From contig APJY01000001.1 of the NCBI GenBank assembly GCA_000389735.1, forward strand, positions 310,001 through 374,000: a stretch of 64,000 nucleotides of DNA, in the 5' to 3' direction. This document shows positions 1-64,000 of this stretch, piece after piece. The notes beneath the pieces were generated by a model. It was not told where the DNA came from. It ran no database searches and was given only the letters and a program-made list of their open reading frames with translations. Positions within the stretch are counted from its first letter, which is position 1; the number at the start of each line of letters is the position of its first letter. This DNA comes from Sulfolobales archaeon Acd1 (lineage in GTDB: Archaea; Thermoproteota; Thermoprotei_A; Sulfolobales; Sulfolobaceae). Position numbers and translations under genes: made by a program.

Positions 1-287
1 GCGAATAGAACGAGGGTAGTCGTCACTTGAATCATTGAGCCTACCGCACTCGCGCTGTGAAACTTGAGAAGCCTCGCGAGGAACGGCGAACCCCTCCTGT
101 CCTTGAACGTGATGGAGTCGTTCAGGGCGAAGTTCCAGAGTATACTGAGCTCCAAGGCCACGAGAACGGCGATTACCAGAGCCAACGCCTTCTGTAGCAC
201 CGCGAAAGCGACTTCGTTGACTACTATTCCTGAGGCGCCGACCAACGAGTAGAACACTAACCGCCTCAGGATATCGACTCTCGGCAT
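1..287 (-). CDS. GtrA-like membrane protein, cut by the window edge
   Basis: An open frame of 95 codons starts at the ATG at 287 and runs off the left edge, so the C-terminus is missing. Several hydrophobic helices are separated by the segment WNFALNDSITFKDRR (residues 51-65), which is typical of the GtrA/DPMS-type family (PF04138). These are small four-helix membrane proteins thought to help move lipid-linked sugars for polysaccharide or glycan synthesis. That fits a lineage with a heavily glycosylated S-layer, but no partner glycosyltransferase is visible beside it here. Family assignment is by eye from that motif and the hydrophobic pattern. The substrate is unknown. Confidence 0.7.
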   Translation of the reverse strand, partial: MPRVDILRRLVFYSLVGASGIVVNEVAFAVLQKALALVIAVLVALELSILWNFALNDSITFKDRRGSPFLARLLKFHSASAVGSMIQVTTTLVLF

Positions 288-375
288 TACGTCTTTCAAA
301 GGCGGATGTTTGAAAGGTCGGATAAAGCTGTTTCGAATAGGTCGTGATACGCTCTTTAAAGAACCGTTCACTCGC

Positions 376-1329
376 TTAAATGAGGTCACTGGATTTCAGG
401 GCGTCATACAGCTCGCGGTAGTCCTGCCTAACTGCCACCCTGGCCCATTCCTTCTTGAAATTCCTGAAGCCCCTGTGGTCCCTAACGTAGAACCCTAATC
501 TCAACAGCTTATCGTTGGCTGACACGCTGTCGACCCTCAGCTCGACGACGACGTAGGGCGCGTAACTAACGAAGGCTCTGAAAAGGGTCGTCATCTCGGA
601 CCTTATAGACCTAACGACCTCCCTCGACTTCTCGAGGAACCGTCGCACCTCTGAATAGTCTAGGTTGGAAAACACGTAATAGACCACGGAGTTGACCCTC
701 CACTCAGGGAGATACCTTAAGAAGTCCCACTCCTTACGCTTCGAGTGGACGGCGTAGCCTATCCTGAGGCCGGGAACCGTAAGGGACTTGGTGAAACTCC
801 TCAGGACCAATAGGTTGGGGAACTCGTCAACCAGGTTTACGAAGGACTCGCAGTCCGAAAGTTCTACGAAGGACTCGTCCAAAATCAGCACTCCGCCTTC
901 CCTCAGGAACCTGACGACTTCCCGCCTATCTATACAGGCCCCCGTGGGGTTGACCGGGTTCGATGTCACGACGCACTCCCCTTTCAGCTCATACTTCCAC
1001 TCCCTCCTGACTAGCTCCGCGGGATAGGACGAGGCCCTCCTATAGCTCGAGTAGTTGGGCTCGGGAACGTTGCAGGGAGGTAGTAAGGGGAAGACCTCGC
1101 TGGTGCCGTTGAGTACCGTGACCTTGCCGCTTCCCACGTAGTCTGCCAACAGGGACTCTAGGTAGCCGTAATCGTTAGGAGGATAGAGCGAGTATACCTG
1201 GAGCCGAACGGCCTCTTCAACGAGTTTCTTGACGAAGTCAGGAACCCCTAGGGGATTCACGGTATAACTGAAGTCCTTGAGGCTCCTCGGCCTGCTCCCG
1301 TCCCAGACCACGCTGCCGTGAAAGCTCAA
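376..1329 (-). CDS. PLP-dependent aminotransferase, CobD/HisC-like
   Basis: A 317-residue fold type I aminotransferase (class I/II). Visible landmarks are NPLG (25-28), NGTSE (74-78), the NPTG substrate/PLP motif (127-130), the PLP-pyridine aspartate in DESF (151-154) and the Schiff-base lysine K181 in SFTKSLTVPGLRIGY. The short length and the missing N-terminal part resemble L-threonine-O-3-phosphate decarboxylase (CobD), which makes the aminopropanol arm of cobalamin. Histidinol-phosphate aminotransferase is the main alternative. The start overlaps the stop of the upstream regulator by 4 bases, so the two are cotranscribed. No other cobalamin gene is present in the window, so the CobD role remains an inference. 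Confidence 0.72.
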   Translation of the reverse strand: MSFHGSVVWDGSRPRSLKDFSYTVNPLGVPDFVKKLVEEAVRLQVYSLYPPNDYGYLESLLADYVGSGKVTVLNGTSEVFPLLPPCNVPEPNYSSYRRASSYPAELVRREWKYELKGECVVTSNPVNPTGACIDRREVVRFLREGGVLILDESFVELSDCESFVNLVDEFPNLLVLRSFTKSLTVPGLRIGYAVHSKRKEWDFLRYLPEWRVNSVVYYVFSNLDYSEVRRFLEKSREVVRSIRSEMTTLFRAFVSYAPYVVVELRVDSVSANDKLLRLGFYVRDHRGFRNFKKEWARVAVRQDYRELYDALKSSDLI

Positions 1330-1907
1330 ATCACTCCCCTTAGGTAGGCCTCCACTAGCCTCTTCTGGGCTCTCCTCAGTAGCTCCGCGGCGGTCGAAAC
1401 GGTCACCCCGAGCGTTTTAGCCACATCGTTTATGTTGGCCTTCTTCGGGAAATCGAAGTAGCCTAAAGAGTACGCGACCCTTATGGCCTCTAGCTGCCTC
1501 TGTGAGAGCCCAGCGTAAGGCCTCAGCCTTATCACCTTACTCACCTTCGCGGTGATCCCTAGCTCGTACATTTCCTTCAGCACGTCCTTTACCTCGGACT
1601 TCTTCGTTATGTAAAGGGACGAGATGAACTCCCCGGGGACCGGATAGGCTGAGGCGAGGTGGTGCTTGTAAAACACCTTCGCGAGGGGATCGTGAAAGGG
1701 GAAGTATCCCACGTAAACGTTGCCCTGGGAGCTCCACCTTCCTCCCAGCGACTGCAGTACCTCGCTCTGTCCCTTGAACTCCGCCAGCGCGACGTACTTC
1801 TCGTCGTTATATCTCTTGAAGCCGAAAATCCTCATACTATTTTTCGACCAATCATAACTGCTAAGCACGTCAGGAATTCTAGTAGACAAAACGATAATGA
1901 ATAACAT
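1326..1907 (-). CDS. Bat-type HTH transcriptional regulator
   Basis: A 193-residue protein whose last 55 or so residues (LSQRQLEAIRVAYSLGYFDF, then a helix-turn-helix through AKTLGVTVSTAAELLRRAQ) match the bacterio-opsin activator HTH_10 domain (PF04967). The N-terminal part is a probable sensor domain of unknown ligand. Internal ATG codons exist, for example at 1835. The ATG at 1907 is preferred because a TATA box (1929-1937) is centred 26 bases upstream, the usual spacing for leaderless messages in this order. It overlaps the aminotransferase gene by 4 bases and may regulate it or the divergent ferredoxin gene, with which it shares the 1908-1966 promoter region. Confidence 0.75.
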   Translation of the reverse strand: MLFIIVLSTRIPDVLSSYDWSKNSMRIFGFKRYNDEKYVALAEFKGQSEVLQSLGGRWSSQGNVYVGYFPFHDPLAKVFYKHHLASAYPVPGEFISSLYITKKSEVKDVLKEMYELGITAKVSKVIRLRPYAGLSQRQLEAIRVAYSLGYFDFPKKANINDVAKTLGVTVSTAAELLRRAQKRLVEAYLRGVI

Positions 1908-1928
1908 CCCGAAAACATTCGGGGTTTG

Positions 1929-1937
1929 AAATATTTA
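1929..1937 (-). promoter_or_regulatory. TATA box for the HTH regulator
   Basis: TAAATATTT on the minus strand is centred at 1933, 26 bases before the ATG at 1907, which fits a leaderless transcript. The box is nearly symmetric and lies 34 bases before the ferredoxin ATG on the plus strand, so it might serve both directions. Confidence 0.6.
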
Positions 1938-1948
1938 GGATTGACTGA

Positions 1949-2281
<333 letters not shown>

Positions 2282-2286
2282 AGCGC

Positions 2287-2292
2287 TTTTTT
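2287..2292 (+). terminator. T-run after ferredoxin
   Basis: Six T residues follow the ferredoxin stop by 5 bases. U-rich tracts are the usual termination signal in this group. A separate promoter for the next operon (TATA-like GTTAAATTT near 2326-2334) supports termination here. Confidence 0.4.
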
Positions 2293-2377
2293 ACGCCTCA
2301 TCTATCTATGGTTAACTCTGTTTACGTTAAATTTCTAAAGGGATTAAGGTAAGTGATTTTACTTTCGCGAGAGTATT

Positions 2378-2941
2378 TTGAGTTCTGATTATACCTTGAT
2401 CGAGGAGATATCGCTTTTCGGAAGGGGAGGGCAGGGCGTGGTTACTGCGGGCGAACTCTTAGTTTCCGCCGCGGTCAAGGACGACCTGTACGGCCAGTCA
2501 ATACCTTTCTACGGGGGAGAAAGGAGAGGTGCTCCCGTAAGGAGCGACGTCAGGATATCGGACGAGCCCTTATATCTTCATAGGAGGACCTACAACCCCG
2601 ACGTCGTCGCCGTTTTCGACTCCACTCTGCTTGACATCCTTAAAGTGACGGAAGGCCTGAAAGAGGACGGATCGATGCTGATAAACAGCAAGCGTTTGCT
2701 CAAGGTGTGGAAGAACACCTACGTGGTGGACGCAACGGGAATAGCTAAGGACTTAGGGCTAGTGGTCGCCGGTTGGGCCGTAGTCAACACGGCCATGGCT
2801 GGTGCCTTGGCCAACCTGCTCCATACAATCAAGCTGGACAGTTTGGAGGAAGTGGTGAAGGAGACTTTCTCCGGGAAGCTAGGGGAACTCAACGCAGAGG
2901 CTGTGGATTTAGGATACAGGACGGTGAGGAGGGTTGATTGA
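2378..2941 (+). CDS. porG: Pyruvate:ferredoxin oxidoreductase, gamma subunit
   Basis: A 187-residue protein with the gamma-domain signature [15 protein letters not shown] near residues 14-28 and [16 protein letters not shown] further on, as in the pyruvate/2-oxoacid ferredoxin oxidoreductase catalytic gamma domain (PF01558). It is the first gene of a gamma-delta-alpha-beta operon that oxidises pyruvate (or a related 2-oxoacid) to acetyl-CoA and CO2, or runs in reverse for carbon fixation. Translation appears to begin at the TTG at 2378, since no ATG or GTG gives full length. The AARGTAA-type palindrome at 2346-2365 lies between the TATA-like box and this start. The stop overlaps the next gene by 8 bases. 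Confidence 0.92.
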
Positions 2942-3203
2942 AGTCCCCGAATACTCCGTCCCACTGGCGAGGCCCAAGCTCGGCTCCGCTGGGAAGACGG
3001 GCTTCTGGAGGACAAGCAGGCCTGTCATAGACTACCAGAAGTGCACCAAGTGCAGGCTTTGCGTGATTTACTGCGTGGAGAACACCATAGACCTTATGCC
3101 CGACATGTACCCAAGGATAGACTACGACTACTGTAAGGGCTGTGGCGTCTGCTCGAACGTCTGCCCGCACGAGGCCATCACAATGGAGCCCGAGGTGAAG
3201 TGA
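2934..3203 (+). CDS. porD: Pyruvate:ferredoxin oxidoreductase, delta (ferredoxin) subunit
   Basis: An 89-residue dicluster ferredoxin subunit with two CxxCxxCxxxC motifs: C37, C40, C43, C47 and C67, C70, C73, C77 (the second followed by Pro). It passes electrons from the TPP-bound intermediate through the beta subunit to soluble ferredoxin. The TTG start at 2934 overlaps the gamma stop by 8 bases, and its stop is one base from the alpha start, so translation is coupled along the operon. The N-terminal stretch before the first cluster is typical for PorD. The four-subunit arrangement, rather than the fused alpha-gamma form common in Sulfolobales 2-oxoacid oxidoreductases, points to pyruvate as substrate. 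Confidence 0.93.
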
Positions 3204-3204
3204 A

Positions 3205-4359
3205 GTGCAGAAGGCCAGGAAAGTTCTGGCTCTGGTCGGGAACCACGCGGTGGCCTACGCGGTGAAGCAGGCGAAGCCCCAGGTTCTAGCTGTCTTCCCC
3301 ATAACGCCTCAGACTACCATGCTTGAGAAGCTGGCCGAGTACATAGCTGAAGGCGAGCTGAAGGCGGAGCTCGTCAAGATCGAGAGCGAACACTCCGCGA
3401 TGGCGACCATATTCGGTGCGGCCGTGGCCGGGGCCAGGGTGTTCACGGCCACCTCATCGCAAGGCTTGCTCTACATGACGGAGATGATCTACTGGGTAGG
3501 AGGTGCCAGGGTTCCGTTGGTTGCTGCTGTAGCGACTAGGGCCATAGCGGCTCCCTGGTCCATATTAGACGACCACCACGACTTCGTGAGCAAGCGCGAC
3601 GCCATATGGATCCAAATGATGGCGGAGGACGTTCAGGACGCCTACGACCTCACCCTCATGGCCTTCAGGATATCCGAGTACCCCAACCTTCTCCTCCCCG
3701 TTATGATGGGGTTCGACGGGTTCATCCTGACTCACACCATGGAGAGGCTCGAGGTCCTCAACGACGAGGAGGTGGACGAGTTCCTGCCTCCAAGGAAGTT
3801 CAACCTGATCGACTTCGAGGATCCCGTCTCGATAGGCCAAGTGGCTGACTCGAGCGAGTACATCAAGTACCGTTACTACGCTATGAAGGCGATGGAAAAT
3901 GCCAAGTCTGTGATAGAGGAGGTCTCCAAGGAGTACTCGAAACTGGTGGGCAGGAACGTCCCAGGGCTGGTCGAGGACTTCATGTGTGACGATGCGGACT
4001 ACGCTATCGTTGCCATGGGCGCCTGGTCCGGGGACGTGAGGGAGGCAGTACGAAGGCTGAGGGGTGAGGGCATAAAGGCGTGCCTTCTCAAGGTAAAGAC
4101 CTTCCGCCCCTTCCCTAAGGAGCTGATAAGGAAGTATCTGAGCGAGAAAAAGGCGGTCCTCGTAATGGACAGGGCATACTCCTACGGCCTCGGTGGGGTA
4201 TTAGCTAGCGAGGTGAAGAGCGCCATGTACGGCCTACAGGTTCCCGTCTATAACTTCGTTGCTGGCCTGGGAGGACAGGACGTAAGGCCCTCAGTCATAG
4301 TTGATATGGTGAAGAAGCTTCACGAGGGAACCCTCCAGGAGGAGGTGTGGTTAGTGTGA
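3205..4359 (+). CDS. porA: Pyruvate:ferredoxin oxidoreductase, alpha subunit
   Basis: A 384-residue alpha subunit with the N-terminal pyrimidine-binding domain ([16 protein letters not shown] near residue 31, KIESEHSAM near 60, [12 protein letters not shown] near 80) and a C-terminal transketolase-like domain II ([15 protein letters not shown]). The conserved Glu of the ESEHSA motif activates thiamine diphosphate. The GTG start at 3205 follows the delta stop by one base. The 3' end overlaps the beta gene by 13 bases. The intact length and all expected motifs suggest a working enzyme. Confidence 0.94.
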
Positions 4360-5246
4360 CGGAGGCCCTCAGGCTAGACAACGCGAGGTTCCTAAGGGGT
4401 AACGCAGCCTGCCCAGGATGTCCTATACCGAAGGAGCTCGACACGTTGCTAAGCGTTATGGGCAAAAGGACCGTGCTCGTAGTGCCCGCTTCCTGTACCT
4501 CAGTCATCCTGGGCGACACGAGGGGAACGCCATCAACCGTTCCCGTAATTCACAGCGCCATGGCCGCCTCCGCGGCGATAGCTTCGGGCGTTGAGAGAGC
4601 CTTAAGGGCGAGAGGAGAGAAGGACTTCAACGTCGTGGTCTGGGCCGGAGACGGGGCTACCGGAGACATAGGCTTCGCGACCCTCAGCGGGGCCGCAGAA
4701 AGGAACGAGAACATACTGTACGTCTGTTACGACAACGAGGCCTTCATGAACACAGGGATCCAGAGGTCGTCACTAACCCCTTACGGTGCCTGGACCACAA
4801 CGACTCCGGAAGGTAAGAGGGAGTTCAAGAAGCCGCTCCCGTTAGTGATGATGCAGCACAGAATACCTTACGTGGCGACGGCCTCGATAGGGTACATATT
4901 CGATTACGAGCAGAAGCTCCGGAAGGCCAAGGGCATAAAGGGCTTCAGATACATTCACCTACTGTCCCCCTGTCCGCCCGGCTGGAGGTACGATTCCTCG
5001 TTGACCGTTGAAGTCGCGAAGCTTGCGGTAGACACCGGGATTTGGCCGCTTTTCGAAGTAGAGAACGGCGAGTTCAGGTTGACCAGCGTCAGCAAGACTC
5101 ACCTAGATAAGTCAAGGAGGAAGCCCGTGGAGGCCTACCTGAAGCTTCAGGGGAGGTTCAAGAACCTGACCCAGGAGCAGGTTCAGGAGATCCAGAGAAT
5201 GGTCGACGAGATGTGGGAGGAGATCAAGGCTCTGGTGAAGAAGTGA
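4347..5246 (+). CDS. porB: Pyruvate:ferredoxin oxidoreductase, beta subunit
   Basis: A 299-residue thiamine diphosphate-binding subunit. The TPP motif runs from GDG (101-103) to the asparagine-rich NEAF region (130-133). C22 and C25 (CPGC), C50 and a late cysteine in SPCPPGW are placed as the [4Fe-4S] ligands of this family. The GTG at 4347 lies just after a GGAGGAGG-type ribosome site inside the alpha gene, so start choice is supported by Shine-Dalgarno spacing and a 13-base overlap. It is the last gene of the operon and is followed by a T-run. Confidence 0.94.
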
Positions 5247-5254
5247 GGTGTAAA

Positions 5255-5260
5255 TTTTTT
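5255..5260 (+). terminator. T-run after por operon
   Basis: TAAATTTTTTCT begins 5 bases after the beta-subunit stop. The next gene is convergent and ends at 5294, so this short AT-rich gap probably terminates transcription from both sides. Confidence 0.45.
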
Positions 5261-5293
5261 CTAATCAAAATTCTTAGACAAACCATTCGATTC

Positions 5294-6397
5294 CTAAAGG
5301 CTGACTACCTTTAAGGCTCTCTCCAACCACTCCGGCATTTTGCCCGGGAACAACGACTCTACCTTGCTAATGTACTCAGAGGCGTCCTCTCCCAGTAGCC
5401 TGGCCGCGAGGCCCCTTAGCAAAGCCGCGTTCCAGTAAGTCCTGGAGTCCTCCTCGCTTAGCGAAAGGAGCTCATGGAACGCGTCCTTAGCGGACAGTAA
5501 GCTCCTCAGGGCCTCGGGAGAGACCAGGTGGTAGAGCTTGTCTCTCGCTATTCTCTCGACGAGTGACTTGGCAACTGCCTCCCTAATGGTCTGGGGCAAC
5601 CGAGGGTTCGTCACGTATTCCGTGATGACGTCTACGTCGTATGACGTGAGCTTAGGAAGCCTTTTGATGACGGAAGGTAGCCACGTGCCGATCTCGACGA
5701 CTCTCTTACTCGCTAGTTTTAATAGCTCCTCATAGGCCCCGGTCGCTTCCACGGCATCAACGAACTGAGGTATCAGGGGAGCTAAGCATTCGTCGAAGAG
5801 ATCTGCGAAGAGCCTGACGGCCGTTCTCGACCGCGTTTCGATACCGTAGGAGATCTTAGAGAATAAGTTCTCGCAGTTTACCACACCCAGTTCCTTGGCT
5901 CTCCTCATCAGCTCTATAGCCGACTCCACTAAGAAATCGTCCTTGATGTTGAAGATAATGGGCTCAGTCATTTTCAATATTTCAGCAAGTATTTCTCTAT
6001 CGTTCGTGTCTAGGTACGTGAAGGCCTCCTGTATCACTCTCAGGTTGGAGCTTTCCAACAGGCTTAAGGCGTACTTCTCCACTGGGGCGAACCTCGAGAG
6101 GTACCTGATGGCCCCTATGACCGCTGGTGAATCCCTCTCGGACGTTATGAGCGCTAGTGCTTCCATTTCGTACCCTTTAGCGCTTGTCAAAGCGAGGGCC
6201 AGACCCTTCACTTCTGGGTCGGTCGAGACGAGGAATCGAGTGAAGTCACAGTTCTTCTTTTCGGCAACCTTTTCTAGGTAGTGAAGTGAGGGTGAGAGCA
6301 ACCAATACCTCGGGGCATTGAACGCTTCGGCTAGCCTCCTGCAATCGAGGCCATCCACCTGATCAACTAGTTCCTCCTCGGTAAGCATGACGCTCAT
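5294..6397 (-). CDS. HEAT-like helical repeat protein, hypothetical
   Basis: A 367-residue, almost entirely alpha-helical protein of leucine- and glutamate-rich helix pairs (for example DSPAVIGAIRYLSRFAPVEK, then SSNLRVIQEAFTYL). This looks like a HEAT or armadillo-type solenoid. No catalytic motif, signal peptide or membrane segment is visible. Such solenoids usually act as protein-binding scaffolds, and no function can be assigned. The ATG at 6397 is supported by a TATA box centred 25 bases upstream. Two palindromes lie 90-110 bases upstream and could regulate it. It is transcribed alone, convergent with the por operon. Confidence 0.75.
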   Translation of the reverse strand: MSVMLTEEELVDQVDGLDCRRLAEAFNAPRYWLLSPSLHYLEKVAEKKNCDFTRFLVSTDPEVKGLALALTSAKGYEMEALALITSERDSPAVIGAIRYLSRFAPVEKYALSLLESSNLRVIQEAFTYLDTNDREILAEILKMTEPIIFNIKDDFLVESAIELMRRAKELGVVNCENLFSKISYGIETRSRTAVRLFADLFDECLAPLIPQFVDAVEATGAYEELLKLASKRVVEIGTWLPSVIKRLPKLTSYDVDVITEYVTNPRLPQTIREAVAKSLVERIARDKLYHLVSPEALRSLLSAKDAFHELLSLSEEDSRTYWNAALLRGLAARLLGEDASEYISKVESLFPGKMPEWLERALKVVSL

Positions 6398-6417
6398 GTG
6401 GAAAGCGGAGCTACCTT

Positions 6418-6425
6418 ATTTAAAA
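6418..6425 (-). promoter_or_regulatory. TATA box for the HEAT-like gene
   Basis: TTTTAAAT on the minus strand is centred about 25 bases before the ATG at 6397, the spacing expected for a leaderless transcript. Confidence 0.6.
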
Positions 6426-6481
6426 TGACAATGTACGTACTCAGTATTTTCTTGTTGGTTTTTATGCGGGGTGTTTCACGT

Positions 6482-6514
6482 GGTATTACCGGGTCTATTG
6501 CCCCGTATTACGGG
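6482..6514. promoter_or_regulatory. Pair of palindromes with a shared TATTAC core
   Basis: GGTATTACC (6482-6490) and CCCGTATTACGGG (6502-6514) are both palindromic around the same TATTAC core and are centred 22 bases apart, two helical turns. They sit upstream of the HEAT-like gene's promoter on one side. On the other side they precede a plus-strand TATA-like AAAATATTTA (6526-6535) that has no gene behind it. A third perfect palindrome, ACCGAATTCGGT, follows at 6554-6565. The arrangement looks like a tandem operator for a dimeric regulator, but the regulator is unknown. Confidence 0.45.
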
Positions 6515-6613
6515 AACGTATACTAAAATATTTAAGACGGAGTACGAGCCCCAACCGAATTCGGTAACACCCCGTTTCGCGATACGAGTTCTCCCTCAGC
6601 GACTTTCCTGGCG

Positions 6614-7069
6614 CTACTGCCCTCTCCTCCTACCACGGATATAGCCCACTACCGCGAGGATCGCGCCCACCACGAAAACCACCAAACCTAAGAGCGCTAT
6701 GGTCAATACGCCGACGATCTGGAACCCTTGTTCGACTAAAATCACTTCGGCGACCGTACTGCTCGGGTTGTAAAGGGTTACGTTAACGGTGGGAGATTGC
6801 GGAACTATCGAAACCGTATTCAGACCGTTAAGGGTAGATGTGTTAACGGCGGCGTTTCCGCTGACCTTGTAAGAAACGGGACTCGTGGTGTTATAAGAGA
6901 AAGCGCCGAATTGACCCTCATGGAGCGTGAAAACATAGGTTCCGTTAGGCTGTATGGTCACTGTATGTACGGAAGAGGAGATAGAGGGGATGAAGTACAA
7001 GATAGCTCCTAGTCCGACGGCTATACCCACTATCAGTAGAACGAGTCCAATCTTCATCAACTTGTTCAT
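6614..7069 (-). CDS. Small two-helix membrane protein with an outer domain
   Basis: A 151-residue protein with an N-terminal membrane helix (about 5-27), a Thr/Ser/Asn-rich middle of beta character with several N-glycosylation sequons (NGT, NTS, NVT), a second helix (about 115-142) and a basic tail RGRRRGQ. The expected topology places the middle domain outside the cell and the tail in the cytoplasm. It is not recognised beyond this. It lies on the same strand and 135 bases downstream of the large repeat surface protein, so the two could form a unit, though the gap is long for an operon. Confidence 0.7.
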   Translation of the reverse strand: MNKLMKIGLVLLIVGIAVGLGAILYFIPSISSSVHTVTIQPNGTYVFTLHEGQFGAFSYNTTSPVSYKVSGNAAVNTSTLNGLNTVSIVPQSPTVNVTLYNPSSTVAEVILVEQGFQIVGVLTIALLGLVVFVVGAILAVVGYIRGRRRGQ

Positions 7070-7204
7070 GCAGGATCGAGCTCACTCGTAGACACTAGTT
7101 AAAAAATGGAATCACTACTACCTTGTAAATGAGTATATAGCACAACTTCCTCGGGATGATTAGAATGCGGCCACCTGAGAGGTGAGGAGCCTGATCCAGG
7201 ATGA

Positions 7205-9790
7205 CTAGCTTCTGCTCTTCCTTCTCCTCATTCCCACCAGCGTCAGGAGGGCCATAATGGCTATTATGACCGCTATCAGGCCGTACACATAGGGGGGTTG
7301 CAATATCAGCTGTTCGAACGACGGCGAGACCTGGACGTAGATCGTCATGGACTGTTCGAACGGGTAAAGGGAGCCCGTCTGGTTCCACACCGCTATGAGA
7401 GCGACGGGTACCTTGCCCGCCGGAATGTCGCTGGCCGTATCGACTATAAACGTCACGTTAATGGCCTGGCCTGGTTTCAGATCGCCGGCGAAGAACTTCG
7501 AGGCTGTAAGGCCCATGAGGGGGTTAGTGGAGCTCACATGCGGGTAAATGTAGTTATTTGGACCTAGTGTCAGGATCAGGTTCTTCACCGTGACGTTACC
7601 CACGTTCTCTATTTCAATGGTCAGCGGTACCCCCGAAGCCCCTCCTGTGAGGGATCCATATACGCCCACAACCCTCAGCTGGGCCTCAGGCTTGATCGTG
7701 ACATTGAACGTGGACGAGTACTCCCCACCGTCGTACTTAACGGTGAACTGAGCGGGATAAGTGCCGGGCCTCGTGTCGTTCGGGACGGTGATCAGGAAGG
7801 TCACGTTTACGGGCTTGCCTGGAGGGATCGCGCCTAAATTAATCACCTTCTGTCCGACCACCTCCAGGGGAGTGTTTATGGCGACTGACGCGTTGTAGGC
7901 CATCCCTTGACCGTAGTTAGTCACGATTAACGTCAGCTGGGAGTACTCGTAGCCCTGGAAGATCTGAGGAGGATACGTGACCAGGTTCACGGCCAAACTG
8001 GGGCCGTAAACGGTCACGGGAACCTCCAGGGTCGTCACGTGACCGTAACTGCTCACGTTCAACTGTATGTAATACGTCCCGGGAGTTGCGTTGGGGAAGA
8101 CGCTGGCCGTAACGGTGGCCTCGCTGTAAAGGCCCGCGGGAATCGCACCTAAGCCTAGAACGGTCTGCGAGAACTCGAACGGGTACTCCACGCTCCTCAG
8201 GGTTATCGTCACGTTGCTCATCGCGACCGTCCCGAGGTTCCTGATTACGAAAGTCAGCGGGACGTCGGTTTCGCCTGGCGAAGCGGCCATTGGGGAGCTG
8301 GTTGTCCCCCAAAAGGCCTGAGCCTGCAGGCCCTGGTAGCCCGTTATTGGGACCCTCAGGAGGACGGTCTTGCTCACGCCGTTGAAGTAAGTCAGCGTTA
8401 GGGGAACGGTGATCACGCCTTGAGGGGCTGAGGGGGAAACGGAGGCCACAACCGTTAACTGAAACGGCGTTCCTGGGGGTAACGTGCCTACGTTGGCTGA
8501 GGGCTGGTAGAACGTAATGAGGCTGGTGTTGTAGAACTGGATCGTCACGTTGGTCAGGGTGGCCGTCCCCGCGTTGGTCAACACTATCGTGAGGGGATAG
8601 TACGTCACCCCAGGGGCGGCCTGTATGGGGTTGCTCGGACTCCCCCAGAATACCTCCGAGTCGATCGTGGCGTAGCCCACAACGCTCACCTGCATGGTGG
8701 CGTTTATGCCTAGGTTCCCGTTGAAGACCACCCTCACGGGGACATCGTAAACTCCCGGCTGTAGGGACGAGTTGACCGAGGCCGTAACTGTTTGATAGTT
8801 GAACTGTCCTGCGGGCACAACGCCTATACTTACGGGGTTCTGGCTTAACGCGATCACATCATTCTTGAGCACGTATACCGTAACGTTATAGAGAGTCGTC
8901 GTCCCCAAGTTCTTGACCACCAGAGTTAGTGGGACGTTCTGTTGCCCGGGCATAACCACTATCGGGTCACTCAGCGAGCCCCACACCGAGAAGACACCGA
9001 CGGACGTCGCGCCGGTAACTGGAACCTGCACATCAGTGGTATAGCTTAGGCCGTTATCGTACATGATTTTGATTGGTACGTTGTAGACTCCCTGACTGGT
9101 CGAGAGGCTCACGTCAGCTAAAAGTACTGCCTGCACCTCGGTTCCCGGCGGGACTACGCCGAGGTACGAATAGTCCTTGGTGAAGTTTATGTAGGCCGTG
9201 TTATAGGCGACCACGGTCACGTTGTAAGCGGGCGAATTACCATCGTTAATGATTAAGATGGTCAACGGGAGATCCTGAGATCCTGGCGACGCTATAGTGG
9301 GACTACTTGGCGTTCCCCAGGTCGCCGAAACCACGAAAGTGGAGTATCCCAACACCAGTACAGGAACGCTAACGTACGCCACCGTGGGAACCGGGTTGCT
9401 CCCCACGTAATACGTAACCTCAAGAGTCACGTTGTGGTAGCCGGGAGTCGCCTGAGACGACACGTTGAAGAAGAAGACGGTCTTGTTGAACCAGTGGTAG
9501 GCCGATAGCACGGGGAGGTGGACGCTTTGTTGAAAGGACGGCGTGAAGACGGCCGACTGTTGCGGAGCAATAGTGACGTCGGTGACGTTAATCAGGGAGG
9601 TGATGTTGAACTGTATGGGCACATAGGGCTCACCCGGCGATATTATCTGGACTTTCGGCTCGGCCAGAACTATGAAGGGAGCGTCGCCGCCTTGAGCCTG
9701 GGTTGGGATGTTAACCGATGAGGCAACGATATATGCTAATCCAAGTAATATTATTACAATCAATGAAATCGATATATCTTTTCTTTGCAT
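7205..9790 (-). CDS. Large secreted membrane-anchored protein of CARDB-like repeats
   Basis: An 861-residue protein with a signal peptide or N-terminal helix (about 8-27), a long extracellular region and a C-terminal membrane helix (about 835-855) followed by RRRKSRS. The extracellular part is built of roughly 100-110-residue Ig-like repeats. Each opens with a motif like SxxWGTPSSPxxASPG, continues with PLTxxIxNxGTxxxxNVTV, and ends with PPGTxxxxTVxASVxxxxxPGxYxVPVxxxYxxG. Related repeats occur in COG1361/CARDB and NEW3-type archaeal surface proteins. At least seven units can be read. Many NVT/NST sequons suggest heavy N-glycosylation. The likely role is cell envelope structure or a scaffold for another surface protein; no enzyme motif is seen. 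Confidence 0.85.
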   Translation of the reverse strand: MQRKDISISLIVIILLGLAYIVASSVNIPTQAQGGDAPFIVLAEPKVQIISPGEPYVPIQFNITSLINVTDVTIAPQQSAVFTPSFQQSVHLPVLSAYHWFNKTVFFFNVSSQATPGYHNVTLEVTYYVGSNPVPTVAYVSVPVLVLGYSTFVVSATWGTPSSPTIASPGSQDLPLTILIINDGNSPAYNVTVVAYNTAYINFTKDYSYLGVVPPGTEVQAVLLADVSLSTSQGVYNVPIKIMYDNGLSYTTDVQVPVTGATSVGVFSVWGSLSDPIVVMPGQQNVPLTLVVKNLGTTTLYNVTVYVLKNDVIALSQNPVSIGVVPAGQFNYQTVTASVNSSLQPGVYDVPVRVVFNGNLGINATMQVSVVGYATIDSEVFWGSPSNPIQAAPGVTYYPLTIVLTNAGTATLTNVTIQFYNTSLITFYQPSANVGTLPPGTPFQLTVVASVSPSAPQGVITVPLTLTYFNGVSKTVLLRVPITGYQGLQAQAFWGTTSSPMAASPGETDVPLTFVIRNLGTVAMSNVTITLRSVEYPFEFSQTVLGLGAIPAGLYSEATVTASVFPNATPGTYYIQLNVSSYGHVTTLEVPVTVYGPSLAVNLVTYPPQIFQGYEYSQLTLIVTNYGQGMAYNASVAINTPLEVVGQKVINLGAIPPGKPVNVTFLITVPNDTRPGTYPAQFTVKYDGGEYSSTFNVTIKPEAQLRVVGVYGSLTGGASGVPLTIEIENVGNVTVKNLILTLGPNNYIYPHVSSTNPLMGLTASKFFAGDLKPGQAINVTFIVDTASDIPAGKVPVALIAVWNQTGSLYPFEQSMTIYVQVSPSFEQLILQPPYVYGLIAVIIAIMALLTLVGMRRRKSRS

Positions 9791-9834
9791 GGATGACGAA
9801 CCGCCACAGGTCTAATAAAGCTTTGGGGAACGAT

Positions 9835-10575
9835 ATGTTTCTAGAGAGCTTGGAGCTAGTCACGTGGAACGTTAACGGCCTCAGAGCGATAAACAGGAAG
9901 GGCGCGCTCGACGAGATCCTGAAGTACGACGTAATCATGCTTCAGGAGATAAGGACGGAAGTCGTTCCTCTCAACGTCCTGATGTCTGGCTACACCATAG
10001 CGGCTTTCCCAGCCAAGAAAAAGGGGTACAGTGGCGTGATGACGTTGACCAACGTAAAACCGCAGAACGTCATCAAGGGAATAGGGCTCGCGGAGGCGGA
10101 CGAGGAGGGAAGGGTGATAACGGTTGATCTAGGTAACCTATATGTGGTGAACGCCTATTTCCCCAGGGCGGAGGACAACCTTGAGAGGCTCCACTTCAAG
10201 GTCGAGTTCAACAGGGCTGTCGAGGGTTTCCTCTCCAAGTTGGCCTCGGAGAAGCCCACCGTTATCTGCGGGGACTTCAACGCCGTTTTCGATAGGAGGG
10301 ACTCAAGCGTATGGGACGAGACGTGGCCCGGCCTCACCCCTCAGGAGAGGGAGTGGCTCAATCACATGCTCCAGTTGGGGTGGGTTGACGCCTTCAGGGC
10401 TCTCCATCCCAACGATGTAGTCTACACTTGGCGGAGCTACCTGAGGAAGAACGTAGCCATGAGAATAGACCATTGCTTGGCGTCCCCTGACCTTAAGGGC
10501 GAGATAGTCAGGGCTGAGGTACTGAGGGTTGAGGGTAGCGATCACTACCCTCTTTACTTGAAGCTAGAAGTCTGA
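9835..10575 (+). CDS. xth: Exodeoxyribonuclease III / AP endonuclease
   Basis: A protein of about 246 residues of the exonuclease-endonuclease-phosphatase fold. Conserved elements are LVTWNVNGLRA at the N-terminus, the metal-binding Glu in MLQEIRTE, GDFNAV (catalytic Asp/Asn), RIDHCL and the final SDHYPL with the catalytic His. This is the ExoIII family, which cleaves DNA at abasic sites in base excision repair. The frame is open further upstream to 9718, but that would overlap the divergent gene, so the ATG at 9835 is chosen. A TTG at 9850 would match the start of E. coli ExoIII more closely and cannot be excluded. The 3' end overlaps the convergent next gene by 68 bases. Confidence 0.92.
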   Translation: MFLESLELVTWNVNGLRAINRKGALDEILKYDVIMLQEIRTEVVPLNVLMSGYTIAAFPAKKKGYSGVMTLTNVKPQNVIKGIGLAEADEEGRVITVDLGNLYVVNAYFPRAEDNLERLHFKVEFNRAVEGFLSKLASEKPTVICGDFNAVFDRRDSSVWDETWPGLTPQEREWLNHMLQLGWVDAFRALHPNDVVYTWRSYLRKNVAMRIDHCLASPDLKGEIVRAEVLRVEGSDHYPLYLKLEV

Positions 10576-11200
10576 TCTCCAGTCTCCTTTGAAGGTAGTA
10601 GAGCCCGATCAAGTAAGGTAACGCGAAAACCCAAAGCGAGAAAACCCCAATCGCCGATCCTCCCGAAGAGGAAGCTATCTCAACCGATTCGAGGAGGGCG
10701 GCCACCGCGAGGTTAAAGAGGGACAGAAGGAGGAACGTGATGTAGTATTTAGCTATGAACGATGAGGGATACCTCTTGAGGACGAACAGGCCAGTCCTTA
10801 AGGAAGTGGCCGAGGCGATGGTGTAAGAGAGGAACTCCACAGTGCCGTGGGGCATCAACACCAGGAGGATAGCCACCAGTCCCCCGGCCACGCTCGAGGG
10901 CACCGAAAACGTCCCGAAGAAGGCTGACGCTGCTGCAGAAACCACCTGGCCAGTGTTGAAGACCACGAAGAGCATTATTAAGACCCCGACGAACGGTACC
11001 GACGAGCCCAGGGCTATCACGACGTTGTTAGAGTAAATTAGGACGAAATCGTTGATCACACTTCCGTTCACCGCCTCAGTTAGATTATGAAAGGTGCTTA
11101 GGAGGGTTTGCTCGTTATAGGCGGGCACGGAGGCGCTGGCCACGAAGAGGACTACCTCGATGATGAACAGGACTAGAGTGAGCTTGGCTAGCGGGTTCAC
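10508..11200 (-). CDS. SpoIIM-like (DUF95) membrane protein
   Basis: A 230-residue protein with about five membrane helices. The family features are a conserved NN before a hydrophobic segment (YSNNVVIALGSSVPFVG), a small-residue-rich helix (AAASAFFG) and the motif MPHGTVEFLSY. These match the stage II sporulation protein M-related family (PF01944), widespread in archaea and of unknown function there. The gene starts 8 bases after TmcA ends and is surely cotranscribed with it. Its last 68 bases lie on top of the 3' end of the convergent exonuclease gene. Confidence 0.8.
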   Translation of the reverse strand: MNPLAKLTLVLFIIEVVLFVASASVPAYNEQTLLSTFHNLTEAVNGSVINDFVLIYSNNVVIALGSSVPFVGVLIMLFVVFNTGQVVSAAASAFFGTFSVPSSVAGGLVAILLVLMPHGTVEFLSYTIASATSLRTGLFVLKRYPSSFIAKYYITFLLLSLFNLAVAALLESVEIASSSGGSAIGVFSLWVFALPYLIGLYYLQRRLEIRLLASSKEGSDRYPQPSVPQP

Positions 11201-11208
11201 TTGATTCC

Positions 11209-13422
11209 CTAAGCCCTATTACTAATAAGAACGTTCAGAAGAGACCTGGCTGCCTCTCTGAACGCCTTCTCCGCGTTAGAGCTACCTCCCAAGTTGAGGG
11301 CCACGGCGGTCTGGGACCAGCTCCTCCCCTGAAGCACCCTGGCGGCCATTAACGCTAGGCTTTCCTCGCTGAGGGGCAAATCGTCGAGACTTAGAGCCTT
11401 TAGGAGCAGCTTGTGATAGGCGTGGGCGACGGCGTTGTAGGGGACCTCTCCGTCTAAGTACCTCTCCGCAGCCCTGAAGTCCTCCTCGACCGCTTCGACG
11501 TTCCAGCTCAGCGGCCCCGTGGACTTGAGCAACAAAGCCAACAGCTTGGGGTTCATTTTGTAGTAAACCTGATGCGCCGTTAGTACGAGCCTCTCCTTCA
11601 GCCTGGAGTTGAGCCTTCTGACTAGTTCCGTAACGTTGGGCCTTAGGCCCTTGAGCACAATTATGGAAAAGCCGGCGAGAGCTTCGTTGCCCCTGGAGGT
11701 CACGTAAACTGGAAGGTAGCCGTTCTTGACCCAAAAGGACAGGACTCCGTAGTCCCCCACGAAGGACGAACCGATCCAGTCGAGACCCTCGGAAGCGGCG
11801 AGCTCCTCGGCCTTCCTTAAAAGTTGGGACCCGAAGCCCTTCCTCTGAAACCCCTCGAGCACCGCTATCCTCATGACCCTTAGTCCGGAGAGCCTTCCGA
11901 ACTCCTTCAGACCTAGGAAGCCCACTATCCTTTGGGGGATCAGGTGGCCCGGGTTCTCCTCCCCCTTCATTAGTTTCTCCGTTTCGCTTTCGTTCAGACC
12001 GCCCTCGTAAACGAGCTGAGCAACACCAACGGCTTTCCCCTCGTGGAAGTTCACCAAAACCCTCTGGAACTCCATGTCCAGGAGGAACATCAGGTCGTCC
12101 GGGGAGTTCCTATAATGGGCGGTGAGCAAGATCGAGTAAGCCGACCTGAGGAGGCTCTCCGAATTGACCAACTCCTCCCTGGAGACCTCCCTCACGCCCT
12201 CTGATTCCCCTACTACCTTCCCCTGCTCGACCTTGAGGAGGAAGGCGTCGTTGACGAAGGCCTCAACTGGATCACCGTGCGGGAACCTTATGGGCTCTTC
12301 CATAGTAACGTGCTTGACTAAGTGACTTTCCTTAGCCCTCTCGAGGAACTTCCTGAAGGCTTTCCCTGAGCCTTCGTAGCCGAAGGTGGTGGAGGTCATT
12401 ATCACCTTTCTCCACTTCCTCAGGGCCTCTTCCAACAGCTCGTTGGAAATGGCGGCGAACTCGTCGATTACCAACAAGTCACCTTCGGCGTAACTCGCCA
12501 TATCCGGCGGGAGCCATTCCGCCACAGAGCTCCCGAACCTAACTGCCCTCATTAGGCCGCTCTTCGCCCTCAGGGCCTCAATCCCCTTAAGGGCTGAGGC
12601 GCCCCTGAATACCTCCTGGGAGTTCAGCAGGGACGGGGAAGTCACGACGGCTCTAAAGCCCTCATTGCCCTTGAGTAAGCTCCCCACTAAAAGGCCGGTG
12701 ACGAAGCTCTTCCCCCTCCCCCTAGGGGCTGTTATCACGAGAGCCCTAGGATCTTCGGAGTGGAACAGGAAGTCCGACTCCTCCAGGACCTTAAGCTGGT
12801 CGTTCGTCACCCTCACGCCCTTAAAGTTCCTCCACTCAACGATCCTTGGGGGCCTGAGGTAGGGCTTGAAAATCACGCCCTCATCGTTAACGTAAACCAG
12901 TCCCTCCTTGGCCTCGAGCAATTTCCTGAACCTCTCCTCGAACAGGTCACTTACCCTACCGTGTCTCACGAGAGTGCTCTTGTAGAGCTTGCTCGGGGAG
13001 GAGATGTCGTCCGTGTAGATAATCGCGAAACCCCCTCCCCTCACCACGTCAATCAGCCTGGCCAGATAGTTGGGCCTGAAGTCGTCGACGCAGTCCAGGA
13101 CGACTAAATCGTACGTGGTTCCCAAGACGGACTCGGAGCTCGAGTAGTCGACATCATCGAGTTCGCTCCAGAAGCCCTTAACTGCCTTCAGCCTGTCTTT
13201 CGCCCCCTCCTTCCAGGGGTGAAAAGCGTAGAGGACCTTCTTGAGCCCGAGCCTCTCCTTCGCCGACTTGAGAAGCTCCAGCAGGTGATCCATATAGTCT
13301 CGGGACTCTATAACGACCAGAGCCCTGTAGCCCAAGCTCAGTTGTCGGACTAAGCCCTCAGCAAGGATCCAGCTCTTCACGTTTCCGTCCTTGTAAACCT
13401 CATCACGGGACTCGCTAACCAA
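11209..13422 (-). CDS. tmcA: tRNA(Met)/RNA cytidine acetyltransferase TmcA
   Basis: A 737-residue protein with the TmcA/NAT10 order: N-terminal DUF1726-like region, a helicase-type ATPase with Walker A APRGRGKS (232-239) and Walker B LLVIDEFA (about 316-323), then a GNAT acetyltransferase with the acetyl-CoA motif GFQRKGFGSQLL and a C-terminal tRNA-binding region. The enzyme uses acetyl-CoA and ATP to make N4-acetylcytidine in RNA, which in hyperthermophiles stabilises tRNA and rRNA. Translation starts at the TTG at 13422; other starts would shorten the N-terminal domain. It is first in a pair with the SpoIIM-like gene and lies 25 bases from the stop of the MMPL gene upstream. Confidence 0.93.
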   Translation of the reverse strand: MVSESRDEVYKDGNVKSWILAEGLVRQLSLGYRALVVIESRDYMDHLLELLKSAKERLGLKKVLYAFHPWKEGAKDRLKAVKGFWSELDDVDYSSSESVLGTTYDLVVLDCVDDFRPNYLARLIDVVRGGGFAIIYTDDISSPSKLYKSTLVRHGRVSDLFEERFRKLLEAKEGLVYVNDEGVIFKPYLRPPRIVEWRNFKGVRVTNDQLKVLEESDFLFHSEDPRALVITAPRGRGKSFVTGLLVGSLLKGNEGFRAVVTSPSLLNSQEVFRGASALKGIEALRAKSGLMRAVRFGSSVAEWLPPDMASYAEGDLLVIDEFAAISNELLEEALRKWRKVIMTSTTFGYEGSGKAFRKFLERAKESHLVKHVTMEEPIRFPHGDPVEAFVNDAFLLKVEQGKVVGESEGVREVSREELVNSESLLRSAYSILLTAHYRNSPDDLMFLLDMEFQRVLVNFHEGKAVGVAQLVYEGGLNESETEKLMKGEENPGHLIPQRIVGFLGLKEFGRLSGLRVMRIAVLEGFQRKGFGSQLLRKAEELAASEGLDWIGSSFVGDYGVLSFWVKNGYLPVYVTSRGNEALAGFSIIVLKGLRPNVTELVRRLNSRLKERLVLTAHQVYYKMNPKLLALLLKSTGPLSWNVEAVEEDFRAAERYLDGEVPYNAVAHAYHKLLLKALSLDDLPLSEESLALMAARVLQGRSWSQTAVALNLGGSSNAEKAFREAARSLLNVLISNRA

Positions 13423-13447
13423 CCGCTGAAGAGTTGTTTAGGGGCCT

Positions 13448-15997
13448 CTAATATCGGTTGTCGTTCTCTAATCTCCTGGGCCACCACGCGTACTTCTCGG
13501 CCAGGCTTACAACAGCCGGGACCACGATCGTCCTTACCGCGAAAGTGTCCATAAGGATGGTGAGCGCGACCCCTATCCCGATCTCTTGGAGGAACCTCAT
13601 GTCGGAGAAGTAAAGCGAGAAGAACGCCCCCGCTAGCACTAGCCCAGCCGATGTCACGGCCAAACCGGTGTTCTTTATTGAACTAACCAACCTCTCCGTA
13701 GGGGTCCCCCTCTCCTCCAGGCTCCTTACCACTATGAACATGTCGTAATCTATGCCGAGGCTGAAGAGTATCGCGAACACCACGAGGGGGGTAAGCCAAT
13801 ACAGGCTGCCGAAAATTAGGTAGGTCACGGCCAGCCCGATTAAACTGGAGGCGAATAAGGTGAGGACGAGCCTTAACGTCATGAAGGCCGACCTCAGGGA
13901 TATCGCCAAGTAAACGGCTATTAGCAGGACGGTCAGAGGGAGCGTGATGTTATAGTACTTCTGCGTCGCGTCGTCCACCACGTCTATCCTCTCCGCGTTC
14001 TCGCCCGCCACAAGGCCGAAGTTCTGTAAGTACCTCGTCATTTCTATCGCTTGCCCGGTGAAGACGGGATGAGGCAAGTACACCACCATTAGGGTGTAGT
14101 TGTCCTTGTAGTAGGCGTTCGTCAGGTAAGTCGCGTTCTCGAAGGTGTAGTTCCCGAGGCTGGCTGGACCGAAGACTAGGGCCCCCCGTTTTATTAGCGC
14201 CTCGCTGAGGTTGTAGATCCTCGAATAGCTCTCGTTAGGGTTACCCTTCAGTATGAGGTAGTCGACGCTGTAATTGAAGTAATCCTTGAGTTCCTCCAGC
14301 CCCTTGTATGCGGAGGAGCTCGTGGAGAGGATCTCGGCTATTTCGACGTTCGTCCCCGGGGGAGACTTGAAGCTCTCGACCGGGACGGCTATCAGGCCCT
14401 CGCCCGTGTAGTGAAAGGAGAAAGAGACGGCGAAGCCTAAAAGGCTGGAGGAGACGTGGTAAGCCAGGGCGGTGATGAGAATATAGACGGCTATGACCGC
14501 CCACTTGCGCCTCACGGACCATAACGATGCCTTCCTCAGGTAGGCCTGCCTGACGTCGGTCGCCTTAGGAAGCTCTCTCCTCGGGAACTTCAGGACCCTC
14601 AGCGAAACGGAACCTAGGGCTACTCTCATGAAAGTGAGGGGAGGGATTAACGAGGAGACCGCCGATATTAACAGCGCTATTCCTATGTTCCGGAGCAATA
14701 GGGAGGGGGTGAGCACGAAGGAGGCGAAGCCTATCGCTATGGTCAGCCCGCTTATCAGGATCGCCGACCTAACGTTCCTGTAGGCTTTAGCTAAGGGATC
14801 GCTGCCCATCTTTCCCAGCTCCTCGTAGTACCTGTAGAGGAAAAGCATGGAGTAGTCCACGGTTATGCCGAAGACAATAGGCGGCACCACCAGGCCCGAG
14901 ATGTAGTAGATCTGGTAAAGGCCTAGGTAGTGAAGCAGGAGCATGGAGCCATAGGCGGTGTCTAGCCCGAAGAGCGCTGAGAGTAGAAGGATCAGGATGG
15001 GGTAAATCGACCTCAGTAGGACTATCAAGAGGCCCCCTAAAATCACGACGGTTGCTATATCAACGAGCCTGAGGTTCCTTTCGGTCTCTGCCTCGCTCTC
15101 CGCGTAGAGGGGTAGGTGGCCCGTGACGGTTCCGTTTATCGACCTCATGAAGAGTAACACGTTGCTTAGGCTCTCGTTGTCCGGGACCTCGACTATGAAG
15201 AGCCAGGAGTCGCCCTTATGGAAGTCGCTGATTGATACGGGAGGGGGCGGGATCTCGGAGCGAACCTCGTTGTAGGCGTAGGCGAACGGCTGTTCTATGG
15301 CCTCCGAGGGAAGGTCGGTCTTAGACAGCGAGTTCACCAGGTAGACCAGGCTGGCGTTGTCGCTCAGGGCTTTAATCACCAGAGTCTTGTTGGAGTAGTT
15401 GTCGAACGAGAACAGGAGGACCAGAGGGTCTCGGAAGACCGCTAGCGAGGCGTTCCTCGCGGCCTCCAGGGGCGGCATCACTCTGCTGAGGTTCTCGTAA
15501 ATCGCCGAGAAGGCCAACAGCTCTGGGCCGGGCTTGGCTGGGAGGCCTTGAGGGACGCCGTAGGTTACGTTGAGCTCGTACTGGAAACTAGTTAGGTTAC
15601 TCAGGGCCTCATCTCTCTTTAGGGAGAGGTTGAGGTAGAGTTCGTGGAGCGGCAGCAACCCCTCATAGGCCTTCTTGACGAGAGGGAGGATAGTCTCGTT
15701 GTAACCCTTCATGACGGAGTCGACGTAGTCGTAGGGCGTGATCAGCCTCGCGTCGTTCAAGTAACGGAGTGAGGAGTTTACCTCCTGGAGCGCTTGAGAG
15801 TAAGAGCCGTTGACAATCACGTATATCCTGTCCTTGGGGGTGACGTTGAAGACGTGGTTTAGGACGTTCTGGGCCCTCACGCTTCCCAGGTCGCTTGAGA
15901 GGAAGGGGGAATCCGAGTAGACGAAGTACGACTGGACTAACAGGGCGAGGGGCGAGAGGATTAGGATGAGCGCCAGGAAGACTACTAGTCCCTTCAA
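13448..15997 (-). CDS. MMPL/RND-family membrane transporter
   Basis: An 849-residue protein with the duplicated RND layout: one N-terminal helix, a large outer domain (about 30-300) rich in N-glycosylation sequons, five or six helices, a second outer domain, and a second helix bundle. The family motifs FGITVDYSMLFLYRYYEE and LGIDYDMFIVVRSLEE occur in equivalent places in each half; their Asp residues relay protons. Members export lipids or hydrophobic compounds. Acting on archaeal lipids or envelope precursors is a guess. Translation starts at a TTG (15997), with an AT-rich promoter region and an AAAGTAA/TTACTTT inverted repeat upstream (16041-16072). Confidence 0.9.
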   Translation of the reverse strand: MKGLVVFLALILILSPLALLVQSYFVYSDSPFLSSDLGSVRAQNVLNHVFNVTPKDRIYVIVNGSYSQALQEVNSSLRYLNDARLITPYDYVDSVMKGYNETILPLVKKAYEGLLPLHELYLNLSLKRDEALSNLTSFQYELNVTYGVPQGLPAKPGPELLAFSAIYENLSRVMPPLEAARNASLAVFRDPLVLLFSFDNYSNKTLVIKALSDNASLVYLVNSLSKTDLPSEAIEQPFAYAYNEVRSEIPPPPVSISDFHKGDSWLFIVEVPDNESLSNVLLFMRSINGTVTGHLPLYAESEAETERNLRLVDIATVVILGGLLIVLLRSIYPILILLLSALFGLDTAYGSMLLLHYLGLYQIYYISGLVVPPIVFGITVDYSMLFLYRYYEELGKMGSDPLAKAYRNVRSAILISGLTIAIGFASFVLTPSLLLRNIGIALLISAVSSLIPPLTFMRVALGSVSLRVLKFPRRELPKATDVRQAYLRKASLWSVRRKWAVIAVYILITALAYHVSSSLLGFAVSFSFHYTGEGLIAVPVESFKSPPGTNVEIAEILSTSSSAYKGLEELKDYFNYSVDYLILKGNPNESYSRIYNLSEALIKRGALVFGPASLGNYTFENATYLTNAYYKDNYTLMVVYLPHPVFTGQAIEMTRYLQNFGLVAGENAERIDVVDDATQKYYNITLPLTVLLIAVYLAISLRSAFMTLRLVLTLFASSLIGLAVTYLIFGSLYWLTPLVVFAILFSLGIDYDMFIVVRSLEERGTPTERLVSSIKNTGLAVTSAGLVLAGAFFSLYFSDMRFLQEIGIGVALTILMDTFAVRTIVVPAVVSLAEKYAWWPRRLENDNRY

Positions 15998-16040
15998 CTC
16001 GGATTAGTTTAAGGTTCATGATAAAATAAAATTTTGATTT

Positions 16041-16072
16041 AAAGTAAGTCAAGCGTAAATGTAATTTACTTT
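16041..16072. promoter_or_regulatory. Inverted repeat AAAGTAA-N18-TTACTTT
   Basis: The arms AAAGTAA (16041-16047) and TTACTTT (16066-16072) are exact reverse complements. Inside is another perfect palindrome, GTAAATGTAATTTAC. It lies upstream of the AT-rich promoter of the MMPL gene and just after the end of the sulfoquinovose synthase gene. A closely similar AAGGTAA-N6-TTACTTT element stands before the por operon. Confidence 0.4.
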
Positions 16073-16077
16073 CAGCC

Positions 16078-17235
16078 TTACCTCCACGTGGTCTTGGGAG
16101 GGATTCCCTCCCTGAACCTCTCTATCCTTTCCTTGTACGGCAGGAGGTCCTCTAGCATGTAGGGGACTTCGTCCCTCAGGGTCCTGGTCGGCCTGAAGCC
16201 CAGGGAGGGTAAAATCCTCCTGGTGGGGTTGTAGTGATGCTCTTCCTTCTCCACCCTCGGGTTCTCCAGGTGATGGACCTCGACCTTACCCAGCCCTACT
16301 TTCTCGGCGGCCTCCCTCACCATCTCCGCTATCTGCCTCACGCTGTAGACCTCAGCGAACTGGTTCACCACCCTGTATTTCCCCTGGTCTGGCGGGTGCT
16401 CTATGAGGAGCTTAACAGCCGTCACGCTGTCCTCGAGCGATATGAACCCCCTAGTCTGACCTCCCTTGCCGTAGACCGTGAGGGGGTGCCCGATCACGGC
16501 CTCGGCACAGAACCTGTTAACCACCGTCCCCCATGCCTCGTCTATGTCGAACCTCGTCCTCATGCTTTCATGGACTATCTCGGAAGTCCTCGTGCCGTAG
16601 ACGGGCCCCTGCATTATGTCCGTGACCGTCAGGCCCCAGAGCTGGTTCGCGTAGTAGAGTACGTCGGTGTCGAACACCTTCGACCAGTGGTACCACGAGC
16701 CTCCCTTCCTCGGCACGAGAATCCTGTCCCTCTTCCCGTTGATTTCTGCCTCAACCTCGATGTCCTCAGGTATGTCGAAGTTGGGGGTCCCGTATTCGCC
16801 CATCGTGCCCATCTTCACTATATGTATCGTAGGGTCGACCTCCTTCACGGCGTACACCAGCCTCATCGTCCCGATCAGGTTGTTCTGTATCGTGAAGACC
16901 GCGTGCTCCTCGTCCTTCATGGAGTAGGGGGCGCTTCTCTGCTCGGCGAAGTGAACTATCGCGTCTGGCCTGAACTTCCTTATTAAATCCTTAAGTAACC
17001 CCGGCTGGGTTATGTCCCCTATTATGAAGTTTATGTCAACGTCCAGGTGCCTCTTCGCCTCCATGACCCTCTCGGCGGGGGAAGGCAGGGGGAAAACGGA
17101 GTCCGTGCCGGATTCGTAGGCCATCCTCCTGGTGGAGAGGTTGTCCACTCCGATCACTTCGTGACCTGCCTTAGCGAGCTTCAAGGCTAAGGGCCAGCCC
17201 AGCTCCCCGTCTACGCCAAGGAGCAGAACCTTCAT
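16078..17235 (-). CDS. agl3: UDP-sulfoquinovose synthase (SQD1/Agl3 type)
   Basis: A 385-residue NAD-dependent short-chain dehydrogenase/reductase of the extended type. The NAD-binding motif is GVDGELG (7-13). Catalytic residues are T144 in TMGEYG and the Y182xxxK186 pair in WYHWSK, the same positions known for plant SQD1. It converts UDP-glucose and sulfite to UDP-sulfoquinovose. In Sulfolobus acidocaldarius the homologue Agl3 makes the sulfoquinovose of the S-layer N-glycan. The ATG at 17235 gives the full Rossmann fold. The neighbours are not glycan genes, but two glycosyltransferases lie a few kilobases away (21.4-23.8 kb). Confidence 0.95.
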   Translation of the reverse strand: MKVLLLGVDGELGWPLALKLAKAGHEVIGVDNLSTRRMAYESGTDSVFPLPSPAERVMEAKRHLDVDINFIIGDITQPGLLKDLIRKFRPDAIVHFAEQRSAPYSMKDEEHAVFTIQNNLIGTMRLVYAVKEVDPTIHIVKMGTMGEYGTPNFDIPEDIEVEAEINGKRDRILVPRKGGSWYHWSKVFDTDVLYYANQLWGLTVTDIMQGPVYGTRTSEIVHESMRTRFDIDEAWGTVVNRFCAEAVIGHPLTVYGKGGQTRGFISLEDSVTAVKLLIEHPPDQGKYRVVNQFAEVYSVRQIAEMVREAAEKVGLGKVEVHHLENPRVEKEEHHYNPTRRILPSLGFRPTRTLRDEVPYMLEDLLPYKERIERFREGIPPKTTWR

Positions 17236-17277
17236 TTAAGGTCGTCCCTACGTGCACTAGACTCGAGGGGGCTAATA

Positions 17278-18045
17278 TTAAACGTATCCAAGGGCGTTGA
17301 GTACCAGGTAAAGAGCTATAGTCACGGAGACCAACTGGTGAATCCCTACGGATATCCCCGGCCTCGCCGGGTTCCTGTTTATTGACCTGTAGACCCACAG
17401 GCCCACCGCGGCCTCCAGAAGGGCCAACGCCAGCCCTAACCAGAGCCTTAGGTAGATCAATGAGGCCAAGAAGATCAGGGTGAATATCCCGTGGAAGGTC
17501 CAGACCCACTGGACCGTGCCCTTAGGGAGCCTGACGTTCCCTATCGGGTTGACCATCCTCCTCGCGCCCGTCGTCCATCCGCCCAGGAAAATCACGAAGT
17601 ACAGCACGTGAGGCGGGGTGATCGCGTTTATCAGGAAGCTTATGTAACCCTGGAAGTCCGTTATCCCCAAGGAGGCCAACAGGTAAGTAACGAACAGGGT
17701 GTAGGCCACTATGCCGTGTAGCCCCTGGAGGAACGAGGGGAGCTTCCCGGCCAGAACGTAAAGGGTCGCCATCCCGAGGAGCGCTGTAGCGATTATAAGG
17801 CCGAAACCAACGAAGGCCACGAAGGAGGGCCTAATTATCATAGTGATTAACGAGAGGATCCCTATCGATGTGGCCACTATCCTGTGGATCGCCTCAGGGT
17901 CGCCCTTCAGTGCGAGGACGTGGATGTCCCTGGTGTAGGGCCAGTTCGTTCCCAAACTGAGGCCGTAACCGTATCCCTCAACGATCCCTCCCAGCACGAT
18001 GGCCGCCGCGGCGAGACCCGCGGTCAACGGGAAGAGGAAGTCCAT
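17278..18045 (-). CDS. ctaA: Heme A synthase (CtaA/Cox15 family)
   Basis: A 255-residue protein with about eight membrane helices. The signature E51xxH54R55 (EAIHR) sits in the second helix, and further histidines H110, H185 and H236 fall at equivalent helix positions in the two halves, giving the four heme-ligating histidines of the family. The enzyme oxidises the methyl group of heme O to the formyl of heme A, the cofactor of terminal oxidases. The assignment rests on the EAIHR motif and histidine spacing. The ATG at 18045 has a TATA box centred 25 bases upstream. No oxidase subunit genes are beside it. Confidence 0.85.
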   Translation of the reverse strand: MDFLFPLTAGLAAAAIVLGGIVEGYGYGLSLGTNWPYTRDIHVLALKGDPEAIHRIVATSIGILSLITMIIRPSFVAFVGFGLIIATALLGMATLYVLAGKLPSFLQGLHGIVAYTLFVTYLLASLGITDFQGYISFLINAITPPHVLYFVIFLGGWTTGARRMVNPIGNVRLPKGTVQWVWTFHGIFTLIFLASLIYLRLWLGLALALLEAAVGLWVYRSINRNPARPGISVGIHQLVSVTIALYLVLNALGYV

Positions 18046-18066
18046 GGGGGAAAGTTTAGTTCTATG

Positions 18067-18074
18067 TATATAAA
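18067..18074 (-). promoter_or_regulatory. TATA box for ctaA
   Basis: TTTATATA on the minus strand is centred 25 bases before the ATG at 18045, which fits a leaderless transcript. Confidence 0.65.
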
Positions 18075-18189
18075 TTCTGATTAAAACGCCTCATGACGGG
18101 CGAGCTTCCGTTATTCCAAGAGCCGTAACAACGGAGGTTTCCAATTTACGAACTTATTAGCGTGAGAACGCACCGATGGCCGGTGCCGC

Positions 18190-19386
18190 ATGGCTGAGCC
18201 TAAGGCGAACTATCTGGGCGCTTACCTCTCGTGGGTAATGGACTCCTACGACCTGGGGGCCGTGGTGATAACCTCCGCCGTCTTAGGGAAGCTGTTCTTC
18301 CCGACGCTTGGGATCCTCGGGGCGGCGCTCCCCATAGTCTTCACGGTTGTCTCCAGGCCGTTGGGGGCTTTCCTCTTCGGCTACTTGGCGGACCTGAAGG
18401 GAAGGAGGATCACGCTTCTGATAACCGTTTTAGGCTACTCCCTTTCCATAGGGCTCACCGGGCTCCTACCCACTTACGAGGAAGTGGGCATAACAGCCTC
18501 AGTAGCGTTAGTCGCCTTGAGGGTGATCCAGGGGATCTTCATAGGCGGGGACGTATCGACCAGCTTCGTCCTCGCGATGGAGAGCGTCAGGAGCAGGAGA
18601 GGTCTATTGTCAGGCGTGATGCAGGGAGGGACTCTTGTCGGCTTCGTCCTAGTCGATGCCCTCTTCACCTACTTGGCCAAGACCACCAACATAGTTGACA
18701 CTTGGAGGTACGTCTTCTTCATAGGTGCCCTGCCAGCCGCCCTGGCCCTCCTGATCAGGTTGAGGGTTATCGAGCCTGAGGTATACCTGAAGGAGGGAAG
18801 GACCGCCCCTGTGCTCAGCGGACTCAGGCCCCTCTGGCAGACCCTACTGGTCATGATAGGCTTTTGGATCATGATCTATTCCGGACCGCAGTTCATGGCG
18901 GTCTACTTGGGAACTTACCTGACCCTCAAGCCCGAGGTTTACGGCGGCTTGATACTGGCCATGAACGCCATAGGGATTCTGGCTATGGCCTTGAGCGGCT
19001 TCCTCTCGGACTACATAGGCAGGAAGTGGATGGCGGTTGCTGGAACCGTAGTCTCCCTCATGGGAGCCTGGCTACTCTACGGCAGTGTCCTGGAAATCAA
19101 CTACTCCGTCCCCCTGTTCGGCTTCCTAGTCAACCTGCCCTCAGCTGTCACCCCGGCCTACCTCTCGGAGAGGTTCAAGACCTTCAGCAGGGCCACCGGG
19201 GTGGGCTTCTCCTATAACGGCGCGTTCCTCGTGGCCGGGTTCAGTCAGGTCTACATAAGCCTGTTATCGAAGTACTTGATCCTGCCCTACTCAGCTTTCA
19301 CCGTCTTCGGCATGGGGGCGCTGTTGGCCGTCATCGGGTTAATCCTAGGCCCAGAGACCCTGAGGGCCAGCGAACTCAGGGTATGA
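18190..19386 (+). CDS. MFS transporter, metabolite:H+ symporter type
   Basis: A 398-residue protein with 12 predicted membrane helices. The loop motif GYLADLKGRRITLL between helices 2 and 3 and GFLSDYIGRKWMAV in the second half are the paired MFS signatures. RPLGAFLFGYLADLKGR resembles the MHS/sugar-porter branch, whose members take up organic acids, osmolytes or aromatic acids with protons. The substrate cannot be told from sequence. The ATG at 18190 is chosen over an out-of-frame ATG at 18176. It is divergent from ctaA and followed by pfpI after 67 bases with a short GGTAAGT motif between them. Confidence 0.88.
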   Translation: MAEPKANYLGAYLSWVMDSYDLGAVVITSAVLGKLFFPTLGILGAALPIVFTVVSRPLGAFLFGYLADLKGRRITLLITVLGYSLSIGLTGLLPTYEEVGITASVALVALRVIQGIFIGGDVSTSFVLAMESVRSRRGLLSGVMQGGTLVGFVLVDALFTYLAKTTNIVDTWRYVFFIGALPAALALLIRLRVIEPEVYLKEGRTAPVLSGLRPLWQTLLVMIGFWIMIYSGPQFMAVYLGTYLTLKPEVYGGLILAMNAIGILAMALSGFLSDYIGRKWMAVAGTVVSLMGAWLLYGSVLEINYSVPLFGFLVNLPSAVTPAYLSERFKTFSRATGVGFSYNGAFLVAGFSQVYISLLSKYLILPYSAFTVFGMGALLAVIGLILGPETLRASELRV

Positions 19387-19453
19387 GGGTAAGTCAAATC
19401 GTGATCTCAAACGCTATTCACGCTTTTTTGTCTGGACTCCCTAAGTGAGGTCG

Positions 19454-19996
19454 ATGACAACGAAGAAGGTCCTCTTCATAGTAGGGGAGGAGTACGAAGA
19501 CATAGAGCTGCTTTACCCCTATTATAGGGTCATGGAGGAGGGCTACGTACCAGTGATAGCCTGGAAGGAGGCCAAGGCTAGGGTCACAGGAAAGCACGGC
19601 TACTCGGTACTCTCCGACCTATCGTTTAAGGAAGTGAGGGCCGAGGAGTACCTCGGCCTAGTAATTCCTGGGGGCAGGGGGCCGGAGAGGATAAGGAACA
19701 TCCCTGAGGTTAAAGAGATAACGAGGAGGTTCTTCGAGCTTAAGAAGCCCGTCGCCGCCATATGCCACGGTCCTCAAATCCTGATATCAGCCGGTGTGAT
19801 AAAGGGGAGGAAGGTGACCTCCTACGAGTCGATAAAGGACGACGTAGTGGCGGCGGGAGGAGAGTACATAGACGCTCCAGTGGTTGAGGACGATAACTTG
19901 GTATCCTCCAGGCACCCCGGCGACTTGCCCTACTTCGGGGCCTCCCTCATAAAGGCCCTCAAGGCCGCCGAGAGGAAGTCAGCTTTGAAAGTATGA
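19454..19996 (+). CDS. pfpI: PfpI/DJ-1 family protein (protease or deglycase)
   Basis: A 180-residue protein of the class I glutamine amidotransferase-like fold. The nucleophile elbow AAICHGPQIL places the reactive cysteine at C104 with H105, and IPGGRGPERIR is the conserved glycine-rich loop. Family members were described as intracellular proteases (PfpI) and later as DJ-1-like deglycases acting on glyoxal adducts. The role here is probably protein or metabolite damage repair. The ATG at 19454 is preferred over the in-frame GTG at 19445, because GAGGT lies 5 bases before the ATG as a ribosome site. Confidence 0.9.
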   Translation: MTTKKVLFIVGEEYEDIELLYPYYRVMEEGYVPVIAWKEAKARVTGKHGYSVLSDLSFKEVRAEEYLGLVIPGGRGPERIRNIPEVKEITRRFFELKKPVAAICHGPQILISAGVIKGRKVTSYESIKDDVVAAGGEYIDAPVVEDDNLVSSRHPGDLPYFGASLIKALKAAERKSALKV

Positions 19997-20003
19997 ATAT
20001 GAA

Positions 20004-20855
20004 TCAGGAGTGGGCCCAGCCGAATACCTTGGGCGTTTTCGGTCTCGCGTTGAAGTTCACCAGGATCCCCCTAACTACGGTTTCAGGAATCGGCCTACCT
20101 AGCTTGAGCTCGTTGCCTGACACTTCAACCATGACTTTCAGCCCCCCAGCGAACAGATGAAGGCTAGTGGCTTCCGAGGCCCACTTGAACTTGGTGTAAC
20201 TCATCCTATCCCTGAGCTTCACGCCTGGCTTTATCAATGCCGAAACGCCCTCTATCTCCTCGAGCTTCACGTTCCTGAGCGCGAACCCTATCCTCGTCCC
20301 CGGGAGGACTCTCTCCTGATCCTCGTCCAAAACCTGAATGCTCTTGACCTCCACTTCCTTCATCATCGGGTAGGCGACCAACTTGTCGTGGACGGCCACC
20401 TCGGTCAAGGCGAAGCCCAGAACTACCGTGCCGACGCCCTTAACGTTGAACGCCCTGTCAACATAAACGTAGCCCAGGTCCTTCGCGGCCTCGTCCATTT
20501 CTGAAGGCTCAGAAAGCATCTTGGAGATCCCCAAGTCGCCGAAGTATCTCATGAAGTTCTCCCTGTCGTGGGTCATCACTACCCCCTTAAGCCCCGAGGC
20601 CTCCGCCAGCAGGGCTAACTCCGCCGTCGTTGCGTCGAACTTCGAGACCTTGAGGTAGAACGCGGTGGAGAGGGAGAGCGCCTCCGCCTGGTCGGAGAGC
20701 GCCTCGGGGACTAGGACGGATCTGATCAGGTCACCGATCCTCTTGTAATAGATGTAGTTCTCGGTCCTCTTGCCTAGCCTCTCGGCCAGCTCCTTGGCCT
20801 CATTCGGGTCGCCGGCGAGCACCGCCGATATCGATCCCTTGAAGACCACGTGCAT
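20004..20855 (-). CDS. SelB-like protein with EF-Tu domain 2 but no GTPase motifs
   Basis: A 283-residue protein. The central part (about 130-215: VYVDRAFNVKGVGTVVLGFA, then SIQVLDEDQERVLPGTRIGFALRNV) has the beta-barrel pattern of EF-Tu/SelB domain 2 (PF03144), followed by a domain-3-like segment. The first 120 residues hold no P-loop (GxxxxGK), DxxG or NKxD motif, so a GTPase domain is degenerate or absent. Archaea that lack selenocysteine carry such SelB-like paralogues; their function is unknown. A role on the ribosome or in tRNA handling is only inference. It is followed on the other strand by tRNA-Gly. The ATG at 20855 is the only sensible start. Confidence 0.75.
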   Translation of the reverse strand: MHVVFKGSISAVLAGDPNEAKELAERLGKRTENYIYYKRIGDLIRSVLVPEALSDQAEALSLSTAFYLKVSKFDATTAELALLAEASGLKGVVMTHDRENFMRYFGDLGISKMLSEPSEMDEAAKDLGYVYVDRAFNVKGVGTVVLGFALTEVAVHDKLVAYPMMKEVEVKSIQVLDEDQERVLPGTRIGFALRNVKLEEIEGVSALIKPGVKLRDRMSYTKFKWASEATSLHLFAGGLKVMVEVSGNELKLGRPIPETVVRGILVNFNARPKTPKVFGWAHS

Positions 20856-20978
20856 CTAATGCCCTGGGACACAAATTAAAGCTCTCGACCCACGTCCCGA
20901 AAATTACCTATAAGATATCGGTATTGGAATTGAAAGAGATGGGTTCAGTTTTTAAGCCGAGCAGTGAAGTATTCAATT

Positions 20979-21204
<226 letters not shown>

Positions 21205-21350
21205 TTATCGATAGCTATGTCGCTATGCCCGTATGATGTCTTTTCCGTTCGTCGTTTCATGCTTGCGGATCGCCGTTACAGGCTAAGTTATCGGTTTTCT
21301 CTATGTTTGAGAATTCGAAAGCCCTTTAGGTTACGAAGAACTTTAAAAAC

Positions 21351-21360
21351 TAAATATTTT
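21351..21360 (+). promoter_or_regulatory. TATA box for the GT2 gene
   Basis: TAAATATTTT lies about 24 bases (centre to ATG) before 21379, the leaderless spacing, inside an AT-rich stretch. Confidence 0.65.
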
Positions 21361-21378
21361 AAAATCTAGAAGCCTAAA

Positions 21379-22728
21379 ATGGAAAGACAGGTTCAGGAGG
21401 AGAGCTCATTTCCCAAGTACACGCTTGAAAAATATAATGTGAACGTCAAAGTCATAAGATACATACCAGTTCTCATCCTTTTCGCGATTTCCTCATTAGA
21501 CGTCTTGTCCATCTTGAGCCATCCCACGCGATCGACGTCCGTCATAGACCTCCTTAAGCTGGCTTTCCTCATTCCCCTTCTTTCAGGGCTGTCTGCCTTC
21601 ATCGGTTTCCTGGCACTACACGAGGAGGACTTCGCCCTTCAGAGAAGGTCGCAATCTAAGGATTACAAGGTGATCTTCCAGATAACCTCGAGGGGCTTCA
21701 ACGTAGACGCCGTGAGGCGTTCCGTCGAGAGCGTGAAGTACTGGGCCAGGAAGTACCTCAAGGACTACGAGATCTGGCTCGTCACGGAGCCCGACGCGTT
21801 GATTGACTACATAGATGGAGTGAAGGTCATTAAAGTGCCGAGCGACTTCAGGACGAACAACAACACGAAGTTCAAGGCTAGAGCACTGGAATACGCAAGG
21901 CTTCTTCGCAAGCCCTACGCTCGAGACGACGTCTGGGTCTACTTCATGGACGAGGAAAGCGTCGTGGGGGAGGACACGATACTCGGCATAATAGACTTCA
22001 TAGAGAACGACAGGGGCGAGATAGGGCAGGGTCTCATAGTTTACTCCAACCTCTACGGGAAGAACTTGCTGGCCTCGCTGGCCGATTCCGTACGTTCTTC
22101 AGGTGACGTGTCGTTGTATTACTTCCAAATCATGGCCGGCTTCGTGTCCTGGATGCACGGATCCCACGTGCTCATCAGGTCCGATATCGAGGCCTCCATA
22201 GGGTGGGACTTCGGCACCACTTGGGGAGAGGACAGCCTCTTCGGCCTAGAGGCCCAGAGGAGGGGCTACAGGATTAGGTGGCTGAAGGGTAGGCTTTACG
22301 AGCAGAGCCCGTTCACCATAAGGGACTTCCTGAAGCAGAGGAGGAGGTGGGTTTTCCATTCCTTAGACGTTCTGAGGAGGAAAACGTCAGTCAAGGTTAA
22401 AGCGAACTACTTCTACTCGCTCCTAGTGTGGGCTTCAGGCCTCCTGAACCTGTTGATCGCGATCCTTTCGATCCAATCGAAGGCTCTCTTTCCCTTCAAT
22501 AACTCCCTAATACTGCTGACGACCCCGATAATAGCCTCTTGGATTTCTGGCTATCTCGTGGGCCTCTACTTGAACACCCAGCCTTTGGGACTGCCCCTGA
22601 GGAAGCTCGCCCTCTACTCGGTCGTGGCATTAATCGGGGGTAGCCTCTTGGAAGGAATAGCGGTGTGGTACGCGATTCTGAGCGCGGTACGGATGCAGGA
22701 CATCGGCTTCGAGGTGATCAAGAAGTAA
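21379..22728 (+). CDS. Membrane glycosyltransferase, family GT2
   Basis: A 449-residue protein: two N-terminal membrane helices (about 28-80), a cytoplasmic GT-A domain, and three to four C-terminal helices (about 345-445). Catalytic landmarks are the metal- and sugar-nucleotide-binding DEES (191-194), the WGED base motif and the QRRRW acceptor motif. These define processive or single-addition family 2 enzymes of the cellulose synthase/egghead mannosyltransferase type. ITSRG near residue 102 also resembles egghead. It probably adds a hexose to a lipid or glycan at the membrane, perhaps for the S-layer glycan or glycolipids. The start is set by the leaderless TATA box. Confidence 0.88.
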   Translation: MERQVQEESSFPKYTLEKYNVNVKVIRYIPVLILFAISSLDVLSILSHPTRSTSVIDLLKLAFLIPLLSGLSAFIGFLALHEEDFALQRRSQSKDYKVIFQITSRGFNVDAVRRSVESVKYWARKYLKDYEIWLVTEPDALIDYIDGVKVIKVPSDFRTNNNTKFKARALEYARLLRKPYARDDVWVYFMDEESVVGEDTILGIIDFIENDRGEIGQGLIVYSNLYGKNLLASLADSVRSSGDVSLYYFQIMAGFVSWMHGSHVLIRSDIEASIGWDFGTTWGEDSLFGLEAQRRGYRIRWLKGRLYEQSPFTIRDFLKQRRRWVFHSLDVLRRKTSVKVKANYFYSLLVWASGLLNLLIAILSIQSKALFPFNNSLILLTTPIIASWISGYLVGLYLNTQPLGLPLRKLALYSVVALIGGSLLEGIAVWYAILSAVRMQDIGFEVIKK

Positions 22729-22753
22729 TCGTCACCTAAACTATAGATAACCC

Positions 22754-23815
22754 TCAGAGGTATTCGCTTATCTCCTCGAACAGCCTAGCCCTGTAGTTCT
22801 CAGGCCTGAGCCCCTCGACCCTCATCCTCAGCTCCTTCCTGAAGTCCTGACTCACACCTAAAGCCTGCCTTACGTATTCCGCCGCCTCCTCGAGGGTGGA
22901 GTAGCCGAACTCCGGGACGAGCTCGTACCCCCCACTCTCCCTCGGCACGACGGGTACTACCCCAGCGACCATGGCCTCAGCTATCGGCATGCCGAAGTGC
23001 TCCCCTTCGGTGGGGTGGAAGTAAACCGCTACCCTGGCCAACAGCTCAGCTATCTCGGCGGTCTTCGCGTTGGGGAGAAACACCACGTCGAGCCCCCTCG
23101 ACCTCTCCCTGAGCTCCTCAAAGTACCTCCTGTCCGATAGGGAACCCACGAGGTAAAGCCTGAGCCCGGTCATCCTGGCTATCTCTATGGACCTCTCCAA
23201 GCTCTTCCCCCTCTCGAACCTCGCGACGGTTAACACGGAGGGCTCCCTGGGACCCAGGTTGAAGCTCCTCGAGTAGAGGTCGAAGTTGACTATCGGAGGG
23301 TAGATCACCTTCGGATCGACGTCAATAAGGCTCCTCAAGGCCTTGGCCGAGTAGTTGGAGTTCAGGATCAGCTTCGCCTTCTTGAGCTCGTCGAGGTGCC
23401 TCATGACCAAGGCCTTGTAAGGGTAGTAGTAGAGCCTCCAGAGCCGCGACCTGGTGTACTTCGAGGGCGTGAGGAAGGCGAACACCCCGCCGTACATGAC
23501 GTGGGGCGCCACCTCAGAGAGGCTGTCGGGGAAGCCGGAGTAGTTGAGGAAGACCCTGGGCTTCAGGCCCCTCGCCTTCAGGACCGTGAGCACCCTTTGG
23601 TACTTATCGAACCTCGAGATCCTGAAAGGGGAGACCCAACGGGCCTTCTCAGCTAACTCCTTATCCGCTGGCCTGGAGAAGGACACGACTGTGAACTCGA
23701 CGTTCCTTTCCCTGAGCATCTCCACGCCCTGTTTCGCCACCTGGAGCTCGCCGGAGACGGTACTGGAACCTAGGCCGTGGGCTATTACCGCTACGTATCC
23801 CAAGTCCCGCCCCAT
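22754..23815 (-). CDS. Glycosyltransferase, family GT4
   Basis: A 353-residue GT-B enzyme. The C-terminal nucleotide-sugar domain carries LTVARFERGKSLE, the PTEGEHFGMPIAEAMVAG segment with the paired Glu (E-x7-E), and the VVPRESGGYELV loop. The N-terminal acceptor domain has no signal peptide. It is convergent with the GT2 gene, ending 26 bases from it. Being a neighbour of a GT2 enzyme and not far from UDP-sulfoquinovose synthase, it likely works in glycan or glycolipid assembly. Donor and acceptor are unknown. The ATG at 23815 gives a complete Rossmann start (YVAVIAHGLGSS). Confidence 0.88.
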   Translation of the reverse strand: MGRDLGYVAVIAHGLGSSTVSGELQVAKQGVEMLRERNVEFTVVSFSRPADKELAEKARWVSPFRISRFDKYQRVLTVLKARGLKPRVFLNYSGFPDSLSEVAPHVMYGGVFAFLTPSKYTRSRLWRLYYYPYKALVMRHLDELKKAKLILNSNYSAKALRSLIDVDPKVIYPPIVNFDLYSRSFNLGPREPSVLTVARFERGKSLERSIEIARMTGLRLYLVGSLSDRRYFEELRERSRGLDVVFLPNAKTAEIAELLARVAVYFHPTEGEHFGMPIAEAMVAGVVPVVPRESGGYELVPEFGYSTLEEAAEYVRQALGVSQDFRKELRMRVEGLRPENYRARLFEEISEYL

Positions 23816-23863
23816 TACTCGGACTCGAGGTAAAAAACGGCTCAGTTCGGCCTCAGATTCATA

Positions 23864-24760
23864 TTGTTACCCTCAATCCGCTACAGCGGGTTGGAGCCTT
23901 TAGGGACTCTCCTGCTGGTCCTCGTGTTCTTCGCCTTCATGCCCTTGGGCAGGAAGCTCAGGCTACCGGGGAGGGTCGTGAGCGCGGTGGTCTACGCCCT
24001 GATATTCACGGTGGCGCTCTGGGCGGGGGCGGAGATCCCCCCGGTCACCGTCGCTCTCTCCGTGGTGGTCAGCTTCATATACGCCGCCTTCACGCTTACG
24101 GTAACTTACGCGATAGGGGCCGCCATTCTGAGCGAACCCCAACAACCTATCGGTAAGGGCAGGGTCTCGCTTGGCTTGGCTTACTTAATACCGCTTGCCC
24201 TAGGCATGGCGGTCGGGTTAACGACTAAGCCGAACCTCCCTTTCGGGGAACTGACGACCTACGAGCTCTACTTACTCATGGCCCTGATGGGCCTGGACGT
24301 GGGGAAGGCGATCAACCTCAGGGTGATAAGGGCCTCCTTAGGTTTCGGAGTCCTCGCGGCCCTCGTGAACTTCTCGGGGGCGATATTATCGGGCGTGGTG
24401 CTGTCCCCCCTCCTCGCTGTCCCCCTGAAGGCCTCCTTAGGGATAACCCTGGGCTCGGGCTGGTATTCCTTCGACGGGCCCTTCCTGGCCTCAGTGGAGG
24501 GCCCGTACTACGGGGTTGTCGGCTTCCTGACGAACTTCCTGAGGGAGCAGTTGGTCTTCGTGGCGCTACCGGCCCTTTCCAAGCTCAGGGAGTCTCCCCT
24601 GGGAGGGATAGCTTCGGGCGGGGCCACTTCCATGGACGTCACTCTGCCCTTCCTCACGGAGTTTTACGGCTACCGAAGCTCCGTCTCGAGCATGGTCTCT
24701 GGGGTTATCATCACCGTCCTAGTACCGGCGGTTTTACCCCTGGTTTATCAGTTACCCTAG
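23864..24760 (+). CDS. LysO-like membrane exporter (DUF340)
   Basis: A 298-residue protein with about eight membrane helices. The late motif GSGWYSFDGPFLASVEGPYYG and the helix FLTNFLREQLVFV match the lysine exporter LysO family (PF03956), which in bacteria exports L-lysine and its analogues. The N-terminal half carries the small-domain helices of the same family, so it is a full-length single-gene form. The substrate in archaea is unproven. Translation begins at the TTG at 23864, with a TATA-like TAAAAAA about 29 bases upstream. It is divergent from the GT4 gene. Confidence 0.85.
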   Translation: MLPSIRYSGLEPLGTLLLVLVFFAFMPLGRKLRLPGRVVSAVVYALIFTVALWAGAEIPPVTVALSVVVSFIYAAFTLTVTYAIGAAILSEPQQPIGKGRVSLGLAYLIPLALGMAVGLTTKPNLPFGELTTYELYLLMALMGLDVGKAINLRVIRASLGFGVLAALVNFSGAILSGVVLSPLLAVPLKASLGITLGSGWYSFDGPFLASVEGPYYGVVGFLTNFLREQLVFVALPALSKLRESPLGGIASGGATSMDVTLPFLTEFYGYRSSVSSMVSGVIITVLVPAVLPLVYQLP

Positions 24761-24771
24761 ATGGCGAAAAA

Positions 24772-24779
24772 TTTATATA
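24772..24779 (+). promoter_or_regulatory. Strong TATA box for the pilin gene
   Basis: TTTATATA within AAAAATTTATATAG is centred 35 bases before the ATG at 24811, which predicts a short leader of about 10 bases. The stretch is notably AT-rich against its surroundings. Confidence 0.65.
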
Positions 24780-24810
24780 GACGTAGACTTTAGCATAGAT
24801 TCGACAAAAC

Positions 24811-25281
24811 ATGAGAGGCCTGAGCGGAGCTGTAACCGCCCTAATACTAGTAGTAGCCAGCGTCGTAATAGCCCTGATCGTAGTCGGCTTCGCCTTCAAC
24901 CTGTTCGGCACCTTCGGCTCTGCGGGTGCAGTGTCAGCAACGGGAACTGCGTATATATACACGAAAACAGCACCAGCTGGACTTACATATACTGCTGGTG
25001 ACGTATACCTACTAGTAACGCTGAACAACAGGGGACCCAACACCACTATAACGTCAGCTACAATCAACGGTCAGACCGTCACAGTATCTCAAGTATACCT
25101 ATATTACAATAGCACAAGCAACAAACCATTACCGGGCATCTACATCCCAGCGGGTCAGAACCAGCTAGTGATCGTATTCACTGGGATCAATCCTAGCACA
25201 ATCGCCGGTAGCCCTGTTAACATACAATTAGTGCTATCGAACGGTCAAACGGTCTACGTCTCCGCTGCCGTAACCGGATAA
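24811..25281 (+). CDS. Type IV pilin-like surface protein
   Basis: A 156-residue protein with a class III signal peptide: a short basic leader MRG, then LSGAVTALILVVASVVIAL, a single hydrophobic helix that would pack the filament core after cleavage by PibD following G3. The rest is a Thr/Ser/Asn/Gly-rich beta domain with few charges and N-glycosylation sequons (NTT, NST), as in Sulfolobales adhesion pilins (Aap) and related filaments. It is monocistronic, with a strong promoter and a perfect hairpin at the stop codon, so it is probably highly expressed. No assembly ATPase is nearby; it would use one encoded elsewhere. Confidence 0.85.
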   Translation: MRGLSGAVTALILVVASVVIALIVVGFAFNLFGTFGSAGAVSATGTAYIYTKTAPAGLTYTAGDVYLLVTLNNRGPNTTITSATINGQTVTVSQVYLYYNSTSNKPLPGIYIPAGQNQLVIVFTGINPSTIAGSPVNIQLVLSNGQTVYVSAAVTG

Positions 25282-25301
25282 TCTAGAGGGTGATCTAGAT
25301 T
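25280..25301 (+). terminator. Hairpin at the end of the pilin gene
   Basis: AATCTAGA (25280-25287) and TCTAGATT (25294-25301) form a perfect 8-bp stem with a 6-base loop, overlapping the stop codon. It may terminate transcription or protect the 3' end of the pilin message. Confidence 0.5.
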
Positions 25302-25432
25302 CAGGTTTAAGGTAAGTTCTTTTTCCTACCAACACTATAGTTTTACGTCCATAATTTCGTTAACACCTCTAGGAACCTCTTTCAAGGGCGTAATTTATAT
25401 TCACTAGTTTAAATAAATTCGAAAGTTAAAAC

Positions 25433-25440
25433 CTTTTAAA
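25433..25440 (+). promoter_or_regulatory. TATA box for accC
   Basis: CTTTTAAA is centred about 26 bases before the ATG at 25463, which fits a leaderless message. The 25382-25450 segment is strongly AT-rich. Confidence 0.6.
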
Positions 25441-25462
25441 CTTGTTCTAATTTAATCTCCCG

Positions 25463-26992
25463 ATGCCTCCTTTCGGTAAGGTGCTAGTCGCCAACAGGGG
25501 AGAGATCGCCGTCAGGGTCATGAAGGCCATGAAGGAAATGGGGATGAAGACGGTCGCCGTTTACTCCGAGGCCGATAAGTACGCTTTGCACGTCAAGTAC
25601 GCTGACGAGGCCTATTACATCGGCCCCGCCCCCGCGATTCAGAGCTACCTGAACATCGACGCAATAGTCGACGCGGCCCTCAAGGCGCACGCGGACGCGG
25701 TCCACCCGGGCTACGGTTTCCTCTCGGAAAACGCCGACTTCGCTGAGGCCGTCGAGAAGGCCGGCCTGACCTTCATCGGTCCTTCAGCGGAGGTCATGAA
25801 CAAGATAAAGTCGAAGCTGGACGGGAAGCGTTACGCCAAGATGGCGGGCGTCCCCATCTCACCTGGCTCCGACGCCCCCGTGGAAAGCCTCGACGAGGCG
25901 CTCAAACTAGCGGAGAGGATCGGCTACCCGATAATGGTGAAGGCCGCTTTCGGAGGTGGAGGGACAGGGATAACCAAGGTGAACTCCCCTGAGGAGCTCA
26001 AGGAAGTCTGGGAGAGGAACAAGAGGCTCGCCCAGCAAGCCTTCGGTAAGAGCGACCTCTATATTGAGAAAGCCGCCGTGGAACCCAGGCACATAGAGTT
26101 CCAGCTGATAGGCGACAGGTACGGCAGCTACGTGGTGGCCTGGGAGAGGGAGTGTACGATCCAGAGGAGGAACCAGAAACTGATCGAGGAGGCCCCGTCC
26201 GTAGCCCTCTCAATGGAGGAGAGGAGGTCGATGTTCGAGCCCATCATCAAGTTCGGCCAGCTCATGGGCTACTTCACCCTCGGCACGTTCGAGACCGTCT
26301 TCAGCGACAAGACCAGGGAGTTCTACTTCCTCGAGTTGAACAAGAGGCTCCAGGTGGAGCACACGGTGACCGAGCTGATCTTCAGGATAGACCTGGTGAA
26401 GCTTCAGACGAGGCTGGCAGCAGGGGAGCACTTACCCTTCACCCAGGAGGAGTTGGACAAGCGTTACAGGGGTCACGCGATCCAGTACAGGATCAACGCC
26501 GAGGACCCCCTGAACAACTTCACCGGCAGCTCGGGCTTCGTAACCTATTACAGGGAGCCCTCCGGCCCGGGAGTTAGGGTCGACACGGGTTACGTTGAGG
26601 GTAACTGGGTCCCGCCCTACTACGACTCCCTAATAGCCAAGCTGATAGTCTACGCCGAGAACAGGGCTGAGGCCATAAGGGTGGGCCTGAGGGCCTTGAA
26701 CGACTATAAGATAGGCGGGGTCAAGACCATCATTGACTTGCACAAGTGGATAAGCATGGACGAGGACTTCCAGAAGGGGAAGTTCACGACCGCCTACATC
26801 GCGGAGAAGACCCCCCAGTTCCTCAGGGACTTGAAGAGGTGGGAAGAGGAGAGGGCGGCGATAGCCCTAGTGGCTTACAACAAGGGGCTGCTCAAGAGGA
26901 AGGTAGAGGCCCAGGCCGGAGGTAAGGGAGTGGAGAACGCCTGGAAGACCCAAGGGAAGCTGATGCAGATGGCCCCGAGGGTGATGTGGTGA
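25463..26992 (+). CDS. accC: Acetyl-/propionyl-CoA carboxylase, biotin carboxylase subunit
   Basis: A 509-residue biotin carboxylase. It has the N-terminal domain (KVLVANRGEIAVRVMKAMKE), the ATP-grasp glycine loop KAAFGGGGTGI (about 157-167), the bicarbonate/ATP region WERECTIQRRNQKLIEEAPS and ELNKRLQVEHTVTE, and the C-terminal domain with INAEDP. The C-terminal extension of about 50 residues beyond bacterial AccC is usual in Sulfolobales. It carboxylates biotin on AccB using ATP and bicarbonate. In this order one enzyme carboxylates both acetyl-CoA and propionyl-CoA in the 3-hydroxypropionate/4-hydroxybutyrate cycle. Its stop overlaps the accB ATG. Confidence 0.96.
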   Translation: MPPFGKVLVANRGEIAVRVMKAMKEMGMKTVAVYSEADKYALHVKYADEAYYIGPAPAIQSYLNIDAIVDAALKAHADAVHPGYGFLSENADFAEAVEKAGLTFIGPSAEVMNKIKSKLDGKRYAKMAGVPISPGSDAPVESLDEALKLAERIGYPIMVKAAFGGGGTGITKVNSPEELKEVWERNKRLAQQAFGKSDLYIEKAAVEPRHIEFQLIGDRYGSYVVAWERECTIQRRNQKLIEEAPSVALSMEERRSMFEPIIKFGQLMGYFTLGTFETVFSDKTREFYFLELNKRLQVEHTVTELIFRIDLVKLQTRLAAGEHLPFTQEELDKRYRGHAIQYRINAEDPLNNFTGSSGFVTYYREPSGPGVRVDTGYVEGNWVPPYYDSLIAKLIVYAENRAEAIRVGLRALNDYKIGGVKTIIDLHKWISMDEDFQKGKFTTAYIAEKTPQFLRDLKRWEEERAAIALVAYNKGLLKRKVEAQAGGKGVENAWKTQGKLMQMAPRVMW

Positions 26993-27498
26993 TGCCCAAG
27001 GTCTACAGGCTCTACAACGACGTGGGCGACCTCTTCACCTTGGCCGTGGAGACCAAAGGGGACAAGTACGAGATAAAGACGGAGAACAACACGTACGAGG
27101 TGGAGTTCAAGGGTAGGGGCACTAAGGAGTGGGAGTCCGTAGTAATGGTTAACGGGAGGCCGAGAAGGGTCGAGGTGGACCAGGGCTACTTAATAATCGA
27201 CGGGAGCGAGGTATTCAGGATAGACAGGCTCAGCGAGGAGGCCCCGAAGGAGGGCGCGGCCCTGGAAGAGTTGCTCAAGGGCAAGGAGGGCGAAGTGGTT
27301 TCGCCCTTACAGGGCAGGGTCGTTCAGATAAGGGTTAAGGAGGGCGACGCGGTCAACAAGGGTCAGCCCTTGCTGTCCATAGAGGCCATGAAGTCGGAGA
27401 CCGTGATATCGGCACCGAAGGCCGGGATAGTGAAGAAGGTAAACGTCAAACCTGGCCAAGGAGTCAGGAAGGGAGACGTCCTGCTGATTATAGAATAA
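26992..27498 (+). CDS. accB: Biotin carboxyl carrier protein
   Basis: A 168-residue carrier. The C-terminal biotinyl domain (about 98-168) has the EAMKSE motif with biotinylated lysine K134 and the flanking hammerhead sequence. The N-terminal 90 residues form the archaeal linker domain. The ATG at 26992 shares its A with the accC stop TGA (ATG/TGA overlap) and is preferred over the GTG two codons earlier. It carries carboxybiotin from AccC to the PccB carboxyltransferase encoded next. It ends 114 bases before pccB. Confidence 0.95.
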   Translation: MPKVYRLYNDVGDLFTLAVETKGDKYEIKTENNTYEVEFKGRGTKEWESVVMVNGRPRRVEVDQGYLIIDGSEVFRIDRLSEEAPKEGAALEELLKGKEGEVVSPLQGRVVQIRVKEGDAVNKGQPLLSIEAMKSETVISAPKAGIVKKVNVKPGQGVRKGDVLLIIE

Positions 27499-27581
27499 AA
27501 AGTAACTAAAATCAATTATTTGATATTCAATTAATTATAGCAAAATTTTTCATTTAAATCCTAAGGTTTATACTTTTAAAA

Positions 27582-27590
27582 CTTTTTAAA
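27582..27590 (+). promoter_or_regulatory. TATA box for pccB
   Basis: CTTTTTAAA is centred 27 bases before the GTG at 27613. The preceding 27499-27580 stretch is almost entirely A and T, so pccB has its own promoter despite lying downstream of accB. Confidence 0.65.
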
Positions 27591-27612
27591 CCCCCTACGT
27601 CAATTAAGCCCC

Positions 27613-29187
27613 GTGAGCTCGCTTTACGAGAAGCCCCCAGTTGAGAAACTGGTCGAAGAATTGAAGCAACTCAAGGCCAAGGCCTATCAGGGAGGGGGAG
27701 ATGAGAGGATAAAGTTCCAACACAGCAAGGGCAAACTCACCGCTAGGGAGAGGCTCGCGCTCCTCTTCGACGAAGGCACCTTTATGGAGGTCGGGACTTT
27801 CGCCACCACCAAGGCCACGGAATTCGGCCTCGACAAGCAGAGGTTCTACGGTGACGGAGTAGTCACGGGCTGGGGTAAGGTCGACGGTAGGGTGGTGTTC
27901 GCTTACGCTCAGGACTTCACGGTTCTGGGAGGCTCGTTAGGCGAGACCCACGCGAGCAAGATAGCCAAGGTGTACGAGCTAGCGTTGAAGGTCGGCGCAC
28001 CGGTGGTAGGCATCAACGACTCGGGAGGCGCCAGGATCCAGGAAGGAGCTATGGCCTTAGAGGGCTACGGAATGGTGTTCAGGAGCAACGTGATGGCCTC
28101 GGGAGTGGTGCCGCAGATAACCATCATGGCGGGCCCCGCCGCGGGAGGGGCCGTTTACTCCCCCGCCCTCACGGACTTCATTATCATGATCAAGGGCGAC
28201 GCCTACTACATGTTCGTCACTGGGCCGGAGATCACCAGGGTCTCGCTGGGCGAGGAAGTATCTTATCAGGACTTGGGAGGAGCTGTGGTCCACTCCACCA
28301 AGTCCGGAGTGGTTCACTTCATGGTCGAGAACGAGGAGGAGGCCATCAACCTGACTAAGAGGCTACTGTCCTACTTGCCCTCCAACAACATGGAGGAACC
28401 GCCCTACATGGAGACGGGAGACCCCGCTGACAGGGACGTCCAGGGCGTGGAGCAAATAATGCCCAACGACGCGGCAAAGCCCTACAACATCAGGGAGATA
28501 ATAACGAGAATAGTTGACAACGGTGAGTTCCTTGAGGTCCACAGGCACTGGGCCACCAACATAATTGTGGGCTTCGCCAGGGTGGGCGGCCACGTGGTGG
28601 GCATCGTGGCCAACAACCCTGAGGAGTTCGGCGGGTCGATCGACGTCGACGCCGCGGACAAGGCCGCGAGGTTCATAAGGTTCTGCGACGCCTTCAACAT
28701 ACCCCTGATTAGCCTGACCGACACCCCAGGTTACGTCCCAGGCACCGAACAAGAGTACAAGGGCATAATAAGGCACGGGGCCAAAATGCTCTACGCCTTC
28801 GCCGAGGCCACGGTGCCTAAGATAAACGTAATCCTGAGGAAGGCCTACGGAGGCGCCCACATAGCGATGGACATCCACAGCCTCGGCGCGGACCTGGTCT
28901 ACGCCTGGCCGACCGCGGAGATAGCCGTGACGGGCCCTGAGGGGGCCGTGAGGATACTCTTCAGGAAGGAGATCCAGGCGTCCCAGAACCCTGACGAGTT
29001 CATCAAGCAAAAGATAGCCGAGTACAGGAAGCTCTTCGCCAACCCGTATTGGGCGGCCGAGAAGGGGATAATAGACGACGTCATAGAGCCGAAGGACACC
29101 AGGAGGGTCATAGTGAGGGCCTTAGAGATGCTGAAGAACAAGAGGGAGTTCAGGTACCCGAAGAAGCACGGGAACATACCTCTGTGA
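27613..29187 (+). CDS. pccB: Acetyl-/propionyl-CoA carboxylase, carboxyltransferase subunit
   Basis: A 524-residue carboxyltransferase of the crotonase-like fold with both halves. The N-terminal half has GINDSGGARIQEG, MAGPAAGGAVYSPAL and TGPEI. The C-terminal half has SLTDTPGYVPG, RKAYGGAHIAM and WPTAEIAVTGPEGAV. The glycine pairs forming the oxyanion holes are present. It moves CO2 from carboxybiotin to acetyl-CoA or propionyl-CoA, giving malonyl-CoA or methylmalonyl-CoA, the carbon-fixing steps of the 3HP/4HB cycle. The GTG start is fixed by the leaderless TATA box. The stop is 2 bases from the convergent endonuclease V gene. Confidence 0.96.
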   Translation: MSSLYEKPPVEKLVEELKQLKAKAYQGGGDERIKFQHSKGKLTARERLALLFDEGTFMEVGTFATTKATEFGLDKQRFYGDGVVTGWGKVDGRVVFAYAQDFTVLGGSLGETHASKIAKVYELALKVGAPVVGINDSGGARIQEGAMALEGYGMVFRSNVMASGVVPQITIMAGPAAGGAVYSPALTDFIIMIKGDAYYMFVTGPEITRVSLGEEVSYQDLGGAVVHSTKSGVVHFMVENEEEAINLTKRLLSYLPSNNMEEPPYMETGDPADRDVQGVEQIMPNDAAKPYNIREIITRIVDNGEFLEVHRHWATNIIVGFARVGGHVVGIVANNPEEFGGSIDVDAADKAARFIRFCDAFNIPLISLTDTPGYVPGTEQEYKGIIRHGAKMLYAFAEATVPKINVILRKAYGGAHIAMDIHSLGADLVYAWPTAEIAVTGPEGAVRILFRKEIQASQNPDEFIKQKIAEYRKLFANPYWAAEKGIIDDVIEPKDTRRVIVRALEMLKNKREFRYPKKHGNIPL

Positions 29188-29189
29188 GC

Positions 29190-29783
29190 CTAAACCCTCT
29201 TCTTTTCCTCCTTGCTTATCCTGTCAGCCACCTTCAAGATCCTCGGGTAACCCCTTTTCGCCAAATCTATACAGTCCTGTAGGTCCGTGAGGTTCCCGGG
29301 GGAGTAGTAGTACTTCCCCCACTTCACTCCCCTTTTCTCGCCGTCTATCACCACGTACTCTATCTCGCCCTCTCTCACGATTTCCCCAGAGAGCCTCGAC
29401 TTGGCCACGCCTATGGTGGGCACCTGGAGGAGGACTCCTATTACCGTGGCTATCCCGCTCCTCCTCGGGTGGGCCAGGCCGTGGCCGTCCACCAATATCA
29501 GGTCGCAGGAGAGGTCGTCGAGGGCCTCAAGCATCAAGGGGGCCTCCCTCATGAAGAGGAATCCCGGGATGTAGGGGAACTCAACCCTTCCCACGAACTT
29601 CCTGACCTCCAGCTTCCCTCCCTCCTCCCTTACCGCGACCGCTACGCCTAAGTCGCCCTTGTAGGCTACGTCGAGGGCGCAGAGGCTCCTCACGTTCTCC
29701 AACCCTAAGTGGGACTGCCTGTAGTTCCTCGCCACCAGGTGCTGGACGAGCTCGAGGAACCTCAGGGTGTGGGTCTCGACCAA
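29190..29783 (-). CDS. nfi: Endonuclease V
   Basis: A 197-residue protein of the Nfi family: [14 protein letters not shown] with the first metal-binding Asp, [19 protein letters not shown] (the PYIPG wedge motif), [18 protein letters not shown] with the second catalytic Asp and His, and VAKSRLSG. The enzyme nicks DNA one base after deaminated adenine (hypoxanthine), which matters at high temperature. The ATG at 29783 lies 22 bases inside the 3' end of the phosphatase gene, so the two form an operon. Confidence 0.94.
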
Positions 29784-30226
29784 GACAACTCAAGCTCAAG
29801 GAGTAGCTTGAATTGGTTAAGGGTTTGTACCGCCCCCGGCCTGTACTTCCTGACCTCCTCGACCGCCTGCTGGGCGTTGAGGCTCTCCGTAAGCATTAGG
29901 TAACCCGCTATTACGGTGCCCGTCCTGCCCATCCCGCCGACGCAGTGTACGAGGTTCCCCTTCCCCTTACCTAGCCACCTGAAGATCTCGAAGAACTGCT
30001 CTTTATTCGGGGCGTGGCCGTCGGGGATGGGGGAGTGGAGGTACTCGAAACCCTTTTCCTTGAGCAACGAGAAGTAGTACGCGGCGTTTCCCCAGGCCTC
30101 CTCGATCTCCCAGTCTTCGGCCAGCACCAACACCCTCCTGACCCCTTCGGACTTCCAGATGTCGAGCTCGTCGACGCTGTAAGGCATTTGAGAACCACCG
30201 ATGATCCCCTTCCTCACCCAGTACAA
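29762..30226 (-). CDS. Dual-specificity / tyrosine protein phosphatase
   Basis: A 154-residue cysteine phosphatase with the P-loop [10 protein letters not shown] (C95, R101) and the general-acid Asp in PIPDGHAP (D69). Length and sequence match the single-domain Sulfolobus PTP (SSO2453), which starts MYWVRR. This one starts MYWVRK from the TTG at 30226, with GAGGTG six bases upstream as ribosome site. The GTG at 30235 is an alternative. It dephosphorylates phosphotyrosine and perhaps phosphoserine proteins. It is coupled to endonuclease V by a 22-base overlap. Confidence 0.92.
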
Positions 30227-30342
30227 GCTCTTCACCTCTCAGTAGATCCGCTGCTCCTCACCGTTCAGCCTTAGCTTTCTCTATGACTCGCCACTTATAG
30301 GTTGCTATGCAGTGAGGAACGCTAACCTCGACTAAAGCCCCC

Positions 30343-31101
30343 TCAAGAGTTCTTGACTGCCGAAGCGGTCTTCGTTTGGGCGCTCTGGGCTCCCTGGTCG
30401 CCCTGATAGGTTCTATAATTCTTAGAGTCCCTCGAGTCCCTCTCGCATATGCTCGTGAAGGGACAGAACATGCAGTTCCACGACATTTCCTGGTTAAGCT
30501 TGGCCTCCGGCTCCGGCAAGCTCTTATTCTTCAAGGCGTTGTGTAACGTCTTCGCCCTGTCCAGGGTCTCCTTGAAGAGCTGAGGGTCGTAGCTGACCTC
30601 GAACTCCTCCATCTCGAAGTCGCTCCTGTCAACGTAGAGCAGGATCCCTTTGGCGTTGGGAAAAGCCCTTAAGTAGACGTTCAGTTGTGCCACGTGTTCC
30701 TTCTTCGGTATCCATCTATTCTCTAAAGCCTTCTTCAAGTCGTCAACTGTTTTTACCTCCACCACGTACCTCTGCCTCCCCACCTCCAGCACTATTACGT
30801 CGTCGGCCCTACCCGAGAGGACTATCCCCTCGTCCTCGGGGTGGGGAATCCTTATGGGGACCTCAGAGAGCACCTTCGCCCCCTCGATCTCCTTCAGCAG
30901 GTCAGCGATGTAGTCGTGGATCACCGTGCCCAGCACTAGCCCGCCGAACTTCATCACGTTGAGGTGAGGTATCGTTCTCTCGTAGTACTGCTGCCTGAGA
31001 CACTTCCAGAGCTGCGACGGGTAATACTCGCCCTCGAAGGGAGGGTAGTAATTGGCCACCTCGTCGAGAAGCCTCCTGGTAATGATTTCCTTAAGCACCA
31101 T
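30343..31101 (-). CDS. Cas4-like PD-(D/E)XK exonuclease with Fe-S cluster
   Basis: A 252-residue RecB-type nuclease. The active site can be followed: H62, D100 or D101 in GRADD, E115-V-K117, and the QxxxY motif at Q139. Four cysteines, C34 and C210, C213, C219, are placed as [4Fe-4S] ligands as in Cas4 and the Sulfolobus homologue SSO0001, a 5'-to-3' DNA exonuclease. No cas gene or CRISPR repeat is nearby, so it is a stand-alone repair-type member. The frame is open further to 31188, but that would overlap the divergent gene. The ATG at 31101 gives the family length. Confidence 0.9.
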
Positions 31102-31143
31102 AATGTAGAAGGAATAATACTCCGAATATCTACTTTTCCGTTC

Positions 31144-32073
31144 ATGGAAGCGGTAGTAACAGGCGGGGCTGGCTACATCGGCGGCCACCTGGTGGACGAA
31201 CTCATATCGAGAGGCTACAGGACGATCGTCTACGACGACTTCTCCTCTGGGAGCTACGTGAACCCGAAGGCTCTCTACAGCAAGGTTGACCTGAGGAATT
31301 CCGAAGGCCTAACCTTTCCGAAAGGGTCGATCGTCTTCCACCTGGCGGCCAACCCGGACGTCAGGACCTCCATGTACAACACCAAGGAGCACTTCGAGAG
31401 GGACGTAGTGGTTACCTTCAACGTGCTTGAGGCAGCTAGGAGGAGCGACGCCTTCTTCTTCCTCTTCGCCTCCTCCTCCACGGTCTACGGGGAGGCGGAC
31501 AAGCTCCCTACTCCAGAGGATTACCCCAAAAGGCCGATATCCTTCTACGGCCTGTTCAAGCAGGTAGGGGAGGAGATGGTGGAGTTCTACTCAAGGAACT
31601 ACGGCATTAGGGCCGTTTCCCTGAGGTTCGCCAACATAACCGGGGGCAGGGTGAGCCACGGAGTGGTCGTAGACTTCGTCAGGAAGCTCCTGAGGAATAG
31701 GGAGGAGCTGGAGATCCTTGGGAACGGGAAGCAAAAGAAGAGCTACTTGTACATCACGGACCTAATCGAGGCCATATTCGTTCTCCTAGAGAAGTTCAGG
31801 GGAGTTTACGACGCGTTCAATGTGGGTAACCTGGACTGGATAACTGTGGACGAGATAGCGAGGATAGTGGAGGAAGAGATGGGCCTGAAGCCCAGGCACG
31901 TTTATAAGGACTTCGGGGAGGGCAGGGGTTGGGCGGGGGACGTGAGGCTTATGCTCCTCGACATCAATAAGATAACGAGTCTGGGGTGGAGGCCCAGGTA
32001 CGGCTCTGCCGAGGCCGTTAGGTTTGCCGTCAGGGACGTGCTCAGGTCTTTAAATGTCGGACTACCGCATTAA
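31144..32073 (+). CDS. NAD-dependent NDP-sugar epimerase (GalE-like)
   Basis: A 309-residue extended short-chain dehydrogenase/reductase with the NAD motif [10 protein letters not shown] (6-15), the SSSTVYGE active-site strand and the YxxxK pair in SFYGLFKQV. It resembles UDP-glucose 4-epimerase or related sugar-nucleotide enzymes; the exact sugar is uncertain. The frame is open upstream to 30964, but the ATG at 31144 gives the usual start [10 protein letters not shown]. It is divergent from the Cas4-like gene with only 42 bases between starts. Its stop is 33 bases before tRNA-Leu. Confidence 0.9.
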
Positions 32074-32105
32074 CGTTTTTATGCCTAGCGGATAAGAGGA
32101 GAATT

Positions 32106-32190
32106 GCGGGGGTGCCCGAGCCAGGTCAAAGGGGGCGGACTGAGGCTCCGCTGGCGTAGGCCTGCGTGGGTTCAAGTCCCACCCCCCGCA
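32106..32190 (+). tRNA. tRNA-Leu (GAG)
   Basis: An 85-base class II tRNA with a long variable arm (TGGCGTAGGCCTGC). The acceptor stem GCGGGGG pairs with CCCCCGC, followed by A. The anticodon stem GCGGA/TCCGC encloses the loop CTGAGGC with anticodon GAG (32142-32144) for CUC codons. The T arm GTGGG-TTCAAGT-CCCAC is perfect. No intron and no encoded CCA. Confidence 0.96.
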
Positions 32191-32209
32191 TTGGGGGCTC
32201 AGCCCCCAA
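32191..32209 (+). terminator. Hairpin directly after tRNA-Leu
   Basis: TTGGGGGC (32191-32198) and GCCCCCAA (32202-32209) form a perfect 8-bp stem with a 3-base loop, beginning at the first base after the tRNA. It resembles the hairpin after tRNA-Gly and may mark the transcript end or a processing site. Confidence 0.55.
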
Positions 32210-32281
32210 AGCATAATCGAAGTCGAGGCTCCGGATCGCCAGCCTCACCATCAGTTACTAATGACTTTCGTTTCCTAAAGG

Positions 32282-32325
32282 TCTCACGTCGTGAGATTCA
32301 TTAAATCAAAGGTATAAATAATACC
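32282..32325. promoter_or_regulatory. Palindrome and TATA box before the tat operon
   Basis: TCTCACG-T-CGTGAGA (32282-32296) is a perfect 15-base palindrome 15 bases ahead of GGTATAAATAATACC (32311-32325), which holds the TATA box (TATAAATA) inside GGTAT/ATACC arms. The position just upstream of the promoter suits an activator or repressor site. The predicted start of transcription is near 32342, giving a leader with a GGAGG ribosome site (32350-32354). Confidence 0.5.
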
Positions 32326-32367
32326 TCATCACGAATTTAATCTGGGGGTGAAGGAGGAACGTTCTCC

Positions 32368-32658
32368 ATGAGTCCTGGCGACATCGCGGTTTTGATCATA
32401 GTGGCACTTGTACTGTTCTTTGGGGCCAACAAGCTTCCCGAGCTGTTCAGGTCTATGGGTAGGGCAGTAGGAGAGTTCAAGAAGGGCAGGATGGAGGCCG
32501 AGTTGGAATTGCAGCAGATGCAACAGGCCTCCCAGCAGGGTCAGCAGACTCCAAATCCCCAGGTCTCAACTCAGCCCTCAAGGGAGGCCGAGTTAGAACA
32601 GAAGATAAGGGAGCTGCAGGCCGAGCTTGAGAGGCTGAAGGCCCAGAAGAGCCAGTGA
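32368..32658 (+). CDS. tatA: Twin-arginine translocase subunit TatA
   Basis: A 96-residue protein with the TatA plan: a short N-terminal membrane helix (DIAVLIIVALVLFFG), the FFGANKLPEL hinge, an amphipathic helix (FRSMGRAVGEFKKG) and a Gln-rich then coiled-coil C-terminal tail (EAELEQKIRELQAELERLKA). It forms the pore element of the Tat system, which exports folded proteins. The first of three tat genes. The ATG at 32368 follows a GGAGG site. Confidence 0.93.
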   Translation: MSPGDIAVLIIVALVLFFGANKLPELFRSMGRAVGEFKKGRMEAELELQQMQQASQQGQQTPNPQVSTQPSREAELEQKIRELQAELERLKAQKSQ

Positions 32659-32683
32659 CGGGAGGACTAAGGGAAGATGGGTT

Positions 32684-33055
32684 ATGATATCCAACTTAGA
32701 AGACACTTTAGTCATTCTTTTGGTCGCCTTACTCCTGTTTGGGGGTGACAAGAAGGCCGTAGAGTCGGTAAAGAACCTGGGCAAGATGTGGGGGGACTTC
32801 AGGAGGAGGCAAGAGGAGCTCAAGAGGGAGTTGATAAGGGAACTGAACGAGGCAGGCGAGCCGATGAGGCAAGTGGGGGGCGAGGTCTCTAAAGGAGTTT
32901 CGGAGGCCGGTCAAACTTACTACGTCAGGCCTTACTCCAACTTCACACCTGGCAACAGTGAAGAAAGGATAAGGAAATTGGAGGAGGAGATAAGGAGGTT
33001 ACAGGCCGAGCTTGAGAGGCTGAAAGCCGTTGAGCGAAAGGACGGCAAGAACTGA
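32684..33055 (+). CDS. Second TatA/TatB-like subunit
   Basis: A 123-residue protein with the same plan as the TatA before it: membrane helix (NLEDTLVILLVALLLFGG), a hinge with FGGDKKAVES, an amphipathic helix (VKNLGKMWGDFRRRQEEL) and a C-terminal coiled coil ending in IRRLQAELERLKA, nearly the same tail as TatA. An Asp/Glu-bearing N-terminus and longer tail suggest a TatB-like role in substrate recognition with TatC, but TatA and TatB cannot be separated by sequence alone. It lies 25 bases after tatA and overlaps tatC by 26 bases. Confidence 0.85.
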   Translation: MISNLEDTLVILLVALLLFGGDKKAVESVKNLGKMWGDFRRRQEELKRELIRELNEAGEPMRQVGGEVSKGVSEAGQTYYVRPYSNFTPGNSEERIRKLEEEIRRLQAELERLKAVERKDGKN

Positions 33056-33875
33056 GCAGGTGAAGGACGTAGAGAGGCCCTTATTGGATCACATCTTAGA
33101 GCTGGCTAGGAGAGTAAGGAGGATCCTCGTATTCCTCCTATCGTTTTTCCTCTTCTTCTTCGCCTTCGGCTACACCACAATTCAGGTCGGGAACTACGTT
33201 ATACCGGTCCCCTACCCCAGCCTCTTCGATAGCTTTTCGGTCATCATGGTCAGGTGGATAATCTACCACGTCCTCCCTCCAGGACTGAAGCTCATCAACC
33301 TGAACCCCTTAGACCCTATGATAGCCTCGGCCTACTTCTCGTTCTTCTTGGCTGTGTTCTTCTCCATACCTGTGATAATCAGGGAGGCTTGGGCCTTCGT
33401 TTCGCCCGGGCTTTACGAGCACGAGAGGAGGCTCTTCAAGAGGGTCATAGTGCCCGCCCTTCTGCTCTACGCGGGAGGGGCCGCCTTCGCTTATTTCGTC
33501 ATAATCCCACTCATGATGGAGTTCGTTCTAATATTCACTAGCGAGCTGGGAGTTGAGCCCACTTTGAGCCTGAGGGCTTTCGCGAGTACGGTCATCACCA
33601 TGATGACGGTCACGGGCTTAGCCTTCGAGTACCCCTTAGCTATGGCTGTAACCACCTACTTGGGCCTAGTGAAGGCGAAGACGTGGTTCGAGAACTGGAG
33701 GTGGGGTGTAATGGGGGCCTTCATAATAGCCTGGGCTATATCCCCTGGAACCACCGGCGGAGTTATCGAGACTACCATAGGGTTGATACTTTCGGTGCTT
33801 TATTTCGTGGGGGCTTACGCGGCCAAGGCCGTAGAGAGGAAGAAAGTGAGGGAAAACAGGCAATTGAAACGTTGA
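33030..33875 (+). CDS. tatC: Twin-arginine translocase subunit TatC
   Basis: A 281-residue protein with six membrane helices and the TatC features: cytoplasmic N-terminal ERPLLDHILELARRV, IIREAWAFVSPGLYEHERRLFKRV between helices 2 and 3, and FEYPLAMAVTTYLGLV. TatC recognises the twin-arginine signal peptide. The TTG at 33030 (MSERTARTEQVKDVERP) is the start, 26 bases inside the previous gene, so translation is coupled. The last gene of the tat operon; a stem-loop begins at its stop codon. Confidence 0.94.
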   Translation: MSERTARTEQVKDVERPLLDHILELARRVRRILVFLLSFFLFFFAFGYTTIQVGNYVIPVPYPSLFDSFSVIMVRWIIYHVLPPGLKLINLNPLDPMIASAYFSFFLAVFFSIPVIIREAWAFVSPGLYEHERRLFKRVIVPALLLYAGGAAFAYFVIIPLMMEFVLIFTSELGVEPTLSLRAFASTVITMMTVTGLAFEYPLAMAVTTYLGLVKAKTWFENWRWGVMGAFIIAWAISPGTTGGVIETTIGLILSVLYFVGAYAAKAVERKKVRENRQLKR

Positions 33876-33929
33876 CTTCTCTTCGGGAGGCGGAATCGAT
33901 TAGGAAGCTGAGAAGTCGGGGGGACCCCC
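33874..33929 (+). terminator. Stem-loops after tatC
   Basis: GACTTCTC (33874-33881) and GAGAAGTC (33910-33917) form a perfect 8-bp stem around a 28-base loop that starts inside the tatC stop codon. It is followed at once by GGGGGG-A-CCCCC (33918-33929). The two together could end the operon or be the end structure of a decayed mobile element. Confidence 0.4.
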
Positions 33930-34287
33930 ACGTAAGCAAGCATATCTGCATCGGGCGGCCGTTAGTGAAATTAAAGCCGTCAACGATACGCTTCTTCCTA
34001 AAACGTCGATGTACATTAAATCGCTCAGCAGAGTCGACGCCGGCTATGCGTTCCCTGAGATTTAGGGGTTACCAAGAGCTAGGTTTCGCTACGAGTCACC
34101 GAAATTGTATGACGGTTCTGGGACTGTGGGCCAAGTGAGGTGGTGGCGTCTTTCGGCTCCAGCTTGACGGGCTTAACCGGTCTTCCAGCTAGCTCTGGGA
34201 AGTCCTCAGCGTACCAAGCGACGATCGCAGGCCTCGCGGGTCAACCCTTTATTAGTTACGCTTCCGAAAGTATTCTTTCGTTAGGGA
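33930..34287. other. Gene-free stretch with possible decayed element
   Basis: No intact gene is found between tatC and the KaiC-like gene. The plus strand carries a frame continuing from a tatC-overlapping reading frame with an odd basic tail (SLREAESIRKLRSRGDPHV). The minus strand holds a 54-codon start-less frame (34079-34240). The proline- and charge-rich tails are reminiscent of transposase C-termini, but no end repeats or catalytic motifs are seen. Confidence 0.35.
34079..34240 (-). pseudogene. Start-less coding-like fragment
   Basis: Fifty-three open codons end at TAG (34079-34081) and are closed upstream by TGA (34241-34243), with no ATG, GTG or TTG in the first 45 codons. The translation includes AIVAWYAEDFPELAGRPVKP and KLEPKDATTSLGPQSQ. 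It looks like the tail of a broken gene, with good codon use. The Pro-rich tail could be from an IS605-type OrfB, but this is a guess without a search. Confidence 0.3.
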
Positions 34288-35082
34288 ATGAGGAGGCTTT
34301 CTACGGGAATACCTCAGTTCGATGCCCTCATTGAGGGCGGTGTGCCGGAGGGGTTCTTCGTCGCCCTCACAGGCGAGCCCGGCACCGGAAAGACCATATT
34401 CTCCCTTCACTTCGTGGCACAGGGCCTTAAGGAGGGTGATCCGTGCATTTACGTCACTACCGAGGAGAGCAGGGAGTCCATAATAAGGCAGGCCAAGCAG
34501 TTCAATTGGGACTTCGAGGAGCACATGGAGAAGAAGCTCATCATAATAGACGCGTTAATGCGGGAGAGGGAGGACGAGTGGTCACTGATGGAGCTCACTC
34601 CCGAAGAGTTAGTCCAGAAGGTCATACAGGCCAAGCAGAAGCTGGGATACGGTAAGGCGAGGCTCGTTATCGACAGCGTCTCCGCCCTCTTCTTGGACAA
34701 ACCCGCCATGTCCAGGAAGATAAGCTATTACCTGAAGAGGGTGCTGAACAAGTGGAACTTCACCATTTACGCCACCTCACAATACGCCATAACCACGAGC
34801 CAGGCCTTCGGCTTCGGAGTAGAGCACGTGGCTGACGGCATAATAAGGTTCAGGAGGGCCGTGAGGGGAGGAGAGCTCAGGAGGTTTATCTTGATAGAGA
34901 AGATGAGGCAGACCAACCACGACAGGCACGTTTGGGAGATAGACGTCAAGCCCGGAAGGGGGATAGTGTTGGTTAGGAGGCTTGAGGAGAGGAGGGAGGA
35001 CTACGCTCTGCCCAGGGACGTCCAGGAGAGGATCAAGCGGGCCAGCGAGATCAACGAGAGGTTCATCCCTGAGGACGTCTGA
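34288..35082 (+). CDS. KaiC-like RecA-superfamily ATPase
   Basis: A 264-residue single-domain ATPase. It has Walker A GEPGTGKT (29-36), FVAQGLKEGDPCIYVTTEES (KaiC-type strand), Walker B LVIDSVSALFLD, and a C-terminal FRRAVRGGELRRFILIEKMR beta-hairpin. It belongs to the archaeal KaiC/RadA-paralogue group (aRadC-like), proposed to act in recombination control or signalling; the precise role is unknown. The ATG at 34288 has only a weak upstream promoter. Its last 69 bases are part of an 81-bp sequence repeated exactly at 36216-36296, so the gene itself is intact while its 3' end has been duplicated downstream. Confidence 0.9.
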   Translation: MRRLSTGIPQFDALIEGGVPEGFFVALTGEPGTGKTIFSLHFVAQGLKEGDPCIYVTTEESRESIIRQAKQFNWDFEEHMEKKLIIIDALMREREDEWSLMELTPEELVQKVIQAKQKLGYGKARLVIDSVSALFLDKPAMSRKISYYLKRVLNKWNFTIYATSQYAITTSQAFGFGVEHVADGIIRFRRAVRGGELRRFILIEKMRQTNHDRHVWEIDVKPGRGIVLVRRLEERREDYALPRDVQERIKRASEINERFIPEDV

Positions 35083-35094
35083 GGTCGTTGGCCT
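35014..35094 (+). repeat. Direct repeat, left copy (3' end of KaiC-like gene)
   Basis: Eighty-one bases identical to 36216-36296, offset 1202 bp. The copy covers the last 69 bases of the KaiC-like gene, including its stop, plus 12 bases beyond. Identity extends three bases further left with one mismatch (C at 35013, T at 36215). It marks the left border of the AT-rich block. Confidence 0.98.
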
Positions 35095-35158
35095 CAGGAT
35101 AGGCTAACTTGGCTGAGATTCCTGTAAACCCAGCACCTAATATTATTGTCCTAACCAT
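35095..35158 (-). pseudogene. Truncated start of a flavoprotein/NAD(P)-binding oxidoreductase gene
   Basis: From the ATG at 35158 the minus strand reads MVRTIILGAGFTGISAKLAY, a Rossmann start with the dinucleotide-binding motif GAGFTG. This is typical of FAD/NAD(P)-dependent oxidoreductases of the sulfide:quinone reductase or NDH-2 type. After about 21 codons the sequence runs into the 81-bp direct repeat and hits a stop inside it, so only the first 7 percent or so of a normal gene remains. It is a cut slice, not a functional gene. Confidence 0.65.
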
Positions 35159-35295
35159 TATAACTTATTTTCATAACTGCTACCTTATACATGTTATCTA
35201 CAATACTTTTCTACAATTTCTTTTAGGATCTGAAAATATAGAAAATTGTATAATTGAACTATTTAATAAAAATTGTTAGCTTAAAAGGAAATAGC

Positions 35296-35907
35296 TTACA
35301 AAATAGGGGGAACCCACTTTGAGAAGCCTACTAAATGTTCTGGGACAGCTGCAATTCCTATATAGGCGGCGATTATTCCCGCAAGTATTAGTAATATTGC
35401 GTCTATAATTAGGAAAATCTTTCCATATTTGGCACCGTCAAGGAATAATGACACTGGATAGAAAAATATCGAAGCTAATCCGGTTAATGCATATAACGCA
35501 AGTAATGCTGCTGGTTCTAAAGTCATATTGTGCATGAAACCAATTACGCCATAATAAATCGTTACTAATCCAAACAATATAGCCATAAAGCCTAAGTGTT
35601 CAAGTTTATAGTCGTTCTTTATACTAACTGCTATTCCAATTAGTCCTAAACCTAATACCGGATATAAGTCGTAGAAAAGTATATTGTAGCTACCAGGTAG
35701 GGGCCACGTCATCAAACCATAAAGGCCGGTAATGGCCATAAGCCCTCCTAGTGTAAGTAAAGGAATGTATTGAGCTTTCAGAGAATTCCTATAATCCGTT
35801 ACAGTACTATGAACTCTATAGGTTTTAATTAAACCGTAAGCCAATGTTATGAAAGCGATTGCCATAACTATTAACTGATTAGTAAGTATATCTACGAATA
35901 ACGCCAT
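35296..35907 (-). CDS. DUF981-like membrane protein
   Basis: A 203-residue protein with six predicted membrane helices. The segment GLYGLMTWPLPGSYNILFYD (then LYPVLG) is characteristic of the DUF981 family (PF06168), archaeal and bacterial membrane proteins of unknown function. A GGTGA ribosome site lies just before the ATG at 35907. The codon choice is AT-rich throughout (many ATA, TTA, AAT), unlike every gene outside the block, which points to recent transfer from an AT-rich Sulfolobales relative such as Sulfolobus or Acidianus. The frame is intact. Its original operon partners on either side are truncated. Confidence 0.82.
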   Translation of the reverse strand: MALFVDILTNQLIVMAIAFITLAYGLIKTYRVHSTVTDYRNSLKAQYIPLLTLGGLMAITGLYGLMTWPLPGSYNILFYDLYPVLGLGLIGIAVSIKNDYKLEHLGFMAILFGLVTIYYGVIGFMHNMTLEPAALLALYALTGLASIFFYPVSLFLDGAKYGKIFLIIDAILLILAGIIAAYIGIAAVPEHLVGFSKWVPPIL

Positions 35908-35944
35908 TCACGGTCACCAATTATAATTGTCTCATCTAAAGTAT

Positions 35945-36212
35945 TTATACCTTAGCTAAAGCGCATACACTATTTGTAACTATAAATTCTTCTACGCCGC
36001 TTTTATCTATCTTCTCTTTCTTAGCCTTCATAACTAAATCGGAAAGTTTAGGATGTGAAAGCCAATAATCACTACCTGCACCGCACTCAAAATAAGGATC
36101 CTCCATTTCGCTTATTTTAACGCCGAGTCTTAAGGCTAATTCTTTTATCTACTTCGTAAGTCCTTGCCTATATGCATGACAAGGATAATGGGATAGTAAA
36201 TGTCACATTTAT
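35945..36212 (-). pseudogene. C-terminal remnant of an Fe-S oxidoreductase (CCG domain)
   Basis: The minus-strand reading gives HLLSHYPCHAYRQGLTK, a TAG stop (36149-36151), then IKELALRLGVKI, EDPYFECGAGSDYWLSHPKL and EEFIVTNSVCALAK, ending at TAA (35945-35947). PCH and ECGAG with a final VTNSVC are the landmarks of the cysteine-rich CCG domain found in heterodisulfide reductase B, LutA and glycolate oxidase Fe-S subunits. The start of the gene is missing beyond the repeat border, and an in-frame stop breaks the rest. An ATG at 36106 would allow a 53-residue peptide. Confidence 0.75.
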
Positions 36213-36215
36213 CCT

Positions 36216-36296
36216 AGGGACGTCCAGGAGAGGATCAAGCGGGCCAGCGAGATCAACGAGAGGTTCATCCCTGAGGACGTCTGAGGTCGTTGGCCT
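36216..36296 (+). repeat. Direct repeat, right copy
   Basis: An exact 81-bp copy of 35014-35094, here detached from the KaiC-like gene. It leads directly into host-type sequence with the promoter of the nicotinamidase-like gene. Together the two copies look like the left and right junctions of an integration at a gene 3' end. Confidence 0.98.
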
Positions 36297-36349
36297 GGCT
36301 TCGGGATTAAAGTATTTTTGGGCTGAGGGACAAGTGTTCAGTTAGTGGT

Positions 36350-36949
36350 ATGACGAAAGTAGAGGTTCCTCAAATTAACAGGGTTCAGAAGGTGGAGCTC
36401 AGGCCCTCGGACACAGCGTTGCTAATAGTGGACATGCAGAACGACTTCGTCGACCCCAAGGGCGCCCTATTCGTGCCCTCCTCCAGGAACTCCGTCGAGC
36501 CGATCAGGAGGTTGATAACTAAGTTCAGGGAGGCAGGGGCCTTGGTGATATACACCCAGGACTGGCACATGAAGGACGACCCGGAGTTCAAGATCTGGGG
36601 GGTCCACGCCGTGGCGGGCACGTGGGGGGCGGAGATAATAGACGAGCTGAAGCCCGAGAAGGACGACATAACGATCAAGAAGTACAGGTACGACGCGTTC
36701 TTCGAGACCCCTTTGGATTACGTGCTGAGGGTCAAGGGGATAAGGAACCTGGTGGTGGTTGGCACCGTAGCCAACATCTGCGTGCTCCACACGGCCGGCT
36801 CGGCGGCCTTGAGGTGGTATAACGTTGTCGTCCCGGAGGACGGGATATCGGCCCTGACGGAGTTCGACCAGATCGCCGCGCTCAGGCAAATAGATTTCCT
36901 TTATAAGGGTAAGATAACCACGAGCGACGGAGTGGTTTTAACCGTATGA
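36350..36949 (+). CDS. Isochorismatase-family hydrolase, probable nicotinamidase
   Basis: A 199-residue cysteine hydrolase with the catalytic triad D28 (VDMQNDF), K111 (IKKYRYDAFF) and C144 (NICVLHTA). D71, H73 and H86 are placed as metal ligands as in nicotinamidase/pyrazinamidase PncA. It would release nicotinic acid and ammonia from nicotinamide for NAD salvage. The metal-ligand set favours nicotinamidase over other isochorismatase-like enzymes. The ATG at 36350 lies about 30 bases after AAAGTATTTTTG. Its stop overlaps the next ATG (ATGA). Confidence 0.87.
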   Translation: MTKVEVPQINRVQKVELRPSDTALLIVDMQNDFVDPKGALFVPSSRNSVEPIRRLITKFREAGALVIYTQDWHMKDDPEFKIWGVHAVAGTWGAEIIDELKPEKDDITIKKYRYDAFFETPLDYVLRVKGIRNLVVVGTVANICVLHTAGSAALRWYNVVVPEDGISALTEFDQIAALRQIDFLYKGKITTSDGVVLTV

Positions 36950-37917
36950 AGTGGGTCGCGATAGTCCACAACGACTTCGACGGGACTGCGAGCGCCGCCG
37001 TTTACGCCAGGGCGGTGGGGGAGCTACCGACTTCTTCTCTCTTTACAGAGCCTACCAGGCTGGGGAAGCTCCTCCAGGGCTTCGAGCTCAGGGATGCGAA
37101 AAGGATAGTCATAGCTGACCTGGGGATAAACGCCTCAACCTTCGACGTGATCCTGAAGGAGGTCAAAAGGCTCGTATCCCAGGGGGCTGAGATTCAGTGG
37201 TTCGACCACCACGTGTGGAAGGAGGAATGGAAGAAGACGCTGTCTGAGGTCGGAGTTCAGGTCTATCACGACACCACTACCTGTGGGGCGGGAGTGGTCC
37301 ACAAGGTTATGAACCCTAACGACGAAGTGTCGGAGGTTATAGCGAGGGCTGACTGTAGCGTCGACATTTGGCTACACGACTACCCGCTGGGGGAGAAGCT
37401 GAGGAGGGTGATAGAGAACAGGAGGGAGTTCGAGTGGAAGAGGCACGTGATGGAGAAGTTCTTCAGGGGTGTAGTTTGGGATGAGGAGTTCGAGAGGATC
37501 CTGATCGAAACAGCCAACAGGGAGCTCAAGGGCTACAACGGGCTCAAGGACTACGCTAGAGTGATAGAGGTGAACGGGGTGAGAGGTGTGGTAGCGGTCA
37601 GGTGGAAGGGGCCTCCGGACATAAGCTACGCGAGCCAATACCTGATGGCGAGGACTGGGGCCAAGTTCTACGCCTCCGTGAACGGCAAGAGCATCTCCTT
37701 CAGGAGCTCCAGCATAGAGGTGAGGAGGTTCGCCGAGGCCTTGGGTGGGGGAGGCCATCCCTTAGCTGCGGGGGCCGGGCTAAAGGCCCCCCTACTGAAG
37801 TACGTCCTTTACAAGTTGGGCTACAGGAAGCCGATGCTCGACTGGGCCGTTAAAGTGGTGGAGGAAACCGTGAGGAAGGTAGGGATAGTCGAGTATCAGA
37901 AGACCAAGGCTCAGTAG
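36946..37917 (+). CDS. DHH-family phosphoesterase
   Basis: A 323-residue protein with the N-terminal DHH domain motifs IVHNDFDGTASA (first Asp pair), IADLGIN and FDHHVWKEEW (the DHH triad), and a C-terminal DHHA1 domain with the glycine-rich nucleotide-binding loop GGGGHPLAAGA. Related enzymes are NrnA-like nanoRNases, c-di-AMP phosphodiesterases and RecJ-like nucleases; the archaeal substrate is uncertain. It is coupled to the nicotinamidase-like gene through an ATGA overlap. Its 3' end overlaps the convergent pcm gene by 7 bases. Confidence 0.88.
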   Translation: MKWVAIVHNDFDGTASAAVYARAVGELPTSSLFTEPTRLGKLLQGFELRDAKRIVIADLGINASTFDVILKEVKRLVSQGAEIQWFDHHVWKEEWKKTLSEVGVQVYHDTTTCGAGVVHKVMNPNDEVSEVIARADCSVDIWLHDYPLGEKLRRVIENRREFEWKRHVMEKFFRGVVWDEEFERILIETANRELKGYNGLKDYARVIEVNGVRGVVAVRWKGPPDISYASQYLMARTGAKFYASVNGKSISFRSSSIEVRRFAEALGGGGHPLAAGAGLKAPLLKYVLYKLGYRKPMLDWAVKVVEETVRKVGIVEYQKTKAQ

Positions 37918-38528
37918 TAGAAGCCGCAAACCCCTCTTAACTTCATGAATATCACCTCCCCCAGCCTCTCGATCTCCGGCTTTCCTCCCCTCTTGATTAT
38001 TTTATAAAGGGTCTGCCTGGTCTCCCCGCCTATTGGCGCTACCAGTACTCCACCTTCCCTGAGCTGGTCGAATATCTTGCACGGCAGCGTCGGCGACGCC
38101 GCCCAGACTATCGCCCTATCGTAGGGCGCTAACGGCTCATACCCCAGGCTCCCGTCTCCCTCAACGAGCGTTACGTTCCTGTAGTTGGCCAGGGCTTTCT
38201 TGGCTAACTCCAGGACCTCCCTGTCTATCTCGACGGAGACCACATGTTCGACCATTTCCGCCATTAAGGCGGTGTAATAACCCCCGCCCGTCCCCACCTC
38301 TAAGACCCTCTGCCCCTCCCTCAGGTCCAACACGTCCAGCATCATAAGGCCTAGGTTCAGCGCGGTCGTGGTGACGTTCTCCGTTACCCAGAGGGGCTGG
38401 TCGGCGAGCTCCAGATCGTATGCGACCTTCCTATACTTCTCGGGAAGGAAGTCCCTCCTGTCGACCCTTAGGAAGGCCTCCCTAAGGAGGGGGTTCGTTA
38501 TCCTGCCCGCGATGATTTCCTTCTCCAC
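37911..38528 (-). CDS. pcm: Protein-L-isoaspartate O-methyltransferase
   Basis: A 205-residue SAM-dependent methyltransferase. Motif I is VLEVGTGGGYYTALMAEM, with the following acidic loop VVSVEIDREVLELA. The N-terminal region has the PCMT-type ADQPLWVTENVTTTAL, in place of the common PIGxGQTISxP. The enzyme methylates isoaspartyl residues to start repair of aged proteins. The length is typical of archaeal Pcm. Translation begins at the GTG at 38528. Confidence 0.88.
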   Translation of the reverse strand: MEKEIIAGRITNPLLREAFLRVDRRDFLPEKYRKVAYDLELADQPLWVTENVTTTALNLGLMMLDVLDLREGQRVLEVGTGGGYYTALMAEMVEHVVSVEIDREVLELAKKALANYRNVTLVEGDGSLGYEPLAPYDRAIVWAASPTLPCKIFDQLREGGVLVAPIGGETRQTLYKIIKRGGKPEIERLGEVIFMKLRGVCGFYY

Positions 38529-38604
38529 ATGGGAAAAGGGGAGTCAGAGCTAATATCAGTCCACTGAACGGCTCGTCATCCGTCAGATCCCGGATTCCTC
38601 TTCA

Positions 38605-40233
38605 TCAGATTAAATAAACGGACTCCTCCATAATGTACTTTTTCCTAGCCAGGTCCATAAGCTTCCTGGTGAAGAGCACCGAGTAGATAACTACGACTAC
38701 CCCGAAGACGAAGGAGCCCCAGGCGAGCAGGTTGACAGCCCCCTGTTCGTCCCAGAGGGCGAAGTAGAGCATGATGCCGTGGCTTACCTCCAAATTTTGT
38801 CCCTGGGCTATACTCGGCCAGAACTCGCCTATAGCCAAACCTCCCCAGGCGCTGTTCACAGTACTCGACATGCCGGTAACTATGTAAGGTAAGAGGCCTG
38901 GGAGCACTATTCTCCTGAGCCTGGTGAAGAACCCCAAGTTTAGGTTGTCCATGAGTTCCCAGATGGGTTTGGGGATGTTCTTGATTCCCAGCCAGACCTC
39001 GTAGAAGATATAATAGAACGTCGAGATAAAGCCGAGGAGGAGGACGTAGAACTCGTTGGTTAACGGGCCGAACATCAATTTAACTAAGGGCAACGTGGCC
39101 AGGAAGAGTATGGGGAAGTAAGCGGGAGCCGGGAAGGCGGAGAAGGTCTGTAAGAACGCTATTACCGGCTTCTCCACCCTAGGGTGGGTGACGAGGAAGT
39201 ACCCTCCGAAGATCGCTATCGCGAAGGCCACTAAGCTGATCACTGCCACTCTCAGGTAATCGTAAGCTAAGCCGAGCAGAACCTGTCCTGTATAGGGAAG
39301 AGCGGTCTCAACTGCCCCCCAGTTGACATAGAAGCCGTAAATAACTAGGCCAACGAACAGCAAGGCCAACAGGGAGTAAGTGACCTTGGTGGGGATTTCG
39401 AACTTCTTCCCCTCCTCCCCTTCCTCCTCCAGCATCGCGTAACCCCTCCCCCTGAGCGGGACTAGTCTGGCCACCTTGGTGGCCTTGCTCAGTGTGGCCC
39501 CAGCCCTAACGGTCAACCCAAACCTCACCCTGCCCCTTCTCGCGACCTTCACCGCTTCCGTCTCGAAGCCGTACCTACTGACCGCGTAGTCAGCGAACTT
39601 GGTTATTGCGAACACGTTCACTACTACAACCACTGCAAGCACTGCAAGGGCTATGCCCAAATCGACGTAATCGCCCTGAGCAGTTAGGCCTGCCACTATA
39701 GTCCCGATGCCGAAAACGCTGAACTGAGTGTTGCCCACGCTGAAAACCTCGCTCACCGTTATGTAGAACAGAGCGTCGGCGAAGGAGGGGAGAGTGTTGG
39801 AGGCTATTCTTGGGATCGAGTAGGGGATGTAGATCTTCAGCATCTTGTCCCAGAAAGTGAACCTTAGGTTCTCAGCGACTTCTATCACGTCCCTAGGCAC
39901 GGTCTTGAAGGCTTGGTACTGTCCCATCCATATGTTCCAGGTTGTAGCCGTGAATACCAGGAAGAGCACCGCCAGTTCAACTCCGAGCCTCCCTCCGATA
40001 TTGTAGACGAACGCCACTAGCACCACGGGGAAGAAGCTGATCACAGGGACGGACTCCAGGGTTTCCAGAACCGAAATATAGACGTTCTCGAATACCTTGC
40101 TCTTAAGGGCAGCGTAGGCCAAGAACCAGCCCGTAACTACCGAAAAGAATATGGCGACCCAATCCCTAGCCACGCTCGCCAATGAGGCCAGAAAGTAGGT
40201 GAGGATCTGGTTCACCACGTCGGGAGGGGCCAT
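38605..40233 (-). CDS. ABC transporter permease, two domains fused
   Basis: A 542-residue protein made of two BPD_transp_1 permease domains in one chain (about 15-215 and 320-535), joined by a charged linker. Each carries the EAA-like loop (for example IEVAENLRFTFWDKMLKIYI, and MDNLNLGFFTRLRRIVLPGL), which contacts the ATPase. Sequence type is that of the nitrate/sulfonate/taurine (SsuC/TauC) group. The cognate ATPase ends 8 bases upstream in the same operon. No substrate-binding protein gene is next to it, so the solute is unknown; a distant binding protein or direct substrate entry is possible. Confidence 0.88.
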   Translation of the reverse strand: MAPPDVVNQILTYFLASLASVARDWVAIFFSVVTGWFLAYAALKSKVFENVYISVLETLESVPVISFFPVVLVAFVYNIGGRLGVELAVLFLVFTATTWNIWMGQYQAFKTVPRDVIEVAENLRFTFWDKMLKIYIPYSIPRIASNTLPSFADALFYITVSEVFSVGNTQFSVFGIGTIVAGLTAQGDYVDLGIALAVLAVVVVVNVFAITKFADYAVSRYGFETEAVKVARRGRVRFGLTVRAGATLSKATKVARLVPLRGRGYAMLEEEGEEGKKFEIPTKVTYSLLALLFVGLVIYGFYVNWGAVETALPYTGQVLLGLAYDYLRVAVISLVAFAIAIFGGYFLVTHPRVEKPVIAFLQTFSAFPAPAYFPILFLATLPLVKLMFGPLTNEFYVLLLGFISTFYYIFYEVWLGIKNIPKPIWELMDNLNLGFFTRLRRIVLPGLLPYIVTGMSSTVNSAWGGLAIGEFWPSIAQGQNLEVSHGIMLYFALWDEQGAVNLLAWGSFVFGVVVVIYSVLFTRKLMDLARKKYIMEESVYLI

Positions 40234-40241
40234 TTAAGGTC

Positions 40242-41009
40242 TCACCCCGGTACTCTCTTCTTCACGGGAGTCAGGGCCGCGTAGAGTTCCTCGACAATAG
40301 CCCTGAACTCCTCGCTCATCGGATTCCTGGGCCTCTCAAGGTTGACCTTGACCTCCTTGACTATCGTCGAAGGGCCACCGTTGAGCACGTAGATCCTGTC
40401 GCTCAGCTTTACTACTTCGTCGAGGTTGTGGGAGATCATGATGACGGCCTTAAGGGGGCTATCCCTGTTGAAAAGGATGGAGTAGATCTCGTTCCTCAAT
40501 CCCTCAGCGGTCAGCTCGTCGAGGTGCGCGAAGGGCTCGTCCATGAGCAGGACCTCTGGCTGGGCTGCCAGGGCCCTGGCTATGGCGACCCTCTGTCTCA
40601 TCCCCCCGCTCAACTGCTTGGAGTAGAAGTTCTCGAATCCCGAGAGGCCAACTATCTCCAAGTATTTCCTGGCTAACTCGTCCTCCTTCTCCGGGGGGAG
40701 CTTCATGTACTTCATGCCCAACTTCACGTTGTCCAGAGCGGTCATCCAGGGGAAGGTGACTATCGACTGGTGTACCAGGACTATCTTGGGCGTGGGCCTA
40801 ACCACTTTCTTCCCGTGAAGCCTTACCTCGCCCTCAGTTGGCTTTACGAAGCCTCCCAAAACCCTGATTAGAGTGGACTTCCCCGCACCAGATGGGCCGA
40901 CTATAGAGACGAACTCGCCCTCGTCCGCGTGGATGTTGACATTCCTGAAGACGAAGGGTAGGTCGTCAGAATACCTGTAGCCGAGGTTGATTCCTTCGAG
41001 GATTGCAAT
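40242..41009 (-). CDS. ABC transporter ATPase, apparently starting at ATT
   Basis: A 255-residue NitT/TauT-type ATPase: Walker A GPSGAGKST (38-46), Q-loop VHQS, signature LSGGMRQRVAIARALAA, Walker B EVLLMDEP, and the H-loop MISHNLDE. No ATG, GTG or TTG exists in frame before Walker A; the first such codon (TTG, 40859) would remove the P-loop. The frame is closed by TGA at 41016-41018. The best start is ATT at 41009 (AILEGINLG follows), 6 bases after a clear GAGGTGA ribosome site (41016-41022). It powers the fused permease encoded just downstream. Confidence 0.88.
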   Translation of the reverse strand: MAILEGINLGYRYSDDLPFVFRNVNIHADEGEFVSIVGPSGAGKSTLIRVLGGFVKPTEGEVRLHGKKVVRPTPKIVLVHQSIVTFPWMTALDNVKLGMKYMKLPPEKEDELARKYLEIVGLSGFENFYSKQLSGGMRQRVAIARALAAQPEVLLMDEPFAHLDELTAEGLRNEIYSILFNRDSPLKAVIMISHNLDEVVKLSDRIYVLNGGPSTIVKEVKVNLERPRNPMSEEFRAIVEELYAALTPVKKRVPG

Positions 41010-41060
41010 CGGGAGTCACCTCTAGGCCGGCGTTCGACGTTATTTAAATAAAACTTACTT
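41010..41060 (-). promoter_or_regulatory. Promoter and ribosome site of the ABC operon
   Basis: GAGGTGA (41016-41022) is the ribosome site for the ATT start. A TATA box, TTATTTAAATAA-like, lies at about 41038-41049. Directly upstream of it on the minus strand is GAAAGTAAGT, one of several copies of that motif near promoters in this window. Confidence 0.5.
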
Positions 41061-41148
41061 TCGTAGTGATCAGGATTATTATCACCGCCCGACTCCCTAT
41101 AACCCAGAGAGAGGTCAGGACGCTCTGCCTTAGGTATTACAGGCTCAG

Positions 41149-42591
41149 TTAGGCCAAGAACTTACGCCTTAGATACTCGATTAGGGCGTCCACGTCGTAG
41201 GCCCTCCCGTAGGCCCTTCTCAACAGCTCCTTGGGTGTGTAAATGGCGCCCCACCTCCAAACTCTTTCCCTGAAGAACGTCTTAATGGACTCGAAGTCGG
41301 CCGAGGCGACTCTCTCCTTTAGGTCGGGCAAGGCCTTCCAGCCCATCGCGGCGACCACGTTTCCCAGCGTGTAGGTAGGGAAGTAGCCGAAGTCTCCCAT
41401 GGACCAGTGTATGTCCTGTAAAATCCCCTCTGAATAGGTCTTGGGCCTCACCCTGAGGTACCTCTCATAGAGCTCCTCCCACCTGCTCGGGGCCTCGCGA
41501 ACGCTCAGGTTCCCTGAGATCAGCTCCCTCTCTATGTGGAACCTCACCGCGATGTGAAAGTTGTAAGTCAGTTCGTCCGCGTCAACCCTGATTAAGGAGG
41601 GCCTTACCGTGTTGAAGTAGTAATAAACGTCCTCTACAGTCCTGTTAGCCATGAAGTCGAGGTGCCTCTTGAGTATCGGCATGATCAGCTCGACGAACTC
41701 CCAGCTTCTACCTATCACGTTCTCCCAGAACCTCGACTGGCCCTCATGGATCCCTAAGGAGGCCCCTTTCCCCACAGGCGTAGTAGACAGCTTGAGGTCA
41801 ACGTTGAGGTCGTAAAGGGCGTGGCCGCCCTCGTGGATGACGCTGAACAGCGTAGCCTTGAAGTCCCTCCCCTCGTATCTCGTGGTTATCCTCACGTCGT
41901 TGGGCGAGAGCCCTACGGTGAAGGGGTGGGCAGAAACATCAAGCCTGAACTTGTCCTCGGGAAAGCCTATGAGCCTTATTACCTCCCTGTTGACCCTCTC
42001 CATGTCCTCCCTTCTGTACTCGACCTTCTCCAGCTCGCTCTCCCTCGGGAAGCCCTCCCTCTTCAGGATTTCGCTCGAGGCCGGGAGGAGTCTCGAGAAG
42101 ATCTCCTCCGCTTCCCTGGCCGTTAACCCTTCCTCGTGTAAGTCCAGTAAAGCGTCGTAGGGCTCCCTCTCGTAGCCCCAGGCATCGGCGACTCTCCTCT
42201 CGAGCTCCACTATCCTCTCCAGGTAGGGCCTGAAGGCTTCGAAATCGTTCTTGGCCTTAGCCTTCCTCCACTCCACCTGGGCCACGGGGAGAAGGGCTGA
42301 GAGTTGCTTGATCACCTCCTCCGGAACGTTCTCGAAGTACCGCAGTTTCCTCTCCAGTACCCTTATGATCCCTCTCTGTACGTCGTCCAAGTCCTCCCTC
42401 TTGGCGTACTTCTCGACTAACGGCTTCAGGGAGAGGAGGAGCTCCTTGGATATCAGGGTCAGATAGGAGGAGGCAATTCCCCTGAACTCCGCGTCAGCGA
42501 CCGGCATGTAAGTCTCCTGGTCCCAGTGGAGGAGAGCCTGAGCGTAGCCGATCGCCCAGACCTTCTTATAGGACTCCAGCAAGTCCTGCAC
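41149..42591 (-). CDS. Thermostable carboxypeptidase, M32 (Taq) family
   Basis: A 480-residue zinc carboxypeptidase. The active site HEGGH (253-257) gives two zinc-binding His and the catalytic Glu, and HEGQSRFWENVIGR further on carries the third ligand and the family HES/GQ motif. DVSAHPFTVGLSPNDVRIT is another M32 hallmark. The enzyme removes C-terminal amino acids with broad specificity and probably acts in peptide turnover. The GTG at 42591 gives standard length. Confidence 0.94.
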   Translation of the reverse strand: MQDLLESYKKVWAIGYAQALLHWDQETYMPVADAEFRGIASSYLTLISKELLLSLKPLVEKYAKREDLDDVQRGIIRVLERKLRYFENVPEEVIKQLSALLPVAQVEWRKAKAKNDFEAFRPYLERIVELERRVADAWGYEREPYDALLDLHEEGLTAREAEEIFSRLLPASSEILKREGFPRESELEKVEYRREDMERVNREVIRLIGFPEDKFRLDVSAHPFTVGLSPNDVRITTRYEGRDFKATLFSVIHEGGHALYDLNVDLKLSTTPVGKGASLGIHEGQSRFWENVIGRSWEFVELIMPILKRHLDFMANRTVEDVYYYFNTVRPSLIRVDADELTYNFHIAVRFHIERELISGNLSVREAPSRWEELYERYLRVRPKTYSEGILQDIHWSMGDFGYFPTYTLGNVVAAMGWKALPDLKERVASADFESIKTFFRERVWRWGAIYTPKELLRRAYGRAYDVDALIEYLRRKFLA

Positions 42592-42676
42592 GGTCGACTC
42601 AAAGAATTAGTAAAACGACCCGATGTATTAAGAGAGAGCTTTAACGTCGTATAAGGTTGCCCTTGAACTCCAAGTC

Positions 42677-42874
42677 TCAGATCCTGGATTTGGGCTTAGT
42701 GTTCGGGACAGTGTCCGGCACGGGCTCGTTGTTGAAGATCAAGACTCCCTTGCCTATCTCGTAACTGACGAAGATGAATCCGCAGTTGGGACAGACCTTA
42801 GTCACCTTGTTCCCCTCCCTTATCACCTTCTCCTCAACCGTGACCTTACACCTCGGACAGTGTTTCCTGGCCAC
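42677..42874 (-). CDS. Small zinc-ribbon protein
   Basis: A 65-residue protein with a four-cysteine zinc ribbon: C6-x2-C9 and C28-x2-C31 on adjacent beta hairpins, then a proline-rich tail. Such small archaeal ribbons bind nucleic acid or protein; the function is unknown. It is divergent from the UbiB-like kinase with 52 bases between starts, sharing the TTAAAAAGTA region (42901-42910) as a two-way promoter. Confidence 0.75.
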   Translation of the reverse strand: MARKHCPRCKVTVEEKVIREGNKVTKVCPNCGFIFVSYEIGKGVLIFNNEPVPDTVPNTKPKSRI

Positions 42875-42926
42875 GGAGGCCCGCTTCTAGTTCAGATCGC
42901 TTAAAAAGTATGACACCCCTCAGAAC

Positions 42927-44411
42927 GTGTTGAACAAGCTCTCGAGGGCCCTTCAGGTCATCTTCCTACTAGGCCCTAGGGTTCTGGCTCTCAGGTCGAT
43001 AAGGGAAAGAACGAGGAAAGGGGAGGAGCAAGACGAGGAGAAGATGACCAGGGAGGCAAGGAAGCTGGTTAACGCCTTCATAAGGCTCGCCCCGACCTAC
43101 GTCAAGTTCGGCCAAGTACTCTCGGTACACAGCGACGTCTTCCCAGAGCCCTACCTCAAGGAGCTGTCGAAGCTTCAGGATCAAGTCCCACCAGCCAAGT
43201 GGGAAGACGTCGAGCCCTACGTTATGGAGGACCTGAGGAAGCTGGGGTTCAAGGTGAAGAGGGTCGACAGGGAGCCCATAAGCTCCGCCTCCATAGCTCA
43301 GGTCCACCTCGCGGAGCTCGAGGACGGGAGACCGGTCGCGATCAAGGTCAGGAGGCCCAGGATAGAGGAGATCGTGAGAGTCGACGTAGAGGTCATGAGG
43401 GCCCTCTCCCCTCTACTGAAGTACATCTTCGATGAGGCGTTCTACGAGACCATAAGGGTCATCATAAGCGACTTCTCCAGGAGGATATTTGAGGAGATGG
43501 ACTTCGAGAAGGAGGCGTTCTACATGAGGAAGCTGGAGGAGGAGCTGAGGGAGTTCCCCAACGTGATAGTCCCCAGACTCCTCGGGGCAACGAAGAGGGT
43601 GATCGTCATGGAGTACTTGCCAGGATACAAGGTCACTAGCGAGGAGGCGAGGAAAGTGATCCCCCCTAAGGAACTGGCCTACCAGATCTTCAGGCTCTTC
43701 ATGGTGATGCTCCTGGAGAAGGAGTACTTCCACGCAGACCCTCACCCCGGTAACATAGCTGTGAGCCCTGACGGCAAGATAATACTCTACGACTACGGCA
43801 TGGTCGGCGCTTTGGACAAGGCCACGAGGAACAGGCTCCTTAGGGTCTACTCGGCCCTCGTCAGGCTCGACGCCCCTATGCTCGTAAAGGCCCTCGAGGA
43901 GCTCGGTGCCGTAGACCCAACAGCCGACAGGGAGACCTTAGTGAAGGGTCTCGAGCTCTTCCTCTCCACCTTCAGGGGAGTAACGCCCGAAACGCTCGAG
44001 GTCGAGACATTCATAAGGGCGGCGAACGAGGTCTTTTACAGGTTCCCCCTTAGGTTGCCTGAGAGCCTAGTGCTCTACATCAGGATGACATCCCTCCTAG
44101 GGGGGACGTGCCTCATGATAGATCCGGAATTCAAGTTCTTCGACGCCCTAGTTAAGCTGATCGACGAGAGGAACCTCCTGGTGCCTGCGATGATTGACGA
44201 GATAAGGAGCTTGGCCGACGCCGTTCTCAAAAAACTGAAGATGTTCCTTCTCGAGAGGCCCCTCCCAGTCAGGAGGGAGGGAAGAAGAGTCAACGACGCC
44301 TTTATGATAGTCGCGTTCCTCGTTTCTCTAGCTATTTACGTACTCCTTAAGGACGGCACCGCCTCAGTCCTCTTCGCGCTCTTCGGCTTGGCCCTAGCCC
44401 TTAGACGTTAG
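42927..44411 (+). CDS. ABC1/UbiB/ADCK-family kinase-like protein
   Basis: A 494-residue atypical kinase. The family KxGQ motif is present as KFGQVLSVHSDV. Next come the Ala-rich loop SSASIAQVHLAE, the ATP-binding Lys in VAIKVRRP, the catalytic HADPHPGNIAV, and the metal-binding DYG (YDYGMVGAL) in place of DFG. A hydrophobic C-terminus suggests membrane association. Bacterial UbiB and mitochondrial COQ8 support quinone synthesis; in Sulfolobales a role with caldariellaquinone or other lipids is inference. The GTG at 42927 has a TATA-like box about 22 bases upstream. Confidence 0.92.
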   Translation: MLNKLSRALQVIFLLGPRVLALRSIRERTRKGEEQDEEKMTREARKLVNAFIRLAPTYVKFGQVLSVHSDVFPEPYLKELSKLQDQVPPAKWEDVEPYVMEDLRKLGFKVKRVDREPISSASIAQVHLAELEDGRPVAIKVRRPRIEEIVRVDVEVMRALSPLLKYIFDEAFYETIRVIISDFSRRIFEEMDFEKEAFYMRKLEEELREFPNVIVPRLLGATKRVIVMEYLPGYKVTSEEARKVIPPKELAYQIFRLFMVMLLEKEYFHADPHPGNIAVSPDGKIILYDYGMVGALDKATRNRLLRVYSALVRLDAPMLVKALEELGAVDPTADRETLVKGLELFLSTFRGVTPETLEVETFIRAANEVFYRFPLRLPESLVLYIRMTSLLGGTCLMIDPEFKFFDALVKLIDERNLLVPAMIDEIRSLADAVLKKLKMFLLERPLPVRREGRRVNDAFMIVAFLVSLAIYVLLKDGTASVLFALFGLALALRR

Positions 44412-44818
44412 CTCACCTTGATCTCCACGCTCTCCGCTATCGGGAGCTTTACCGTAAGCACCCCATTCTCGTAGGCAGCAACCGAGCCTTCGGACTTGAC
44501 CTTAGCCGGGAGCTTCACCGACCTCCTGACCCTCTTGGGCCTCTGCTGGATAGACGCGTTGGCGGGAGTCTGCAAGTCCCTTTCAGCCTCTATCACCAGC
44601 TCGTCCCCTCCCACAAGCCTCACCTTGACTTTATCCTTGGGGAAACCCGCCAAGTCAGCGACGACCACCACTTGGCTACCCTCCTCGTAAACGTCCACCG
44701 GGGGCATCACGGTCTCATAGAAGGCCCTTGTCACCTCCCCCAGCCTTTTCCCCGCCTCCTTGACTAGGGCGTCGATCAGCGAGCTAGGCACCACCTTCAC
44801 CTCCTTAGGAACAGCCAC
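44408..44818 (-). CDS. hsp20: Small heat shock protein, Hsp20/alpha-crystallin
   Basis: A 136-residue small heat shock protein. The alpha-crystallin domain spans about 45-130: VDVYEEGSQVVVVADLAGFP, KDKVKVRLVGGDELVIEAER, RSVKLPAKV and the AAYENGVLTVKLP end motif (family consensus xxxxNGVLxVxxP). It has an N-terminal arm but lacks the usual C-terminal I-x-I extension. It holds unfolding proteins in a refoldable state. The GTG at 44818 lies inside the 3' end of a small upstream reading frame. The 3' end overlaps the convergent kinase gene by 4 bases. Confidence 0.92.
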   Translation of the reverse strand: MAVPKEVKVVPSSLIDALVKEAGKRLGEVTRAFYETVMPPVDVYEEGSQVVVVADLAGFPKDKVKVRLVGGDELVIEAERDLQTPANASIQQRPKRVRRSVKLPAKVKSEGSVAAYENGVLTVKLPIAESVEIKVS

Positions 44819-44871
44819 CTCAGGATCCTGTAGATGAGGTAGTACTTCAGGGCCTTGATCAGTAGTCCCAT
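44797..44871 (-). CDS. Possible 24-residue membrane-active peptide upstream of hsp20
   Basis: From the ATG at 44871 the minus strand reads MGLLIKALKYYLIYRILRWL then FLRR and a stop, a short peptide alternating hydrophobic and basic residues with an amphipathic look. Its last 22 bases overlap the start of hsp20, and the hsp20 GTG lies within it, so translation of the two could be coupled. A TATA-like CTTAATAC lies about 29 bases upstream. It is too short to be certain; conservation upstream of hsp20 in relatives would decide. Confidence 0.4.
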   Translation of the reverse strand: MGLLIKALKYYLIYRILRWLFLRR

Positions 44872-44953
44872 CGAAGGGATATTTTCTAATCGTGAGTATT
44901 AAGCGTTCACACTAACGTCTTCGGCCTCCAATACCTTATATACCTTTTGACGA

Positions 44954-45841
44954 TTGTACTCGAGGGCGGGTTTGGCCAGCCTCAGGGAGGTTCTCAGGGA
45001 CAACCTTAAGAAGTACGGCTTCCCATTCCCCCTGAACAAGGCCGAATGCCACGGCTGGAGCGACCTCCCGAGGAGCGGTAAAACCCTGTTCTACACCTCG
45101 TGCATGTATCAAATCGCTACCCTCACTAAATCGCTGTCCAAGTTCGTGGGAATGGCGGACAAGCTTTCGGCCTTCGGTTTCGTGGCCTCCAAGCTCATTA
45201 AGCCGCCCAAGGAGGACCTGGAGAGGGCCTCGAGAGTGCTCAACAAGATGGTCAAGCTCCTTAAGGCCTCAGGGGTCAACGACCTCTTCTACCTCTACGA
45301 GGATGAGCCCTACAGCGGGGCCGCGCTCCTCGAGATGGGCTACTTGGACCTTTTCGAGGAGCACGCGAAGTCCGTTTACTCCTTCCTCAAGTCCAGGGGA
45401 ATTGGCAGGTTGATCACCGTGGACCCTCACACCCACAACGCGTTGAGTAGGTACAGGGAGTTCGTTCCGGGCTTCGACATAGAAGTTCTGAACGTTTACG
45501 AGGTGATTAAAGAGGCCAAGGCGGTGACCCAGGAGGAGTTGACCATCCACGACTCCTGCCTCTACTCGAGGTTCCTGGGGCTCAGGGAGAACTACAGGGG
45601 GCTAGTAACGAGGGCGGGACTCAGGATCAAGGAGGACTTCCTGATAACGGGCAAAGACAACGCGTTCTGCTGCGGCTATCCGATTGAGGCGGTCGACAGG
45701 GACTTATCTGAAAGGATAGCGGAGCTCAGGGCGAAAAGCCTCAAGTCCTTGGCCAACAGGGCCATAGTGGTCTGCCCGATGTGCTACGCCCAGTTGAGGG
45801 ACAAGGTCGAGGTAGTTGACCTGATGGAGGTGATAGAATGA
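44954..45841 (+). CDS. LutA-like Fe-S oxidoreductase (CCG domain)
   Basis: A 295-residue protein with two cysteine-rich segments. The first is FYTSCMYQI, with only one Cys of the usual pair. The second is complete: [19 protein letters not shown] and [12 protein letters not shown]. These are landmarks of the CCG family shared by LutA/YkgE, HdrB and glycolate oxidase Fe-S subunits. It overlaps the LutB-like gene by 4 bases (ATGA), so a two-subunit dehydrogenase for lactate or another 2-hydroxyacid is plausible. The TTG at 44954 is the longest start; TTG at 44972 fits the TATATA box near 44939 about as well. Confidence 0.82.
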
Positions 45842-46986
45842 GCTGGGAGGAGGCCATAAACAGGGTAATAAGCCACGGGATCCCAAGGGTTTATGAAATA
45901 CTCGAAAGGCACCCCTACCTGCCTGAACTGGCTAGCAAGCTGAGGAAGGCCAGGGAGGAGGTGATCAAGAACCTAGACCACTACGTAGAGATGACGATGA
46001 AATCCGTCCAGAGGACCGGAGGCAAGGCTTACATAGCTAACGACGCCAAGGAGGCTAGGGAGATCGTCGGGAAAATCGTGGGCACCGGGAAGAGGGTAGT
46101 GCTGGGCAAGTCAATGGTGGCCTTCGAAATAGGGCTCAGGAAATACCTTCAGAGTTTGGGCAACGAGGTCTGGGAGACCGACCTGGGCGAGCTCCTGTTA
46201 CAGCTCACGGACGACAACCCCAGCCACATCATAGGCCCCGCGATACACATGACTAAGGAGAGGGTGGCCAAGGTCCTCAGGGAGAAGATAGGGGCCGACG
46301 TGAGCGAGAGCTCGACCCACGAGGAGTTGGTCGCCGCGGCCAGGAAGTTCCTCAGGGAGAAGTTCCTCACCGCAGACGTGGGGATAACCGGAGCGAACGC
46401 GGTCGCGGCTGATACCGGATCGATAGTCCTCGTGGAGAACGAGGGGAACATAAGGCTCTCATCGTCGGTACCCCCCGTTCACATCTCGGTCACCGGGGTC
46501 GAGAAGATAGTGCCCACATTGGAGTACGCCATGATAGAGGCTTTGGTGCAGTCCGCCTACTGGGGCCTTTATCCTCCCACGTACGTCAACCTCACCTCAG
46601 GGCCCAGCAGCACTGCCGACATAGAGCACAAGAGGGTCTCACCGGCACACGGTCCCAAGGAGTTCCACCTGGTGCTCATAGACAACGGCAGGAGGGAGAT
46701 AGCGAAGGACCCAGACCTCTGGGAGGGGCTGCTTTGCATCAGGTGCGGGAGGTGCCACCTCCACTGCCCGGTCTACAGGGTGCTGGACGGGAAGTTCGGG
46801 GCACCGCCCTACAGCGGCCCCATGGGAGCCATGTGGGCCTACTTCGTTTACAAGGATCCCAAGCCGGCGACGCTTTGCACCCACTCGGGCAACTGCAAGG
46901 ACGTTTGCCCCATGAAAATCAACATCCCGAGGGTGCTGGAGAGGATAAAGTTCAGGGCGTCGAAGGCGGGAAACGGCAAGGCCTGA
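45838..46986 (+). CDS. LutB-like Fe-S protein with LUD domain
   Basis: A 382-residue protein. The N-terminal two thirds is the LUD domain (LutB/LutC-type: [38 protein letters not shown]). The C-terminus has two [4Fe-4S] motifs, [14 protein letters not shown] and [13 protein letters not shown]. In bacteria LutABC oxidise lactate; here only A and B are present and no LutC lies next to them. Electrons would pass to a ferredoxin or the quinone pool. The ATG overlaps the previous stop. Confidence 0.9.
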
Positions 46987-47061
46987 ACCTTCGATTTCTC
47001 CCATTAATGATCACAAATTAAATCAATTTTAGGGATCGAGGATTAGTCTATCGAGGTAAGC

Positions 47062-47745
47062 GTGAGGAAGTGTCCAAGGTGCGGGATGGAGAACCCGGAC
47101 GACGCGTATATCTGTAAGTACTGCTATTACCCTTTAGTGGAGGGAGCGGTCCTCAAGGTGGAGGTTCCAAGGGCCGAGAGGAGCCCCAGGATAAGGCTCT
47201 CGAGGGGCCTACTCTTGACCAGTTTAGTACTTAACGTAGTCTATCACGTTTCCCTCCCCTTCGTCTTCTCAATCATGTTGAACCAAAACGTGATCGTTAT
47301 CGTTAACACACCCTACGGAGAGGCGACCCCCGTAATAGGTGGGACCGGGCTAAGCTTCCTGACCCTGTTCACGCTTTTAGAGCTCGCCGCGGCCGCGCTG
47401 GGAGGGGCGGCTATAAAGAGTACCAAGAGGGGTTTACTTTACGTTCTTTATCCTCTAGGATTACTCGGACAGTTCTTCAGCTTTAGTTCCTTCGTTTACT
47501 CAAACCCCCTCGGTCTCGACGTACTGAGCATTATTTCGGGCGTCGCGATCATAGCCGGAGGCTCGTTTTTCTCCATAATCATGAGGGAGGCCCTAGAGAA
47601 CAGGCTCGCCACCTACTCGACCTTGGCTCTCCTGTTTTATTATTTCGTTGCGGCAATTATGCCGCTGTCCGTGTCCTTTCTTGGCCCGGTCAACGCGGCG
47701 GTCAGCGCCGTGCTCCTGTACGTCGTAACGAAGGAGGTGAGGTGA
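47062..47745 (+). CDS. Zinc-ribbon membrane protein, hypothetical
   Basis: A 227-residue protein: an N-terminal zinc ribbon (CPRCGMENPDDAYICKYCYY), a basic linker, and about six hydrophobic helices. The ribbon-plus-membrane layout is common in archaea, but no function is known. The GTG at 47062 is the start. It ends directly before the MarR gene with no spacing, so the two are one unit and the regulator may respond to or control this membrane protein. Confidence 0.75.
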   Translation: MRKCPRCGMENPDDAYICKYCYYPLVEGAVLKVEVPRAERSPRIRLSRGLLLTSLVLNVVYHVSLPFVFSIMLNQNVIVIVNTPYGEATPVIGGTGLSFLTLFTLLELAAAALGGAAIKSTKRGLLYVLYPLGLLGQFFSFSSFVYSNPLGLDVLSIISGVAIIAGGSFFSIIMREALENRLATYSTLALLFYYFVAAIMPLSVSFLGPVNAAVSAVLLYVVTKEVR

Positions 47746-48195
47746 GTGGAGCAGAGACAGCTTGAGCCCTGGGAGATGCTTTTGAAGTCCTACAAGCTAA
47801 TGAGGAAGATCCTCCAGGAGGAGGCCGTGAGGGAGGGACTAACGTTCAACGAGACCTCGCTGCTCTTCTTCGTTAACGCCAACGGGAAGGCGAACGTAAC
47901 GACGTTGGCCAAGTATCTCGACGTGAGCAAGTCGAGCGTGGTGGAGATGATAGACAAGCTCGTGAGGAACGGCTTCCTGGAGAGGACTAAGGACGTTAAG
48001 GACAGGAGGGTGACCTACGTGACCATAACGGACAGGGGTAGAGCCGTCCTGGAGACGGTCAGGGAGAAGTATAAGGAGACCATAAACAAGGTCCTGTCGG
48101 AAGTGAACGACGTGGAGTGCATAATGAGGATCTTCAACGCGTTGCTGAAGGAGTACGAGAGGAGGAAAGGGACGAGTTACGGCGATCCCTGCTGA
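47746..48195 (+). CDS. MarR-family transcriptional regulator
   Basis: A 149-residue winged-helix protein: helices of the dimer interface, the recognition region VTTLAKYLDVSKSSVVEMID, and the wing FLERTKDVKDRRVTYVTITDRG, which is the MarR DxRxxxxxLT-type wing. It would bind a palindromic operator as a dimer and release it on binding a small ligand. The GTG at 47746 follows immediately on the upstream stop, with GAGGTGA as ribosome site. Candidate targets are its own operon and the neighbouring genes. Confidence 0.9.
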   Translation: MEQRQLEPWEMLLKSYKLMRKILQEEAVREGLTFNETSLLFFVNANGKANVTTLAKYLDVSKSSVVEMIDKLVRNGFLERTKDVKDRRVTYVTITDRGRAVLETVREKYKETINKVLSEVNDVECIMRIFNALLKEYERRKGTSYGDPC

Positions 48196-48240
48196 GCCGC
48201 TTTTCCCTTTTTACGCTTTGTCTTATCAAGCATAACCTAA

Positions 48241-48720
48241 GTGGCGCTCAGTCACCAGTCGATAAAGGGACTCCTGGGGACTGTGATCAAGAACTATAGC
48301 GAGGAGTCGGTCAGGGAGAACGGCTACGACCTGAGGATCTGCGGCGAGAAGGCGTTGAAGCTAAGGGGGGACGCCTTCCTCCCCGAGAAGCCCTCGGAAT
48401 ACGAGGAGGTCGAGTTCGGTGACCACGTGGAGCTCGAGCCGCTAAACACATACCTCTTCGAGTCCTGCGAGGAGCTCGAGATGCCGAACGACCTAATAGC
48501 TCTCATGACGCTGAGGAGTACCCTGGCCAGGAACGGCATCTTGGCGCCCCCCACCGTGATAGACGCGGGTTACAGGGGGAAGATAGCGATAAGCCTGACA
48601 GCAGTCCACAGGGTTAAGCTAGCTAGAGGCATGAGGACGAACCACCTGATATTCCTGAGGCTCGACGAGCCCACGATCAAGCCCTACAACGGGAAATACT
48701 CGGGCGGCGTCATGCTGTGA
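48241..48720 (+). CDS. dcd: dCTP deaminase
   Basis: A 159-residue trimeric dUTPase-fold enzyme. Motifs are ENGYDLRI near the N-terminus, [13 protein letters not shown] (the RSS/RST motif) and [15 protein letters not shown] with the catalytic region. It deaminates dCTP to dUTP, the first step to thymidylate. The length is a little short of bacterial Dcd but usual for Crenarchaeota. It begins at the GTG at 48241. Confidence 0.9.
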
Positions 48721-48798
48721 CACGGCAATTACTCAAGTCGTAGCCGAGGACGGCTTCCTTTATTTCCTCGTGAGGGAGGCTTCTCAGGAGGTAAGGGC

Positions 48799-49803
48799 GT
48801 GTCCTGGGAGACCGAGAGGCTGGCGTTCCGTTACGTCGTTAAGCGGAAGCTCTCCCCGGAGAAGGCGTTTAAGGAGGCCGTGAGGAGGACGGAGAAGAAG
48901 GGCGACTTAAGGGCCTTCCTCAAGTTCCTGAGGGACTACTATTATTTGTCCGTTGCTTACCCGGGGAGGGGGTTCGAGGAGCTTTTCGAGCTCTCGCTCA
49001 AGGGTAACTATCCATTCGTTCCTCCCAGATGGGTTGAGGAGAGGGCCAGGAGGAAGCTGTCCCCGAGGAAGCCGTACTGGCTCAGGGTGAACACCCTCAA
49101 GGTCAGCTTAGAGGAGGCCAAGAAGGAGCTAAGGGAGTTGGGGATAGAGTTCGAGGAGGACGAGGACTTCCCCTTCATGCTCAGGCTTGAGGCCAAGCCC
49201 GAGCTCAAGGGGCTTAAGCCCTTCCAGGAGGGGAGGGTAGTACCCCAGGACAAGAGCGCCGCTTTCGTGGTATCCGCGTTGGATCCCAAGGAGGGGGAGC
49301 TGATCTTCGACATCGGCTCCGCCCCAGGGATGAAGGCCTCCCTAATACAGCAGTTGAGGGAGAATAGGGGCGAAATAGTAGCGGTGGATCTATCGGCAAA
49401 AAGGGTCGAGGACGAGAGGAAGGTACTACGGTGGCTCGGGGTAAAGAACGTGGAGCTTATCGTGGCTGACGGGGCCCACCTCCCCTTCAGGAAGTTGACT
49501 AAAGTCCTCGTGGACGCCCCTTGCTCTAACTCGGGGACTTACGTTGAGGACCCCTCGGTTTTCCTTAGGGTCACTCCCAGGGACTTGAGGAGGCTTTCGA
49601 GGATACAAAAGGGGATTCTGAAGGAGGTCATGGGGCTGAGGCCTGAAAAAGTGGTCTACTCGGTGTGTTCCCTGTTCCCCGACGAAGGGGAGGACGTTAT
49701 AAGGGCGGTTGTAAAGGGAGGAAAGGAAGTCGATACGAGGAGGCTTTACCCTGATACTAACGGGACCGACGGGTTCTTCATAGCGGTCGTGAGGCCTCAG
49801 TAG
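48799..49803 (+). CDS. RNA (cytosine-5) methyltransferase, NOL1/NOP2/Sun family
   Basis: A 334-residue SAM-dependent enzyme: SAM motif FDIGSAPGMKASLI, VAVDLSAKRVEDERK, the DAPCSNSG motif (motif IV, with its cysteine) and the second catalytic cysteine in YSVCSLFPDEGED. The N-terminal RNA-binding domain has the YWLRVNTLKVS segment. It methylates cytosine C5 in tRNA or rRNA. An N-terminal region without PUA domain is seen; specificity is not predictable. It starts at the GTG at 48799. Confidence 0.92.
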   Translation: MSWETERLAFRYVVKRKLSPEKAFKEAVRRTEKKGDLRAFLKFLRDYYYLSVAYPGRGFEELFELSLKGNYPFVPPRWVEERARRKLSPRKPYWLRVNTLKVSLEEAKKELRELGIEFEEDEDFPFMLRLEAKPELKGLKPFQEGRVVPQDKSAAFVVSALDPKEGELIFDIGSAPGMKASLIQQLRENRGEIVAVDLSAKRVEDERKVLRWLGVKNVELIVADGAHLPFRKLTKVLVDAPCSNSGTYVEDPSVFLRVTPRDLRRLSRIQKGILKEVMGLRPEKVVYSVCSLFPDEGEDVIRAVVKGGKEVDTRRLYPDTNGTDGFFIAVVRPQ

Positions 49804-50013
49804 TGATTGTCCGTGCAAGATCATCGATAGAGATCGAGCCCAGGGACGCGGCATCTAGATCCTCAGAGCCGGCCTATCGCGTCTCGGGCACTCCCGAATA
49901 ACCTAAGGATACACGCCTCCTTCGCTTTCTCGAAAAACCTGAAACAGAAGCTGGCATCGATCAGGAGGACTAAGGTTTTTAAGACAATAAATTAGGGAAG
50001 ACGTTTTACTAGA

Positions 50014-50331
50014 ATGCCTCAAGTAGAATCCCCTACCTACTTCAAGCGCTGGTTCTTCGCCACCAAAGTGAGGGGATTGCTTCAAATCATACTAACGGTC
50101 GTATGTAATGCCAACGGAAGGACTGCCAAGGAGATATCGGAGAACACGGGGATCAAACCAATGTATGTAGAGCTAATTTTGGGGCTCCTCTCCAATTTGG
50201 GGCTCCTCTCCGATAAGGGGATCGTGGAGGAAAAGGATGGTAAATACTACATTGACGAGGACGCGAGAGGCATTTACGAGTTGACGATCGAGGGTATGAT
50301 GCGGGGCCTCGAGATGTCCCTGAGCGGGTAA
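50014..50331 (+). CDS. Winged-helix DNA-binding protein
   Basis: A 105-residue protein: a helix-turn-helix (NGRTAKEISENTGIKPMYVE), followed by LGLLSNLGLLSDKGIVEEKD and a wing GKYYIDEDARGIYELT, similar to the archaeal HTH_45/winged-helix group. The helix segment contains a 16-base sequence, TTTGGGGCTCCTCTCC, in tandem (50178-50193 and 50196-50211), giving LGLLS-NLGLLS. This is a recent in-frame duplication of 18 bases that lengthens one helix or its turn. It stands alone with its own promoter; the targets are unknown. Confidence 0.8.
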   Translation: MPQVESPTYFKRWFFATKVRGLLQIILTVVCNANGRTAKEISENTGIKPMYVELILGLLSNLGLLSDKGIVEEKDGKYYIDEDARGIYELTIEGMMRGLEMSLSG

Positions 50332-50561
50332 CTGTTAATTAACTAAATCGAATTAGCTCTCCAGCCCTAATAATAAAATATGAGACTAAAATCGTTCCCA
50401 TGTCCAGCCTTCCTAGAATCCTGAAACTGGGCTAAGTCTTCGGTTCCTCGACTGTGCTCCGTTTGGTTCAGCCTCGAAGATTATTCACTAATTTTGAGAT
50501 AAAATAGAAAGTTTAGAAAAGGTGTTTATTATCGATATGAAAAACATTGACTTGATCCCCA

Positions 50562-50918
50562 TTGAACATAGCCGCGACGGTGGACGAAGATCTAAACCTT
50601 AAGCCTCTGGACGAAGCGCCTTACATAGTTCTGATAAAGGAGGACGAGAGGGTAATAGAGAGATACGAGAACCCCGCCTACGGTATGAGCAAGGAGGCCA
50701 CGATGCACGTGATCCTTCAACTACAGCCCGACGCGATAATAGTTAAGCCCGGCTTCCTCTGCCCCGGGTCGTACATGATGAGCGTGGGGCAGGTGAAGTA
50801 CATAGTTACGAAAGAGAACAACCTCAAGGAGGTCATAGAGAACCTCGAAGAGCTCAAAGGCAGGGCAACCGAGGAGCTCGAGGAGGAAGTTTACGCCGAG
50901 GAGCACCACATGGAGTGA
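50562..50918 (+). CDS. NifX/NifB-like (dinitrogenase cofactor fold) protein
   Basis: A 118-residue protein of alternating strands and helices. YIVLIKEDERVIERYENP, the LQPDAIIVKPGFLCPGSYMM segment and VKYIVTKENNLKEVIENLEE resemble the RNase H-like NifX/NafY fold (PF02579), used in archaea for small proteins of unknown role and usually not for nitrogen fixation. An acidic tail EELEEEVYAEEHHME follows. No nif gene is nearby. The TTG at 50562 is the apparent start, with a TTTATT box about 33 bases upstream. It is 14 bases before the Rdx gene. Confidence 0.68.
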   Translation: MNIAATVDEDLNLKPLDEAPYIVLIKEDERVIERYENPAYGMSKEATMHVILQLQPDAIIVKPGFLCPGSYMMSVGQVKYIVTKENNLKEVIENLEELKGRATEELEEEVYAEEHHME

Positions 50919-50932
50919 GGACGTAGAGGGCC

Positions 50933-51181
50933 ATGAGGGTTAGAATAGTGTACTGTAGGAGGTGCGGCTATCAGGATAGAGCCCTCGAACTCGCCAGGGA
51001 CATTATAACTTTCTTCGACGACGTGTCGGTTGAGCTGGTCCCGGGAGACAACGGGGTTTTCGACGTCTTCGTGAACGACGAGTTAGTGCACTCCAGGTTC
51101 CAGACCAGGAGGTTCCCCGAAAGCGAGGAGATCCTTTCGGAGGTAGGGAAGAGGAGGGCCGTGCTCGGAGGCTATAAGTGA
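50933..51181 (+). CDS. SelW/Rdx-family thioredoxin-like protein
   Basis: An 82-residue protein with a CxxC redox motif at YCRRCGYQDRA after the first strand, and the VFVNDELVHSRFQTRRFPES segment. This is the Rdx family (PF10262) of SelW/SelT/SelH-type proteins, with Cys in the place of selenocysteine. The family is thought to act in thiol redox regulation. It is likely cotranscribed with the NifX-like gene 14 bases upstream. Confidence 0.82.
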   Translation: MRVRIVYCRRCGYQDRALELARDIITFFDDVSVELVPGDNGVFDVFVNDELVHSRFQTRRFPESEEILSEVGKRRAVLGGYK

Positions 51182-51230
51182 GGTTTACTTCCCTAACCAG
51201 CCACCGCATATTGAACATTAATCTAGCGGT

Positions 51231-51716
51231 TCAGAGCCGCTTCAGCACCTTCTGGTTCAGGAGGAGCTCGAGGGATCCCTTTCCTTCCTTAGCGTTCATC
51301 TTTATCACCGCTACCCCACCTTTCTTCAGCTCGACTTCGCCCCCCGTGACGAGCCTGATGAACCTCGACAGGTACGGCTCGTGCCCCACTACGAGTATAG
51401 TAGTGTTACACCCCTTCTCGTCCATCCCCCTCAGCCTGTTCAGGAGCGCGGAGGGGTCCTGGTCGGGCTCGAGCTCCTTAATAGTCTCGACCTTAACGTC
51501 GTCCTCAAGCTCTTCACTTATGGCTTGCGCGGATTGGATCGCCCTGACGTAGGGGCTCGTGAGGATCCTATCGGGCCTGAACCCCAGGAGCTCAACGAGG
51601 TTAGCGACCCTCCTCATTTGGATAACTCCCTTCTCCACAAGCCTTCTCTCCTTGTCCTCCTTCCCCTCAGCCTTGGGCTCAGCGTCTCCGTGCCTAACCA
51701 ATATCAGCTCGATCAC
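51231..51716 (-). CDS. Histidine phosphatase, SixA-like
   Basis: A 161-residue member of the histidine phosphatase superfamily with the catalytic LVRHGDAEPK (RHG) and the second His in VVGHEPYLS. The short, lid-free form resembles SixA, a phosphohistidine phosphatase. In archaea the true substrate is not known. The ATG at 51716 is used. It is convergent with the Rdx gene and divergent from the metallo-hydrolase. Confidence 0.85.
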   Translation of the reverse strand: MIELILVRHGDAEPKAEGKEDKERRLVEKGVIQMRRVANLVELLGFRPDRILTSPYVRAIQSAQAISEELEDDVKVETIKELEPDQDPSALLNRLRGMDEKGCNTTILVVGHEPYLSRFIRLVTGGEVELKKGGVAVIKMNAKEGKGSLELLLNQKVLKRL

Positions 51717-51817
51717 GTGGTAAAGGAGTTCCCCTACTCGCTTAAACGTTTTAAAGTCCTGAGGACCACGAGACTTTCCCCTGGTCAGTTTATAAACCGT
51801 CTCTCGCTCCCTCTCCT

Positions 51818-52651
51818 GTGGAGGTAGCGAAGAGAGTCAGGATAACCGTACTGAGCGACAACTTCACCTCGACCATCATTCCTCCCCTAATAGGGGAGTG
51901 GGGCTTCTCAGCCTTCATAGAGGCAGACGGGGTCGGAGTCCTCTACGACGTGGGCAACTCCGGGCTTCCGGTCGTTCACAACGCCGAGGCGTTGGGAATA
52001 GACCTGAGGAGGGACGTGGACTACGTGATCCTCTCCCACGGGCACTCGGACCACACCGGAGGCCTGGCTAACCAGAAGCTGAGGGAGGCCTTGAGGGGGA
52101 AGGTGGTCATAGCGCACCCGAACGTTTCCGAGAAGAAGTTCCTCAGCTGGAGGGGAAGGCTGGACTACATAGGGATCCCGCTCAATAAGGAGGAGATGGA
52201 GAGGGAGTTCAGGCTAGTCCTGACCAGGGAACCCCTGGAGTTCGCTAAGGGTGTGATGTTCGCAGGTGAAGTCAAGAGCTACGGCTTCCCGAGGTATACT
52301 AAGGGGCTCCTGAAGTCCTCCTCGGAGGGGGTCGAACAGGATGATCTGCTCGACGACGTCCCGCTTTACGTGAACACGCCGAAGGGGCTGGTGATAATCA
52401 CGGGCTGTGGTCACTCGGGGATACTGAACATAATCAGGCACGCGAAGGAGGTGACCGGAGTCGAGAAGGTCTACGCCGTCCTAGGCGGTTTTCACCTCCT
52501 CTCCTCGCCCAGCGAACACGTGGACGAGGTCATGAAAGTCCTGGAAGGAGAGGCAGACGTGATAGGTCCCGCCCACTGCAGCGGCTTCAGGGCTAGGCTG
52601 ACCCGGAAGTTCATAGACGCGGGAGTGGGGAGCGTAATAGACATAGCGTGA
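51818..52651 (+). CDS. Metallo-beta-lactamase-fold hydrolase
   Basis: A 277-residue MBL-fold protein with the zinc motif SHGHSDHTGG, later metal His in ITGCGHSGILNI and GPAHCSG, and the FTSTIIPPLIGEWGFSAFIE start typical of COG1237. Members of that group include a ribofuranosylaminobenzene phosphate synthase-like enzyme of methanopterin pathways and uncharacterised hydrolases. The natural substrate here is unknown. It starts at the GTG at 51818. Confidence 0.85.
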   Translation: MEVAKRVRITVLSDNFTSTIIPPLIGEWGFSAFIEADGVGVLYDVGNSGLPVVHNAEALGIDLRRDVDYVILSHGHSDHTGGLANQKLREALRGKVVIAHPNVSEKKFLSWRGRLDYIGIPLNKEEMEREFRLVLTREPLEFAKGVMFAGEVKSYGFPRYTKGLLKSSSEGVEQDDLLDDVPLYVNTPKGLVIITGCGHSGILNIIRHAKEVTGVEKVYAVLGGFHLLSSPSEHVDEVMKVLEGEADVIGPAHCSGFRARLTRKFIDAGVGSVIDIA

Positions 52652-52705
52652 CGGCGAACTGACCCAGCCTAGGTGATTCGAAGGTGGTTGCCTTAAACCT
52701 CGGAG

Positions 52706-52722
52706 AGCTCGAAATACGAGCT
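52706..52722 (+). terminator. Hairpin after the MBL hydrolase gene
   Basis: AGCTCG (52706-52711) and CGAGCT (52717-52722) form a 6-bp stem with an AAATA loop, 55 bases after the stop codon. It is weak evidence for a transcript end. The rest of the 52652-52851 gap shows nothing else clear. Confidence 0.3.
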
Positions 52723-52851
52723 TCCATTCAGCGCTCAAACGTTACGAAAACAACTCTCTAAGAGAAGGGATGGAATGGCCGAATAGGGGAATTTCACGAG
52801 GAGTAAATCGGGGAGACTAAGGGTACAAAATAGATATTTTTGATAATAATA

Positions 52852-52859
52852 TTTAAATA
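52852..52859 (+). promoter_or_regulatory. TATA box for the four-helix membrane protein
   Basis: TTTAAATA is centred about 27 bases before the GTG at 52882, which fits a leaderless transcript. It is embedded in an AT-rich stretch. Confidence 0.6.
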
Positions 52860-52881
52860 CTAAGTTAGGTTCTGCTGGACC

Positions 52882-53277
52882 GTGTTCGACCTATACTCGG
52901 TGATGTTCTTCGTCCACATGCTCGGCTTAATAGGCTGGGCCGGCATCACGACTGGGGCGTATTACCTAATAGTCCTCACAGGCTTGGACTCGGAGAAGGT
53001 CTTGGTCGGCTACAGGAAGCTGGTGATTCTCGAAATAGTCTCGCTTATCGCCATGGGACTCTCGGGGATGGCGATGTGGCACATGCTGGGCCGCCCGACA
53101 TGGGCTTACCCATCCTTCGCGCTCGTTCCGGTCTTGGCTTTCGGCGAGTATTACCACTACAGGCTCACCTTCAAGGACATAACGACTTTCAGGCGGAGAA
53201 TGAGGTACCTCTCGTGGTTCTACACGATCGTGGGCCTGTTCCTGATTTTCGATATGACCTTCAAGCCCGAGATATGA
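52882..53277 (+). CDS. Four-helix membrane protein, DUF2269-like
   Basis: A 131-residue protein with four membrane helices and conserved-looking histidines (VHMLGLIGWAG in helix 1, MWHMLG, EYYHYRLTF). The pattern resembles small heme- or copper-associated membrane families such as DUF2269/CopD-like, but this is tentative. After its stop a different frame stays open and coding-like to a TAG at 53375-53377, so the gene may have been longer before a frameshift. It is transcribed alone. Confidence 0.68.
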   Translation: MFDLYSVMFFVHMLGLIGWAGITTGAYYLIVLTGLDSEKVLVGYRKLVILEIVSLIAMGLSGMAMWHMLGRPTWAYPSFALVPVLAFGEYYHYRLTFKDITTFRRRMRYLSWFYTIVGLFLIFDMTFKPEI

Positions 53278-53418
53278 TGAAGAAAGCCGGAATTTCAGGA
53301 AGGAGTTCAACGCGCTGATTTTACCTATGATGAGGCTTTGGTACGTCCTCGAGTTCCTAGTTGAGGCGAACGAATAGTTCATTATCAGTGGAGAAGTTCA
53401 GCGTCAACAACTCCTTCC

Positions 53419-54756
53419 TCAACCCAACTCGAGCCTCTTCAAGGTGCTGGGCACGTAGCCTGCGAGGGAGACGAACCCTGAGACGTCGACGTCCTTGAGC
53501 TTCATCACGATGACTCTCCCCAGGAGGCCTCCTAAGTCCACGTAGGAACCCGGGGGCGAGTCGACGGGGATCACCCTCACTCCAAGGGTCTTGTTCAGCG
53601 TTATCCCCAAGGCCAAGACGTCGGCTATCAGTCCTACAACCTTCTCCTTCCCCTGGGACTTGCTGACCGCCACCATGTCCACTCCTGTGTTACAAACCGC
53701 CGACAGGGCTATCAGAGTGTAGAAATCTACGTAACCCTCAAGGGCCCTCTCAGCCATTACCGAGTCCTCACTCACGGGTATGAAGGCGCCGCTCAGCCCA
53801 CCCACCGCGGAGGTCGCCATAGCCCCTCCCTTCTTAACGGCGTCCATCAAAACGGCCAGAGCGGCCAACGACCCGTGGCCTCCCATCCTACTTATACCCA
53901 TGGCCTCGATGATTCCCGCCACGCTGTCCCCCACGGCCGGGGAAGGGGCTAGGGACAGGTCGACGGTGGTGAAGTCTATCCCCATCCTCTCTGCCACTTT
54001 CCTACCGATCAACTCTCCGAGCCTGGTCACCTTAAATGCGGCCCTCTTTATCACGTCGTGAAGCTCCTGCAGTGTCTTGGGCCTACTCCTCCTTATTGCG
54101 CTCTCTATGACCCCGGGACCGCTCACCGCCACGTTTATGGTCGCCTCAGGCATCCCAAGGCCGTGGTGGGCCGAAGGCACGAAAGGGGAGTCCGGCGGGA
54201 CGTTGGCCATTATCGTCGCTCTGGAGGAGGAGGTCGGGGGCATCCGGAAGACCTCGTCCACGTAGAGCTTTATCGCCTCGAAGTTCATGCCCGCCACAGT
54301 CGACGCCGCGTTTATCATTCCCGTTAGTCTCCTGGTGGAGTTAAGGGCCTCCGCGAAGGTCTTAATCACCCTTAAGGCTCCGTTCGTGAACCCCCTGTCG
54401 GCGAAGGCTGAGTAACCGCTTATGTAATCTATCTTGTACTCCTGAGCCAAACCGTCGAGGAACTCGGCTATCTCGGGCCCGTCCTCCTCCGAAAGGCTCT
54501 CGAGGAAGAACTGTATCGGGGACACCGCGACCCTCTTGGTCACTATCCTGATCCCGTACTTCCCCGAGACCTCGTCCACCGCCTTGACGAACCTCTCGAG
54601 CGTTCCCCCCAAGGACTCGAGCCTCTTGAGGGTCGCCTCCAGGTTTCCGGCGATCGCGAAGAGGGTGTTGACGCTCAGGGTTACGGACCTTATGTCGAGT
54701 TGCTCCTCGCTGAGCATCCTATGGACTTCGACGATCTCCTCGGCGGTGTACCTCAT
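53419..54756 (-). CDS. UPF0210/PFL-family protein
   Basis: A 445-residue protein of the UPF0210 family (COG2848), recognised by length and by segments such as [36 protein letters not shown] and [15 protein letters not shown]. The family is related to glycyl-radical enzyme folds, though no radical glycine loop is evident here, and the function is unknown. It forms a conserved two-gene unit with the upstream ACT-domain gene, 3 bases away, as in many bacteria and archaea, which suggests regulation by an amino acid ligand. Confidence 0.9.
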
Positions 54757-54759
54757 CCG

Positions 54760-55032
54760 TCACACCCTTTCCATGTACCTGAAGACCTCCTCGTGATAGG
54801 CCTGAACCTCGACCCCCAGCTCCTTGCCCTTCTCCTGCAACTGCCTCCTCAGTTCGGCCAGCGAGACCTTGCATTCGGAAATGTCGACCACCATCACCAT
54901 GGCGAAGATCCCCCTCACCACGGTTTGGGAGATGTCGATGATGTTGGCGTTGTTCTCAGCCAGCTTTGACGCTATCCCCGCGACGATTCCAGGCTTGTCG
55001 GCACCCACGACGACGATCACGGCGTTCTCCAT
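54760..55032 (-). CDS. ACT-domain protein, UPF0237
   Basis: A 90-residue single ACT domain (VIVVVGADKPGIVAGIASKL, AENNANIIDISQTVV, then FAMVMVVDIS). It is a member of UPF0237 (COG3830), always near UPF0210. ACT domains bind amino acids and regulate the partner protein. The ATG at 55032 has a TATA-like TTTAAATAA about 31 bases upstream, with a GGTAAGT motif just beyond it (55073-55079). Confidence 0.9.
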   Translation of the reverse strand: MENAVIVVVGADKPGIVAGIASKLAENNANIIDISQTVVRGIFAMVMVVDISECKVSLAELRRQLQEKGKELGVEVQAYHEEVFRYMERV

Positions 55033-55109
55033 GGGAGGCCCGACCTAAGCTCGGGTCACTCGTTATTTAAACTGAGGGTAAGTGAGGTGATCTTCGATCC
55101 AACGATCCG

Positions 55110-55502
55110 TTAGATAACCTCGACTCCGTGTCTTCTGGCGAGGCCCTTCAGCGCCTTGTCCTTCGTAGCTAAAGGCGATTCGCTCTCTATGGCGTGAGCC
55201 AAAATCACGACATCGTTGTATCTCGATAAGCTGAGCCTTTCCTTGATCAGTATTTCTAGAGCTCTACCTATGACGTCATCGCTGTCGCACAGTACTTTAG
55301 CCTTCTCGTTAGTTACGTAACTTTTCACGTACTCCGCGTTACCGATTCCGTTAGCTCTCAGGAACCAGGCGAACTCATGAATAACTATGGAGGGGATCAG
55401 CCATTCCTCGAGGCTGTCCAATAACTTCTCGGCCTCTTTATGGAACTCCGAGTCCTCCACTAGGTCGTAAATAAAAACGTTCGTGTCAATGACCGCCCTC
55501 AT
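55110..55502 (-). CDS. PIN-domain toxin, VapC family
   Basis: A 130-residue PIN-domain ribonuclease. Conserved acidic residues can be seen in VIDTNVFIYDL (first Asp), the middle acidic stretch CDSDDVIGRALE, and YNDVVILAHAIE with the third Asp. It cleaves RNA when freed from its antitoxin. The 5' end overlaps the antitoxin gene by 17 bases, as in the common VapBC arrangement, which makes many such pairs in Sulfolobales. Confidence 0.92.
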   Translation of the reverse strand: MRAVIDTNVFIYDLVEDSEFHKEAEKLLDSLEEWLIPSIVIHEFAWFLRANGIGNAEYVKSYVTNEKAKVLCDSDDVIGRALEILIKERLSLSRYNDVVILAHAIESESPLATKDKALKGLARRHGVEVI

Positions 55503-55713
55503 TTAAACCCCTTTCTATGTCCCTTTCGATCTCCTCAACAGTCAACCTCCTTCCCAACCTAATTCTCGGTCTAACTGGTGAAAGCTTCTTAATTATAATC
55601 TTGTCATCTTCTATATGAAATTCCAAGATATCCCCCTCGTGTATGCCCAGCCTGTTCCTTATGGACGCGGGGATTGTAACCTGGTAGTTCCTAGTGACCT
55701 TTACCCTTTCCAT
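55486..55713 (-). CDS. AbrB-family antitoxin, VapB
   Basis: A 75-residue protein. The N-terminal swapped-hairpin AbrB/SpoVT domain (KVTRNYQVTIPASIRNRLGI) binds DNA and its C-terminal tail (EEIERDIERGLNEGG) wraps the toxin. It represses its own operon. The ATG at 55713 is exactly 26 bases from the centre of a strong TATA box, so the message is leaderless. Confidence 0.92.
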   Translation of the reverse strand: MERVKVTRNYQVTIPASIRNRLGIHEGDILEFHIEDDKIIIKKLSPVRPRIRLGRRLTVEEIERDIERGLNEGGH

Positions 55714-55732
55714 GTCTTACTACTTGATCTAG

Positions 55733-55744
55733 TTATATATAAAC
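55733..55744 (-). promoter_or_regulatory. TATA box for vapBC
   Basis: GTTTATATATAA on the minus strand is centred 26 bases before the ATG at 55713. This is one of the clearest promoters in the window. Confidence 0.7.
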
Positions 55745-55983
55745 CTTTCTAGTAATACACTCAGTCGAGGCATTCCGCATGTTATTGTAGGGCGTCTACA
55801 CGTCTTTCGATCGTGTTCCGATTAAAAAAGAAACGATAAAGGCTCCGGAACTTCTTAAAAGAGTACTAGGGGTGATTATCGATTATTACGATCGATGAAC
55901 TGGCTGACCTCCTCGAATAGGACGCACGATTAATATGTACGTCGCGTAGGGTGACTTAGCCGACTCCCCACACTTTTAGGATT
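55745..55983. other. Gene-free spacer between vapB and the secreted-protein cluster
   Basis: No gene of credible length is seen. It contains an imperfect TCGAT-N7-ATCGA inverted repeat (about 55877-55893). It also contains short start-less fragments with coding-like sequence (for example ELLKRVLGVIIDYYDR on the plus strand), perhaps remnants. It marks the border where GC content begins to fall to the right. Confidence 0.35.
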
Positions 55984-57321
55984 TTAACCTATCACGTACG
56001 TATTAGTACCGTTCTCGGGAATGTAGTAGACGTCTGGGTAGTTCGTCGTATAAGAAGGCCAATACCACAGTATGCCGATCAGTTGAGGTGGAGGATTATC
56101 ATAAGGCCAGACGAAGTACCAATAGGCTAAGGCGTTAAGACTCGGATTATGCGCGATGGTCCAGTTGAATAAATAAGTATTATTGTATAGAGGTCCGTTA
56201 CGAATGGCGATATTCGAGACGTTAAAGAACGGGTTAATACTTCCTGTATTCTGAATAGTATCTATGAAGGCTTGAGAAATCCCGTTCGATACAGTTTTAG
56301 ATCCGAAAGTAAGGATCAAGGTATATCCGTTTATCTCCGAAGGCAGACCCATTATCGTAGAATTGAGTAGTTGACCTTGTTCGTTATATATCGTGAATTC
56401 CGTAGCTTGACTTAAACCGAATTTCGAACCGCTCGTGAAGTTGATGAAATACGACTGCCCAGCTTTCAGGTTATTATATAGTAGATTCACTGTCCCAGAT
56501 ATATTCACGTAAACTGAAGAGCCTTGCGTATACAGTATAACCGAGAACTCTTTCCCAACGCTGTTACCCGTTGGTATAAAAGTGGCGTTCAACAAAGGTG
56601 TGGGGCTTTGTTGTATATTTGTGACTTTGAACCACATGCCTAGTTGAAAGCCGGTTTGAGAAATGTATATGTGTGGTGTCGGGTTATTTAAAGTACCGCT
56701 GTAACCCTTGTTTATACCGCTACCTGTAACAATATAAACACCGACGCCGCTACTGAACGGGCTCAAATAAACGTAATCCAGCCTGTACCATTTGCCATCG
56801 TAATAATATAGAAGCCACACCATGATTATCTGACTCGGCCTTACGACAGCAGACAAAACATAGGTAGAGTTACTACTTACGTTATACGCTACAACGTGTA
56901 TATTGGCTAAAGGTTGCTCTCCTTGCGGTAGATATACAGTAGCGTTCAAATTGAAGGGACGTAAACTGGAATAGCCGTTTAAACTGGAGGTGAACAAAGA
57001 GGCGTTCTGGGAGCTCGAAGGAAATATATACGACGGATTAGGCTGTGAAGACGCGACGAAAGCAACGACCGTCACGGTCTTGGTGGGCGACTGAATCCAT
57101 ATCATGTAGCTCACGTTAAAATAGTGGTAACAAGGCGGTAGACCTGCATAAGTCGGTTGTGAGACTTCGACGCTGATAAGCTTCGATATTCCAATAAGAT
57201 ACTCTTGTACGGATACAGTATAATACTGGTTAGAGAACGAGACGGAATAGAGCGCGAAGGCACCAAGCGCCAGGACCAACGTCGCTATTAAAAGCAGTAT
57301 CGCTATAACTGAGCTTTCCAT
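55984..57321 (-). CDS. Large secreted or pilin-like surface protein
   Basis: A 445-residue protein: a single N-terminal hydrophobic helix (about 5-27) with no basic leader, like a type IV pilin or signal-anchor protein, then a long Ser/Thr/Asn/Tyr-rich beta domain with many glycosylation sequons (NVS, NAS, NST, NGT). No catalytic motif is seen, and only one late cysteine pair region is possible. It is divergent from the pilin-like operon, sharing a palindrome-bearing promoter region. A TATA box (57345-57352) lies 27 bases before the ATG. Not recognised as a known family; an adhesion or filament-associated role is inference. Confidence 0.8.
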   Translation of the reverse strand: MESSVIAILLLIATLVLALGAFALYSVSFSNQYYTVSVQEYLIGISKLISVEVSQPTYAGLPPCYHYFNVSYMIWIQSPTKTVTVVAFVASSQPNPSYIFPSSSQNASLFTSSLNGYSSLRPFNLNATVYLPQGEQPLANIHVVAYNVSSNSTYVLSAVVRPSQIIMVWLLYYYDGKWYRLDYVYLSPFSSGVGVYIVTGSGINKGYSGTLNNPTPHIYISQTGFQLGMWFKVTNIQQSPTPLLNATFIPTGNSVGKEFSVILYTQGSSVYVNISGTVNLLYNNLKAGQSYFINFTSGSKFGLSQATEFTIYNEQGQLLNSTIMGLPSEINGYTLILTFGSKTVSNGISQAFIDTIQNTGSINPFFNVSNIAIRNGPLYNNTYLFNWTIAHNPSLNALAYWYFVWPYDNPPPQLIGILWYWPSYTTNYPDVYYIPENGTNTYVIG

Positions 57322-57329
57322 TGTGCAAA

Positions 57330-57341
57330 TTTCACGTGAAA
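57330..57341. promoter_or_regulatory. Palindrome TTTCACGTGAAA over the divergent promoter
   Basis: A perfect 12-base palindrome sits between the TATA box (57345-57352, minus strand) and the start codon (57321) of the secreted-protein gene, right where transcription begins. A repressor bound here would block the gene. A partial copy TTTCACGTG occurs near 6474-6482. Confidence 0.5.
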
Positions 57342-57442
57342 ATTACATATAAGGTTTTTGTGATTTATTGGAATGATAGTAGCATTAAGCGTGGGAGAAA
57401 TATATATAGTTGTTACGACCGTTATATTACAGGGCTAAATTA

Positions 57443-57712
57443 ATGTTTGAGTTCATTACGGCGTTACTTACGATCGAGGAGGCTTTTAGCGTAGCCGAAC
57501 GACGGGCTAATTCTTCGTCCTTCTTGTCATTAGCTTCAGTGGAATCTTTACTGAGACAAAGCGGAACAGAGAGTGATGTAGCTGGATTATTTGGTGGACT
57601 AGCTTCCGAACTCTTTATCTCCTCACCTATTCACGCTTTAAGGATATTAGGCAATAGCGGTAGATATTCGCTCAGAGCGGGCAATACTTTCATCGGGGTG
57701 GCTCTACCGTGA
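57443..57712 (+). CDS. Small first-gene protein of the pilin-like operon
   Basis: An 89-residue protein of unknown family: an N-terminal hydrophobic segment MFEFITALLTIEEAFSVA and helical continuation, then Gly/Ser-rich stretches (LRQSGTESDVAGLFGGLASE). A TATATA box (57399-57407) is about 40 bases upstream of the ATG at 57443, giving a short leader. The alternative TTG at 57410 would lie inside the promoter. Its stop overlaps the GTG of the large pilin-like gene by 4 bases. It could be a chaperone or regulator of the operon; there is no evidence to choose. Confidence 0.6.
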   Translation: MFEFITALLTIEEAFSVAERRANSSSFLSLASVESLLRQSGTESDVAGLFGGLASELFISSPIHALRILGNSGRYSLRAGNTFIGVALP

Positions 57713-59289
57713 GAGGACTATCGACAATAGTCATCGCGATAATTCTCCTCTTGTTGATCTTGCTGGTCGTAGTTCCGGCCTTCATCATCTTAAACTCTGT
57801 CCCCGTGTACAGTTCTCAAGCCAAAACCTCTAACGAAGGCGTTTCCGAACTGGCGTCCGAGCAAAACAACCAAGTTTTCAGGGGGAATCCCAACGTCTAT
57901 TACAACTCCTCCACTAACCCATCGTTGCAATTCATGTTCGAATCAGTCGCGGCTCCCTTTAACATAACGCAGATATACTACTTCAACGGAACCGTGTGGG
58001 TTCCTATACTGAATCAAAGCGTGCTGGTGGTGGCTTATAACGCTACTCTACCGTTGCCTAAGCAGGCTTTCAACAAACCCATAATTATCGTAACCGGCTA
58101 CGGTAACATCTACTTCCTCAACCCGAACACATCAATAACGACAATAACGATTTCCGGACCGGCTGGCAAAGTTCCGGTTTATATAGTGGCTTTCGTAGTG
58201 AACGGCAGTAAATTCATCCCCATCAGCTTATCAGTAACGTTTCAGGGTTATTTATCGTTCCTGACACCCAAAGTATTGTACGTCGATCCAGGGACTTACT
58301 CTGTGGCTATCAAGAACTCCAGCACGATATTCCTACCTTATTACGGGTTGACCGCCGTGTTTCAGAACTGGAGCATAGCAGGATACGGGACAGTAAGCAA
58401 TCCGAAATCATTATCTACAACTTTCACAGTCACGGGAGCGGCGGTACTCACCGCAATCTACAAGGCTTACCCACAGAAGTTCACGGTCAAGATCGTACCG
58501 TCGAATATACCCTTGGGGACCACTATTACTCAAGGAGGAGCTTCGCTGACTTCGCTTAACTCCACCATCCCAGTGATCGTCGACAATCGCACGTATTACG
58601 TCGGAAGTTCTGGAATCACTTTGAACTTGACTTACGGGTATCACATTATTCAGTTCCCGACTCAGTACAACATAACGTTTAACTACAAGTATAACAGTTT
58701 CAATCTTAATGGAGGAGAAATAATGTGTTATCAATTCAGTGGGTTGAGTTCGAGCACTAGTGAAATCAAGATTATAAATAGCAACACGGTGTTCGTCAAC
58801 TCGTCTGGAACTATATACGGTAACTATAAGCCGGTGCAAACGTATTACTTAGTAGTGGTCAAAAACAACTTTTACTTCCCACCGTATGTGAAGCTGATTA
58901 GTAACACGACGCCAGTGCTGGGTAACATTGCGGGTCAATTGTTGCAGGCAAATGTTGTGGGAACTTCGACTAGCATAGCATTAGGCCCGGTGAAGAACTA
59001 TGAGCCACAACGAATATACTTCAAAGCCGGAACTAGCCTAAACTTCGTAGTGGATTATATGAATACAATCTGCAACCAAAAGATCGTACTATTCGATAGA
59101 GGAATCACACAGACTTTCTACGGACTTCTAGGATCGTCTTCATCCACAGTAGTCGTCTATACTCCCTATGGTAGCACTCAGTATTCTGTAGACGCATACT
59201 TCGGTTATTACGGCACTCTTACCGTTAATTCACCCGTAATAATTGTGAATAATCAGCAATGGGTATATAGTGGTGTTCCTGCCGGTTAG
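57709..59289 (+). CDS. Giant pilin-like surface protein
   Basis: A 526-residue protein with a class III signal peptide: leader MRG then LSTIVIAIILLLLILLVVVP, for cleavage by PibD. About 480 residues of Thr/Ser/Asn/Tyr-rich beta sequence follow, far longer than typical pilins (120-200). Two cysteines (EIMCYQF and NTICNQK) could form a disulfide. A segment NKPIIIVTGYGNIYFLNPN has a counterpart, GRPIIIVTSLGNVYFLQPG, in the next protein, and other blocks align too, so the two are paralogues. It is cotranscribed from 57443 to 61166. Confidence 0.85.
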   Translation: MRGLSTIVIAIILLLLILLVVVPAFIILNSVPVYSSQAKTSNEGVSELASEQNNQVFRGNPNVYYNSSTNPSLQFMFESVAAPFNITQIYYFNGTVWVPILNQSVLVVAYNATLPLPKQAFNKPIIIVTGYGNIYFLNPNTSITTITISGPAGKVPVYIVAFVVNGSKFIPISLSVTFQGYLSFLTPKVLYVDPGTYSVAIKNSSTIFLPYYGLTAVFQNWSIAGYGTVSNPKSLSTTFTVTGAAVLTAIYKAYPQKFTVKIVPSNIPLGTTITQGGASLTSLNSTIPVIVDNRTYYVGSSGITLNLTYGYHIIQFPTQYNITFNYKYNSFNLNGGEIMCYQFSGLSSSTSEIKIINSNTVFVNSSGTIYGNYKPVQTYYLVVVKNNFYFPPYVKLISNTTPVLGNIAGQLLQANVVGTSTSIALGPVKNYEPQRIYFKAGTSLNFVVDYMNTICNQKIVLFDRGITQTFYGLLGSSSSTVVVYTPYGSTQYSVDAYFGYYGTLTVNSPVIIVNNQQWVYSGVPAG

Positions 59290-59299
59290 GGGTGATAGT

Positions 59300-60685
59300 A
59301 TGCTTAACAAAGGCCTCTCGAACGCGGTTTCGTTCATAATAATCATATTACTATTAATATCATTAGCGATACCGGTTCTGTATTATCTCATGAACTTATC
59401 TCAAGCTAACGTCAACAACGCGTTAATCTCGAACAACTACATCTACTTAAAGGAGCTACAGAACAAACAGGTGACCACCGGACACCCTTCGTTCTTTTAC
59501 AGCGGTAATTATATATATGTCGAGTACACTAACGGTACTTTCGTACCTCGGAGTAACATGACAATTGTGGGTATCCTATACTTAAGTAGTAACGGTCTGT
59601 GGGTCAATGTAACTGACTTAAAGTACCCCATCGTGTTGAGTAACAATCAAGCCCTGCAACTACCTTCCTACGTAAAAGGTAGACCTATAATTATCGTGAC
59701 CTCTTTAGGCAATGTTTACTTCCTGCAACCCGGCTCCGCAATAGGGCCTTATTCCTCTACAGTAAGCGCTGGTGGAGTAGAAATACTGACTCAAATATAT
59801 ACTCCCAGCGGCCCTATAATGGTCTCTACAAATGTTACTACTAACATCACCGGGACCTTTAAGAACTACACGACACCGGTCAGTTTTCCGAACACGACAG
59901 GTACGTTCGTAGTAAAGGCGCCGCAATACGTGTACTATCAGGAACCGAACGGTAGCATCATTACGGGTGTGTTTAAGGATTGGGTGCTAATAGGTAAAGC
60001 CGCAGTAAACGGGACCAACACGCTCGCCATACGAGTGACTCTAGAGAACAGTCCACTAGTATTAGTAGCGAACTACACTCCGTTACGGTCGTATATCTCA
60101 TTAACTATACAAACCACCGATAAAAACGTAGGGGTGCAAGTATCCGTTGACGGACGTCCCTACACCGTGTACGGAAGCGCTACAATACAAATTCCCGCCG
60201 GTTACTTCAACGTGACGGTGTTAACGCTGCAGTTCAACGACACTACGCAAAAAGGAAACGGCGTCATCAAATATTACACGTTCAAGAACATACAGTATAA
60301 CGGAAAGACTTACGTTACTTATTCAGCGATACTGTTCGCTCCTCCGAATACGAGTGAAACGCTCTACATCAATTATGTCAATAAATATAATTACTATTAT
60401 GTGACTTTTAATGGCTACAATTTGCCGGGACAAGTGAACGTCATACTGAACGGCACGGTGTATAATTACGGGCAATCCTATTGGATAATAGGCGGTAACT
60501 ACAGTGCCTCTTATACGGGCATATTCAACGGAATTTACACTTATGGCGTAAGAACTTTACAAATTGTCACTCCGCAAGGTTCTCAAACCTACAATTTCCC
60601 CAACATACCACCGTACTTATATATAAGTTCTACAATGACGGTAAACGCTTACTACGGAATCACGTATAAATGGTATCCTTTATAG
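59300..60685 (+). CDS. Second giant pilin-like surface protein
   Basis: A 461-residue protein from the ATG at 59300, which follows a GGTGAT ribosome site; the longer GTG frame from 59270 would overlap the previous gene. The N-terminus MLNKGLSNAVSFIIIILLLI is a class III signal peptide (cleavage after KG). The remainder is Asn/Thr/Tyr-rich beta domain with over a dozen glycosylation sequons and no cysteine. It is a paralogue of the upstream 526-residue protein. Low charge and heavy glycosylation suit an acid-resistant extracellular filament or adhesin. Confidence 0.85.
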   Translation: MLNKGLSNAVSFIIIILLLISLAIPVLYYLMNLSQANVNNALISNNYIYLKELQNKQVTTGHPSFFYSGNYIYVEYTNGTFVPRSNMTIVGILYLSSNGLWVNVTDLKYPIVLSNNQALQLPSYVKGRPIIIVTSLGNVYFLQPGSAIGPYSSTVSAGGVEILTQIYTPSGPIMVSTNVTTNITGTFKNYTTPVSFPNTTGTFVVKAPQYVYYQEPNGSIITGVFKDWVLIGKAAVNGTNTLAIRVTLENSPLVLVANYTPLRSYISLTIQTTDKNVGVQVSVDGRPYTVYGSATIQIPAGYFNVTVLTLQFNDTTQKGNGVIKYYTFKNIQYNGKTYVTYSAILFAPPNTSETLYINYVNKYNYYYVTFNGYNLPGQVNVILNGTVYNYGQSYWIIGGNYSASYTGIFNGIYTYGVRTLQIVTPQGSQTYNFPNIPPYLYISSTMTVNAYYGITYKWYPL

Positions 60686-60695
60686 GGGAGAAAGA

Positions 60696-61166
60696 ATGAG
60701 GGCGCAGTCAGAATACATCGGCTTAATAACATTAGTTATCATAATGGTCATAATATTAATTCCGTTATATTTGTTGCTAATCAACTACCAGGTACCCTCA
60801 GCTAAGAAATACGACTACGCTGGCATAATAAACAAGCAAGTTAACGGAGGAGGGATATTGATATTCTTTAATTCGACTCCTACCAACACACCTTATCTAG
60901 TGGTTTTCAAAGGAAACGGTAACTACACTTTGACAGCCGTGTACTACGATAAAAAAGGCGTATGGTACAACATAACCTCGGCTGTTGAAGCGGTCAAATT
61001 CACGGTCTCTAAGCCACAGACTGTTGGAGGGCTACCCCAACCCTTGATATATAACTTCTCACTACCTCAATACGTGTGGAATTACACCTTAGTCTTGGAG
61101 ATCGAAGGCTTCAACACAACTGTCTTCGCCACCATATATCCGAACGAGACCGCGTTCGCCCCGTGA
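60696..61166 (+). CDS. Small pilin-like protein
   Basis: A 156-residue protein. The N-terminus MRAQSEYIGLITLVIIMVII resembles a class III signal peptide with cleavage near A3, and a Glu at position 6 (mature position 3 or so) recalls the conserved Glu5 of type IV pilins. The beta domain VFKGNGNYTLTAVYYDKKGV and others follow. It is the normal-sized pilin of the operon. GGGGAGA lies just before the ATG as ribosome site, 10 bases after the previous stop. It could be the main filament subunit or a minor tip pilin along with the two giants. Confidence 0.8.
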   Translation: MRAQSEYIGLITLVIIMVIILIPLYLLLINYQVPSAKKYDYAGIINKQVNGGGILIFFNSTPTNTPYLVVFKGNGNYTLTAVYYDKKGVWYNITSAVEAVKFTVSKPQTVGGLPQPLIYNFSLPQYVWNYTLVLEIEGFNTTVFATIYPNETAFAP

Positions 61167-61187
61167 GTTTTTCCCAAATTTATGTAC

Positions 61188-61193
61188 TTTTTT
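61188..61193 (+). terminator. T-run ending the pilin-like operon
   Basis: Six T residues (61188-61193), preceded by another five (61168-61172), follow the last pilin-like gene. The next gene is convergent and ends at 61241, so transcription probably stops here. Confidence 0.4.
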
Positions 61194-61240
61194 CATTGAA
61201 AGGTTGAGGAGTTAGAAAGACAAACCTCTAAAGAAGCGAC

Positions 61241-62059
61241 CTATTTCGCCATTCTTCTAGCTATTACGAACACTATCGTAACGATGGTTATTAGCACTAA
61301 AGACGCCCCCCAGGCTACGTCGTTCAAGTTCGGGTAACCGCTGAACGCGTAAGTGTATATCAGTACCGGTATTCCGGTAACGGGCGTAGTGAAAGACTGT
61401 AAGTAGAGGTTCGCTGTGGAGGAAGTGAGGAAAATTACTGGGGCCGTCTCGCCTATTATCTTAGCGAAGCCTATCAACAGACCGTTTACCATCCCTCTTC
61501 TTCCTATGCGCATGATTAATTTCATTACTTGCCAGGTGGTTAAACCGAGGGAGTAGGCCGCCTCCTCATAGAGCTTCTTCGGTATTCTCAGGGCTTCGCT
61601 GATCTGTATAGTCGAGTAGGGCAACATGACGATTGCCAACGCCGTAGCAGCCGTGATCCCGTTCAATCCTAAACCGAACTCTACGACGAGGATTTCGAAT
61701 ACGACTATACCTACGACAATAGTCGGGAACTCCACCAACAGCTCTAAACTCGCTCTGATCGAGCTAGCTATCTTTGACCTCTCGAAGAACGAAAGGAAAA
61801 CTCCGGCGAATATGGAGATGGGAGCCGAGATCAGCACGGCTAGGGAGACCATGTACAGGGAGCCCTCTAGAGCTGGACCTATGCCGCCTAACCCTTGGCC
61901 GGGATTAGGAGGCAAATCTACAAAGAATCCGGGCCCGTAGCTGATTATAACCTTCAGTCCGTTAACTATTACAGTGTAGAAAAGGAACGCTATAGGAAGC
62001 AAGAATAATACAACTAATGACGTTATAATTGAGACTATTACGGCGTCTTTTACTCTCAA
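61241..62059 (-). CDS. pstA: Phosphate ABC transporter permease PstA
   Basis: A 272-residue permease with six helices. GPALEGSLYMVSLAVLISAP marks the start of the BPD_transp_1 domain. The EAA loop EEAAYSLGLTTWQVMKLIMR contacts PstB, and the following GETAPVIFLTSS is PstA-specific. It overlaps pstC by 4 bases (ATGA). No pstB follows, and the next gene to the left is on the other strand. Codon use is lower in GC than in most of the window, like the pilin-like cluster beside it. Confidence 0.93.
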   Translation of the reverse strand: MRVKDAVIVSIITSLVVLFLLPIAFLFYTVIVNGLKVIISYGPGFFVDLPPNPGQGLGGIGPALEGSLYMVSLAVLISAPISIFAGVFLSFFERSKIASSIRASLELLVEFPTIVVGIVVFEILVVEFGLGLNGITAATALAIVMLPYSTIQISEALRIPKKLYEEAAYSLGLTTWQVMKLIMRIGRRGMVNGLLIGFAKIIGETAPVIFLTSSTANLYLQSFTTPVTGIPVLIYTYAFSGYPNLNDVAWGASLVLITIVTIVFVIARRMAK

Positions 62060-62940
62060 AGTCTCACCCTCAGAATCAACCTAGATATTATCACGAAAGC
62101 AATCCCTATTACGACGAGGAACAACGCGAGCGCGAACATCACGTTGTACTGGATTCCGTACGCGGTTCCGAACTGACTGATGATCAAAGACGGTATCGTG
62201 TAGCCCGGGTCGAGCAGGTTCGGTGAGATGTTCAGTATGTTGCCTATTGTAAGGCTCACCGCCACGGTTTCCCCGACAGCTCTTCCGAACGCTAGTGCGT
62301 ACGCACCTAAGAAGGCCCTTTTAATGTAGGAAAGCTTCAGCACAACTAACTCCCATTTACCTAAACCTAGGGAGTACACGGCCTCGTCAACGGACTTAGG
62401 GACCTGAGAGTAGACTTCCCTGAGGAGGGAGGATGCGAACGGCGTTATCATTATCGCCAACACTATTGAGGCCAGTAATATGCTGGGTCCGTTAGTGATC
62501 CGGTGAAGCCCGAAGAGGGAGTCCAAAAACGCGAACAGCGTGTGGGATAAAAACGGGCCGAGCGACAGAAGACCCCAGAACCCGTATACCACTGTAGGAA
62601 AGGCCGCGAGGAGATCGGAAAGGTTAATTATGAAGCTTTTGATTTTTTTAGGAGAAATATCGTTAACGAAAACGGCAATAGCCGTAGCGAAGGGCGCGGA
62701 TATCGCCACGCTCAGCACTCCCGTCACTACCGTACCGTAAATCGCAGCTAAACCACCGTACTGGTCATTAACAGGATCCCATACGTTTCTAGTGTAAATC
62801 GAAAGACCGAATCTGCCCAGTGCAGGAATAGAACTGTAAACCAATGCACTCAGCAACGACATAAAGGTTAATACTACTAGGGAGGATGGTATAAGTAGAA
62901 AGTAAAAAATTCTTTCTCTTTTTCTCTTGAGTATCATCAC
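62056..62940 (-). CDS. pstC: Phosphate ABC transporter permease PstC
   Basis: A 294-residue permease with six helices. The EAA loop is DEAVYSLGLGKWELVVLKLS, and FGRAVGETVAVSLTIGNI is the PstC/PstA GETxA motif. YGFWGLLSLGPFLSH is typical of PstC. It begins 2 bases after the pstS stop, at GTG 62940 or ATG 62937, with GGTGAG upstream. With PstA it forms the membrane channel for phosphate. Confidence 0.93.
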   Translation of the reverse strand: MMILKRKRERIFYFLLIPSSLVVLTFMSLLSALVYSSIPALGRFGLSIYTRNVWDPVNDQYGGLAAIYGTVVTGVLSVAISAPFATAIAVFVNDISPKKIKSFIINLSDLLAAFPTVVYGFWGLLSLGPFLSHTLFAFLDSLFGLHRITNGPSILLASIVLAIMITPFASSLLREVYSQVPKSVDEAVYSLGLGKWELVVLKLSYIKRAFLGAYALAFGRAVGETVAVSLTIGNILNISPNLLDPGYTIPSLIISQFGTAYGIQYNVMFALALFLVVIGIAFVIISRLILRVRL

Positions 62941-62942
62941 TT

Positions 62943-64000
62943 CTAGCTCACCATAGTGTAGACGGGCATGTTGTTGTAAGATATTAACTTGAGATTTTCT
63001 AGAACTAGTTGTTGAATGTTTGACGGTAACGGGAGGTAACCCGTTGGTAGTTCAGTCTGACCCGTGGTTACCATGTACTTCAGGAATAGGTAGATCGCTT
63101 CTGCCTTAGACTCATCGCTGTAATTGACCTTTACGACTAGCCACGAAAACGTCACTATAGGGTAGGCGTTGTGCGCTTTAACGTTCAGGAAGACTGAGAG
63201 ATACTGAGACAAGTCTTTCGTCAGTGATGATGGAAGTTGAGTTAGATTGGCGTTCTGAACCGCGGTCTCTATGGAAGCTTGACTCGGCTTAACGTACTCG
63301 CCGGTGGACGGGTTCAACACAGCCGCTGCAGTTAAGTTATTCGCTATCGCGTACTGTGCCTCGACGTAGCCAATTGAATATGGGTTTTGTTTTACGTACG
63401 CTGTAACTCCATCGCTTCCCTTACCTCCTAACCCGTTTCCGAGCTGATCAACAGGCCAGTTAACGGTGAAACCGTAACCAACGCCTGAGCTCCTCCAAGA
63501 CTGGGACGAGATGTAGAGCCAGTATGTGAAGACGAAGGTGGTACCGCTACCGTCGCTCCTGTGAACCGCTATTATCTTCTGGTGAGGGAAGTTGAAATTA
63601 GGATTCAACGCCTTTATGGCTGGATCGTCCCAGTACTGAATCTGCCCCAGATAGATCTTCGCTAAAACGTCAGCCGTCAAGTTCAAGGTGCCAGTGAAGC
63701 CTGGAATGTTGTATATTATGTCTACTGCACCCACCACATCGGGGATCGTGAGAATCTCACCGTACTTTTGAGTTAATTGTTGATACAAATTACTGGGCGG
63801 GGGGACATCCGTGGCTCCTATGTCATAAGCACCTTGTAAGAAGTTGTTCACACCCGCTCCACTGCCCACCGCGCTATAAGTCACTTGGATTCCGGGATAC
63901 TTCGACTGAAAGTCCTTTATCCAAACCTGCATGGCCGGATTGACAAACGTGGATCCACCGGCTACGATGCTCGCCGAGATCTGTGGTGGGGCCGTAGTTG
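62943..64000 (-). CDS. pstS: Phosphate-binding protein PstS, cut by the window edge
   Basis: The frame runs unbroken to the right edge (at least 352 residues seen), so the N-terminus with the signal or lipobox is missing. Recognised pieces are the phosphate-binding start SIVAGGSTFVNPAMQVWIKD, VGSGAGVNNFLQGAYDIGATDV, and HRSDGSGTTFVFTYWL, in which Ser/Asp/Gly and Ser/Thr residues bind phosphate as in bacterial PstS. It delivers phosphate to PstC/PstA. It is the first visible gene of the pst operon, and the promoter lies beyond the window. Confidence 0.93.
   Translation of the reverse strand, partial: TTAPPQISASIVAGGSTFVNPAMQVWIKDFQSKYPGIQVTYSAVGSGAGVNNFLQGAYDIGATDVPPPSNLYQQLTQKYGEILTIPDVVGAVDIIYNIPGFTGTLNLTADVLAKIYLGQIQYWDDPAIKALNPNFNFPHQKIIAVHRSDGSGTTFVFTYWLYISSQSWRSSGVGYGFTVNWPVDQLGNGLGGKGSDGVTAYVKQNPYSIGYVEAQYAIANNLTAAAVLNPSTGEYVKPSQASIETAVQNANLTQLPSSLTKDLSQYLSVFLNVKAHNAYPIVTFSWLVVKVNYSDESKAEAIYLFLKYMVTTGQTELPTGYLPLPSNIQQLVLENLKLISYNNMPVYTMVS

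Follow-up and report, generated by a model that had tools for sequence, protein, structure and literature searches.

How did the 3' end of an intact gene for a KaiC-like ATPase come to stand twice in the chromosome of a Sulfolobales archaeon, with about 1.1 kb of foreign DNA between the two copies? In the window, by which we mean the whole 64,000-nucleotide stretch of DNA that was analysed, the left copy (35014-35094, plus strand) and the right copy (36216-36296, plus strand), both defined by sequence identity, agree over 81 bp without a mismatch, and the repeat grows to 84 bp if one mismatch is allowed (CCC at 35011-35013 versus CCT at 36213-36215). Its first 69 bp are the final 22 codons and the TGA of the KaiC-like gene (34288-35082, plus strand; Pfam PF06745, E 3.7e-57), and the remaining 12 bp lie 3' of the stop. 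This gene belongs to the host and stays intact, its 3' end being the duplicated target, and the right copy runs on into host sequence, where a gene of the isochorismatase/nicotinamidase family (pncA; 36350-36949, plus strand; PF00857, E 4.2e-43) is the next host gene. The original prediction, which had described an exact 81-bp direct repeat made of the last 69 coding bases plus 12 more, with the gene intact on the left and ordinary host sequence beyond the right copy, was correct on each of these points. A joint scan of the window and 260 kb of adjoining chromosome, 324,000 contiguous bases, found no other exact direct repeat that reached 24 bp with its copies 100-20,000 bp apart, and this one is therefore not a product of chance.

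The DNA between the repeat copies is foreign by composition, at about 35% GC versus 54% GC for the chromosome. In steps of 300 bp, the three that fall completely within the insert (35100-35999) have 32-37% GC and those completely outside it 51-61%, while each of the three pieces described below has 34-38%, compared with 53.7% for the 324 kb overall. Searched as DNA against 31 family genomes, the organism's own included, the insert found its best match in G030, a genome from another genus of the family, in three separate pieces: insert positions 1-94 (90% identity), 76-875 (92%) and 859-1118 (94%). In G030 each of them is on the minus strand, at 1932519-1932428 (piece A), 1931295-1930492 (piece B) and 1925860-1925602 (piece C), and they follow one another in the window in the same order and orientation as in the donor, which by simple arithmetic three random pieces would do by chance in 2 of 48 cases. 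The insert is thus collinear with ~7 kb of the G030 chromosome, with ~1.1 kb and ~4.6 kb left out.

Piece A (35095-35167) holds the start of an oxidoreductase (FAD/NAD-dependent) gene and sequence upstream of it; 67 of 69 bases match G030 over 35095-35163, and its right limit is uncertain by ~5 bp. Piece B (35168-35951; 736 of 804 aligned positions identical to G030) carries the tail of an MFS-type gene and a whole DUF981 gene with its upstream region. Piece C (35952-36215; 255 of 272 aligned positions identical) is the 3' part of a GlpC-like Fe-S/CCG-domain gene and is decayed: compared with G030, it has one inserted base and a stop codon in frame. The genes of the donor stretch (oxidoreductase, MFS-type transporter, DUF981, lipoate-related and GlpC-like, all named from their ORF sequences except DUF981) look like ordinary chromosomal genes. 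In all seven donor-genus genomes, of which G030, G024, G026, G021, G005 and G014 were recognized by DNA match and G028 by a DUF981 remnant together with a DNA match, a distance of 4.1 kb or more separates pieces B and C, so the skip between them is not the normal arrangement of the donor genus. A match to piece A was found in just two of the seven, G030 itself and G026, where it spans 50 bp and sits, oppositely oriented, 4.1 kb away from piece B.

The one intact gene of the insert (35296-35907, minus strand; PF06168, E 1.3e-54) encodes a DUF981 membrane protein of 203 aa and is the sole DUF981 match in the organism's own genome. Its protein is 96% identical to that of G030 (dN 0.017, dS 0.24), and most of this divergence may be older than the capture; in a scan of DUF981 in named genomes, covering 75 loci, none was closer than 56% identity. 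A candidate TATA-like element, GTATAAATA, can be seen in the sequence upstream of the gene, inside piece B. Given the in-frame stop and the 1-base insertion in piece C, some time has probably elapsed since the capture; the 81-bp copies are nonetheless still identical.

The host genes on either side have a history of their own. KaiC-like genes were matched in 23 family genomes, in 22 of which the best match is 70-84% identical, the remaining one being 74% identical over a fragment at a contig end. Among 29 relatives' loci (L003-L031, the organism's own L002 being left out of the count), pncA lies divergently upstream of kaiC in 16. Relatives with an empty site, in which kaiC would be followed directly by pncA, had been proposed as a check on the insertion; within 1.5 kb flanks pncA is downstream of kaiC in none of the 29, and these relatives cannot show such a site because the kaiC-pncA neighbourhood has itself been rearranged. 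Among seven longer loci, five have kaiC transcribed divergently from an operon that comprises two further genes together with pncA and a DHH gene, an arrangement absent from the other two loci; in the window those two further genes are at 29190-30235, with pncA and DHH behind kaiC (36350-37917). Judged from these comparisons, the order of kaiC and pncA in the window is a derived, lineage-specific rearrangement. The left copy enters donor DNA, so kaiC must originally have been flanked by the sequence that now follows the right copy, provided that the rearrangement came before the capture; the two may also have been a single complex event.

The split of the operon here, with two genes 4-6 kb to the left of kaiC and the pncA-DHH pair behind it, looks like an inversion together with inserted tat genes. 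Two TatA-like genes with a common coiled-coil repeat adjoin tatC at 32368-33055 (TatA is named by reading only, TatC by Pfam), and a tRNA-Leu gene lies beside them at 32105-32191. The one further repeat family of at least 30 bp in the window is found within these tat-like genes, at 32.6-33.0 kb, in copies that are 63-82% alike.

A three-way comparison of host, G030 and window places both outer joints at short stretches of common sequence. At the host-to-donor joint the host reads TTGGCCT and the donor ATAGCCTCAGG, with GCCT (35091-35094) common to both, and at the donor-to-host joint the donor reads TTTATCCTAGGCAC and the host CTGCCCAGGGAC, with AGG (36216-36218) common to both (CC.AGG, 5 of 6 positions). 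Host-donor identity is confined to GCCT and AGG, and both ends were joined without extended homology. These lengths are approximate and were read post hoc, as the true donor is 6-10% diverged from G030. The same comparison shows the outer 3-4 bp at both joints to be common to the donor as well, so that the host stretch truly duplicated is about 74-81 bp, and the lone mismatch of the 84-bp repeat is explained by the T at 36215, which is a donor base. When host and donor positions were paired at random in 200,000 draws, 1.5% agreed over at least 4 bp and 4.7% over at least 3 bp, and in 0.3% two joints together reached 7 bp or more; these figures are likewise post hoc and based on the proxy donor. 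The internal joints, A/B (~35164-35175) and B/C (~35950-35953), have only ~0-1 bp of clear identity, read against a proxy donor that is 90-94% identical. Beyond both joints G030 bears no likeness to the kaiC 3' end, whose 81 bp are thus not at the donor ends, and the host therefore supplied both copies, as far as G030 represents the donor.

From this sequence evidence we think it probable that the scar arose by microhomology-mediated capture of imported chromosomal DNA from another genus. The mechanism that we infer from this one scar would begin with the entry of donor-cell DNA, for example by a DNA-import route of the Sulfolobales. A break or stall at the 3' end of kaiC would have set off repair that crossed into the donor at GCCT, copied or joined pieces A, B and C in order, and came back into host sequence at AGG, some 80 bp behind its point of exit; this backward return would have left the direct repeat. 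The DUF981 gene would thereby have been delivered intact with its upstream region, and piece C would have decayed since. Alternatively, a break with staggered ends of ~80 nt that were filled in, and to which a donor fragment was end-joined, would give the same sequence. We lean slightly towards serial template switching over this kind of end joining, since a single step then accounts for the skips as well as the backward repeat, and the complex order of the MMBIR type, with several skips and a duplication behind the break, is present. Internal deletions after insertion appear equally allowed by the sequence, and the skips could be such later deletions or could have existed already in the donor strain. 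Against the capture reading stand the ~0-1 bp of microhomology at the internal joints and the fact that this is a single scar, no second repeat-flanked insert having been found in the 324 kb.

What is known of repair and DNA uptake bears on this in several ways. In the MMBIR model, as outlined in PMC2621351, junctions carry 2-5 bp of microhomology, and a duplication results when the switch is to the sister at a point behind the break. Ku (PF02735) was not found in the organism's own genome, which is 93.5% complete, by a model that in a control set matched 1 of 14 genomes, Bacillus subtilis; having no Ku match, the genome does not point to Ku-dependent NHEJ. Archaeal alternative end joining is, in the account given by PMC8708640, reported only from Haloferax and S. 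islandicus, with the enzymes described as unknown. The Ced system is presented in PMC9905601 as importing DNA in Sulfolobales, and aggregation through Ups pili is described in PMC7064770 as species-specific and as favouring mating within the species, which argues against easy import from another genus.

The rival explanation that survives best divides the history into separate events: a staggered break whose overhangs of ~80 nt were filled, a donor fragment joined in by end joining so that the target was duplicated with no transposase involved, and later two deletions that spared DUF981. This would give an identical final sequence, unrelated deletions might well leave internal joints without clear microhomology, and the decay of piece C beside an intact DUF981 gene indicates that time has passed. 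It requires an unusually long staggered break, however, and three events in place of one. We regard it as possible, at somewhat below an even chance, and this figure overlaps with the one that we give to the capture reading, of which it is a sub-model.

If a circle had already carried the donor pieces along with the 3' end of kaiC, one homologous crossover with the chromosome would have doubled the shared 81 bp into a perfect direct repeat. Such a composite circle would need to have existed beforehand, though, no such molecule was found in the plasmid or viral collections, and 81 bp would give ordinary homologous recombination little length to work with; we consider this origin highly improbable. 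Very little likelihood also attaches to an artefact, whether a k-mer join during assembly or chimeric molecules from DNA amplification. The genome is indeed a draft of 8 contigs, and amplification chimeras can likewise show microhomology, but the locus lies inside a single contig of 848,744 bp, neither three collinear donor pieces nor the disabling changes in piece C would be expected, and the surrounding 324 kb holds no other such repeat. As a k-mer-length assembly artefact in particular, which would not place three collinear donor pieces between the copies, the locus seems unlikely to be explained.

The original prediction had read the 81 bp as attL and attR flanking DNA integrated at a gene 3' end, here in a protein gene and without an integrase; on this reading the element would have lost its integrase or used one supplied in trans. 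SSV-type integrases at tRNA genes yield attL and attR, and here as there the 3' end of a gene is doubled around an insert, the gene end stays intact and a long exact direct repeat flanks the incoming DNA; here, in contrast, the gene encodes a protein, the cargo is a mosaic of chromosomal DNA, and there is no element, attP or integrase. Foreign DNA behind kaiC and the doubling of ~81 bp are thus the parts of the proposal that stand. The attL/attR part fails because the attP of an element must carry the 81 bp and the donor ends do not: no att core was found on the incoming DNA at the G030 ends, and the insert consists of donor chromosomal pieces with internal skips. Pfam searches of the insert ORFs returned DUF981 only, the two short ORFs having no family, and no integrase, transposase or mobile-element family among them, in agreement with the absence of an integrase as predicted. 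Phages and plasmids (by blastn) and viral contigs (by a 45-base pattern), where the 81 bp had been suggested to occur, gave no match at the sensitivity used, nor did a search of the viral contigs at the protein level. We therefore reject site-specific integration, which is already largely refuted and in our view has next to no probability. A transposon or IS insertion is rejected as well, given the lack of a transposase family, a duplication of ~81 bp that is, as the original prediction had held, too long for a transposition target duplication, and no inverted-repeat pair (0 of 7) with arms at the two insert ends.

With site-specific integration and transposition failing, capture by illegitimate recombination is the class left, and its kind of event is already known elsewhere. 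Double illegitimate recombination, known from the natural transformation of Acinetobacter, usually deletes or swaps host DNA and brings in one short patch; heterologous DNA is joined there, as here, at both ends via a few bases, whereas the present locus has a target duplication and three patches. The rearrangements described under MMBIR/FoSTeS in PMC2621351 resemble ours in their microhomology at some joints, skips, unlinked insertion and duplication behind the break, but concern human and E. coli DNA, while this is a natural inter-genus archaeal capture with little microhomology at its internal joints. Closer in lineage is the microhomology-mediated gene inactivation of S. islandicus (Zhang and Whitaker 2018, as cited in PMC6249222, PMC6712394 and PMC8708640), in which, as far as these citations describe it, linear DNA brought into Sulfolobales cells is joined by means of short homology, with engineered arms of 35-40 bp versus 3-4 bp at the kaiC insert. 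Breakpoints of HGT in gut microbiomes were reported by LocalHGT to have a mean of 3.1 bp of microhomology, with end joining named as a driver (PMC11317153); these transferred segments too are joined by short microhomology, but they come from a read-based gut survey, and ours is one resolved scar with target duplication. In the literature that we searched, mostly by listing, we found no case of template-switch HGT in archaea or of repeats around an insertion in a Sulfolobales protein gene, and no resolved archaeal case of this sort.

A second mosaic of donor-genus DNA lies past the end of the window, at L181:2691-6788 (G000:C1:376691-380788 in the organism's own genome). It has two pieces with a 2-bp gap between them, G000:C1:376691-379518, which is 89% identical to G030:C1:477602-474798, and G000:C1:379521-380788, which is 90% identical to G030:C1:454786-453518; they have the same orientation and are ~20 kb apart in G030. 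Read from their ORFs, the first piece carries three genes resembling a metal- or vitamin-uptake ABC transporter and the second an ATPase gene. No flanking repeat of at least 24 bp was found, and the second piece had no match in another donor-genus genome among the matches listed, so the 20-kb gap may be particular to G030; as a second case the mosaic is only suggestive. Beside it, L181:6854-8232 has many diverged copies across the family genomes, up to 91% identical to G018, and is probably made up of insertion-sequence remnants.

Other low-GC islands occur in the same 324 kb, a subset of which was searched as DNA in four queries. A run of them spans 55401-63300 of the window, with the lowest GC over 500 bp at 38-42%; from 54.5 to 64 kb only two G030 matches were found, at 67-69%, and none was donor-like above 69%. 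Matches to C1:460500-462200 reached only 66-76% in the four genomes searched, and of the 31 family genomes searched, the 30 besides the organism's own gave no DNA match to the island at G000:C1:552600-554000 (L189:18600-20000).

At this locus inter-genus DNA capture has left a well-preserved scar with target duplication, and the mechanism first proposed for it was wrong; a tempting misreading, that of an att site in a protein gene, is thereby corrected. A broader proposal, that Sulfolobales repair templates on the imported DNA of other genera during microhomology-driven template switching, strikes us as conceivable but rather unlikely. Were it true, foreign genes would arrive without any mobile element, as shortened, collinear patchworks accompanied by a short duplication of host sequence, and the two-piece mosaic ~30 kb farther on would be a second product. 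The scar itself offers a natural base-level record that chromosomal DNA can cross archaeal genera without a mobile element and, being resolved, makes the capture of foreign DNA in Sulfolobales by end joining or template switching testable.

Follow-up and report, generated by a model that had tools for sequence, protein, structure and literature searches.

An AT-rich composite block between host direct repeats in a Sulfolobales archaeon, probably a scar of microhomology-mediated capture from another genus

Introduction

How can a genome gain a piece of another chromosome when neither homology nor a mobile element brings it in? Such uptake of foreign genes is rarely visible in archaea since its scars blur with age. 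In eukaryotes, templated insertions and microhomology-mediated break-induced replication leave serial pieces joined through short microhomology, with a duplication at the point where copying returns. In bacteria, transforming or conjugated DNA can enter by homology-facilitated illegitimate recombination (HFIR), an illegitimate join that needs a homologous anchor at one end (PMC3240628). Within the Sulfolobales and other Thermoproteota, the Ced and Ups systems exchange cellular chromosomal DNA between cells (PMC9905601). A further activity is known from Saccharolobus islandicus, whose primase PriSL can hold strands together by as few as 2-4 GC pairs, continues synthesis over discontinuous templates and contributes to microhomology end joining in living cells; in the part of that report that deals with the products, the events are mostly indels of 1-2 bp and not kilobase insertions (PMC12019639).

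Here, we describe a block of DNA that invites comparison with all of these. The window analysed is the whole stretch of 64,000 nucleotides at G000:C1:310001-374000, where G000 is the host genome and C1 its contig 1; positions without a prefix are those of the window. The host genome (1.51 Mb in 8 contigs, 93.5% complete) belongs to the family Sulfolobaceae and is the sole member of its genus among 214 genomes of the order that were searched. Direct repeats were scanned over the whole of contig 1 (849 kb) and the whole of contig 2 (403 kb), two of the 8 contigs and 1.25 Mb together.

An AT-rich block between two copies of a host sequence

A direct repeat of 81 bp, identical at 81 of 81 bases, occupies 35014-35094 and 36216-36296, and grows to 84 nt with one mismatch once 35011/36213 are counted in. 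The two copies enclose 1121 bp of AT-rich DNA (35095-36215) with a GC content of about 0.35-0.37 against about 0.55 in the surroundings, while the repeat itself, at 0.62, is host-like. It consists of the final 69 nt of a KaiC-like ATPase gene (34288-35082, plus strand; TIGR03881; 73-84% amino-acid identity to orthologues across the family) and of 12 nt past its stop codon. The KaiC-like gene is intact, its 3′ end being preserved by the direct repeats, and the first gene after the block, an isochorismatase-like gene (36350-36949, plus strand; PF00857), is intact as well.

Read on the minus strand, the block contains a piece of an Fe-S (CCG) oxidoreductase gene, a complete DUF981 gene of 203 amino acids (35296-35907; PF06168, E = 1.3e-54) and, at its left edge, the first 20 or so codons of a Pyr_redox_2 flavoprotein gene. 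The initial annotation was right in essence when it described a captured block with all coding pieces on the minus strand, a whole DUF981 gene in the middle and only N-terminal flavoprotein codons at the left border. It had also regarded the Fe-S remnant as a C-terminal part with an internal TAG. The in-frame TAG is there (36149-36151, minus strand; TAT in the closest relative, G187), but the piece corresponds to residues ~240-327 of a 347-residue CCG-domain oxidoreductase, whose CCG domain spans 247-329, and it is cut at both ends with the last ~20 residues absent. It has a further disabling change, GGG at 36190-36192 (minus strand) where alignments with G187 show GG, which causes a +1 frameshift. 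Thus an undamaged DUF981 gene stands beside a fragment carrying both a stop and a frameshift. In a search of the whole host genome, the DUF981 gene of the block was the only one.

The block lies where the gene order of the host lineage has changed. In four relatives the DHH, isochorismatase, EndoV-like (a name given by reading) and a small gene all point away from the divergently oriented KaiC-like gene, in that order towards it, whereas in the host KaiC is followed by isochorismatase and then DHH, all in the same direction. None of the relatives examined has the isochorismatase-like gene beside the 3′ end of KaiC, and in the window (29199-37917) a galE-like gene, a tRNA-Leu gene and Tat genes come between KaiC and its usual neighbours. 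The right repeat links the end of KaiC to the DNA that precedes isochorismatase, so the host order either predates the capture or arose with it.

Three slices of a donor locus

Among the 214 genomes of the order, the best DNA match of the block is in G187, at two places 4.6 kb apart. G187 belongs, together with G188, to g6, a genus of Sulfolobaceae other than that of the host. When the block is aligned to 19.5 kb of the G187 locus (L104), it splits into three collinear slices, all on the same strand. Slice A (35095-35168, minus strand, its right limit lying within 35167-35169; 91% in local alignment) is the 5′ end of the flavoprotein gene and DNA upstream of it. Slice B (35169-35952, minus strand; 92%) comprises the whole DUF981 gene with about 45 bp upstream of it and, on the downstream side, further DNA and the terminal ~24 codons of an MFS gene in convergent orientation. 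Slice C (35953-36215, minus strand; 94%) is the CCG-domain part of the Fe-S oxidoreductase gene. On the reversed G187 locus the slices are at ~5978-6057, ~7205-7989 and ~12641-12905, respectively, a donor span of about 6.9 kb of which the block has these three slices only. Absent from the block are about 1.15 kb between A and B, taken up mostly by an MFS transporter gene on the opposite strand, and about 4.65 kb between B and C, with five genes on both strands in G187; by reading of their translations, without a family search, these are two lipoate ligases, a lipoyl synthase, a flavodoxin and a small membrane protein.

The same arrangement is seen elsewhere in g6. In G190, G191 and G193, too, the genes of the B-C gap stand between the Fe-S gene and DUF981, save that no small membrane protein was seen in G191. 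In G190 the MFS gene also adjoins DUF981. The three pieces were not found next to each other in G187, G190, G191 or G193. Because the gap genes are present in G187 and mostly in its g6 relatives, the spliced order is the derived one. It had been suggested that the block is a slice of a foreign operon and that a contiguous Fe-S - DUF981 - flavoprotein match would reveal its source. There is no such match: in G187 the three genes are separated by intervals of ~4.6 and ~1.1 kb in which genes of both strands lie. The source is therefore not an operon slice, and the block has two internal junctions besides its two borders.

The suggestion of a foreign origin fared better. The 91-94% DNA identity to G187 and the solitary state of the DUF981 gene in the host point to another genus of Sulfolobaceae as the source of the block. 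Between block and G187, the DUF981 gene has 37 base differences. Third positions account for 28 of these, and 8 amino acids are changed, a bias which indicates divergence under selection, such as a living donor lineage would undergo.

A search of the host genome for the missing parts of the donor locus returned only two short weak matches, C5:4070-4138 and C4:14385-14412. Both correspond to a non-coding stretch of about 70 bp ahead of DUF981 in the donor locus (L104:11026-11095), which is 83% similar to the contig 5 stretch and partly to that on contig 4; ARAGORN does not call it a tRNA.

Similar sites in the host genome

Is the block a unique kind of site? Near-exact local direct repeats of at least 40 bp are rare in contig 1, and apart from the block they are found at two insertion sites that resemble it, at the contig end, in a pair of tRNA-Gln genes and inside an AT-rich island. 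At site 1, a 49-bp repeat (C1:4994-5042 and 6403-6451, 98% identical; L139:4994-6451) flanks 1.36 kb in which a low-GC gene of MscS type, 72% identical to G194, is accompanied by a high-GC open coding stretch of 70 residues that has no match in the family. At site 2, a 177-bp repeat (C1:31201-31377 and 33149-33325, 96%) is the 3′ part of a gene reading like a flippase, and the full extent of the composite insertion is G000:C1:31201-35149 (L140:11201-15149). Its insert is made of a 317-bp copy of the N-terminal part of the same flippase-like gene (96%), a 163-bp piece 82% similar to the next gene, which has a CBS domain, and 1.07 kb of DNA that resembles glycosyltransferase genes and is 94% identical to G188, the second g6 species. 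The two repeat copies at site 2 are 4% divergent, and every codon position is affected. Like the block, site 2 has discontinuous collinear pieces beside a host duplication. Thus the three sites have duplications of 49 bp (98%), 81 bp (100%) and 177 bp (96%), all around low-GC DNA and unrelated to each other in sequence.

No block-like site was found in the 403 kb of contig 2, which indicates that the process is rare, nor in 400 kb of the control genome G194. Sites like the block are thus recurrent in the host but rare, and no more than that.

Some other places in contig 1 deserve a word of their own. The repeat pair at C1:680049 was considered as a further site and rejected, as it consists of two tRNA-Gln genes. 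The low-GC island at C1:50600-52600 (L141) has, in the right part of 51000-52600, an 81% match to G197 and no flanking direct repeats; C1:51000-52600 is possibly a transfer of another kind. The AT-rich island of 33 kb at G000:C1:611701-644400 (L191-L192), where GC falls to 0.26 and internal repeats lie near tRNA-like sequence, may be an integrated virus or plasmid. The contig begins with a 343-bp direct repeat (97%; G000:C1:1-898; L139), possibly a tandem repeat at which the assembly stopped.

Is the block a mobile element?

A foreign block flanked by direct repeats is what a transposable element or its miniature derivative would leave. However, there is no pair of inverted repeats at the two ends of the block, no integrase or transposase among its gene pieces, of which DUF981 is the sole complete gene, and only one copy in the host genome. 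Moreover, the length of the duplication differs at each of the three sites, and target duplications of transposons are usually far shorter than 81 bp. A transposon is hardly credible here.

A second kind of element would use the 3′ end of the KaiC-like gene as its att site, in which case the block is what remains of an integrated element and the 81-bp repeats are attL and attR. Indeed, integrases favour such positions, where the repeat is a gene 3′ end and the gene is left intact, and site 2 likewise duplicates a gene 3′ end. Still, intact host genes would be selected for in any case, and the repeats at the three sites are unrelated, that of the block being host-like in GC. In addition, the block has no integrase gene and is composed of three slices of ordinary chromosomal DNA. 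It has no match in the plasmid, phage and IMG/VR collections, the viral scan relying on exact shared peptides and so reaching close relatives only; a plasmid, phage or viral carrier was rejected on this result, within the same reach. We consider an att remnant very improbable. The view of the initial annotation that this is not a mobile element is borne out by the lack of mobile genes and ends, by the single copy in the host genome and by the absence of a match among the plasmids searched.

Junctions of the block

At the left border, host DNA and slice A have 4 nt in common, GCCT (35091-35094), with no mismatch around; at the right border, slice C and the host share AGG, the first 3 nt of the right repeat copy. 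If host and donor positions are taken at random, at least 4 nt are shared in 1.6% of cases and at least 3 nt in 5.0%. The outer borders therefore look guided by microhomology, as far as G187 represents the donor sequence. Beyond these 4 and 3 nt G187 and the host diverge, so no homologous anchor is present at the ends of the insert, and both outer ends fall inside genes, as had been noted before. As measured on G187, the join of A to B shares 2 nt, and that of B to C about 1 nt within a stretch of imperfect similarity; since G187 is a relative of the donor, the inner joins are not callable as microhomology.

Could such junctions have been made in the tube? Template switching during amplification, or mis-assembly, might have fused host DNA with that of a co-occurring member of the Sulfolobaceae. 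Chimeras formed by MDA arise via 2-21 nt of complementarity with intervening deletions, the same style of junction as in the block, although more than 85% of them are inverted (PMC1855051) while all slices of the block are direct and collinear. The assembly is split into 8 contigs and reaches 93.5% completeness, and site 2 mixes near-host DNA (96%) with DNA of g6, as DNA of a community would; four joins, on the other hand, would need to dominate the consensus, and the host genes on both sides are intact. The two disabling changes in slice C and the 4% divergence at all codon positions in site 2 are expected after ageing in vivo, but they could equally reflect strain mixtures or a pseudogene in the donor. 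On balance an artefact is unlikely, and the composite foreign insertion is probably real.

Another way to obtain exactly host 81 bp - insert - host 81 bp is a single homologous crossover between the chromosome and a circle of donor DNA that carried an 81-bp piece of host or near-host DNA, by which the homologous segment is left on both sides. Circularisation of incoming linear DNA followed by a single crossover is documented in E. coli (PMC3240628), and non-identical repeats such as those of site 2 are allowed. Such a circle, however, would first have to gain the 81-bp host piece at the same microhomology joins, which demands an extra illegitimate step, and neither such a circle nor a plasmid of this kind is in the searched collections. 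This route seems quite improbable to us.

A probable capture by break repair or template switching

The reading that we prefer, and hold to be probable, is that the block is a scar of illegitimate, microhomology-mediated capture of chromosomal DNA from another genus of Sulfolobaceae. Break repair or template switching fits the variable length of the duplications (49, 81 and 177 bp), the ends that cut genes, the presence of chromosomal DNA from more than one donor, and the microhomology; a transposase or an integrase does not. Passive capture, as the initial annotation put it, is still the best reading, with joining of the break-repair or template-switch type at GCCT and AGG.

In such an event, a host end just past the KaiC stop would be joined to donor DNA through the 4 nt of GCCT, and the other donor end would be joined back to the host 81 bp upstream through the 3 nt of AGG; a return at this point duplicates 81 bp of host DNA. 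This might happen when a break that has long overhangs is filled in, or when synthesis switches template to the donor and later returns to the host. It is to be noted, against capture, that a duplication of 81 bp demands an unusually long overhang or a return of the template. How the inner parts were lost can be imagined in two ways: a fragment of 6.9 kb may have been captured and later trimmed by two deletions, or the copying strand may have skipped forward on one template. The former order of events finds some support in the undamaged DUF981 gene next to a slice C with two disabling changes, as if the complete gene had been kept by selection. Site 2 is compatible with both.

Which enzyme could do this? 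The host has a gene of the PriS family, for the small subunit of primase, at G000:C1:822422, and by analogy with S. islandicus, PriSL would be a candidate for the enzyme behind the scar. As a more general proposal, in some Sulfolobaceae a template-jumping capture, plausibly by PriSL at breaks, may copy discontinuous slices of a foreign chromosome in one event and duplicate 50-180 bp of host DNA, with neither homology nor a mobile element. We put this forward as a tentative idea, rather doubtful in this full form. If it is true, it is a route of gene transfer that needs neither of the two. The block suggests that thermoacidophilic archaea such as the host can patch foreign DNA into their genomes without a mobile element. 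It is young enough to be read base by base, with donor locus, host, outer junctions and duplication length, and together with the two similar sites it makes the enzymology testable, for example whether primase, whose known products at breaks are small indels, can also insert foreign DNA by the kilobase.

Comparison with known systems

Microhomology end joining by PriSL resembles the block in its joins of 2-4 nt and its polymerisation on discontinuous templates, and comes from the same archaeal family, while the products given in the relevant part of that report are mainly 1-2 bp indels, against a kilobase insert with duplications of 50-180 bp in the host (PMC12019639). HFIR likewise lets foreign chromosomal DNA in through an illegitimate join; however, in place of its homologous anchor the outer joins of the block have only 3-4 nt in common, and a target duplication is present (PMC3240628). 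Exchange by Ced and Ups offers a possible route of entry, for the host by analogy, but accounts for import only and not for a join made without homology (PMC9905601). The eukaryotic events share with the block the serial pieces, the short microhomology and the duplication at the return point, whereas the block is archaeal, with the chromosome of another genus as its template. Illegitimate capture of foreign DNA is a known phenomenon, and the composite of three slices with a target duplication of variable length would be a variant of it.
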